A stretch of DNA of 37,653 nucleotides, from positions 1-37,653 of IMG/VR virus record IMGVR_UViG_3300042508_000132. One strand, given 5' to 3'. This document shows, piece by piece, positions 1-37,653 of this stretch. The stretch is from a virus. A program made the position numbers and the translations under genes. Numbering within the stretch: the first letter of the stretch is position 1; every line of letters starts with the position of its first letter. Below the pieces are notes generated by a model. It was not told the DNA's origin, did not search any database, and saw only the letters and a list, made by a program, of their open reading frames with translations.

Positions 1-270
1 GTAAAAGACCTCAAGGACTTAATCTCTGGGTCATTGAAGACAGGATTAGAGGGAGGGCCTATAAAAATTGGCGTTCACTTCGTTCGCCAAACAAAATCTA
101 AGTTTGACTTCCATAATATATGTCAAATAATATTCGACTTAATGGTGGCATTCGACATAATCGAGGATGATAATATGGACTGTATACTCCCATTTCCTAT
201 GAAGATAGATAACAAGTGGTATACGGTAGACAAAGATAATCCAGGCTGTTATATTTCTATATTGATATAA
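1..270 (+). CDS. RusA-like Holliday junction resolvase, 3' part
   Basis: The frame is open from the first base, so the true start lies upstream of the window; a possible TTG at 34 is not needed. The visible 89 residues (numbered from base 1) contain D36-x-H-N39, D46 and D56-D57. In RusA, an endonuclease that cuts Holliday junctions, the metal-binding Asp residues are D70, D72 and D91. The 21-residue spacing from the first to the last is kept here (D36 to D57), and the Asn after the D-x-D position is kept, but the second Asp is His. Such an enzyme would resolve branched replicating DNA before packaging, which fits a place just upstream of the terminase. The call is made from motif spacing alone and the N-terminal half is not visible. 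Confidence 0.55.
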   Translation, partial: VKDLKDLISGSLKTGLEGGPIKIGVHFVRQTKSKFDFHNICQIIFDLMVAFDIIEDDNMDCILPFPMKIDNKWYTVDKDNPGCYISILI

Positions 271-305
271 GGAATATAAATCAAAATAAACAACTAAATA
301 TAATA

Positions 306-321
306 TACGTTTTTATACGTA
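306..321 (+). promoter_or_regulatory. Small hairpin / direct repeat upstream of the gene at 337
   Basis: TACGT (306-310) pairs with ACGTA (317-321) around a 6-nt loop. The same stretch also reads as a direct repeat of TATACGT at 304-310 and 314-320. It lies 15 bp upstream of the next start codon in a 66-bp AT-rich gap. It could be part of a promoter or leader, but the stem is short and may be chance. Confidence 0.25.
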
Positions 322-336
322 AAACAAACTAATGTT

Positions 337-621
337 ATGAAAAACACAAAAGCAAACAAGGTGGAAGCCACTAATGAAGTGATGCCTACAGTAGAAGTAA
401 TTAACGAACAAGTTAAACCAGTGGTTAAGAAAAACTATAAACCACGTAAGAAACATAACAAGAACAAACAAGAGCAGCCTAAAATTGTTGTCCTTGCAGT
501 AGAAGATGTGGCAATCCCAGAGAATGCCATCCTTGATGTATTTACATCTGAGGATATTACTCCTACTAAGAAAGAAAAATTTAAGTTCCTAAACTGGTTG
601 AGAAAAACTTTTAAATGGTAA
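337..621 (+). CDS. Small basic hypothetical protein upstream of TerL
   Basis: A 94-residue protein I do not recognise. It has a Lys/Arg/Asn-rich middle (about residues 29-50), a short Val/Ile-rich stretch (51-60), and a basic, aromatic C-terminus that could form an amphipathic helix. There is no signal peptide or membrane span. Its stop overlaps the TerL start by 7 nt (ATGGTAA), so the two are probably translationally coupled. That position would suit a terminase small subunit or a packaging accessory factor, but no helix-turn-helix or other TerS feature is visible, so this is only positional inference. Confidence 0.6.
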   Translation: MKNTKANKVEATNEVMPTVEVINEQVKPVVKKNYKPRKKHNKNKQEQPKIVVLAVEDVAIPENAILDVFTSEDITPTKKEKFKFLNWLRKTFKW

Positions 622-2663
622 ATTTCAATAAGAAATACAAGAACGTAGAACACTTTCAAGCCCCGGCGCTTCATTTCCAGAAGCACGGGGTTTACTGTTT
701 TGCACCAGAAGGGACAACCGAGTATACTGAATACTGGGATAAAGAAGAGTCTAGATGTCTTGACGGATATACAGCTCCAAATGGAGATTGGATTAGTGGG
801 TATAACTATTTCTATTTAAACTACTGCCCTATATTAAGGCTTGTAGAGATTCAGTATAAAGATAGGAATGGAAATATAAAAACTAGACGTGAGAAGAATA
901 GGGAGTTTCCTGACTTCTATGACTACGATGCTCATTACTTTACAGCTGTTCAAGATGCTGAAGATGATGGAAAACATATGGTTGTTCTAAAGAAACGTGG
1001 TAGTGGATATTCATTCAAGGGCGCATCAATGCTCGTTAGAAACTACGCTTTAATCCCTGAATCTAAATCATATGCCGTAGCCTCAGAGGCTGAATATCTA
1101 ATAAAGGATGGTGTTTTATCAAAAGCATGGGACTTAATAGACTTTATAGATAACAATACTGCTTGGTCAAAAAAGAAGCTTGTTACAACTAAAATGCATA
1201 GAAAGTCTGGATTTAAAATCAAAGATGAGTTTGGAAACGAGACTGAGGCTGGATTTAAATCTGAGATAATCGGGGTTACATTAAAGAATGACCCAAATAA
1301 AATTCGTGGTAAACGTGGAAAGATAATACTATTCGAGGAGGCTGGTTCCTTCAAGGATATATTGCAAGCATGGCAAATAGCTAGACCGTCAGTAGAAGAA
1401 GATGGATATGCTTACGCTATGCTTATTGCGTATGGTACAGGCGGAGATGAAGGTAGTAGGTTTGATGGATTAAAGGAGATGTTCTACCATGCAGATGGTT
1501 ATAACGTAAAGACTTTCCCTAATATATGGGATACTGGAGCTGAAGGTACTAAATGTGCTTTCTTTGTACCTGTATGGGCTAATATGTCTATGCTTGATGC
1601 AAAAGGCAATAAGCTGTACATGGATAAGTTTGGCAATAGTCTAAAGGAAAAAGCCACTGACTTTGCCATGTCTGAGAGGAAGAAAGTAATAGATGGAGCG
1701 TCAGATTCAAGGGCAATAGATAGATATGTAGCTGAGAACCCAATGACGCCCCAGGAGGCTTGTTTAGAGCTCACTGGTAACATCTTCCCGAAGAAAGACC
1801 TAATGACGCAGCTCAATGCTATACGCGTCAACAAGAAGCTTCAAAACCATAAACAGGTGGGTGATTTAAACTGGGTAAATGGCCAGGTTGAATGGACTAT
1901 AAAGAAGACTGGAGATATTACTAAATATCCATTAGGTAAAGACGATAAGAAAGAAGGATCTATAGTTATATGGGAGCACCCAGTGAAAGATGCACCAGCA
2001 GGATTATATATAGCAGGCAATGACCCTTATGACTTTAACGAAGCTGCTAATTCAACATCACTTGGAGCTACTATAGTATATAAAAGATTCCAAAACTTTG
2101 AAGAGTACTATGACATTATAGTGGCTGAATATACAGGTAGGCCTGATACGGCTGATGAGTACTATGAGAATGTGCGTAAGCTAATGATGTATTATAATGC
2201 TAGATTACTATATGAGAATGAAAAAAAAGGCTTATATACGTACTTTACTAATAAGCACTGTGACTATCTTTTAGCAGACCAGCCTGACATTATATCAGAT
2301 ATTATATCTAAATCCACCGTAAATAGGCGGAAAGGCATACACATGACAAAGGGTATAATAGACTTCTCTGAGATACTAATCAAGGACTGGCTCAACGAAG
2401 AATATGCTCCTGGATACAAAAATTTAACTAGAATATTGTCTGAGCCATTATTGGAAGAACTAATTCAATATAATAGCAAAGGAAACTTTGACCGAGTTAG
2501 AGCACTGCAATGCTTGATGATATATAGAGAACAATTACATAATCTGCATGTAAAAAAGAAAGCAGAAGAAGAAAAAAGTATGAGGCTTTTTGAAGTCCCA
2601 TTATTTGGCTCTAAATGGTTCGAAACAGGTAGAGACAATAGAAAATCATTATTAAATTTTTAA
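615..2663 (+). CDS. terL: Terminase large subunit (TerL)
   Basis: This 682-residue protein is the ATP-driven packaging motor and headful nuclease that docks on the portal. The N-terminal ATPase half has a degenerate Walker A-like stretch, KKRGSGYSFKG (residues 126-136), and a Walker B with catalytic Glu, KIILFEE (236-242). The C-terminal RNase H-like nuclease half has D470 after a beta strand (AGNDP), an acidic YENE (533-536) and D626 in FDRVRAL, which fit the three-acid metal site of TerL nucleases. Length is typical. The start at 615 is used because no other in-frame ATG precedes the ATPase domain. The portal gene starts 7 nt after the stop. Confidence 0.93.
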   Translation: MVNFNKKYKNVEHFQAPALHFQKHGVYCFAPEGTTEYTEYWDKEESRCLDGYTAPNGDWISGYNYFYLNYCPILRLVEIQYKDRNGNIKTRREKNREFPDFYDYDAHYFTAVQDAEDDGKHMVVLKKRGSGYSFKGASMLVRNYALIPESKSYAVASEAEYLIKDGVLSKAWDLIDFIDNNTAWSKKKLVTTKMHRKSGFKIKDEFGNETEAGFKSEIIGVTLKNDPNKIRGKRGKIILFEEAGSFKDILQAWQIARPSVEEDGYAYAMLIAYGTGGDEGSRFDGLKEMFYHADGYNVKTFPNIWDTGAEGTKCAFFVPVWANMSMLDAKGNKLYMDKFGNSLKEKATDFAMSERKKVIDGASDSRAIDRYVAENPMTPQEACLELTGNIFPKKDLMTQLNAIRVNKKLQNHKQVGDLNWVNGQVEWTIKKTGDITKYPLGKDDKKEGSIVIWEHPVKDAPAGLYIAGNDPYDFNEAANSTSLGATIVYKRFQNFEEYYDIIVAEYTGRPDTADEYYENVRKLMMYYNARLLYENEKKGLYTYFTNKHCDYLLADQPDIISDIISKSTVNRRKGIHMTKGIIDFSEILIKDWLNEEYAPGYKNLTRILSEPLLEELIQYNSKGNFDRVRALQCLMIYREQLHNLHVKKKAEEEKSMRLFEVPLFGSKWFETGRDNRKSLLNF

Positions 2664-2669
2664 GCGCTT

Positions 2670-5213
2670 ATGAAAAATCAAATAACTGCATTCCCAATAC
2701 AGAAGCTTCCAATGAAGCAAAAGGATGAGGAATGGGGAGAACTATGCGTCGACTACATAATAAGTAGTGGAGAGCAGAACTCGAAGATGTTTGGAGACAA
2801 GACTGAATTCGATGAAATGAAATCGAACTACGATCTATACAATAGTATCTTTGACAAAAACGACCTGAAGTATGTTACAGACCCATTTAATCAAGAAGAT
2901 GGATTTCCTGCTTCACCTCAGAACTTCAATATAATAAAACCAAAAATAGACCTTTTAATTGGAGAGGAAACTAAAAGGCCTGACAATTATAAGATATCCA
3001 GGACCAGTCAATCAGCTGCATCAGATATGCAGGATTCTATGAAGCAAATGCTTATGGAATATGTAATGGCATCTGTAACTGCATCAATGTCAGAGGAACA
3101 AGCTGCTGAATTTCAAGCTAAGCTTGAGTCTGGTGAGGTTATGCCACCTGAGAAGATTGCGTCATTTATGTCTAAAGAGTATAAAGATGTAGCAGAATCA
3201 TCTGCATATCATGCAATGAGTTATCTTAAGGAGAGGCTTAATACGAGACATGAATTTAATAAAGGATTCTCTGACTTGCTAAAAGGTTCTAAAGAGATAT
3301 TTTATGTAGGGATTCAAAACGGGGATCCTACATTGGAGCGAGTAAATCCATTATACTTCACTCATGACACTGCACCTGACTTAGAATTCATTGAAGATGG
3401 AGACTGGGCTTGCAGACGAATGAGAATGTCTTATACAGAAGCATATGATAGATTGTACGATAAAATGTCAGAAAAAGACCTAGACAAGCTATTGGATATT
3501 ACAGGACAAAAACCTACATCAGGCAAATACGGCCCTATGAAGAATTCAATGGTTGATTACGTGCACATGGACACTATGATATCAAATCCTAGAAATGAAG
3601 ACAATTTTGACTCAAATGTCGTTAACGTATGGCATGCTACATGGAAATCATATAAGAAAATAGGCTTCGTTAAGTATATAGACGATAATGGAGAATTGGT
3701 AGAAACTGTTGTCTCTGAGAACTATTTGGTTATTGGAACAGAAGAGTCTATTGAATGGAAATGGGTTATTGAGGTATGGGAAGGCTACAGAATTGGGGCT
3801 GATTTATACGTAGGAGTGCAGCCGATAGAATACCAACATGTATCTAGAGAAAATCCAAATTCGCAGAAATTGCCATACTTCGGCGTAATATATAATGGTG
3901 GAAAATCATTAGTGTCAATAATGAAGCCACTTCAATATATGTATATTATACTTTGGTATCGACTTGAGTTGGCGCTAGCTAGAGATAAAGGTAAGGTACT
4001 TAATATGGACATAACGCAGATACCTAAGGACATGAATATAGATCCAGCAAAATGGATGCACTATTTATCTGCAGTAGGTGTTAACTTTATTAATCCATAC
4101 GACAATGGATATGATATTCCAGGCAGAGAAGGAGGTAGGGCTAGTGGCTTTAATCAGATAGCTGCAGTGGACTTAACAATGTCTAATGTTATTGGAGAGT
4201 ACGTCAATCTTATGTCTAAGATAGAAGATATGATATCAGAAATATCTGGTGTAACTAGGCAAAGACAAGGTTCTATATCAAGTAGCGAGCTTGTTGGAAA
4301 TGTTGAACGCTCTGTACAGCAGTCCGCATATATAACTGAATCGTTATTCTGGACCCATAGCCAATGTAAAAAGAACGTCTTAAAAGGGCTTATAAATACA
4401 GCTAAAGAGGCATGGAGAGATTCAGGTAAGACTAAATTACATTACATACTTGATGATTCCACAAGGACATTCCTTGAATTAGAGGAGCCATTCTTCTATG
4501 AAGATATGGATATATTTGTTGTAGATTCAACTAAAGAGATGCAAAACCTTGAAATGGTTAAAAGCCTTTATCAACCTGCGATGCAGAACGGAGCTACGCT
4601 TCTTGATATTGCCGAGATTATAACTCTTGATAATATTACAGAGATGAAGCAAGCGTTGAAGCGCATTGAAGAGAAAAGGATGCAATTGCAAGAGCAGGCT
4701 AATCAAGCTGAGAATGATAGACAAATGCAGCTTATACAAGCCCAAAACGAAGCCAAGCAAGTTGAAATGCAGCTTAGGTCTGCTGAGCTTGATATGGAGA
4801 AATATAAGATAGATACTGATAATCAGACTAGAATATATGTTGCCCAGCTTAACGCATATAGAGGCGCTGAGGATTTAGATGCAGATATGAATGGAGTTCC
4901 AGATCCAATAGAACTTGGAAATCTAGCCATAAAACAAACTCAAATGAATGCAGATATAGCTGATAAGGCTATGCAAGCGTCAGAGAAAATGAGAGCTGAA
5001 TCTGCTAAGATAGATATAGAAAAAAGAAAAGTAGCCGCATCTGAGAAGGCAGAGCAAGCTAAGGTAGAGATTGAGAAATCAAAACTTAATCTTGAAAGAT
5101 ACAAGGTAGAGCAAGCCAAGGTTCTTCAAAAAGCCAAAGATGATGCAGCCTACAAAAGAGAACAATTAAAAGCAAAAACAGCTAGAGCTAATAAGGTTTC
5201 TGGCGAGAAATAA
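2670..5213 (+). CDS. Portal protein with long helical C-terminal extension
   Basis: An 847-residue protein directly after TerL. It has the mixed, Tyr/Trp-rich body of large portals of crAss-like and related Bacteroidota phages, which form the dodecameric DNA channel at one capsid vertex. From about residue 660 the chain becomes Gln/Glu/Lys/Ala-rich and is predicted to be coiled coil to the end, like the barrel/crown extension of P22-type portals. The coiled coil is interrupted at 731-760 by a D-x-D-x-N-G-x-x-D-x-x-E loop (D737-E748) that matches the calcium-ligand spacing of an EF-hand. The scaffold-like gene follows after 18 bp. Identity comes mainly from position, size and overall composition, so it is strong but not motif-proven. 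Confidence 0.85.
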   Translation: MKNQITAFPIQKLPMKQKDEEWGELCVDYIISSGEQNSKMFGDKTEFDEMKSNYDLYNSIFDKNDLKYVTDPFNQEDGFPASPQNFNIIKPKIDLLIGEETKRPDNYKISRTSQSAASDMQDSMKQMLMEYVMASVTASMSEEQAAEFQAKLESGEVMPPEKIASFMSKEYKDVAESSAYHAMSYLKERLNTRHEFNKGFSDLLKGSKEIFYVGIQNGDPTLERVNPLYFTHDTAPDLEFIEDGDWACRRMRMSYTEAYDRLYDKMSEKDLDKLLDITGQKPTSGKYGPMKNSMVDYVHMDTMISNPRNEDNFDSNVVNVWHATWKSYKKIGFVKYIDDNGELVETVVSENYLVIGTEESIEWKWVIEVWEGYRIGADLYVGVQPIEYQHVSRENPNSQKLPYFGVIYNGGKSLVSIMKPLQYMYIILWYRLELALARDKGKVLNMDITQIPKDMNIDPAKWMHYLSAVGVNFINPYDNGYDIPGREGGRASGFNQIAAVDLTMSNVIGEYVNLMSKIEDMISEISGVTRQRQGSISSSELVGNVERSVQQSAYITESLFWTHSQCKKNVLKGLINTAKEAWRDSGKTKLHYILDDSTRTFLELEEPFFYEDMDIFVVDSTKEMQNLEMVKSLYQPAMQNGATLLDIAEIITLDNITEMKQALKRIEEKRMQLQEQANQAENDRQMQLIQAQNEAKQVEMQLRSAELDMEKYKIDTDNQTRIYVAQLNAYRGAEDLDADMNGVPDPIELGNLAIKQTQMNADIADKAMQASEKMRAESAKIDIEKRKVAASEKAEQAKVEIEKSKLNLERYKVEQAKVLQKAKDDAAYKREQLKAKTARANKVSGEK

Positions 5214-5231
5214 ATTTAAATAGATTAAATT

Positions 5232-6329
5232 ATGAAAGATACACTAAATGGATTTTCTGCCATATTCGAAGAGATATCGAACGAAGGTATTGACCCAGAG
5301 AAAGTATTAGGCGGAGGAAACGAGCCAGAGATAGATGAGAATGGAAATGTTAAATATAGCGAAAAGCTAGATAGGCTTCCATCAGGTGATGAGCCAGATA
5401 TGACTCCGGATGATTTGGATATAGAGCCAGACAAGGATGACGATGATGAACCAGAAGAAAAGATATCTACAGAAGAAGATGAGCCTGCTGAAACAGGAGA
5501 TGAGGCTACTGCTTTATTCTTTGATGCGATAGCAGAGGCTGCTGGGTGGGAAGATATTGACGCTGAGGCAAAACCAAAGACTCCAGAGGAGCTTATAGAA
5601 TACTTTAAGGACGTTATATCTGAGAACTCAAAACCTCAATACGCTAATGATGATGTAGCAGCTCTTGATGAATTCGTTAGAAACGGTGGAAAGATGGAGG
5701 ACTTTATCAAGGCTTCCGGTGAATTCGACTATGATAACATAGACACATCTAATGAGTATATGCAAAAACGAGTAGTTAGCGAATTCTTATCAAAGAAAGG
5801 TTTCTCGGAAGCTCAAATATCAAGAAAGCTAGAGAAGTATGAAGATGCTGAAATTCTAGAAGACGAGGCAAAAGACGCAATTGAGTCTCTAAAAGAGATG
5901 GCTCAAGAAGACAAGAAAACGCTATTAGAAGAACAGAAGAAAAGTAGAGCTCTCGCAGAACAGGAACAACAAAAGTTTGTTGACACCGTTATGAGTGAAA
6001 TAGAGGCTATGGACAATGTTCGCGGTATTAAAATACCAAAAGAAGATAAAAAAGCCTTGACCAATTATCTATTTAATGTAGAATCTGACGGTAGAACTAA
6101 ATATCAAAAGGACTACGCCAAATCTACTAAAAACTTAATAGAGTCCGCATACTTCACTATGAAGGGCGACTCACTATTAAACTCCGCGAAAAAAAGTGGA
6201 GAAACAACCGCCACTGATAAATTCAGACAGGCGATAAAGACGACTGGGCTTGGAAAGTCTAAACAGCCAATAAGTACCGGAGCTAGTGCACCACTATGGA
6301 CCTTAGCCTCAAAATCACTACTGGCATAA
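5232..6329 (+). CDS. Acidic scaffold-like capsid assembly protein
   Basis: A 365-residue protein between portal and MCP, the usual place of a scaffolding protein. The first ~110 residues are very acidic and probably disordered (runs of D/E near residues 66-90). The rest is charged and strongly helical, with likely coiled coil at about residues 185-255 and a basic C-terminal tail. This architecture fits an internal scaffold whose C-terminus contacts the capsid protein. No protease motif is seen. I do not recognise a specific family; the role is inferred from position and composition. It is followed by a 31-bp gap that holds a perfect palindrome before the MCP. Confidence 0.6.
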   Translation: MKDTLNGFSAIFEEISNEGIDPEKVLGGGNEPEIDENGNVKYSEKLDRLPSGDEPDMTPDDLDIEPDKDDDDEPEEKISTEEDEPAETGDEATALFFDAIAEAAGWEDIDAEAKPKTPEELIEYFKDVISENSKPQYANDDVAALDEFVRNGGKMEDFIKASGEFDYDNIDTSNEYMQKRVVSEFLSKKGFSEAQISRKLEKYEDAEILEDEAKDAIESLKEMAQEDKKTLLEEQKKSRALAEQEQQKFVDTVMSEIEAMDNVRGIKIPKEDKKALTNYLFNVESDGRTKYQKDYAKSTKNLIESAYFTMKGDSLLNSAKKSGETTATDKFRQAIKTTGLGKSKQPISTGASAPLWTLASKSLLA

Positions 6330-6331
6330 TA

Positions 6332-6345
6332 TAATTGGCCAATTA
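6332..6345. promoter_or_regulatory. 14-bp perfect palindrome upstream of MCP
   Basis: TAATTGGCCAATTA is a perfect inverted repeat lying 15 bp before the MCP start codon, in a gap of only 31 bp. It could be a protein-binding operator. As RNA it has no room for a loop unless the inner bases open. It is followed by ATTAATTAAT (6342-6351), a 10-mer also present before the gene at 9520. Confidence 0.35.
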
Positions 6346-6360
6346 ATTAATCAGTTTTAT

Positions 6361-7836
6361 ATGGAAAATTCAATTCTTAATGACTTGGTAATGTATAAAG
6401 GAAAATGGTTCTCTGACCTTGTGGATGAGAATATGTTAGCCAATGCATTACTTACAAAACCTCATGAAGTTGCCGGCGTAGTATCCTACGTGTTTGGTGC
6501 AATGGATCAGGGGTACAGCTCTGTACTTGACTTCTTAACAGGAGGTATGGGCAAAAAAATGACTATCGACCAACGCGAATATCGTTGGAAAGTTATGATC
6601 GATTCAGACCGTGCTGTAACAATTCGCTCTGCGAAATGGAATGGTGCTGCAGTAGATTCAAATTCTAAGGCAGGTCTTGGCAACACTCCTATCATGCTAT
6701 CTGTTGAAGATAAATGGTTTGGTCCAGGTGCTATAATCGAACTTGACGACAAAGAATATCAATTACGCGTAGCCGGCACTCCTTATCAGGATGGCAACGA
6801 GTGGGTTTACACTTGCTTTATTGCTGACGGTCAAGCCGATTCTTATGTTCCTTATCAATATTTACAAGCCGGATGTCAAGTATCTCGTCTTGGTTCTGCA
6901 TACGAAGAGTATTCTGAAGAAGCAGATATCATCAACTACAATACTCATATTGAGTTGAAAAACCACTTGACTACTCACCGTTTGTCTTATGACATCACCG
7001 GTTCTGCATACAGCACTGTATTAGCAGTTGGTTTGAAAGATCCTAAATCAGGAAAAACTACTTACTTGTGGTCTGACTTCCAGGAATGGAAAGCCATGCG
7101 TGAGTGGAACAAACGTATGGAACGTCAATTAGTATATTCTAAATACAATGCTAATTCAGATGGTACTACAGACCTTATGGGTACAAACGGACGTCCAGTT
7201 TATATTGGCGCCGGATTGTTACAACAGATTGCTCCTGCTAACCGTCGTTACTATACTCAGTTGAGCGCAGACTTACTTGAAGACTTCTTATTTGATATGT
7301 CTTATAATATGTTGGGTGCTTCTGAACGTAAATTCGTAGCCTTCACTGGCGAGATGGGTATGCGTGAGTTCGACCGTGTATTGAAAGAAAAAGTTGCAGC
7401 TTATACAGTTGTTGACTCTAAATTCATTACAGGCGCTGGACAACAGTTAATCCTTGGTGGTCAATTTACCACATACAGAATGACTAATGGTATTGAGCTT
7501 ACAGTTCGCCATATGCCTTTGTATGACGATATTATCCACAACCGTAAGTTACATCCAGTTACTGGTAAACCACTTGAGTCTTATCGTTTCACTTTCTTAG
7601 ATTTTGGAACCCGTGATGGTGAAGCCAACATCGTAAAAGTTGTACGTAAAGAACGTGAGTTGTCTATCTGGCATACTGGTGGTTCTGTAACCCCTGGAGC
7701 TGGATACGCTAAGTCTATCAGTACTTTACGCTCTAACGCTAAAGACGGATATTCTGTACACTTCTTAGGTGAATGCGGTATCATGGTACGTGACCCACGC
7801 GCTTGCGGTGAGTTAATCATGGACATTGCAGAGTAA
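6361..7836 (+). CDS. Major capsid protein (MCP)
   Basis: This 491-residue protein has the size, position and general sequence character of crAss-like major capsid proteins (HK97 fold), including a start resembling MENSILNDLVMYKG. Many copies form the icosahedral shell around the scaffold and portal. Codon use supports very high expression: Arg is almost always CGT/CGC here, while neighbouring genes mostly use AGA/AGG. There is no obvious cleaved prohead delta domain; the protein starts directly with structured sequence. Two hairpins follow the stop. I assign it from family memory plus context. Confidence 0.88.
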   Translation: MENSILNDLVMYKGKWFSDLVDENMLANALLTKPHEVAGVVSYVFGAMDQGYSSVLDFLTGGMGKKMTIDQREYRWKVMIDSDRAVTIRSAKWNGAAVDSNSKAGLGNTPIMLSVEDKWFGPGAIIELDDKEYQLRVAGTPYQDGNEWVYTCFIADGQADSYVPYQYLQAGCQVSRLGSAYEEYSEEADIINYNTHIELKNHLTTHRLSYDITGSAYSTVLAVGLKDPKSGKTTYLWSDFQEWKAMREWNKRMERQLVYSKYNANSDGTTDLMGTNGRPVYIGAGLLQQIAPANRRYYTQLSADLLEDFLFDMSYNMLGASERKFVAFTGEMGMREFDRVLKEKVAAYTVVDSKFITGAGQQLILGGQFTTYRMTNGIELTVRHMPLYDDIIHNRKLHPVTGKPLESYRFTFLDFGTRDGEANIVKVVRKERELSIWHTGGSVTPGAGYAKSISTLRSNAKDGYSVHFLGECGIMVRDPRACGELIMDIAE

Positions 7837-7848
7837 TAAATAAAATAT

Positions 7849-7897
7849 ATATGCGGTGGTTGGTTCTGCCGCATATTACAATATGGCATATTGCCAT
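7849..7897 (+). promoter_or_regulatory. Tandem hairpins between MCP and next gene
   Basis: Two inverted repeats sit back to back in the 95-bp gap after the MCP. The first is ATATGCGG (7849-7856) pairing with CCGCATAT (7869-7876) across a 12-nt loop. The second is ATGGCA (7883-7888) pairing with TGCCAT (7892-7897) across 3 nt. No U-tract follows, so this is not a classical intrinsic terminator. Protecting the MCP message end or partly attenuating downstream expression are possible roles. Confidence 0.45.
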
Positions 7898-7931
7898 CTT
7901 ATGTAAAACTAATCTTATAAATAAAATATAA

Positions 7932-8684
7932 ATGATAGTAACACTTAGACACAAACGCAAAGACCCATGGGCTGGCGTTACAAAATATAAAGGATGCTTT
8001 GACTATATTAGTCCACTATTATCTAGATCTGGAAATGCACATACTGGATTAGAGAAAGAAGACTCTGAAAGACTTGAAGCAGCACTTCACTTAACACCTG
8101 GAACATTACTTCCATATAGTAAATATTGGAATACGTTCGCTGTTAAGATAACAAATAAAGAATTAGTCCTTAACACTGAAATGCCGTGGGATGAATTGCA
8201 ATATTTGTTTTTAAAGAATCATAGCAAGGTTGCGAATAGCATTAGCGATTCAAATCCAGGAGCTACATGGGTTCTTATAAATAAAGAAATTGAAGCTCAA
8301 GAAGCTAACAAATCTTCTCGTAGACGAAGAGAGGCTATTAAAGAGTTTGATAAAATGTCTATCAATGACATGAGAAAATGTTTACGACTACTTGGTATTA
8401 AATCAGATGGATTATCTAATGAACTCATAGAGAATAGAACTTATGACTTCGTAGAGAAAGAACCTGATAAATTCTTTGCTAAATGGGTAGACAACAAAAC
8501 AAAAGAAACAGAGTATATAATCGAGGCTGCTATATCTAAAAATATAATCAGGCGCTCTAGAAATATATACTATTACGGAACGGAAGTTATAGGAAATTCT
8601 ATGGATGATACCATTGTTCATTTAAATGATAAAAAGAATCAAGACCTAAAACTTGCAATTATGAACGATTTAGAAAGTAAATAA
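7932..8684 (+). CDS. Head-associated hypothetical protein with SAP-like motif
   Basis: A 250-residue protein of unknown function directly downstream of the MCP. Residues about 142-176 (MSINDMRKCLRLLGIKSDGL, then SNELIENR) resemble the SAP/Rho-N helix-extended loop-helix, a small nucleic-acid-binding fold with the pattern hxxhRxxhxxxGhxxxGxxxxLhxR. A basic SSRRRRE stretch precedes it near residue 130. The N-terminal part is mixed alpha/beta with conserved-looking Trp and Pro residues. Its stop overlaps the next ATG by one base (TAATG), so it is translated with the connector-like protein. Likely a virion or head-completion protein that may touch DNA; this is inference. Confidence 0.6.
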   Translation: MIVTLRHKRKDPWAGVTKYKGCFDYISPLLSRSGNAHTGLEKEDSERLEAALHLTPGTLLPYSKYWNTFAVKITNKELVLNTEMPWDELQYLFLKNHSKVANSISDSNPGATWVLINKEIEAQEANKSSRRRREAIKEFDKMSINDMRKCLRLLGIKSDGLSNELIENRTYDFVEKEPDKFFAKWVDNKTKETEYIIEAAISKNIIRRSRNIYYYGTEVIGNSMDDTIVHLNDKKNQDLKLAIMNDLESK

Positions 8685-9409
8685 TGACATTATCACAACT
8701 GCACTTATATATAAAATTAGAGTTAGATAAGTCTAATGTATCTGGATATCCATCTTTTCTTCCTGAAGAGATAGATTACTTTATAAACACAGCTATTAAG
8801 CGTTTTTATAAAAGGAAATACTCTGGGGTTAGTGCTGTTGGAGGTTCATTTCAGCAAAATCAACTCAAGAGTGATGACTTCAGAAAGGTTGTCAAGACTG
8901 CTGAGATATTAAAAGCATCAATGACTGTATCTGGCAATCAATACATAGCAGACTATCCGTCTGACTATTGGATTGGAGTTGGAGAATCTGCTTATATAAC
9001 GTCAACTGATTCAGAATGGCCTAAAACCAGTTTGAATGTAGCAATACCTAGAAAGGTTGATGTGTTTGAAAGAACCATAGAAAACTTAGATTCTACTCTA
9101 AATAATAGTTTATCCGAACACAAATTAAACCATTCATATGCTAGACCAATACGTGTCTACATGAATAGCAAGATATACTTATTTACAGATGGGAATTACT
9201 CTATAGATAAGTATGTTATAAATTACATCTCAAGCCCAGTAGAGGTTGATTGGCATTCTCAAGTCAATGACAAGAATACTTACCAGCTAATATCTGTTCC
9301 AGATCACGCATGGGATGAGATTATTTCAATGGCCACTAAGGCGGCTATAGAAAATATTGCTGATTCAAGGTATCAAACCTATTCAGCAGAGACCCAAGCA
9401 ATTGGGTAA
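8684..9409 (+). CDS. Putative head-tail connector / ring protein
   Basis: A 241-residue protein. The N-terminus, with an alternating helical pattern followed by FLPEEIDYFINTAIKRFYKR, resembles the helical bundle start of phage adaptor/ring proteins (P22 gp4 and T7 gp11 class). The middle is beta-rich and the end (WDEIISMATKAAIENIAD) is again helical, the usual layout of connectors that stack under the portal. Proteins with similar helical starts recur here at 18459 and 19535. The gene is translationally coupled to the one before by TAATG. Family assignment is tentative. Confidence 0.55.
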   Translation: MTLSQLHLYIKLELDKSNVSGYPSFLPEEIDYFINTAIKRFYKRKYSGVSAVGGSFQQNQLKSDDFRKVVKTAEILKASMTVSGNQYIADYPSDYWIGVGESAYITSTDSEWPKTSLNVAIPRKVDVFERTIENLDSTLNNSLSEHKLNHSYARPIRVYMNSKIYLFTDGNYSIDKYVINYISSPVEVDWHSQVNDKNTYQLISVPDHAWDEIISMATKAAIENIADSRYQTYSAETQAIG

Positions 9410-9411
9410 AA

Positions 9412-9485
9412 ACTCAGTTTAGTATCGACGAGGAAATCTGAAATAAGAAAGTAGAAGAACTAAACGATTAATTAATAAACTGAGT
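9412..9485 (+). promoter_or_regulatory. Long-range inverted repeat in leader of the gene at 9520
   Basis: ACTCAGTTTA (9412-9421) is perfectly complementary to TAAACTGAGT (9476-9485), with 54 nt between. They begin 3 bp after the previous stop and end 34 bp before the next ATG, so they span most of the 110-bp gap. A related piece, TTTAGT-x2-CGAC, beside the left arm, mirrors GTCGACTAAA beside the right arm, offering an alternative pairing. This suggests a structured 5' leader or a processing site before a strongly expressed gene. No terminator U-tract is present. Confidence 0.4.
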
Positions 9486-9519
9486 CGACTAAATATTAAT
9501 TAAATAAAAAACAAAAATT

Positions 9520-10521
9520 ATGTTACAAAAACCAAATACAGTATTCGTTGGAAAGAAAGTTAACGCTGCTGGTTCTACATTAGTTGTTGGTGACGTTGTA
9601 TTGGTAAATGCCGCTACAGGCGCTCCTGTTGCAATCGCAGATGCTGCTGACTACGAAAACATCCAATTAGGTTATGTTAAAGCTGTTGGTTCAGCCGATG
9701 TAAACGCTACAATCGTAAAAACAGGTATAATCACTAAAAAAGGATTAACAAGCAAAGTATATACTGCCAATGTTGCAAAAACAGAAGCTAGTTCAGTACT
9801 TGACTTTACCGCCGCTTCAATTACAGTTGGACATCGTTATGTTATCCGTATTGTATATACAGATCTTTACGAACATCCAGGACAATTTACTCATACTTAT
9901 GAGCATATCGCAACCTCTACAAACGTAGACACTCTTGCTACTGCATTCGAGACCATTATAAATGCTCATAAAGGAGCTCGTGTTACCGCATCTTATAGCG
10001 CATCTCCAGACCAATTAACATTGACTGCAAAAGTTGTTGATGGCCCAGAAGCTGGAATCGCTACAAAAGAAGCAATTACTCCTTATTCTCAAGTTCAGAT
10101 GAAAGTGTTTGTGTATTCTAGTAATCCAGCCGGTGGACTTGGATCTTCTGCATATACAGCAACTGGAGTTACAGTTGCTACTACAGCTAGCAAGCCTGGC
10201 AAAGGAAATGCTTTCGTAGTTAGAGACCGTGAACAAGCTGCTCTTGGATACAAAGGAATTACTTTCCGTACAACTTGGCCAATCATCAAACCTGAATTAA
10301 CAGTAGACCTGTCTAAATCATATGACGAATTGGTTATAGAATATGCTAAGTCTTATCAATCTCCAGATAATCAATATGTTAAATCAACAGATTTAGCTGC
10401 TGAAATCTATGTACAGAACGATGCATCGTCTGGCTCAAAAGCTACAGATTTAAATGCTGCATTAGAAGTATGGTTGGATTCTGGTATTGATGCTAGAATA
10501 ACCGCTTTAGAAGAAGCTTAA
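9520..10521 (+). CDS. Abundant virion structural protein (possible capsid auxiliary)
   Basis: A 333-residue Ala/Thr/Val-rich protein, predicted mostly beta strand. The N-terminal ~75 residues (VGDVVLVN, IQLGYVKAVGS) look like a small beta-barrel. Residues 90-190 form a repeating beta pattern with many His/Tyr residues. The protein ends in ARITALEEA, a short coiled-coil-like tail also found at the end of the S74 fibre at 11412. Arg codons are mostly CGT, as in the MCP and unlike neighbours, and the gene has its own structured leader and a strong terminator. Together this points to a high-copy virion component, for example a capsid decoration or head-fibre base, but I do not recognise the family. 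Confidence 0.6.
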   Translation: MLQKPNTVFVGKKVNAAGSTLVVGDVVLVNAATGAPVAIADAADYENIQLGYVKAVGSADVNATIVKTGIITKKGLTSKVYTANVAKTEASSVLDFTAASITVGHRYVIRIVYTDLYEHPGQFTHTYEHIATSTNVDTLATAFETIINAHKGARVTASYSASPDQLTLTAKVVDGPEAGIATKEAITPYSQVQMKVFVYSSNPAGGLGSSAYTATGVTVATTASKPGKGNAFVVRDREQAALGYKGITFRTTWPIIKPELTVDLSKSYDELVIEYAKSYQSPDNQYVKSTDLAAEIYVQNDASSGSKATDLNAALEVWLDSGIDARITALEEA

Positions 10522-10530
10522 TATTAAAGG

Positions 10531-10556
10531 ACAGGGCTTCGGCCCTGTTTCTTTTT
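10531..10556 (+). terminator. Intrinsic (Rho-independent) terminator
   Basis: ACAGGGC (10531-10537) and GCCCTGT (10542-10548) form a 7-bp GC-rich stem closed by a stable UUCG tetraloop, followed by TTCTTTTT (10549-10556). It lies 9 bp after the stop at 10521 and closes the head gene block before the fibre/lysis block. Confidence 0.9.
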
Positions 10557-10569
10557 AAACACATTAGTT

Positions 10570-11091
10570 ATGGTAATTTTAGAAAACACAAAATACTCAT
10601 ACGAGTCTGGGTTGATATATATCCAGTTAAAAGATACTAATACTGAAATATCTGAGAATTTTATAGATAGGGTTGATATGGTTAAGATTAAAAAATCTTA
10701 TTCTAATTCAGAGGAGACGTATACCGTAACGCCAACAACCTATATCGACAGCACCAGTAATGACACTCTTCTTATATCAATAGATATAGAAAGCGACATT
10801 GCTAAAGACGATGTAGATTATCAAGACTTCGAAGTTAGTGGTATAATAGAGGTTGATGTTACAATAGACGGAGAAACCTACATATCATATATCTATAATG
10901 ATAATGAATTTTATTCATACAAATTAGACATCTACAAATCTGAGATGAATGATTTGAATACAAAAAGAATGCTTAGATTTTTATTTCTTGAATCTGCCAT
11001 GCTTAACGCAATAAGTCTTGGTTATATAGAGGATGCTACATTGTTTTATTTGGAAATGAAAAAGATATATATAACATTTAATCCTAGATAA
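10570..11091 (+). CDS. Hypothetical protein, beta-rich
   Basis: A 173-residue acidic protein, first gene after the terminator. Residues 1-125 are predicted beta strands with many Thr/Ser/Asp/Ile. The last ~45 residues form a helical region (MLRFLFLESAMLNAISLGYI) that is hydrophobic but broken by charges, so a membrane span is unlikely. There is no signal peptide. I do not recognise a family. Its place at the head of the fibre block and 4-bp gap to the next small gene suggest a structural or fibre-assembly role, which is inference only. Confidence 0.6.
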   Translation: MVILENTKYSYESGLIYIQLKDTNTEISENFIDRVDMVKIKKSYSNSEETYTVTPTTYIDSTSNDTLLISIDIESDIAKDDVDYQDFEVSGIIEVDVTIDGETYISYIYNDNEFYSYKLDIYKSEMNDLNTKRMLRFLFLESAMLNAISLGYIEDATLFYLEMKKIYITFNPR

Positions 11092-11095
11092 TAAG

Positions 11096-11410
11096 ATGAA
11101 AAATTCAAAAGAAAATACAATCACGATGAGCATTGAGGCATTAGATAATATCAAATTCAATTCAAGATATAAGATTTCAGATGCATCAAACATAATACTT
11201 CTTATTGACGTATCAAAGGTACTTGACAAAACTAGAGAATATGCTGGATTATACAGCGACATAAAACTAGTAGGATTAAGTAAAAATACAAAGCACAATC
11301 TAATAAAAAATATAGACATAACGCCAATCAAATACTCAGAAGAAGCAGTATTTTACACAGATGAATACAATATCTTATTAACCAGCAATAACAACATTTT
11401 ACAATTATAA
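11096..11410 (+). CDS. Small hypothetical protein
   Basis: A 104-residue protein of alternating charged and hydrophobic residues with a predicted mixed alpha/beta fold and no membrane segment or recognisable motif. It is separated by 4 bp from the gene before and by 1 bp from the S74 fibre gene after it, so it is almost certainly cotranscribed with the fibre and may act in fibre attachment or assembly. Function unknown. Confidence 0.55.
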   Translation: MKNSKENTITMSIEALDNIKFNSRYKISDASNIILLIDVSKVLDKTREYAGLYSDIKLVGLSKNTKHNLIKNIDITPIKYSEEAVFYTDEYNILLTSNNNILQL

Positions 11411-11411
11411 T

Positions 11412-13679
11412 ATGAATTACGTAAAAATACAAGACCTACCAGAAATAACATCAACATCGAGTACGACGTATGCACCTGTTATTGATGGAGCTAGCTCAAG
11501 AACTAGCAAAATAAAATACAGCAACTTAGTTAAATCTGCCAATAATTTAACTACCACTACTGAAGGATACGTGTTAGATGGAAGACAAGGGAAGGTTCTT
11601 GACGATAAAATAACAGGCCTATCTACATCACGCGCACCTATAGCAAATCCAGCCGGAGGAGCAAATAATTATGCCCCGCTAGCTAACCCAACATTTACTG
11701 GTAGTGTAACCGTTGATGCTGGAATTGAAACAATAAAAGATTTAACAATAATATCTACAAAATCAATATCTTTAGCTGGTCTTATTGGTGGGGTTACTAC
11801 TGATACTCAATTATTATCTGATGTATCAACTAAAGTTGCAACTACAGAGTTTGTAAAAAGAAATTTACTTTCACAATATGGTGAAAATATAGCTATAGGT
11901 TATAATTCTTTACTTACAAAAAATGATATAACTAATGCAATAGGTGGTAATAATTTTGGAAATATAGTATTAGGATATTTAGGTATGTCTAATAATACTA
12001 CAGGTAAACAAAATATAGCATTAGGTTGGGGAGTTATGAGATATAATGAAACAGGTAATGCAAATATAGCTTTAGGTGCTGATGCTTTAGGATTTAGTTA
12101 TAGAAATACTAATAGTAATGTTGCTATTGGAAATCAAGCTTTAAGACAACTATCAGTTAATAGTGAAAGTTCATTATATAATATAGCTATAGGTGAACAT
12201 GCTGGAAAAATGACAAACGGGGATTCTAATGGTTTAAACCAATCTAATGATTCTATTTTTATAGGTAGAGAAACTAAATCAAAATCTGAAAATAGTATTA
12301 ATGAAATAGTTATAGGTAAAACTGCTATAGGTAAAGGTAATAATACAGTTGTTTTAGGTAATGATTCGATTATTGAAACACATTTAAAAGGTAAGGTATT
12401 TGCTGATAGTTTAAATAGCAAATTAAACGCACCAACTGTATTAAATCATGTACACACACCTAATTCTACTCCATTTATAGAATGTACAATAACAAATGGA
12501 ACAGGAACACTTGTCATAAGTGGAGCAGACTCTTTATTTAGAGCTATAACCGCAAATAATACAACAGATGATATTTATATTGGAAATAGAGAATTAACAT
12601 ATAATTCCATATCTTATGATGGGACAGATGATGTATATACATTAAATATAATAAGTACTTACAATAATACGACTAACAATTCAGATGAATCATTTGTAAT
12701 ACCTACAAACAGTGTAATAACACAAGGTCCGTGGAATCCTATAGAGCGGGATGCGCAAGACCCTACTGCGATAAAAGTTATAAATACTAGTAATGCAGAT
12801 ACGTTGAATATAGGAGATACAATTAGAGTAACACAAACATTACCTACATCTCCTTTTACTGTAACGACTGTAGATTATGCCGTAAACGGTGTTGTTGAAA
12901 CAGGAGCTATTGGAAGTTTATATAATGTACATACCATAAATGTTGGTAGTGTAGTTTCTAATATATCAACTGATTACAAAGTTAATTATGATAATAATGT
13001 TACTGTAACTATTATAAGAAATACAGCTAATAATTATCCTATTATTAATATAGATGGTTACATAGAACAAAACAAAGATAATTCTGTTTATTTTAATTCA
13101 AGTTTAAAACCTAATATTAATAATTTTTATTCTTTAGGTAGTAGCTTCAATGCTTGGAAAGACGTTTGGGCTATAGATAGTTCTATAAATGCTTCAGATA
13201 GTAGAAAGAAAACCATAATATCTGCATTAACACAAGATGAACTTAATGCCGCTAAGCAATTGTCTAAAGAAATGGGAACATATAAATGGTTATCAGCAAT
13301 TGCCGAAAAAGGTGATAAAGCTCGTAAACATATAGGTATGACTGTTCAACGAGCAATTGAAATTATGACAGCTAATAATCTTGATCCTTTTGATTATGGT
13401 TTTATATGTTATGATGAATGGCAAGATGAATTTAAAACTGTAATTGATGTTCAAGCAGAAGAATATCAAGCTGCTTATTCTGAAGAAATTGGAACAGATG
13501 ACGAAGGCAATCCCATTGTAATTAATCATCCTGAAGTTCCAGCAGTAGAAGAAGTATCCCATCAAGAACAAATTACAGTTGCAGGTAATAGTTATTCATT
13601 TAGATATACTGAACTTTTAGCTTTTATTGCAGCTGGTATTGAAGCACGTCTAACAGCATTAGAATTTAATATAAAATAA
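11412..13679 (+). CDS. Tail fibre with YadA-like head and S74 self-cleaving chaperone
   Basis: A 755-residue host-attachment fibre. The N-terminal ~155 residues look like a virion-anchoring and shaft segment and include VATTEFV, common in phage fibres. Residues about 157-325 carry repeated I-A-[IL]-G blocks (IAIGYNSL, IALGWG, IALGADAL, VAIGNQAL, IAIGEHAG) as in the trimeric left-handed beta-roll of YadA-type adhesin heads. A beta-rich region follows. The C-terminus is an intramolecular chaperone of the endosialidase type (Peptidase_S74): SDSRKK at residues 595-600, then YKWLSAI and RKHIGMTVQ. In this family the chaperone trimerises the fibre and cleaves itself before the Ser of SDxR, here leaving a ~161-residue released piece. 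Glycine codons shift to mostly GGT after about 11870, unlike the start, suggesting a mosaic gene. Confidence 0.88.
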   Translation: MNYVKIQDLPEITSTSSTTYAPVIDGASSRTSKIKYSNLVKSANNLTTTTEGYVLDGRQGKVLDDKITGLSTSRAPIANPAGGANNYAPLANPTFTGSVTVDAGIETIKDLTIISTKSISLAGLIGGVTTDTQLLSDVSTKVATTEFVKRNLLSQYGENIAIGYNSLLTKNDITNAIGGNNFGNIVLGYLGMSNNTTGKQNIALGWGVMRYNETGNANIALGADALGFSYRNTNSNVAIGNQALRQLSVNSESSLYNIAIGEHAGKMTNGDSNGLNQSNDSIFIGRETKSKSENSINEIVIGKTAIGKGNNTVVLGNDSIIETHLKGKVFADSLNSKLNAPTVLNHVHTPNSTPFIECTITNGTGTLVISGADSLFRAITANNTTDDIYIGNRELTYNSISYDGTDDVYTLNIISTYNNTTNNSDESFVIPTNSVITQGPWNPIERDAQDPTAIKVINTSNADTLNIGDTIRVTQTLPTSPFTVTTVDYAVNGVVETGAIGSLYNVHTINVGSVVSNISTDYKVNYDNNVTVTIIRNTANNYPIINIDGYIEQNKDNSVYFNSSLKPNINNFYSLGSSFNAWKDVWAIDSSINASDSRKKTIISALTQDELNAAKQLSKEMGTYKWLSAIAEKGDKARKHIGMTVQRAIEIMTANNLDPFDYGFICYDEWQDEFKTVIDVQAEEYQAAYSEEIGTDDEGNPIVINHPEVPAVEEVSHQEQITVAGNSYSFRYTELLAFIAAGIEARLTALEFNIK

Positions 13680-13690
13680 TATATATAATA

Positions 13691-13963
13691 ATGCATATGA
13701 ACAAGGTAGATATAAATGAAATTAGTATCCCACAAATGCTATCTAGTCAAAACGGAAAAACTAGTGCTACTGCTGTTGCAGGACTATGGCTAGTTCTAGT
13801 AGGTTCAATATGCTTCTGCTTTGGAGTGCTTGGATATTTAAAATACGGAAACTCTGGAGACGCAATGCTACAAAGCCTAGGGCTGGCTACACTCGGTACA
13901 TCATTATTAGTCACAAAAAGATTAAAGCCAACAAAAGATACTACAAATACTAACATACAATGA
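13691..13963 (+). CDS. Small membrane protein, holin candidate
   Basis: A 90-residue protein with two predicted membrane spans: about residues 28-50 (AVAGLWLVLVGSICFCFGVL) and about 56-76 (AMLQSLGLATLGTSLLV), ending in a basic hydrophilic tail. A second in-frame ATG at 13697 is equally possible. Two spans, a charged C-terminus and a location three genes before an amidase fit a class II-type holin, which would form holes in the inner membrane to start lysis. Its stop overlaps the next start (ATGA). No family-level signature is recognised, so holin is inferred from topology and context. Confidence 0.6.
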   Translation: MHMNKVDINEISIPQMLSSQNGKTSATAVAGLWLVLVGSICFCFGVLGYLKYGNSGDAMLQSLGLATLGTSLLVTKRLKPTKDTTNTNIQ

Positions 13964-14292
13964 ACACCATATTAGAATTGATGGAGACTAAAGATTTAAT
14001 AACACTAGGAGTGTTACTCGTTACATGGCTTGGAGGACTTGCCACTATATATACTAACTTCAACGTAAGAATCGCTGAGATAATAAAAGACGTTCTTGCA
14101 ATTAGACGCGATATGGAAGATCATAAGATGGTTAATAAGCTAGAGATAAAGGAGATAAAGGATATGATGCAATCAGACAAGATGGATAATAGAGAAGACC
14201 ACTTAAGGATACTTGAAACGCTAAACAAGTTATCTTCTTCTATAGCCGACCTTAGGGTTGATTTAGCAAAAAATACAAAAACAAAAAAATAA
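13960..14292 (+). CDS. Membrane-anchored coiled-coil protein of the lysis cassette
   Basis: A 110-residue protein with one N-terminal membrane span (about residues 14-33, LITLGVLLVTWLGGLATIYT) followed by a highly charged coiled coil (residues ~40-105). The start overlaps the previous stop by 4 nt (ATGA). Its shape resembles XhlA-type or spanin-type phage lysis accessories that sit in the inner membrane and help holin or endolysin action. Function is inferred from topology and neighbours. Confidence 0.6.
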   Translation: MNTILELMETKDLITLGVLLVTWLGGLATIYTNFNVRIAEIIKDVLAIRRDMEDHKMVNKLEIKEIKDMMQSDKMDNREDHLRILETLNKLSSSIADLRVDLAKNTKTKK

Positions 14293-14296
14293 TAGT

Positions 14297-14917
14297 ATGA
14301 AAGGCAAATATGTAGCCATACTAACAGGCGCATTGCTATTGATTAGTAGTGCGCTTTTTGTGTATAATGGCATAATACAGAAGAAGTACGAAGAGGAAAA
14401 GATTAATAAAGAGAGGTATAAAAGCAATGCCGTTGCATTCCAGAATGTAGCCAATGGATACTTTGAAGAGAACAGGGTCCTACGCTTGAATAGAGACGAT
14501 TTAAGACAGTCTAATAATGAGATGATAAATACTATAGATTCTCTGAAAAAGTCCCGCAAAACGCCTCCAAACAAGCCTGGTGACGTCTCTACTGGGGTGA
14601 CTACAGTTATACATGACACCGTTGAGGTTTTGATACCGGTTCCAGTGGAAATTAAGGTAGACACTACCCTTGTTTACAACGAATTGACTAGTGTTAGGAT
14701 AAAAATTGAAAAAAGTTTACTTTCTGGTGAATTATCTGTCAACAATACTCAGGTTTTAAACGTTTACACTTCCAGGGAGTATGTGAATGTGTATGACAAC
14801 TGGTGCAAAAGGCTATTAAGACTAGACTACAAGAAGCATGATGTTGAAAGATACACTATAGATAATACCAACAAATTAATTAAAGTTACAGACGCAATAG
14901 TAATAAAACATGAGTAA
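14297..14917 (+). CDS. Spanin-like membrane protein
   Basis: A 206-residue protein with an N-terminal membrane anchor (about residues 5-25, YVAILTGALLLISSALFVYN), a charged coiled coil (28-90), a Pro/Gly linker (RKTPPNKPGD), and a beta-rich C-terminal part (105-206). This anchor-coil-linker-beta order fits an envelope-spanning lysis factor like an inner-membrane spanin, which helps disrupt the outer membrane of Gram-negative hosts. It overlaps the amidase gene by 8 nt. The beta domain is larger than in classical Rz proteins, so it may have another envelope role. Confidence 0.55.
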   Translation: MKGKYVAILTGALLLISSALFVYNGIIQKKYEEEKINKERYKSNAVAFQNVANGYFEENRVLRLNRDDLRQSNNEMINTIDSLKKSRKTPPNKPGDVSTGVTTVIHDTVEVLIPVPVEIKVDTTLVYNELTSVRIKIEKSLLSGELSVNNTQVLNVYTSREYVNVYDNWCKRLLRLDYKKHDVERYTIDNTNKLIKVTDAIVIKHE

Positions 14918-15515
14918 TAGAAAAGAACTAGTAGTAATATTGGATCCTGCTCACGGAGAAGAAACTCCTGGCAAGCGTAGTCCAGATGGAAGATTTAGAG
15001 AGTATAAGTGGTCTAGAGAGATGATTATATTGATTGGAGATATATTGGATGATAATGGATTTAGAGTTATGTCTTCTAATGCTTCAAACAAAGAGATAGG
15101 ATTATCTAATAGAGCAGAGATGGCAAACAATATAGCAGGAACTAGGAAGGTATTAATATCTTTGCATTCAAATGCTGCCGGAAGTGGTGCTGAATGGATG
15201 AATGCTAGGGGATTTAGCGTATACACTACAAAGGGAGATACTAAATCAGACGATGTAGCAGAAGAATTAATGGTTAATTTTAAAGCAGATTTTCCTGAAT
15301 TAAAAGCAAGAACTGATATGTCAGATAAAGACATGGATATAGAAGAGAACTTTACTGTAATAGTAAAAGCTAAATGTCCGGCAGTTCTTATTGAATGGTT
15401 ATTCCAAGACAACAAAGAAGACGTATCAATACTTCTAAATGAAGAATACAATAACAGACTAGCTAATTCTATTGCAAAGTCTATAATTAATTTATATAAT
15501 AAAAATATAATATAA
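14910..15515 (+). CDS. N-acetylmuramoyl-L-alanine amidase (endolysin)
   Basis: A 201-residue Amidase_3-type zinc enzyme that cuts the bond between MurNAc and L-Ala in peptidoglycan. Visible site residues: H15 in LDPAHGE, E31 in FREYKW, H86 in SLHSNA as zinc ligands, and E162 in LIEWLF as the catalytic Glu. The catalytic domain fills the whole protein; there is no signal peptide and no separate cell-wall binding domain, so it needs the nearby holin for export. It overlaps the spanin-like gene by 8 nt and the next fibre gene by 1 nt (TAATG). Confidence 0.88.
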   Translation: MSNRKELVVILDPAHGEETPGKRSPDGRFREYKWSREMIILIGDILDDNGFRVMSSNASNKEIGLSNRAEMANNIAGTRKVLISLHSNAAGSGAEWMNARGFSVYTTKGDTKSDDVAEELMVNFKADFPELKARTDMSDKDMDIEENFTVIVKAKCPAVLIEWLFQDNKEDVSILLNEEYNNRLANSIAKSIINLYNKNII

Positions 15516-16942
15516 TGCAAATAAATTTTTATAAATCAAGTACGACCGGTCTGTTTATTCTTGATGATAAAATAGTTCCAGCTGGTTCATTCTCTATGAA
15601 CATACAAGGAGGTGGTTCTATACAATTTTACAGACCAGATGGCTCTACGGTATTTGAACAAAGTATACTAATAGAAGATGTATTAGATGAGTCAGGGGAT
15701 TCGTATGCAAGCATAAGCGCTTTAATAACAGCTGTAGCAGATTTTTTCGTTAAGGCCTCAGGCGGTGGAGGCTCAACAATAGAACTCTCTACATCGCTGA
15801 CAGAGACAGTTCCAGGCAAGGCGCTAGACGCAACTGTAGGAAAAACACTTAACGATATACTGATTACTGCTCTTAAGGACGGATCATCTGCTGTTTATGT
15901 AAAAGGCGAAGGCTCCAATATCCAAAATGCAGCAGAATTACAAGCTGTTTATAATGCAGCTAAGACAATGTCTCCAGCATTAGGAAATAAGATTACTGTA
16001 ATAATAGCTCCTGGTAAGTATGAATTTGGTGCGACTGCATTTGTTCATGATGCACCTTATATTGATTTAGTATCACTTACAGGTGAAGCTGATGTGTTTA
16101 TAGGTAGTACAGAAGAAAATACAGAGTATGATTATATTTATGGAATAAAAGTAACTGCTGATAATACGCTTTTAAAGGGTGTTAATTGTGGTAGTAACAC
16201 TTTTTATATAGCCGATAGTCTTGATTACTTGACTTGTACTAATTGCATAGGCGGTTATCTTTCATTTGGGAGTGAAGGTACTGTTTCAGGTACATTCAAT
16301 AATTGTATAGGTGGTTTATGTACATTTGGTAGTTATGGTACAGCATCAGGTACTTTTAATAATTGCACAGGTGGTGATTATTCATTTGGTAGTAGTGGTA
16401 CTGCATCAGGTATTTTTATAAATTGTAAAGGTGGTGATTATTCATTTGGTTGTGGTAATACTGCATCAGGTACTTTTAAAGATTGCACAGGTTATTATGG
16501 TTCATTTGGTGGTGATGCTGGTTATGCATCAGGTACTTTTAATAATTGCACAGGTGGTGATTATTCATTTGGTAGTGGTGGTACTGCTGATGGTACATTT
16601 AATAATTGTACAGGTGGTGATACCTCATTTGGTAGTAATGGTACTGCATCAGGAGTATTTAGTAGTTGTATAGGAGGTGATGATTCATTTGGTGCTTATG
16701 GAGCCTGCTCGGGTATTCTTGCTAATTGTATAGGTGGTAGCGGTGCATTCGGGTCTTTCGGCAATGCGCTCGGCACTTTTAATAATTGTATTGGTGGTAC
16801 TCAATCATTTGGAAGTTCAGGAGAAATTACAGCAACAGCACGACTTTACTATTGTAAATCAGGTAGTACATTTCCAACTCCAACAGCAGGTGGTAGGATT
16901 ATATACTGTATAGACGGAACAAATGCAGCAGTAAATATTTAA
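15515..16942 (+). CDS. Repeat-containing tail fibre / receptor-binding protein
   Basis: A 475-residue protein. Residues 1-90 look like a virion-anchoring beta domain ending in a Gly-rich SGGGGS linker. Residues ~125-235 (AAELQAVYNAA, ITVIIAPGKYEFG) look like the beginning of a right-handed beta-helix as in pectate-lyase-like tailspikes. Residues 238-438 are ten tandem units of 20 (one of 21) residues, consensus SGTFNNCxGGxxSFGxxGTA, with one conserved Cys per unit, which would stack as beta-helix coils. A short Cys-containing cap follows. No catalytic residues for a depolymerase are obvious. Probable role: binding a host surface glycan. Translation is coupled to the amidase gene by TAATG. Confidence 0.72.
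   Translation: MQINFYKSSTTGLFILDDKIVPAGSFSMNIQGGGSIQFYRPDGSTVFEQSILIEDVLDESGDSYASISALITAVADFFVKASGGGGSTIELSTSLTETVPGKALDATVGKTLNDILITALKDGSSAVYVKGEGSNIQNAAELQAVYNAAKTMSPALGNKITVIIAPGKYEFGATAFVHDAPYIDLVSLTGEADVFIGSTEENTEYDYIYGIKVTADNTLLKGVNCGSNTFYIADSLDYLTCTNCIGGYLSFGSEGTVSGTFNNCIGGLCTFGSYGTASGTFNNCTGGDYSFGSSGTASGIFINCKGGDYSFGCGNTASGTFKDCTGYYGSFGGDAGYASGTFNNCTGGDYSFGSGGTADGTFNNCTGGDTSFGSNGTASGVFSSCIGGDDSFGAYGACSGILANCIGGSGAFGSFGNALGTFNNCIGGTQSFGSSGEITATARLYYCKSGSTFPTPTAGGRIIYCIDGTNAAVNI
16226..16828 (+). repeat. Ten tandem ~60-bp coding repeats
   Basis: Ten in-frame units of 60 bp (the fifth is 63 bp) encode the 20-residue coils of the fibre at 15515. Some units are nearly identical in DNA: the units starting at 16346 and 16529 differ at only 2 of 60 positions. 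The first and the last three units are more diverged. This is expected of recent internal duplication and would allow copy-number change by recombination. Confidence 0.9.
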
Positions 16943-16963
16943 TAACATATAAAATAAAACAGT

Positions 16964-17293
16964 ATGAAAAACTTACAATCAACAACGGAAAATAATTGGG
17001 TAGAAATTAAACAAGTAACACTAACCCAAGAAGAAAAGGAATTGCTAAGAAGTACTTCTGAAACAGATAAAGTAGTTAAAAAAACTTTGATGGATAGAAT
17101 TAAAGCAGAAAGAGAATTAGTAGCTGATGAAGCTGATGTGGTTCTTGCTCAAGCTGCTTATGATTCAATTAAGCCTGTATTAAAAGAAGGCGATACTTAT
17201 CAATTAATTGCTGTTAATTTTACTATTGATAATGGTGTCAGAGGTATCCTTAATTGCAGGGTCAATGATGGACACATTCAAAAAAGATTATAA
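16964..17293 (+). CDS. Small hypothetical protein between fibre genes
   Basis: A 109-residue soluble protein, mainly helical in residues 20-75 (charged Lys/Glu/Ala) followed by a short beta-rich end (YQLIAVNFTIDNGVRGILNC). I do not recognise it. Sitting 21 bp after one fibre gene and 9 bp before another fibre-like gene, it could be a fibre-assembly chaperone or an adaptor, but nothing in the sequence proves this. Confidence 0.55.
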   Translation: MKNLQSTTENNWVEIKQVTLTQEEKELLRSTSETDKVVKKTLMDRIKAERELVADEADVVLAQAAYDSIKPVLKEGDTYQLIAVNFTIDNGVRGILNCRVNDGHIQKRL

Positions 17294-17302
17294 TAAATAG
17301 TT

Positions 17303-17986
17303 ATGGCAGGAAATCACGGGTTTGGAACTCTAAACCCAACAGAAAAAATAGACGTTGTCGGCAGAATAAAATCATCTATAAGTGTATTTGCCGGTAATGA
17401 TACTGACAGGGCTCAGATCGACACTGATGGAGTGCATTTATATGGTAACGCTACACAATGGGATGATGATAATCTCGATCCAACTACACTTACTGGAGGC
17501 GGCTCTGCTCCCTCTAGAATACTATTTGCAAATACAACAATTGGTATAGCTGCATTCTCTCCATCGCAAACAGATGAAGTCGAGGCATGTAGAGAGATAC
17601 CACATCAAGCTAAAATAAACTCAGGAACTGGCACAGCTGTAAAGATATCATTTCACTGTCATACATACGCGACTACCACATCTGTAGGCGATGTTAGACT
17701 TGGCCTTGAATACTTCTTCACTAAAGAAGGTCAAGCAGTCACGACATCTAGTATAACATATAAAACATATACTACAAATGGTACTGCGTGGTCAAAACAA
17801 TCTGTAGCATTTAATGATATAGTAGCTCCAAATGAATTAGGATCTCAATTTCACTTTAGATTCTTTAGGCTTGGTGCAGATCCTCTTGATACATATGGAT
17901 CTAATGTAGCAATAAGCACTATAGGTTACCACTACGAAATAGATAGCCTTGGAAGTGACTTAATAACAACTAAGCAGGCAGCATAG
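17303..17986 (+). CDS. Fibre-like beta-rich virion protein
   Basis: A 227-residue protein. The N-terminus (GFGTLNPTEKIDVVGRIKSS) matches the G-x-G-T-x-N-P-T-x-K-[IL]-x-V-x-G pattern often seen in phage fibre shafts. A short linker (TGGGSAP, about residue 70) leads to a ~150-residue beta-sandwich-like domain rich in Thr, Ser and aromatic residues, with HFRFFRLG near the end. This layout fits a fibre tip or a carbohydrate-binding head fibre. It ends in TAG and the next ATG starts one base later. Assigned by pattern only. Confidence 0.6.
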   Translation: MAGNHGFGTLNPTEKIDVVGRIKSSISVFAGNDTDRAQIDTDGVHLYGNATQWDDDNLDPTTLTGGGSAPSRILFANTTIGIAAFSPSQTDEVEACREIPHQAKINSGTGTAVKISFHCHTYATTTSVGDVRLGLEYFFTKEGQAVTTSSITYKTYTTNGTAWSKQSVAFNDIVAPNELGSQFHFRFFRLGADPLDTYGSNVAISTIGYHYEIDSLGSDLITTKQAA

Positions 17987-17987
17987 T

Positions 17988-18278
17988 ATGAGTAAGTTAA
18001 AGCAGTATATTGTTGATATAATAAATAAAGTTAGGCAACTTAAACACAAACTATCACATGACAATCTATTTGATATCGTAGCAGGAACAGCTCTTGCGTT
18101 TGTTGGATTGAGAATATACCTAGATCATGCAGAGATAGATAAGTTGATAATAATAGCTTTACCTGGCCTTTTCAGCTGGCTCAACGAGCTGCTTAATGTT
18201 TGGCAAGGATCTAGGTTTGGCTGGATAGATTTAGGCTTTAGGATGTTTGCAGGTATTACTTTGTATTTTATCATTTAA
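17988..18278 (+). CDS. Small membrane protein, second holin candidate
   Basis: A 96-residue protein with a basic N-terminus (KLKQYIVDIINKVRQLKHK) and two to three predicted membrane spans: about residues 29-45 (FDIVAGTALAFVGLRIYL), 50-68 (KLIIIALPGLFSWLNELL) and 78-96 (IDLGFRMFAGITLYFII). It closes the fibre/lysis block. Size and topology would suit a holin or antiholin acting with the amidase at 14910; the alternative is a superinfection-exclusion membrane protein. No family signature recognised. Confidence 0.5.
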   Translation: MSKLKQYIVDIINKVRQLKHKLSHDNLFDIVAGTALAFVGLRIYLDHAEIDKLIIIALPGLFSWLNELLNVWQGSRFGWIDLGFRMFAGITLYFII

Positions 18279-18401
18279 AGCTCATATAAGCCACGATATA
18301 TTCAATTGATACATTTATACTATATTACATAGAAAGTGGCTTAAATTGCTTTAAAATAGCATCTACGCTCATTCTACGCTACTAAATACATTAGTTACAA
18401 T
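18279..18401 (+). promoter_or_regulatory. Intergenic control region before the tail operon
   Basis: This is most of the longest non-coding gap in the window (180 bp between long genes). TAAGCCAC (18287-18294) pairs with GTGGCTTA (18346-18353) around a 51-nt AT-rich loop. TCTACGCT is repeated directly at 18362-18369 and 18373-18380, 11 bp apart, i.e. about one helical turn, a spacing typical of protein-binding sites. No U-tract terminator and no clear Bacteroides -7 (TAnnTTTG) box was found. It most likely carries the promoter or operator for the genes from 18459 on. Confidence 0.4.
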
Positions 18402-18449
18402 ATGAAAAGGACAACTAAGAAATCTGGGTGCAAGTCGCCTAAAAAATGA
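18402..18449 (+). CDS. Possible 15-residue basic peptide
   Basis: ATG at 18402 to TGA at 18449 encodes MKRTTKKSGCKSPKK, 7 of 15 residues basic with one Cys, ending 9 bp before the ATG of the adaptor gene. The bases before it include ACATTAGTT, also found immediately before the ATG at 10570, which may be a shared translation-start context. It may be a leader peptide or a small nucleic-acid-binding peptide, but an ORF this short can arise by chance. Confidence 0.3.
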   Translation: MKRTTKKSGCKSPKK

Positions 18450-18458
18450 TAATACATC

Positions 18459-19100
18459 ATGAAATATAATACTATTAACACAATAATAGACGATATATTA
18501 CTTGAAATAAATCGAGGGAATATATCTGAGAGTGAGCAGCTATCTAGGAATCAAATAGAACAGTGGATTATCCAATATAGAGCCGTTCTGCTTAAGCAAG
18601 ATATAGATAAGAATAGGGATATAAACAACCAATATATCCAATATCTAAACAGCGTTGAGCTGTCTCAACATAGAATAGGGGTAGGTAGAAATAACGTCTT
18701 AAAAAGCACTACTACTATACCAGAAACTATAGACTTCCACTTTAGAAGCGGCATAGTTGATGTAAGAGATTCTTTTGGCAATGAGATACAATTCTCAACA
18801 GAACGAAGAGCTATGATACAGCAAGACAGACGATATACATCATCAGAATATATATCATATATTAAAGGTAAATATATTTATGTATCTGGTCCTGGATTAA
18901 TTGAAAGTGTAAATGTAGCATTAATAGCTGTTAATCCATTTGATATATCTGGATTTAGTGCAGATGACGTATATCCGATGCCTGCAAATATGATACCTCC
19001 AATGAAGGATATGATAATCCAAAAAGAGATTAGGCATATGCTAGTTGCTGATGATACAAATAATGCTAAGGATGACACAAATATACAAGCCAACAAATAA
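18459..19100 (+). CDS. Head-tail adaptor / ring protein (P22 gp4-like class)
   Basis: A 213-residue protein. The helical N-terminus (INTIIDDILLEINRGNI, then QIEQWIIQYRAVLLKQD) is followed by a beta-rich centre. The C-terminal helix is preceded by YPMPANMIPPMKDMIIQKEI and ends in a D-D-T-N-N-A-K-D segment, the pattern (yPxP...hxxxE...pxDxxND) of tail adaptor proteins that bind under the portal. First long gene of the tail operon. The start has no close alternative upstream. The assignment to this structural class is fairly good; which ring it forms is not determined. Confidence 0.68.
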   Translation: MKYNTINTIIDDILLEINRGNISESEQLSRNQIEQWIIQYRAVLLKQDIDKNRDINNQYIQYLNSVELSQHRIGVGRNNVLKSTTTIPETIDFHFRSGIVDVRDSFGNEIQFSTERRAMIQQDRRYTSSEYISYIKGKYIYVSGPGLIESVNVALIAVNPFDISGFSADDVYPMPANMIPPMKDMIIQKEIRHMLVADDTNNAKDDTNIQANK

Positions 19101-19119
19101 AATACTTACTGAGACTGAC

Positions 19120-19533
19120 ATGTATGTAGAGTTCAAAGAGTATATTGGAGCAGGCAAAAGATATAAAGTAACACTGAAGATTTTTAGAGATATACTTAAG
19201 GATTATATGAAACATATATCTAGTACTATAATCGACAGGGGCGCAATCTTCACTCCACTATACTCTGTTGGGTCTATATTTGTTGGGAAAAGAAAGATAA
19301 CTAGACATGTCAGAGAAAGGCTTAGAGTAGACTTTAAGGCTACAAAGGATTTAGGCAAGACTGTACTTCATTTAAACGAGCACTCAAATGGGTTTAATTA
19401 TATGTTTAGATGGAGAAAGAAAGACTCTAGAGCTGCATATGTCAATATGTATGAACTAATAATGTCTAGACAAAATAAAAGAGAACTGGCGAAATCAATA
19501 AAAGAAAATAGAACAGATTATTTAGAATACTAA
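19120..19533 (+). CDS. Small conserved-looking tail protein
   Basis: The start at 19120 (137 residues) is preferred to an in-frame ATG at 19045, because the latter would overlap the end of the previous gene by 56 nt. The protein is basic and has an aromatic/Arg-rich core (GAIFTPLYSVGSIFVGKRKITR, HSNGFNYMFRWRKKD). It has no membrane span. I do not recognise a named family. Its place between two ring/adaptor proteins, with 1 bp to the next gene, implies a role in head completion or tail assembly; the basic surface could contact DNA in the channel. Confidence 0.6.
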   Translation: MYVEFKEYIGAGKRYKVTLKIFRDILKDYMKHISSTIIDRGAIFTPLYSVGSIFVGKRKITRHVRERLRVDFKATKDLGKTVLHLNEHSNGFNYMFRWRKKDSRAAYVNMYELIMSRQNKRELAKSIKENRTDYLEY

Positions 19534-19534
19534 T

Positions 19535-20476
19535 ATGATTTATAATACAATTAGCGTTATGCAAGTTATATCAAAAGTACTTGCTGACCTAGACATAAAA
19601 GAAGATCCACAGCGCATAGCAGATATGATTGAATGGGCTAGCGAGGCTGTCGAAAAGATAGGCTCAGTTAAGCAGCTAGAGAGAGCAGTGTCTGGTGTAG
19701 ATGGAGAAGAATACCTAGAGATAAAGAATAGCCAAGCGAAATTACCGTTTGGCCTTTTCCGTTTAAATCAAGTAGGTTACAGCACATCAACTAATGGCCC
19801 ATGGTTTCCAATGAAGGTATCACAATCATCATTCAATAAATGGTCTGAATCAGGAACAAGCCCATACGACGTATCGGACATGGTAGTAAAAGATGCAGAC
19901 ATGATAGAGATGGTTAAAATACTGTATCAAAAATACGAAGAGAATCCTGTATATGCATGGTTTTCTAAAGTAGACTATGAGAAGGCTCTCGAGATACTTA
20001 ATACAAACCAGAATGTAAGAACCCTCTTGTCAAATATGATCAAGAGAAATACAGGAAACAATACTAAGGTAGATAATTCCAATTTAGTATATTCAATTAA
20101 ACCTGGATACATAAACACCAATGTTTCGTCTGGATACTTAAAATTAAGCTACGACAGGCAAATAACAGACGAGAATGGATTTCTAATGATACCAGATAAG
20201 CTTTCTTATATAGAGGCAGTATATTGGTATATAGTAATGAAGTTGTCGTACCCGGAATGGAGAAGCGGAAAGATTAGGACTGATATATATATTGACGCCA
20301 AGACATCTTGGGCGTTCTATTGCAAACAGGCTTATGCTGAATCAATGATGCCAAACCAGGATGAAATGGAAACCATAAAGAATGTGTGGAACAGATTACT
20401 TCCAGATATGACTGCAGACAATGATTTCTATAGCAATATATCTAGCAGAGAAGTAGTATACAATAAAAATAGATAA
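19535..20476 (+). CDS. Tail tubular / ring protein
   Basis: A 313-residue protein. It starts with a helical bundle (VMQVISKVLADLDI, ADMIEWASEAVEKIG), has a beta-rich middle (about residues 65-115 and 180-220: YSIKPGYINTNVSSGYLKLSYDR, abridged), and ends with helices (FYCKQAYAESMMPNQDEMETIKNVW, abridged). This helix-beta-helix order and its place directly before the stabilisation protein fit the crAss-like ring proteins that build the short tail barrel. Specific ring identity is not assigned. Confidence 0.62.
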   Translation: MIYNTISVMQVISKVLADLDIKEDPQRIADMIEWASEAVEKIGSVKQLERAVSGVDGEEYLEIKNSQAKLPFGLFRLNQVGYSTSTNGPWFPMKVSQSSFNKWSESGTSPYDVSDMVVKDADMIEMVKILYQKYEENPVYAWFSKVDYEKALEILNTNQNVRTLLSNMIKRNTGNNTKVDNSNLVYSIKPGYINTNVSSGYLKLSYDRQITDENGFLMIPDKLSYIEAVYWYIVMKLSYPEWRSGKIRTDIYIDAKTSWAFYCKQAYAESMMPNQDEMETIKNVWNRLLPDMTADNDFYSNISSREVVYNKNR

Positions 20477-20478
20477 TT

Positions 20479-23400
20479 ATGCAAAGCAAAATAGGATCCG
20501 AACAAATAAATACGTTCACTGGAGGTATGAATCCAGATGTTGATGTCTCATCATCTAAGGCTAATTCATATATACATGCAGAAAATATTCGCATATCTCC
20601 TGATTCGTCTAGTTCTTTTGGAGCAATGTCTCCTCTAGAAGATGAGATCGTTAGCTTAAATGATGCGTTTGATGAGTCTACTATAGTGCATTCTGACTCT
20701 GTTAGGGATATAGCAGTAGTGTTTACAACAGACTCTTCATACACATATATCTATAGGATTTCTAAATCTGGAGAATCGCTCGTATCTAAGAAAATATTAA
20801 AGGTGGACTATGTTGTACAACCAAAAGTGTCTACTGTATTGAGATATGAGGACGACGACAACATTAGATTATATTGGACTGACGGAGTTGGTCAAATAAA
20901 ATCCTATAATGTAGCTCCATCAAATGATAAGCCAACAATAACTATTACTCCTGAATCATCTATAAATATTATACCAGCATCAAATTTATCTGCTCCTATA
21001 ATATCTGAGATAACAAGTGGCAAGTTAAATAGAGGTAGAATTCAATATGTATATAGAGGAACTAATGAATCAGGGTCATCTTCAGTTATGTCATCTGCAA
21101 GTAAGATTGTAGATTTAAAAGAAGAAGGAACTAATGAGATATTATTAGTTGACGATGGACAGCCAAATTCTGGGCTAGGAGTTAAATTAAAGATAGATAA
21201 AACAGAGTTAACTGGATTTAACAGAATCAAATTGTATTCTATTTATTATGATAATTACTCGTCCACTCCAAAGATATCACTAATACTAGATACAAAGGTA
21301 TTGGATATCACAGGAACGCAATTGATATTTAATGACTATGGGACTTCTTATTTACAGGAGTTAACAATAGAAGAATTCGCACAAATAGGAATTTCATTTT
21401 TCTCGGCAAAATATATAGACTCAAAAGATAATATATTATTTGCTGCTAATATATCTGATATAGAGTTTGATGTAGACTATGATACTAGGGCATACCAATT
21501 TAGCAATACAGAATATGAAGATGCAATCATAGTAGAGGCTGGATATGTAAGACAATTTAGTACAACTAGTGGTTACTTGTATAATGCTATAAATATAATT
21601 CCAGAAGCAGGGATGGTATTGTCTGATTTGGTAAAAGAATGGGATATACTTACTTTAATTGATGGAAATGATTCATTTATAATAGTTGATAGTGTAGATG
21701 ATTTAAATTCAAGAATAGTATTTAAGAGCGCTATATACCCTAATTATTCGTCAGGCGACGATATAGAAATATCAGAAGGAGTATATGCAAAATATAGAGA
21801 AGCGACTGTATATAATTCTAATGATGCCCCGACTATAATATTTTCTACAGACAGTATGGCCTTGGCTGATAATCACGATTGTATTCATAGAGAGATTTAT
21901 GAAACTGAAAAATGGTCAGACTTAGAATATATATATAACAAGAATGGATTTCTAGGTGGAAGCGGACCAAACGTAAGTTATAAATATGTAAATACATATC
22001 TAATTGGAGCAGCAGAAGGATTAAGAACATCTACATATGAAGCATCTCCTTCAAATAAATTCATAGACGATAGGATAGTTAGATTAGGCGGAAATCAAAG
22101 CACTGTAGATAGCCTTCTGATAAACAAATCTGATGGAGCTCTTGAGTATCAGGATATATCTGAATTTGGAATTGAGGCTCATTCTGGTAAATTAGATTAC
22201 TCAAACAGGCTGATATCTGGAGCGCTTCAAAGCTACAAGAGAGATGAGATATACAGGTTTGGGGCTGTATTTTATTCAAAAGACGGAAGAAAGACAGATG
22301 TTAAATGGATAGCTGATATACGATTTCCAGCAGGATATTTTGAAGACACTGTTAATAGATGGACTTCTTCTATGTTTGAAATGCCGGAAGACTTCTTAGC
22401 GAACTATGATGTAAATTCTACGATAAAAAATAGACTAGACAAGCAGGAATTATTAGTGAAGCCGCTTGGAATTGAATTTGAATTTTCCAATCTAGATAGT
22501 ATACCTGAAGTAGCAAAAATAGAGATAGTTAGGTGTAAGAGAGATGTTAACAATAGGACTATATACACGCAAGGAGTCTTGCAGAAAATAGGAACATTTA
22601 CAAATCCTACAAAAGGCGACGAATTATACAATGACATAAAATACTATGACAGAAATAATTTAAACACATTAAGGCCACACTCAATCATATCTATGGGAGA
22701 GAATTATGGAATGGCACCACTGGTCGCAGATACATACACCTCTTCTGGGTTCTCAGGAGCACAAACTCTTGGTTTCAATGAATTCTACAATACAAACCCT
22801 CTTAAGATTGGTAGATTACTAGCAGGCGATTCAGCATCTATAACCATGTCTCCATATTACTCCTCAAGAACAAATAAGATGCTTATCTCTCCGGAGGTTT
22901 CGTATTACGGCGAAGATTTCGCAATACAATTAGCTAGGATTCCGTCGAAGTATTTATCAATGGAAAGAGTTGTTAGTCCAAAAATAACGCCAGCTACAAG
23001 TAATACATCTTTAAGCGGAGGAGAGTCCGTGTCATATATTGGGTCTCCCCTGCATAGTAATCTTAGGTTTGAATACGAATCTGTCTTATGGCCATCAGCA
23101 ATGTATGCTGGAGCTGATTTAACAGAAGATTTAATGGCTACTGGATATAAAGATACGATGTTCTTTATTTTAGGCCTAGCAGGAATGGACGTATTGAATT
23201 CAATGACATCTGAAACGCTAGGAACAAATATAACTGAAAATGACTATAATGAGAAGTCTTATGATTTAACTCTTTCTTCGCCATTTTTAGAAGACTATTC
23301 TCCTAAGGTACTAATATCAGGAACCGGTCTTTTGTCTAGGGTTAATTTTGGAGATATGCCTCAGCTATGGACAAATCAATATACTTATAAAAGCGGATTT

Positions 23401-25155
23401 CCTGGATGTGATATTTTAAATATAGGCGGAACTAGCACTAGCAAGCCAATATACGCAGAGACTGCAGATGATTTATTTAATTCAGGATACCCATCACTAA
23501 CATTTAAGTTTTATTCATCTTTAAATACAAGAGACGCCAATCTTGCTGCAAATGATAGCTATATATCTGAGCTTAAAACAATAGTAAGGAGCAGTAATGA
23601 TATAGAAAGTTACAATATAATGCGCAATCAGAGCGCTAGTTCTATGCCTGTGTTTAATATATTAGAATCTAGTTATGCGGCGCAGACGTCAGAAGCTGTA
23701 GCTCACCAGGATTATACTAATTCTACGTCAGTGGGGGGAGTATTATTTTATAATTTTTCAAAATCATTATCCAGTCAAATACCTTACGTTGTAAATGAGA
23801 AGTCAGACATAATAAGGGCTGAACTATTCTGGGATGACGACAAAAATAATAGGGCTAGCGCAACAAACATAGCTTCTCTAATAAATAGATCTAAAATATC
23901 TGGATTGCATGGAGCTGGACTTCTAATCAATACAGAAAGTGAGATTCCCTCTATATTTGGTATTGATGAGCACATGCGAAAATATAATGCAGGAACTTTA
24001 AATAGTAGATTTAGTGCATTAGAATCAAAGATAAGAGCTGGATTAACTACATATATTGTAGATATAAAGGCAAATAACATAGGAATCTATGGTGGTCCAT
24101 CATACCAGGACAGGCAGTTCTCAGAGTACATATCTACTGGATACTATTTCTCTAACGATTCGGATGTTAAAAGCAAGGCTGTATTTGGCGGAGATACGTT
24201 TATATCAATGTTTGAATATACGATAACATCTGCAAACGATCAAACTAAAGTAGGCTCAGAAGCAATGATGAGTAAGAATAACTGGTGGAATGACGTAGTT
24301 TTATCTCAAAGTACTAGAACCGCTGCCATCATACCATTGGAAACAGGTATAAATGTATTTAACGATGACGGTGTGTCTTTCACGGACTCAAACAATACCG
24401 TTATACAGGTGTTATCAGGAGTATATTCTCCAGGAGCTAGCCATGGCGTAAAATATAGCAAGGCTCAGCAAAAAGACCAATACAATTATGATTCAGTATT
24501 TTCATCAGAAACTACTGCAATTGGATTTACATCTGATATACTAAATGAAGAGCAATACAATAAGTACGACTGCAGGATAGTAAATTCTGAAAAGAAGTCC
24601 AACGACGAACTAGATGATTCGTGGGCTATATTTAAGCCAGCAAATTATATAGATGTCGATACTAAATTTGGAGAAATAACTAGAATAGTAAGTCATTTTA
24701 ATAAATTGTACTATTTCCAAGAAGATGGTATTGGCGTTGTCTCTGTAAATGAAAGATCTCTTATAACATCAGACGATGGGGCTGATTTAGCGCTTGGAAC
24801 AGGAGGCATATTAACTAGATACGACTACATATCTACTAGCGCTGGACTGTCTAAATTAAGCATAAAAGGGCTACTTCCAACTGAAAGTGGGATATATTGG
24901 GTCGACAAAGATAGGAATGCTATATTCAGAGTTGCTGGAGACGGTATAGACCAAGTATCTAGAACTAAGGGAGTTCAGGCGGATATAAATAAAAGCACTG
25001 ATACATTTGGAACCAGGTCTCTTATTTGGAAGAATAAAAAACATGCCGAGGTTGTATTTTCTAATTTATATATTCCTAATAGAGAGTCTTTTGGATTGAT
25101 GTCAAACACAGGAGATGTCTTAGAGACAGACGATGAAAAAATAATTACTACATAA
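20479..25155 (+). CDS. Tail stabilisation / muzzle protein, main part
   Basis: A 1,558-residue protein. The N-terminus has the signature of crAss-like and P22-gp10-like stabilisation proteins, INTFTGGMNPDVD followed by SYIHAENIRI (residues ~9-39). The rest is a long chain of beta-propeller and beta-sandwich-type repeats with Y/W/D-rich turns, ending in a propeller-like segment (FGEITRIVSHFNKLYYFQEDG, abridged; YWVDKDRNAIFRV). In this family the protein closes the tail tip and surrounds the exit channel. The usual C-terminal module is missing here and appears instead as the separate ORF at 25155, in the -1 frame and just after an A6 run. Translation of the two is coupled by TAATG. Confidence 0.78.
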   Translation: MQSKIGSEQINTFTGGMNPDVDVSSSKANSYIHAENIRISPDSSSSFGAMSPLEDEIVSLNDAFDESTIVHSDSVRDIAVVFTTDSSYTYIYRISKSGESLVSKKILKVDYVVQPKVSTVLRYEDDDNIRLYWTDGVGQIKSYNVAPSNDKPTITITPESSINIIPASNLSAPIISEITSGKLNRGRIQYVYRGTNESGSSSVMSSASKIVDLKEEGTNEILLVDDGQPNSGLGVKLKIDKTELTGFNRIKLYSIYYDNYSSTPKISLILDTKVLDITGTQLIFNDYGTSYLQELTIEEFAQIGISFFSAKYIDSKDNILFAANISDIEFDVDYDTRAYQFSNTEYEDAIIVEAGYVRQFSTTSGYLYNAINIIPEAGMVLSDLVKEWDILTLIDGNDSFIIVDSVDDLNSRIVFKSAIYPNYSSGDDIEISEGVYAKYREATVYNSNDAPTIIFSTDSMALADNHDCIHREIYETEKWSDLEYIYNKNGFLGGSGPNVSYKYVNTYLIGAAEGLRTSTYEASPSNKFIDDRIVRLGGNQSTVDSLLINKSDGALEYQDISEFGIEAHSGKLDYSNRLISGALQSYKRDEIYRFGAVFYSKDGRKTDVKWIADIRFPAGYFEDTVNRWTSSMFEMPEDFLANYDVNSTIKNRLDKQELLVKPLGIEFEFSNLDSIPEVAKIEIVRCKRDVNNRTIYTQGVLQKIGTFTNPTKGDELYNDIKYYDRNNLNTLRPHSIISMGENYGMAPLVADTYTSSGFSGAQTLGFNEFYNTNPLKIGRLLAGDSASITMSPYYSSRTNKMLISPEVSYYGEDFAIQLARIPSKYLSMERVVSPKITPATSNTSLSGGESVSYIGSPLHSNLRFEYESVLWPSAMYAGADLTEDLMATGYKDTMFFILGLAGMDVLNSMTSETLGTNITENDYNEKSYDLTLSSPFLEDYSPKVLISGTGLLSRVNFGDMPQLWTNQYTYKSGFPGCDILNIGGTSTSKPIYAETADDLFNSGYPSLTFKFYSSLNTRDANLAANDSYISELKTIVRSSNDIESYNIMRNQSASSMPVFNILESSYAAQTSEAVAHQDYTNSTSVGGVLFYNFSKSLSSQIPYVVNEKSDIIRAELFWDDDKNNRASATNIASLINRSKISGLHGAGLLINTESEIPSIFGIDEHMRKYNAGTLNSRFSALESKIRAGLTTYIVDIKANNIGIYGGPSYQDRQFSEYISTGYYFSNDSDVKSKAVFGGDTFISMFEYTITSANDQTKVGSEAMMSKNNWWNDVVLSQSTRTAAIIPLETGINVFNDDGVSFTDSNNTVIQVLSGVYSPGASHGVKYSKAQQKDQYNYDSVFSSETTAIGFTSDILNEEQYNKYDCRIVNSEKKSNDELDDSWAIFKPANYIDVDTKFGEITRIVSHFNKLYYFQEDGIGVVSVNERSLITSDDGADLALGTGGILTRYDYISTSAGLSKLSIKGLLPTESGIYWVDKDRNAIFRVAGDGIDQVSRTKGVQADINKSTDTFGTRSLIWKNKKHAEVVFSNLYIPNRESFGLMSNTGDVLETDDEKIITT

Positions 25156-25646
25156 TGAATAGCATAATATTTTCAGAACAAATAGATGCATTTTCTACAT
25201 ATGCCGACTCTAATCCAATTGAAGTATTCCACTTAGATGGAGATACGTATGGGATATATGAAACAGGCGAGATAAAGAACATTAACGGCGGATATAACGT
25301 TGGAGATAATATACAATTTGTATCATTCTCTGTAAACACTAATCCGTCGGAAACAAAGGCTTTTGATAACGTAGAATTGCATTTTACAAATAACAATAGT
25401 AATCCACCGTCATATGCATGGTTTACTAATACAAAGCAAAGTAGCTTGCAATCAACGAGCTCTGATTTCGACAACAGAGAAGGAACACATAAATTATCAA
25501 TCCCAAGAGCTTCATCAGACTTATTTGCTGACAGGATGAGGGACAAATTTATAATATGCAATTACGAGTTTATAAGAACTACGCATGATTCAAAATATTT
25601 CTCTTTGCCATATATAAAAACAAAATTTAGATATTCATCAATATAA
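25155..25646 (+). CDS. Tail stabilisation protein, C-terminal module as a separate ORF
   Basis: A 163-residue protein that looks like the normal C-terminus of stabilisation/muzzle proteins: SIIFSEQIDAFSTYAD near the start (compare the family pattern hhFxExhxxFtSfys), ETKAFDNVELHF in the middle, and R-E-G-T-H-K-L-S-I-P-R then RMRDKFIICNYEF near the end. The -1 reading frame is open upstream as far as 25137, so a single extra A in the A6 run (25136-25141), or a -1 ribosomal shift, would join it to the 1,558-residue ORF. It may therefore be a true split subunit, a frameshift product or an assembly error. Confidence 0.7.
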   Translation: MNSIIFSEQIDAFSTYADSNPIEVFHLDGDTYGIYETGEIKNINGGYNVGDNIQFVSFSVNTNPSETKAFDNVELHFTNNNSNPPSYAWFTNTKQSSLQSTSSDFDNREGTHKLSIPRASSDLFADRMRDKFIICNYEFIRTTHDSKYFSLPYIKTKFRYSSI

Positions 25647-27898
25647 TGAAGAAAACTAATAAGAAATTAAAAAAATATAAAGATGGTACTCCATGGTATA
25701 TGGATGGCGCTATAACAAAAGAAGGCAGTAGGGCTGCTAGTACTATAGGCGGAGTAGGCAATGTGGTATCAGGCGCTAGTACACTTGCGTCCTATTTCAA
25801 TTCTGGCGACGAGGGGGATTTGTCAAACTACGTCACATCAACACTTGGGATGGCTGGGCAAGGAGCTGCAGCTGGAGCTGCATTAGGGCCATGGGGAGCT
25901 ATAGCTGGAGGTGTTATAGGAGGAGCAGCTGGACTAGTTATGCAGAAGAAAAAAGAAGCTGAATACAACAATAAAGTAATCCAGAAATCTATAAACAGCA
26001 ATTTAGACTCAATAAGCATGGCGTCAAATAATATCAAGTCCCGCAATTCTATTTATTCTCCAAGGAATTATTCAGTTCCTGGATATAAAGATGGGGTTGC
26101 ATCGGCAATCAATCCAAATGCACTAGTATCTAATGGAGAAGGGTTTAGGGACCCTATAACAGGCAGAGTTGGAACATTCCCAGGCGAGCCAAATAACAAT
26201 GATAGTCTTGCTGTACAATTACAAGAAGGAACATCTATATACTCAAATGCATACAAGCTTCCTTATGGTAAGAAACTAACACCGGCAAAGGCAATAGCTA
26301 AAATGGAAGCAGTACAGAAAATTGACGACAAGATGGCTAAGTTTGGTGGACAAATAAATGATAACACTAAGAAGCTTAACGATATAAATAGAAAGAAGCA
26401 AACTGAATTGCTTAATATGAATACACAAATAGAGAATATGGGAAAATCAAAACCTAAATTTATGCCTAAGTTTGCAGGAGGGACGCATTATTACACAGAA
26501 CCATTGTCTACGTACAGTAAACTTCCATTTGATAAAGCTACAGCAGAGAGGATGGCAAAACAAGGCATGTACTATTCTGGTGCAGACGAGAGCGGAAGAC
26601 ATAATTGGCATGCTCAGTTTAAACCTGAGATATCAGATAAATTTAATGAGGCGCAAAGAGCCGGTAAAATATATGCTGCTTTAACTGCTGATGAAAATGG
26701 ATTAATGAGAATAGGTGGTGTTAGCAAGCTAGACCCAGTTGCAACTACAAATCTAGGAGCAGATAAAGAGCAGCTGCCTATATCTACCCAAGTAGCATCA
26801 GCGCAACAAGCTAATCCATCGTACAATGGTATAGTGCCAGGAGTACTAGAGTCTGATTGGAATACAATGATGAATAGAGGAATTAAAGCTGGACAGCCTG
26901 GATATAACCCTGATTGGGTATTTAAAGGACAGGCGGTTCCGTTGTCAGAAGTACGAAGATCTGCAGCAGCAGGGGAACAAAATAGATATACTTTAGATAA
27001 TACAGGTACAGCATGGATTCCAATGACTAATACGTCCACTAAGCCTATTTTAAAGCCCTCTACGGCAGTTTCTCCTCAAAAAGGTTCTACCCTACAGCAA
27101 GCACCAGCCGCTCAGGAAACGGCCTTAAAACAAGCCGAAACGCCAGCAGTAGCTACTCCAGCAATTGCGCCTAAAGTAGCAGCAGTTGAACCTCAGAAAG
27201 CAGCGACTGTTGAAGAGCCTAAAAAAGAGTTTACTGCAGAGAATGGATTGACAACAGAAGTGTTCAATAAAGGATTTGGAGACTATGCGTCCGAGCTTGG
27301 ATACAACTTAGCATCATTAGCGCCTGTAGCAGCCAATTGGTTTGGAGCTAAACCTGAATATGAGACTCCAAGATACGAAACTGCAATCAATCCAACATTG
27401 AGGGTTAATATGTCTAAGCAAGTGGAAGATGCTAGAAAGAAAAGTCAGATAGCTAGATATAACCAACGTGTTATGAATTCTGGAACTGGAGCGGGCACTA
27501 CATTTGGAGCTTCTACGTATGCAGCAGGGCTAAACAATTTAAATGCCATATCTGCTAATGCTGATAATATCAATAATGAATATAGAGCTAAATCTGCGGC
27601 AATATCAAATGAGATAGCGTCTAGAAATGCTAATGTATTTAGAGAAAATCAGAAAAGTAGAATGCAGACTGATGCAAATGTTAGAGCACATAAGAAAGCA
27701 GCATTAGCTCAATTCTCTGATTATGCTCAAAATAAGCAATTGATGAAGAATCAGAAAGAAAGAGATATATTAAACTCAGAAGTGTTTGCGTCATTCGCTA
27801 ATTTACCGGAAGCAGAAAGACAGAAGTTCTTTGGAATGATGACGTCTAAGAGGCCTGTATTTAAAAAGAAAACTACAACTAAAACAGCAACAACATAA
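25646..27898 (+). CDS. Cargo / ejection-type virion protein 1
   Basis: A 750-residue protein. It has a basic N-terminus with KKYKDGTPWYMDG, echoed later by VPGYKDG and FMPKFAGG. A Gly/Ala-rich hydrophobic stretch at about residues 69-99 (MAGQGAAAGAALGPWGAIAG onward) resembles membrane-active parts of ejection proteins. A coiled coil spans residues ~205-265. An Ala/Pro/Glu-rich linker (~465-530) leads to a helical C-terminal part (QKSRMQTDANVRAHKK). This matches the cargo proteins of crAss-like phages, which are stored in the virion and pass into the cell with the DNA. It is coupled at both ends by TAATG junctions. The role is by family resemblance and position. Confidence 0.62.
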   Translation: MKKTNKKLKKYKDGTPWYMDGAITKEGSRAASTIGGVGNVVSGASTLASYFNSGDEGDLSNYVTSTLGMAGQGAAAGAALGPWGAIAGGVIGGAAGLVMQKKKEAEYNNKVIQKSINSNLDSISMASNNIKSRNSIYSPRNYSVPGYKDGVASAINPNALVSNGEGFRDPITGRVGTFPGEPNNNDSLAVQLQEGTSIYSNAYKLPYGKKLTPAKAIAKMEAVQKIDDKMAKFGGQINDNTKKLNDINRKKQTELLNMNTQIENMGKSKPKFMPKFAGGTHYYTEPLSTYSKLPFDKATAERMAKQGMYYSGADESGRHNWHAQFKPEISDKFNEAQRAGKIYAALTADENGLMRIGGVSKLDPVATTNLGADKEQLPISTQVASAQQANPSYNGIVPGVLESDWNTMMNRGIKAGQPGYNPDWVFKGQAVPLSEVRRSAAAGEQNRYTLDNTGTAWIPMTNTSTKPILKPSTAVSPQKGSTLQQAPAAQETALKQAETPAVATPAIAPKVAAVEPQKAATVEEPKKEFTAENGLTTEVFNKGFGDYASELGYNLASLAPVAANWFGAKPEYETPRYETAINPTLRVNMSKQVEDARKKSQIARYNQRVMNSGTGAGTTFGASTYAAGLNNLNAISANADNINNEYRAKSAAISNEIASRNANVFRENQKSRMQTDANVRAHKKAALAQFSDYAQNKQLMKNQKERDILNSEVFASFANLPEAERQKFFGMMTSKRPVFKKKTTTKTATT

Positions 27899-29838
27899 TG
27901 GTTAATTTATACGATAATCCAGCACAAGCAAAATTTATAAATACATATGTTCCAATTCAATTTGAGCATCTATATAAATTAGCAGACAAAAGAGAAGCTG
28001 ATATGGAAAAAGCATATGCAGCTATTGAGAAAGCAAGCTCTGTTGAGGCATTAGGCTCACTATCAGACGTAGACAATAAGTTATATGAACAAGAGTATAT
28101 CACTCCAATAAAAAACTTTATAGCTAATAATGTAAAAGATATGAGTTCGCTTGCAAATCCAAAAGTAAGGGCTCAGCTTAGTCAGTTAGTTCATAATGCA
28201 ACAGCATCATCTGGGGCTAAAAATGCAATGGCCTCAAAAGCTATGTATGGTGAATATTTAAAGAATCTAGACCCTAGATGGGGTCAGGCTGGGATAGAAC
28301 AGATAAAGACTCATAATACATTCCAAAATGGTATATTCACTGGAAAGCCGTTGGAGTACTTTGATGTAGATGCAGTGGGCCAAAAGGTAATAAAAGGGAT
28401 GGGTAGTAAATTAATTAAATCTGCAACACCTGGAGATTGGAATGATTATTATGGACAGAGTCCAGAAGACATACGGTCTTATGTAAATGAAAGAGGATTG
28501 GAATTTGCGAATGATCCATCTGCTATGTTGTACGCAAAGCAGGCACTGTCATCTGGCAGGGCATCTAAGGAGTATTATGAGCTAGACGAGAAAGGAAATC
28601 CAACAGGCATAAAGCCAGGCGCTGAAATTCAATTCATACAAGACGCCGTTTATGGTGCTGCATCAAAAGCAGCTACATTAGAAGGAAAGCCAAATAGAAG
28701 AATGGAGGCTATGTATGACAGGTCTACTCAATTCGCATTACTTGGCGCAAGACAAGCTCATGAAGAAAAAATGAAGGACAAAGAGGATGCCCCAGAGCAA
28801 AAAATAAGCGTATTGGCCTCTATAAAAGGAATGGCAACTGACAACTTTGGTCAATCATTGGTACAGACAGCTGGCTCTAGAGTAGAAGAATTGCTTAAGG
28901 CTGGAGCTTCTAGAGCGGAATTAGTCGGACAGGTTGGCTCAGAGATAGTTCTTGCTGCTGAAAAGAATATAGAAAAACAACAATTAGAAGGGCAAATAAA
29001 GGAGCAGGAATCAAACCTAAATTATCTACAAGCATCTGGGGATAAAAGTGCTGAGACGACAAGTAAGATAGCTGAGCTATCTAAATCAGTATCTGCTGCT
29101 AAAGCTAAATTCGCTGAAGTTGACAAACAATACGCATATGCAATAAGGTCTGCCGCACCAGTTATAATGAATAATGTAAGAGGGTTGAATAATTCAGTAG
29201 AAAAAGCTGGAACACAAAGTTCTAGAATGATAACAATTAATGGAAAGAAACATCCATTCTTATCGACTGCAGATGTAGAGGACGCATCAACTGGATATGT
29301 AGATCCATTAGTTATGAACGAATATGCTGGCATTTCACTTGGCGGAAAAACAAAAGCTACAGTTAAATCTACTGGGTCTCAAAGAGATATGATATCTGTA
29401 TCATCAGCAAATCAATTAAATGTTGTAAATCCAGTATCAAATTCTAAAACTAAATTTACAGAGACTGCTGTAATTAATAGAGCTACAGACGCAATAAACA
29501 ATGCGTTAGCTAGCGGTAAATTAAATGGCAAAGTATTAGCTGAGGCTTCTGGGAAGATTAGAGTTACTGGGGCAGATGTAGATGCTCAATACTTAATGTA
29601 TATACCAAAAGAGGAATTAGAAGCAGCTTTAAGTTCAGTGCCAGGCTTTTCATCAGGAACTACAATATTAGCACTTAAGAATGCAGGGTATATATCAGAG
29701 GAGACTATATCTACAGAAAAAGGATTATATGGTGTAGTTGGAGATAGAAAGATGTATGTAGTACATGCAAACTCCAAAATACAAGATAATGCCATAACTG
29801 ACAGGCTGACCAGTTCGGCAACGAAAATAAACAAATAA
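27898..29838 (+). CDS. Cargo / ejection-type virion protein 2
   Basis: A 646-residue, mostly helical protein rich in Ala, Lys, Glu and Ser. It starts with a pattern (DNPAQAKFINTYVPIQFEHL) typical of the second large cargo protein next to the stabilisation gene in crAss-like phages. A strong coiled coil lies at about residues 335-405 (EKNIEKQQLEGQIKEQESNL onward). The C-terminal ~200 residues are more beta-rich. No signal peptide or enzymatic motif is seen. Cotranscribed with its neighbours by TAATG on the left and a 16-bp gap on the right. Probably packed inside the virion; function unproven. Confidence 0.6.
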   Translation: MVNLYDNPAQAKFINTYVPIQFEHLYKLADKREADMEKAYAAIEKASSVEALGSLSDVDNKLYEQEYITPIKNFIANNVKDMSSLANPKVRAQLSQLVHNATASSGAKNAMASKAMYGEYLKNLDPRWGQAGIEQIKTHNTFQNGIFTGKPLEYFDVDAVGQKVIKGMGSKLIKSATPGDWNDYYGQSPEDIRSYVNERGLEFANDPSAMLYAKQALSSGRASKEYYELDEKGNPTGIKPGAEIQFIQDAVYGAASKAATLEGKPNRRMEAMYDRSTQFALLGARQAHEEKMKDKEDAPEQKISVLASIKGMATDNFGQSLVQTAGSRVEELLKAGASRAELVGQVGSEIVLAAEKNIEKQQLEGQIKEQESNLNYLQASGDKSAETTSKIAELSKSVSAAKAKFAEVDKQYAYAIRSAAPVIMNNVRGLNNSVEKAGTQSSRMITINGKKHPFLSTADVEDASTGYVDPLVMNEYAGISLGGKTKATVKSTGSQRDMISVSSANQLNVVNPVSNSKTKFTETAVINRATDAINNALASGKLNGKVLAEASGKIRVTGADVDAQYLMYIPKEELEAALSSVPGFSSGTTILALKNAGYISEETISTEKGLYGVVGDRKMYVVHANSKIQDNAITDRLTSSATKINK

Positions 29839-29854
29839 CAACAATTGCAAAATA

Positions 29855-32800
29855 ATGACAAGAGAAGACATTAAAAGGGCTTTGCAGGGTGAAGATACGA
29901 GATTTGGCGAATATGTTAGGTCTCGTAGCTCTGTTTATGGCCAAGGAAGAAGCGAACTTGACGAACTAAAACGCAGAAATGAATACGAAGAGGCTAAGCG
30001 CAAGCGCCCCTCTAAAGATGAACCTAAGCGCAAAGCGGCTCGCGATGAGTCAAAAGACGCAGAAGATGGGCAGAAAAAACTGCCACTTGAAAATGAAACT
30101 AAAAAAGGAAATGATTATAACTTCTTTGCCGATTCATATAGAACGTTTGTAGGCGGAAAAAACCAGACAGAAATAGACAATGCTCTAGGAGAGTTAAAAT
30201 ACAACCTTCCTGTGTTTAAGTATTCATCAGATATGCTCTCATCAAAGGAGGTTCAATCTGATGAGGATTTATATAAGGCAGCTAGGTTTGCAAGGGAAAT
30301 GCAGTCGAATGCCAAAGCACAGGCTTTATTTCAAAAAAATGAAGAACTGTCTGCAGAACAAGCCAGGCTTAAATCTCTATATGAAAGTGGAGATAAAAGC
30401 GTTTCTGCTGCATTCATAAATAACGAGCCATGGAACCCAGAATCAAAAGGCAAAACAATATATAGTTTAACTGGGGCTGTGCAGCAAGGAGAAGGGCCTA
30501 GTTTTCTTGAGAAAGCAGATATGATGATGGGCGCGTCTCATGGATATGCTGAGTGGGAGCAAATGAAAGGAATGGTGAGTGGGTTATTTAGAACCGTTGG
30601 CACGTCATTGGTAGCAGCCGCTGTTGCTCCTGTTATATCTGTAATGGGCAAAGTATCTCTAGGAAATGCAGTTGGCAATATACTTGGAGGGCTTACACTT
30701 AAAACTGCAGCAGATGTCGCAATTGATAAGCCGGTAGATCTAATATCAAATCTATCTGATGCAACTAGATTCTCAATGGGATATGTTCCAGCTGTAGCAG
30801 GTGGCCTAATCGGAGCTGGTGTTAATAAGTTTATGCCGTCTGGTGATGTAAGACAAGGTTATATTGATATAGACGACTCATTGGTTCCAGAAGATACTAA
30901 ATATGCCTATTCAAAATACAAGGACTTAATAAAAAACTGGTCAAAGGTTGGTGGAGATTTTGATGGTACAATTCCATCCATAGATGACGTGCTTGACGGA
31001 AAGGAGTCTCTACACTCATATACTGGAGAAAAGGTTGGTAAATTTGACTCGGTATTAGCTAAAAAAACAAAAGATGCACAAGAAAGCATAAAGACTGACT
31101 TGAATGATCTTAGGATGTGGGGAGCTCCATCTGAATATGCTACAAAGAAAGTAGAAGAAAATGACTGGTATTGGGGCAAGATGCTTAATACAAGTGGGAT
31201 GTCTATGTCTGAGTTTGAAGGGCAGGTCGGCTTAATAGCATTAAATTCTGCTATATCTTTGGCTACAAAAAAGCCAACAATTGGAACTAAATTATTGTCT
31301 TCTCTAGCTCTTACTGGAGCTAACGCTGCTTTTGCTGTAAGAAGTAGAGATAGTGAATTCTTTTCTCAGTTTAGTCAAGCCTTTAACGAGAAGCAAGATG
31401 CTATACTTGGAGAGAATGCTATATCTAAGATGTCATACGAAGAACTTCTATCTCATATATCTGAGCCAAAGGAAACTATGGACAAAGTAATGTCGCAATT
31501 TGGGAAGTATGATAAATCTCAAGAGAGACATAAAAGAGAGACGCTAGAGATGCTTATTAGAACTGGAATTGTTAAATCAGATATACCTGGAATAAATGAA
31601 GCAGCAGTAGCCGCTAGCGATGGCTCGGATGAGCTTGCTAGACAATATAGGTCTATGATATACTCAGATATGGGTCAAAATGGATTAATGCTAGCTAGTT
31701 TAATGCCTATAAAAGGTGGTATTCCAAAGGCCATGCAAGGACTGGCAAAATCTACTTCTGATTATTATAAGAATCTATCATTATCGTCTTTTATTAGAAA
31801 CAATAGAGCAGGAAGAGTTCTTGGAAAAACAGCTCAATTAGCATCAGAAGTTGGATGGGAGGCGTTTGTAGACGAACCTCTATTTGAAGAAATCCCACAA
31901 ACAATGATGGATATGAAATTCAAAGAAGGCTCATTAAAAGAAAATGCAGGAATCTTTGGATCTTATTTGGATAAAAACAAAACCATAAGCACTGGCGCTA
32001 AAGCATTATTTGGATTATCTGGAGACGAAAGATATGATAAAAACGCAGAATTGCTTGATACCTATTGGTCTACTGTTATGTCTGTAGCGTTTATGGGTGC
32101 AGGCAGAAACGTGATATCATCTCCTGCTCATATAAAAGAACTAAATAGAAGCTTTAATGCTGATAAATTATTTGATTCAGTTATAGAGCCAGGTATTAAG
32201 ACATCTGCATTTAAAGCAAAGGCGTCTGCATATATAGGAGCTGTTAAGAATGGTCAATTTGATTTTGTAATTGAAAACTTAAAAGAACTTCAAAAGAATC
32301 CACCAGAAGGATATACTGCAGAAGATATTACTAATGAAATTAAACTGGCTAAAAGAATTGCATCTATAGCTGATAGTAAATTTGTAAGAGAATATGCCAA
32401 GAAATCAGGTGGCTATGGTTCAGAGGACCACTTATTGCTTACATCATTAATATCAGACCATGAGAACGCTGCAAGAGAAGGATATCTTGAGAGCAGAACG
32501 GCTAATGAAGCTGAGGCTAATCTTCTTGCTAATTTTGACGAGACTACATTTTCTAAATTAGTTACATCTATAAATACAACTAGGGAGGACGCAGATAAAA
32601 TAAGCACTGGAGCTGCAATAGGTATTGCCATGCTTAGAAATAAACTAGCTGCTATTGCTACGATATCAGTGAATGACCCTCTTGAGTCTAAGGCTTCAAA
32701 AATAAAAAGCAACTTAATAACGAGAGCCGCATCAGATGATTTAGGAAGTGTATCTTCTAATTTAATAGATGCATTATTAAATGCTAAATTAATAACAGAG

Positions 32801-35800
32801 GAGCAGGGGGCTGAACTTCTAAAAATAGAAAACTCTAAAGATCTTAGTGATGCAATTGATGAATTTGTTCCTATTGAGCTTAATGATGATATTAAGGACA
32901 TGGCTTATGGATTAGTATCTTCATACGGAGCTCAATATGAAGAACATATGGCATCCATACTTAGAGGAGATCAAACTCTTTACAATAGAGAGAAAGACAC
33001 AAAAGTAGATAGATTCCATGATGTAGACGAGCTCCTTGATATGCATAGAAAGTCTCTTGAATCTAATGAAAAAGAGCAGAGAGTTCTAGAGGCTGCTGAA
33101 ACCAAAAGAGAAGAGAAAAAGAGGGAAGCTAAAACAAAGCCAGAAACAACTGTAGTAGCCGAGCCTGTTGTAGAACCTATTGTAGTTGAATTGGAATCAT
33201 TAGAGCCAAAGTGGGAAATACCATCTGCTCCTGAAATAGTTGAATACGAAAGCCTAGAGTCTGCTCCAGAAGTAGAGACAGAGCAAGTTCCACCACTAGA
33301 CGAGACAGATATTCCTCCATTAACTGAGGCCGACTTGAACTCATCAGTAAATAGAGCCGAGGAATTGTTAGCAGATGACAACTTCGATCCATTTAGCGAT
33401 TACGATAAAGAGGAGGAGGCTGCTAAACAGGCCGCAGATAATCAGGAGGAGCAGGCTCCCACACAAGGAATTACAAATAATGGGACAATTTACCCAGTGC
33501 TGGACTTAAGTAAAATAGATACAGATAATTTTATATATGTAACTCACCAAACAGATATCGTCGGGCTAGAACAAATTCTTTCAAGAGGGTTTGATATAAG
33601 GAATGGGCTAAATGGAACATCATTGTTTGGGAATACAGAATCTATTCAAAGCCAAATGGACAGTATTAATTCTGGACACGGCCATAGAGGGGCTAGCAGG
33701 ATGATTGTATTCGCATTCCCTAAATCAAAATTCGGGAATGTAAGGCAGCTGGATGAAATATCAGATATGCTTATCGATGAGGGAATATTTTCTATTCCCG
33801 GCCAATATGTATTTGGAGTATTCACCGAAAATAATAAGCCAATCACACAAGAAGCTGCTCCACAAAAATCCAAACAAGACGAGCTTAAGGAGAAATTAAA
33901 CGCTAGACTAGCTCACTTGGCTGATGTTGCCACGGATGTTCTTGGATCTAAAATGAATGCTACTGGAAAGCAATATTCAAGCAAAGACTTCTTACCAGCA
34001 ATGACTGGGGTACTAGAGGTTATTATGGAGCTTGGATATACATCATTCGTAGATGTAGTATCTAATGCATCTGATGCTATGAAAGGAAATGCAGTACTTG
34101 CAGGTCTTATTGATAGAATTAGCCCTAAACAATGGAGAGCTGCTTATAACTCGGCTGCAGACTTTGCAGAAGGTACACAATCAGAGGAGGAAGTTATAGC
34201 CTATTCTAATGATGATGTAAAAGCTATTGTTGCTGGAACATATAAGAAAGAAGAAGAGATCGATATCAATGAAGATTTAGAAGATCTTAATCAGCCAGAA
34301 AAGACTGAGGAAGAAGAGAATAAAGAAGCGTCTAAAGAGATATCAGAAATAGTTAAAGGCGCTGCTGCTATATCTATTGCAATGGAGAAAGAGGATTCTT
34401 CTGACTTTGTAAATATAGATGACGAGGCTCCTGGCACAATTGACGAGGATAAAGTCTCAGTTAGATTTGGTAGATTGCCACATACACTATTTACGTCTAA
34501 TCCAGAAATAATTAAATGGTTAAAAACTCCAAAAGCCTTAGAAGGCGCTACATTTGAAATAGAGATATCTACAATACCTTTTGATAAAGTGCCACAATCT
34601 AGAAAGGACGCAGGAGACTATATCCCATTCGACATCAATAATCCTAATTCATGGAACGAGGCTGCAATATTTGTTAAAATAAAAGATAAAAATGGCGTAG
34701 TTAGACCATTGAATATAAGCTTCCACAACATAGCAGTTAATAGCATGTTTGAGGATTCTGATGGCAATATGTATCCTAAGTTCAACGAACAGGATATCGC
34801 TGATTTAGTTGATTTTAGAAATAAGATAATAGCTTTATATGCAGAAAGCTTAGCAAATGGTTCTAATAAGGAATTAGTTGTATCTGGCGTATCTATAGGT
34901 AGAGCTAAGATAAAATTAAACAGAAAGAATGGTAAGCCGGTACAGAGAAGCCTGTCTAAAATCAAAGGACTAATAGAAGGCTTTAATGGAGATTTCTCTA
35001 CTATAAACAACAATACATTAAGCTTAGCTTACGGTAGGGGGTGGAGAGGTAATTTTACTGTAGTTGGAATTGACGGAGTGATAGGTGATACTGATGAACA
35101 GAACTCTGGTAGTATGTTTGCAGTAAAGATTGACCCTGTACTTGGAACTAAAAGAAAGATAAAATTAAATAAACGTAGATTCTCAGAAGATAAAGATACT
35201 GCAGAATTTATATACAAACTACTTATAGACTGGAACATGTCTAAAGGTGAGTTAGCGTTAGACCGAGACGGAAATGTTGTTTTGGCCGGAGACGGTGCGT
35301 CTAATAGGTTAGGTATATCAGCAGAAGGCTTATTGTCTAAGATAGTTAACTTTGGAAAAAGAACTCAAATTAATAAGAAGGACTTGCCAATGTTGACCCA
35401 CCTGCTTCCAAAGCAATTCTACGTAGAAGGCAATTCACTATATCTAGGAGAAGCTAAGTTTGACATATCAAATCCAGCTGGAATATCTCCTGAAATTAAA
35501 GCTCAGATAATAGACTACATTAAGAATAACTTTAACTGGTCTATCAATGCTCATGACTTATGGAATCAAACTGGAGCTAATAGAAAGGTGGCTGATGTGT
35601 TTTCAGGTATCACCGACTACTTCAGATCTAATCCAGAAGCTAAATCAATTAAGTTCTTTGAAGGAATGGAAATTAAGAGAGAGGACTTAGGTTTAACCTG
35701 GGAAGCTTGGATTGTTAAATACGATAAGCTTATATCTGACGTTGCCGATGATATCTTTGAATCTCCGTATACATTCTTAAATGATGTAGAGCTTGCAGAT

Positions 35801-37653
35801 AGAATGGATAAGCCAACTATCAAGAAAGTTGCAAAGAAAAAGACAGATGCCAAAGAAGCCGCTTTAGAGCCTGTTTCTGACACGCAAAAAGCAGATGTAG
35901 TAGAAACATCAACTAACACTCAAAAGTCGCTAGAATCGCCTGAAAATGGCCTTAAAAGCGATGCTAGCGAGCAAGTTTCTGGTAAGAAGAAATTTAAGAA
36001 GAGGACTAGTGGCGATGTAGATAAAATATCTGACTTAGGTGTAAATGCTGTTGGTCCTACAAGACTGTCAACTAGTCATGCAGAGGAAGATAATTTAACT
36101 AATAGCGAACAAGCTTGGGCTAGAAAAAGGATATCATCTCTTATTGAAATCAGTGATACTGAAATTGAAATGGAGAACGGTGATATTGCTATGGGTGTAG
36201 CTAACATCTTAAAGAATATTATTACACTATTCTCTGGCGCAGAAAGAGGCACTGCTTACCACGAAGCATTTCACATTGTGTCTCTTGGGTTAATACCAAG
36301 AAATAGAAGGATGATGATATATGACTCAGTTAGGCGTACTATACCATCATTGAGTGATGCTACAAATAAGGATATAGAGGAATACTTAGCCGAGGAATTT
36401 AGAGTATGGAGAGAGACTAATAAGATCGGCATTAAGATACCGATGCTTAGATCTGTATTCAGAAAATTCTCCAACCTATTTACTGGAATGAAGTCTGCAA
36501 ACAAGTCTGATATAAATAGATTATTTGAGGATATCGAATACGGTATATTTAAAAACAAAAAAGGTCCAAAGGCTAAATCTGAGCAATCTAAATTCTTTAC
36601 TAGATTCTATGTAGATGGAGCTGCTAGAACTTTGAAGTCAAAAGGATTCAATGCTATCAATACATTGGATATGCAATACGAAGTAGCCAAGGGGTTAGCA
36701 TTCTCATTCATAGAATTATCTGGAGTTGAAAAAGTTTCTGATATCCGCAATATGAGTAAAGACGTACTATATGATAGTATTCTTGCAGAGTATGAATATA
36801 TGGAAGAAAATGGAATGGAAGATACATTGAAATATAAAATATATGAAGATATATTGGATAAATTTGATGAGGAAATAGTTCCATTAATAAATAAAGAATT
36901 ATCTTCATTTGGGATAGCCCCAGCTGTATTCGATGTAGATGGAAACGAAATAGAGGATAACGATAAAGATATCGTAAGTAACGAGATAGCTAAACATACA
37001 GTAGAATCATATAAGGTTCCTAAGTCTGATAATATTCCAATGGAGGTTAAATTCTTCTTATGGACTATCCCTCAAAAAGAGAAAAATGCAGACGGTGTTG
37101 TTGTAGATAAATTTAACCCATTAACTGGCTTTAAATTATTCTACGACCAGACCACGTCGTGGGTTACAGTTGCAAGCGATTTAGGTCATTTGAAATCGTA
37201 CACCGAGATGAGGAATAAAATATATTCTCTTGGTGTTGTATCTGGTAATTTATTCTATAGAAGCGTATTAGATAAGCTTGACAATTCTAGCGATAGATTT
37301 AAAACAGCATTCTTTGCCGCAGTAAAATGTCATAGACATGACTTTGCGAGTATAGCATTTACTGGAGACAAAAATGGAAACATGGCTGAAGCCGACAGAA
37401 GACTTAGGGTTATAGAGTCAAAGGCTACAACTGCCAAGATAACTAAGCCAAAAGAATGGGGTGAGAACATGATGTCTATTGGATTTTTATTCTCTGATAG
37501 TGTTGATGGGCCAGTATTTAACAAGGCTAATGCCGAGTCTATAATAGCCAGACATAAAGCACTTGTATCATTTGCCGGTAGATTAACAAATCCACTAGAA
37601 GCTGAAAAGATTACTGACGAGCAAATTACTGCTGCTATTAATGAGTATATTGA
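29855..37653 (+). CDS. Giant multidomain virion protein with zincin and ART-like regions, 5' part
   Basis: Open from ATG 29855 to the window edge: 2,599 codons with no stop. Regions in order: a basic, Arg-rich N-terminus (residues ~40-75); two Gly/Ala hydrophobic segments (~248-282 and ~309-328), perhaps membrane-active; a long helical region; a Pro/Glu-rich linker (~1080-1210); an ADP-ribosyltransferase-like segment (YVTHQT 1228-1233, then LEQILSRGF and GHGHRG); helical and beta-rich domains (~1300-1990); a Lys/Ser-rich linker (~1990-2060); and a zincin metalloprotease motif, AYHEAFH, with HEAFH at 2136-2140 and LAEEF at 2178-2182 supplying a likely third zinc ligand. Giant proteins of this kind lie in the same place in crAss-like phages and are thought to be delivered with the DNA, some being or accompanying a virion RNA polymerase. 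No convincing polymerase motif is visible in this part. Confidence 0.8.
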   Translation, partial: MTREDIKRALQGEDTRFGEYVRSRSSVYGQGRSELDELKRRNEYEEAKRKRPSKDEPKRKAARDESKDAEDGQKKLPLENETKKGNDYNFFADSYRTFVGGKNQTEIDNALGELKYNLPVFKYSSDMLSSKEVQSDEDLYKAARFAREMQSNAKAQALFQKNEELSAEQARLKSLYESGDKSVSAAFINNEPWNPESKGKTIYSLTGAVQQGEGPSFLEKADMMMGASHGYAEWEQMKGMVSGLFRTVGTSLVAAAVAPVISVMGKVSLGNAVGNILGGLTLKTAADVAIDKPVDLISNLSDATRFSMGYVPAVAGGLIGAGVNKFMPSGDVRQGYIDIDDSLVPEDTKYAYSKYKDLIKNWSKVGGDFDGTIPSIDDVLDGKESLHSYTGEKVGKFDSVLAKKTKDAQESIKTDLNDLRMWGAPSEYATKKVEENDWYWGKMLNTSGMSMSEFEGQVGLIALNSAISLATKKPTIGTKLLSSLALTGANAAFAVRSRDSEFFSQFSQAFNEKQDAILGENAISKMSYEELLSHISEPKETMDKVMSQFGKYDKSQERHKRETLEMLIRTGIVKSDIPGINEAAVAASDGSDELARQYRSMIYSDMGQNGLMLASLMPIKGGIPKAMQGLAKSTSDYYKNLSLSSFIRNNRAGRVLGKTAQLASEVGWEAFVDEPLFEEIPQTMMDMKFKEGSLKENAGIFGSYLDKNKTISTGAKALFGLSGDERYDKNAELLDTYWSTVMSVAFMGAGRNVISSPAHIKELNRSFNADKLFDSVIEPGIKTSAFKAKASAYIGAVKNGQFDFVIENLKELQKNPPEGYTAEDITNEIKLAKRIASIADSKFVREYAKKSGGYGSEDHLLLTSLISDHENAAREGYLESRTANEAEANLLANFDETTFSKLVTSINTTREDADKISTGAAIGIAMLRNKLAAIATISVNDPLESKASKIKSNLITRAASDDLGSVSSNLIDALLNAKLITEEQGAELLKIENSKDLSDAIDEFVPIELNDDIKDMAYGLVSSYGAQYEEHMASILRGDQTLYNREKDTKVDRFHDVDELLDMHRKSLESNEKEQRVLEAAETKREEKKREAKTKPETTVVAEPVVEPIVVELESLEPKWEIPSAPEIVEYESLESAPEVETEQVPPLDETDIPPLTEADLNSSVNRAEELLADDNFDPFSDYDKEEEAAKQAADNQEEQAPTQGITNNGTIYPVLDLSKIDTDNFIYVTHQTDIVGLEQILSRGFDIRNGLNGTSLFGNTESIQSQMDSINSGHGHRGASRMIVFAFPKSKFGNVRQLDEISDMLIDEGIFSIPGQYVFGVFTENNKPITQEAAPQKSKQDELKEKLNARLAHLADVATDVLGSKMNATGKQYSSKDFLPAMTGVLEVIMELGYTSFVDVVSNASDAMKGNAVLAGLIDRISPKQWRAAYNSAADFAEGTQSEEEVIAYSNDDVKAIVAGTYKKEEEIDINEDLEDLNQPEKTEEEENKEASKEISEIVKGAAAISIAMEKEDSSDFVNIDDEAPGTIDEDKVSVRFGRLPHTLFTSNPEIIKWLKTPKALEGATFEIEISTIPFDKVPQSRKDAGDYIPFDINNPNSWNEAAIFVKIKDKNGVVRPLNISFHNIAVNSMFEDSDGNMYPKFNEQDIADLVDFRNKIIALYAESLANGSNKELVVSGVSIGRAKIKLNRKNGKPVQRSLSKIKGLIEGFNGDFSTINNNTLSLAYGRGWRGNFTVVGIDGVIGDTDEQNSGSMFAVKIDPVLGTKRKIKLNKRRFSEDKDTAEFIYKLLIDWNMSKGELALDRDGNVVLAGDGASNRLGISAEGLLSKIVNFGKRTQINKKDLPMLTHLLPKQFYVEGNSLYLGEAKFDISNPAGISPEIKAQIIDYIKNNFNWSINAHDLWNQTGANRKVADVFSGITDYFRSNPEAKSIKFFEGMEIKREDLGLTWEAWIVKYDKLISDVADDIFESPYTFLNDVELADRMDKPTIKKVAKKKTDAKEAALEPVSDTQKADVVETSTNTQKSLESPENGLKSDASEQVSGKKKFKKRTSGDVDKISDLGVNAVGPTRLSTSHAEEDNLTNSEQAWARKRISSLIEISDTEIEMENGDIAMGVANILKNIITLFSGAERGTAYHEAFHIVSLGLIPRNRRMMIYDSVRRTIPSLSDATNKDIEEYLAEEFRVWRETNKIGIKIPMLRSVFRKFSNLFTGMKSANKSDINRLFEDIEYGIFKNKKGPKAKSEQSKFFTRFYVDGAARTLKSKGFNAINTLDMQYEVAKGLAFSFIELSGVEKVSDIRNMSKDVLYDSILAEYEYMEENGMEDTLKYKIYEDILDKFDEEIVPLINKELSSFGIAPAVFDVDGNEIEDNDKDIVSNEIAKHTVESYKVPKSDNIPMEVKFFLWTIPQKEKNADGVVVDKFNPLTGFKLFYDQTTSWVTVASDLGHLKSYTEMRNKIYSLGVVSGNLFYRSVLDKLDNSSDRFKTAFFAAVKCHRHDFASIAFTGDKNGNMAEADRRLRVIESKATTAKITKPKEWGENMMSIGFLFSDSVDGPVFNKANAESIIARHKALVSFAGRLTNPLEAEKITDEQITAAINEYI

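What the first reader, a model, noticed from the sequence alone, without database searches (positions are those of the whole stretch)
29855..37653. Giant (>2,599-residue) multidomain protein at the cargo position
One uninterrupted frame fills the last 7.8 kb. It combines hydrophobic, possibly pore-forming segments near the N-terminus with at least two enzyme-like regions, separated by disordered charged linkers. That is the layout of a 'polyvalent' protein delivered with phage DNA to disarm or reprogram the host. The two linkers (~1080-1210 and ~1990-2060) split it into blocks that could be separated by proteolysis.
Basis: partly seen in the sequence, partly recalled or inferred. Interest (0 to 1): 0.72.

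Follow-up and report, generated by a model that had tools for sequence, protein, structure and literature searches.

The report
Giant phage RNA polymerase with add-ons
The huge open frame is the first 43% of a 6,070-residue protein of a crAss-like phage: the RNA polymerase that such phages are thought to inject with their DNA, here carrying a tail of interchangeable enzyme domains that may shield the incoming genome.

Summary
The frame is real and runs off the window. An 85.9-kb contig, identical to the window over the gene's part inside it, shows that the protein ends at residue 6,070. It is the giant RNA polymerase of a Suoliviridae-type crAss-like phage: residues 2309-3867 match the solved virion RNA polymerase of phage phi14:2, with DFDVD at 3628. 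The N-terminal block ends in a zincin, as in crAss001 gp47, a virion protein. Crass polymerases of about 6,000 residues are known. What my searches did not find in print is the tail behind the polymerase: NADAR, a SLOG/DprA-like domain, DUF1848 and an SF1 helicase. Of 67 distinct relatives, 22 carry one or more of the four, in 12 arrangements; only the window's contig has all four, and its sister group has none. That the tail protects incoming DNA is inference. New variant of a known kind.

The parts
29855..37653 (+). Residues 1-2599 of a 6,070-residue giant virion RNA polymerase cargo protein; the rest lies on contig IMGVR_UViG_3300042860_003408 (G001:32405-50617)
30593..30664 (+). Most hydrophobic segment (residues 247-270); not above chance as a membrane segment
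33092..33484 (+). First linker (about residues 1080-1210), strongly acidic at 1101-1200
34493..35809 (+). Conserved folded block, residues about 1547-1985 (most 10-residue blocks at pLDDT 70-95), shared with other Suoliviridae giants; no PDB match in a search of the whole 801-residue model, not searched alone
35807..36139 (+). Second linker, residues 1985-2095, pLDDT under 50
36083..36499 (+). Zincin metalloprotease-like domain, residues about 2077-2215
36260..36274 (+). HEAFH motif, residues 2136-2140; H, E and H invariant in the 18-row alignment
36380..36382 (+). Glu2176, invariant in the same 18 rows; likely third zinc ligand
   Evidence: role inferred from PMC5512222 passages
36779..37651 (+). 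Start of the virion RNA polymerase part (residues 2309 on, aligned to phi14:2 gp66 from its residue 155); DFDVD and the tail lie downstream of the window
27898..29838 (+). Neighbouring ORF of 646 aa at the position of crAss001 cargo protein 2 (by order only; no PHROGs match)
25646..27898 (+). Neighbouring ORF of 750 aa at the position of crAss001 cargo protein 1; weak match to an internal virion protein family (phrog_6056, E 2.1e-5)
20479..25155 (+). Virion structural protein, 1,558 aa (phrog_28748, E 5e-113), at the position of the crassvirus muzzle protein

Best explanation
The frame is the N-terminal 43% of a single 6,070-residue cargo protein: the virion RNA polymerase of a Suoliviridae-type crAss-like phage, fused at its N-terminus to a gp47-like block ending in a zincin protease and at its C-terminus to a tail of four enzyme modules (NADAR, SLOG/DprA-like, DUF1848, SF1 helicase). 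Shown by sequence: the fusion, its order, homology to the solved phi14:2 polymerase, the catalytic motifs, and that the tail is a site where these modules come, go and change order between phages. Inferred: the protein is packaged in the head, ejected (at least partly unfolded) with the DNA, and its polymerase transcribes early genes before the host can respond. The zincin sits at the junction of what are two genes in crAss001, so it may cut itself there. Most likely the tail works on the same incoming DNA or on the host's alarm molecules: NADAR takes ADP-ribose off guanines or NAD-derived signals, the SLOG domain binds or cleaves such nucleotides, the helicase opens DNA, and DUF1848 may reverse a base lesion. 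The polymerase would thus be a chassis that brings a changeable counter-defence kit to the genome it transcribes.
For: Continuation and stop. Polymerase: 6vr4_A E 1.4e-40, which is phi14:2 gp66; gp66 155-1374 and 1471-1665, E 6e-36 and 8e-14; DFDVD at 3628; T-G-S-D-F-D-x-D invariant in an alignment of 14 giants. gp47-like block: zincin 2085-2183 to crAss001 gp47 2102-2201, E 9e-7; HExxH and E2176 invariant in 18 rows. Virion homologues: PMC10172136 passages, NC_021806 annotation. Tail: NADAR 49.2 bits (cut-off 35.1), DUF1848 66.5 (30.5), AAA_30 88.5 (27), UvrD_C_2 44.6 (27.4); DprA-like phrog_768 E 2e-10, Dda-like phrog_325 E 4.5e-58. NADAR pattern E-x6-K plus a TH histidine in 5 of 5 aligned and in 10 of 12 copies of the polymerase scan; E and K match conserved active-site residues E88 and K95 by spacing (PMC11543638 passages), and I take the His for the one said to mark phage NADARs (PMC11125620 passages). 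DUF1848 CxxxCxxC in 9 of 9. Turnover: 22 of 67 with modules, 12 arrangements; changes needed on the tree / mean of shuffles: NADAR 9/10.4, SLOG 11/13.0, DUF1848 8/8.6, SF1 4/5.8; well supported branches alone force 8, 8, 5 and 3. Module models hit 0 of 1,270 reversed ORFs. SLOG shares an ORF with this polymerase in 38 of the 80 loci of the SLOG scan and also sits in a protein annotated as N4-type virion RNA polymerase (Pylas, E 4e-33). Of 29 scanned tails, 5 hold a 2OG-Fe(II) oxygenase and 1 ART-PolyVal.
Against: No virion or enzyme assay exists for this phage. 45 of 67 relatives have none of the four modules, so they are dispensable. Having any module is clustered on the tree (13 changes, shuffled mean 18.7, 0 of 500 shuffles as low), so exchange is not free across all lineages; SF1 too is clustered (5 of 500 as low). 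An E. coli-phage NADAR removed ADP-ribose from guanosine in vitro but did not protect cells from DarT1 (PMC11125620 section 5). Two of 12 NADAR copies lack the pattern. The SLOG type is unsure: no Pfam hit for the window copy, three relatives below cut-off. The function of DUF1848 is unknown. N4's polymerase with its zincin is packaged uncut (PMC5512222 passage), against cleavage before packaging. The C-terminal 3,471 residues rest on one contig.
Confidence: 0.7

Rival explanations
1. Plain virion RNA polymerase: the tail modules only help transcription or nucleotide supply (helicase melts promoters, NADAR and SLOG handle nucleotides), with no role against host defence.
For: The polymerase and zincin are the constant part (one ORF in 75 of 80 loci); 45 of 67 relatives manage without the modules. 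An SF1 helicase is easy to fit into early transcription (inference).
Against: Gain, loss and reordering between close kin looks like accessory, conflict-type genes, not a core transcription aid; NADAR and SLOG are predicted to handle ADP-ribose derivatives in phages (PMC9503650 passages).
Confidence: 0.2
2. A narrower form of the best explanation: a genome-repair kit rather than an anti-signal kit. The tail directly reverses lesions on incoming DNA (NADAR: ADP-ribosyl-guanine; oxygenase of a family that, as I recall, includes AlkB, in relatives: alkylation; DUF1848: perhaps radical-SAM-like; DprA-like and helicase: strand handling).
For: 2OG-Fe(II) oxygenase domains in 5 of 29 scanned tails; NADARs hydrolyse guanosine-ADP-ribose on DNA, a phage member included (PMC11125620 section 5); CxxxCxxC in 9 of 9 DUF1848, with weak hits to a radical SAM family (E 0.0032, far below its cut-off) and a 'DNA repair photolyase' family (phrog_9252, E 0.035).
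Against: The SLOG model is nearer to 3imk, a putative molybdenum carrier (Z 12.3), than to DprA (Z 6.6); no solved structure matched DUF1848 convincingly; the radical SAM and photolyase hits are near noise.
Confidence: 0.35
3. Ejection or pore protein: the N-terminal block forms a membrane channel for DNA entry.
For: Cargo position after the structural genes; the most hydrophobic 19-mer lies in the first 700 residues in 7 of 10 giants examined.
Against: Hydropathy not above shuffles (87 of 200); PMC10172136 expects gp45 and gp46, not gp47, to form the channel (passages).
Confidence: 0.15
4. Assembly artefact: the four-module tail is a chimera of two phages.
For: Only one contig carries it.
Against: The frame stays open through 18.2 kb; G+C of the tail modules (0.35-0.40) is close to that of the rest of the gene (0.35-0.38); each module occurs in the tails of relatives; the next gene is the expected gp49-type protein.
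Confidence: 0.05

Closest known systems
Cellulophaga phage phi14:2 virion RNA polymerase gp66 (PDB 6vr4)
   Same: Homologous polymerase with DxDxD catalytic motif; virion protein by MS annotation
   Different: gp66 is 2,180 aa and separate from gp67; it aligned only to residues 2309-3867, not to the tail modules
crAss001 gp47 + gp50 (+ gp49)
   Same: gp47 C-terminal zincin and gp50 polymerase correspond to blocks of the giant; the next ORF (2,343 aa) matches gp49
   Different: Three separate genes, gp49 and gp50 on the other strand
Giant proteins of Suoliviridae such as cr118_1 (4,946 aa), cr50_1 (4,774), cr130_1 (5,801), cr272_1 (6,386)
   Same: One fused ORF with zincin, polymerase and, in some, tail modules; annotated 'DNA helicase', 'DprA-like' or 'hypothetical'
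   Different: Other subsets and orders of modules; 10 of 14 giants compared contain in-frame TAG, the window phage's does not
Polyvalent proteins (Iyer et al. 2017, PMC5512222, passages seen)
   Same: Very large multidomain, phage-borne, zincin hub domain; N4-type virion polymerases belong there
   Different: The paper's main text has 0 occurrences of 'crass' and of 'NADAR'; the N4-type polymerase is, as I recall, of an unrelated fold
Klebsiella phage Pylas virion RNA polymerase (Schitoviridae, N4-type by annotation)
   Same: Carries the same SLOG module at residues 983-1203 of 3,819 (36% identity)
   Different: No match to the crAss-type polymerase core or to the other tail modules; where its own catalytic domain lies was not tested

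Membership tests
crAss-like virion RNA polymerase (phi14:2 gp66 type) | Sequence homology to the solved polymerase | tested here: met
   6vr4_A E 1.4e-40, identified as gp66; E 6e-36 to gp66
crAss-like virion RNA polymerase (phi14:2 gp66 type) | Catalytic DxDxD motif | tested here: met
   DFDVD at residue 3628, beyond the window
crAss-like virion RNA polymerase (phi14:2 gp66 type) | Place after muzzle and cargo genes of a crAss-like phage | tested here: met
   TerL 63.4% to cr118_1; cargo genes by order
crAss-like virion RNA polymerase (phi14:2 gp66 type) | Presence in the virion and transcription of early genes | not testable with these tools
   known only for homologues
Polyvalent protein | Several unrelated enzyme domains in one phage polypeptide | tested here: met
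   zincin, polymerase, NADAR, DUF1848, helicase
Polyvalent protein | Zincin metallopeptidase with HExxH and a downstream Glu | tested here: met
   invariant in 18 rows; fold matches Z about 7, tied among PPEP, lethal factor and ArdC, so the fold evidence alone is weak
Polyvalent protein | Delivery into the host cell | not testable with these tools
   -
NADAR, phage type | Pfam NADAR above cut-off; E-x6-K and the His of phage NADARs | tested here: met
   49.2 vs 35.1 bits; pattern in the alignment; features from PMC11125620/PMC11543638 passages; that the TH histidine is the one meant is my inference
SLOG superfamily, cpYpsA branch | Pfam cpYpsA or matching fold | tested here: inconclusive
   no Pfam hit in the window copy, three relatives below cut-off; model pLDDT 92.9, 3imk Z 12.3, rmsd 4.4 over 150 residues; Foldseek nothing at E<=1e-3
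DprA recombination mediator | DprA family match | tested here: inconclusive
   phrog_768 E 2e-10 but HpDprA only Z 6.6
DUF1848 | Pfam match and C-terminal CxxxCxxC | tested here: met
   66.5 vs 30.5 bits; 9 of 9
SF1 helicase (RecD2/Dda-like) | Family match and Walker A | tested here: met
   GSAGSGKT at 5577
ADP-ribosyltransferase inside the window (residues about 1205-1345) | Any family or sequence relative | tested here: not met
   none found
Pore-forming or ejection protein | Hydrophobic segments beyond chance | tested here: not met
   87 of 200 shuffles as high

The most novel reading that the evidence does not exclude
The injected virion RNA polymerase serves as a general delivery chassis: phages bolt interchangeable DNA-cleaning and NAD-signal-clearing modules onto it so that they arrive first and stay on the incoming genome. 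The same SLOG module joined two kinds of virion polymerase (crAss type and N4 type), which would make counter-defence fused to the first transcriber a convergent strategy.
Probability: 0.4. Interest if true: 0.8.

Novelty: new variant of a known kind. Interest (0 to 1): 0.55.

Why it matters
CrAss-like phages dominate the human gut virome (86.7% of virus reads in PMC7886860, passages), and their giant polymerase proteins are often annotated as hypothetical or under misleading names. Reading the tail as a swappable kit gives concrete, testable guesses about how these phages survive the first minutes in a cell, which defences they face (guanine ADP-ribosylation, NAD-derived signals), and offers a modular protein-delivery system to study. 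The shared SLOG module links two kinds of virion polymerase.

Tried and rejected
ART-like reading of residues about 1205-1345: my own resemblance from memory. No relatives but itself in IMG/VR, none in 50,697 phage records at E<=10, in PDB (2 hits at E 0.6-1.5), in Pfam (residues 1201-1364) or, but for itself, in the + strand ORFs of L030-L189. Dropped. An ART-like segment does occur in the next ORF (about residues 399-553, E 3.7e-17 to the ART-PolyVal stretch of L135, which itself is below Pfam's cut-off); a Pfam scan of the first 588 residues of that ORF had not found it.

Whole 2,599-residue frame against Pfam (E<=10) and PHROGs (E<=0.01): nothing. Residues 1-2300 against PHROGs at E<=0.1: one hit at E 0.04.

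PDB matches for the block 1500-2300: Foldseek none at E<=1e-3; VIA-align covers mainly the zincin (Z about 7, tied). The block 1547-1985 stays without an identified fold; it was not searched alone. Residues 1-1080 were not modelled; alignment to cr118 (340-877, 23%) only says that part is conserved.

SLOG profile against PDB sequences: nothing at E<=1. DUF1848 profile against PDB: best E 0.045, implausible. Mixed SLOG+DUF1848 alignment A6 misaligned the two domains and was not used for a model; 9 of its rows are counted from a new alignment. Alignment A3 was built but not scanned (too long).

Literature: crass/NADAR/SLOG, any two (10 of 242 listed); five terms, any two (15 of 26 listed); 'crass-like' with 'NADAR domain' (0 papers); 'DUF1848' (0 papers); polyvalent/virion RNA polymerase/crass, any two (10 of 28 listed). 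Titles and abstract starts listed there did not point to this tail; I saw passages of PMC7886860 (with its section 7, part 1), PMC10136315, PMC10172136, PMC5512222, PMC9503650, PMC7824862, PMC11543638 and PMC11125620 (with section 5), and no other paper. Only openly licensed papers are held; Drobysheva 2021 and Yutin 2018 were not available, and figures (such as the domain scheme Fig. 3 of PMC7886860) could not be seen, so a prior description is possible.

Bias: the 67 come from the best 80 of 345 polymerase relatives, made non-redundant and limited to complete C-termini; module models were built from 2-5 seeds. The SLOG-scan loci were chosen for SLOG and are left out of the 67. The 29 tails scanned with Pfam were picked by me, mostly for length, from 90. 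In 5 of the 80 loci the polymerase core lies on two ORFs; there the tail was read from the downstream ORF. The tree is a quick one (28 of 64 inner branches starred).

Full report
Observation. The frame at 29855 is open to the window's end, 2,599 codons, far beyond chance. A scan of IMG/VR with its last 799 residues found one contig, IMGVR_UViG_3300042860_003408, 85,865 bases, which equals the window without mismatch over window 25255-37653 (12,399 bases) and with 2 mismatches over window 1-17450; window 17451-25254 was not compared. There the frame ends after 6,070 residues (G001:32405-50617), followed by a 2,343-residue ORF and then, among the long ORFs, genes on the other strand. The window is therefore a truncated piece of a crAss-like phage: terminase, portal and major head protein match PHROGs families, and the terminase is closest to Suoliviridae phage cr118_1 at 63.4% (taxonomy).

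Anatomy. Blastp against 28 other proteins, 27 of them from annotated phage records and one the window phage's own next ORF (records; comparison), gives: 340-877 and 1513-1988 conserved with cr118_1; 2085-2183 with the C-terminal end of crAss001 gp47; 2309-3867 with phi14:2 gp66 and 3067-3636 with crAss001 gp50; 4567-4747 NADAR; 4901-5155 SLOG/DprA-like; 5132-5451 DUF1848; 5536-6044 SF1 helicase. gp66 is the solved virion RNA polymerase 6vr4. phmmer against PDB sequences agrees for the polymerase (6vr4_A, E 1.4e-40) and the helicase; Pfam for NADAR, DUF1848 and helicase, above cut-off; PHROGs for the DprA-like and Dda-like parts. The catalytic DFDVD is at 3628 and HEAFH at 2136. In an 18-row alignment H2136, E2137, H2140 and E2176 are invariant, the ligand set described for polyvalent-protein zincins (PMC5512222, passages).

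Folds. AlphaFold2 on residues 1500-2300 with 18 rows gave mean pLDDT 66.8: a mostly confident block at about 1547-1985, a disordered stretch at 1985-2095, and a zincin. Foldseek found no PDB match at E<=0.001; VIA-align gave Z about 7 for the zincin against PPEP proteases, anthrax lethal factor and ArdC, tied and in the range that may mean only a common arrangement. In the viral library the best matches are the giants of cr50_1 and cr118_1 (E 7e-26 and 1e-23). The SLOG module with 39 rows modelled at pLDDT 92.9; best match 3imk, a putative molybdenum carrier protein, Z 12.3, then H. pylori DprA, Z 6.6; Foldseek alone had nothing at E<=0.001. I recall, without a call, that 3imk belongs to the family now called cpYpsA.

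Comparative census. With an alignment of 14 polymerase cores IMG/VR gave 345 relatives, of which the best 80 were kept. In 75 of 80 the zincin and the polymerase core lie in one ORF; of the 5 others, L035, L037, L043 and L090 are cut too near the core to show it, and L058 has 3,330 residues before the core without a zincin match. After removal of near-copies, 67 loci from this scan have a complete C-terminus: 45 have none of the four tail modules and 22 have one or more, in 12 arrangements, for example NADAR-DUF1848-SLOG, DUF1848-NADAR-SLOG, SLOG-NADAR-DUF1848, SF1-DUF1848-SLOG. Only the window's contig has all four. The module models hit none of 1,270 reversed ORFs. On a quick tree of the polymerase core the modules need 9 changes (NADAR, 11 carriers; shuffled mean 10.4, 57 of 500 as low), 11 (SLOG, 14; 13.0, 41), 8 (DUF1848, 9; 8.6, 167) and 4 (SF1, 6; 5.8, 5). 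So NADAR, SLOG and DUF1848 are scattered almost as if at random, while having any module at all is clustered (13 changes, shuffled mean 18.7, 0 of 500 as low). The window's sister group L031, L033, L037 has none.

A scan with the SLOG module gave 129 relatives, 80 kept: 38 share an ORF with a crAss-type polymerase core, 6 of these with SLOG before it (three of the six, L124, L125 and L140, look like near-copies); 30 are in ORFs of 400 residues or less; 12 lie in longer ORFs without a core match, among them the N4-type polymerase of Klebsiella phage Pylas and L152, whose ORF aligns to crAss001 gp50. A Pfam scan of 29 of the 90 complete tails found NADAR in 7, SF1-type helicase (AAA_30) in 6, 2OG-Fe(II) oxygenase in 5, DUF7831 in 5, DUF1848 in 4, and cpYpsA, RNase H and ART-PolyVal in 1 each. 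L135 carries NADAR, SLOG, an ART-like stretch (below cut-off) and the oxygenase in one tail.

Mechanism. In crAss001, gp45, gp46, gp47, gp49 and gp50 are virion cargo by mass spectrometry and are thought to be ejected at least partly unfolded (PMC10172136, passages); phi14:2's polymerase transcribes early genes (PMC10136315, passages). By homology the giant is packaged, ejected and transcribes early genes. The zincin lies at the border between what are gp47 and the polymerase gene in crAss001, and follows a disordered linker; self-cleavage there is plausible, but N4's polymerase is packaged uncut (PMC5512222, passages). The tail is less certain. Phage SLOG and NADAR domains have been proposed to act on NAD-derived signals (PMC9503650, passages), while tested NADARs, an E. 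coli-phage one included, remove ADP-ribose from guanosine in DNA in vitro, without rescuing cells from DarT1 in the phage case (PMC11125620, section 5). Oxygenase domains in other tails, of a family that I recall to include AlkB, favour work on DNA. I give about equal weight to both and hold that the tail is an accessory kit, because it differs between close relatives.

What is known and what is new. Crass polymerases of up to about 6,000 residues are known (PMC10136315), and fused giants of 4,328-6,386 residues are in GenBank under names such as DNA helicase, nuclear pore complex protein-like or DprA-like. The polyvalent idea and the single domains are known. My searches of the held literature did not turn up the swappable NADAR/SLOG/DUF1848/helicase tail on crass polymerases, but I saw listings and passages only, and figures and subscription papers could not be read. 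Hence 'new variant of a known kind'.

Noticed in passing
L053, L055, L077, L087, L088: The polymerase core is split over two ORFs; the first part ends 140-160 residues into a model whose catalytic motif is at about 151. In cr131_1 (L019) a 729-base CDS lies between the two parts, as expected for an intron or homing element.
   Followed up: partly
L020:9055-20514 (Klebsiella phage Pylas): A protein annotated as N4-type virion RNA polymerase carries the same SLOG module at residues 983-1203 (36% identity to the window phage).
   Followed up: partly
L134, L136, L139, L141, L149, L150, L155: The SLOG module lies in ORFs of about 1,300-3,100 residues without a recognised polymerase core; four of the seven were scanned and gave no Pfam hit. 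Possibly unrecognised virion polymerases.
   Followed up: partly
L152:1604-10222: NADAR-DUF1848-SLOG sits at the N-terminus of a crAss001 gp50-like polymerase ORF, so the cassette can also precede the polymerase.
   Followed up: partly
G001:50638-57669 (outside the window): The next ORF (2,343 aa, gp49-like) contains an ART-PolyVal-like stretch at about residues 399-553.
   Followed up: partly
L022:15842-23050 (cr126_1): A Steigviridae polymerase has NADAR at its N-terminus (annotated DUF1768), a separate NADAR fusion in another family.
   Followed up: no
window 29855-37653 and G001: The window phage's giant gene has no in-frame TAG, whereas 10 of the 14 giants compared have 36-148 each.
   Followed up: no
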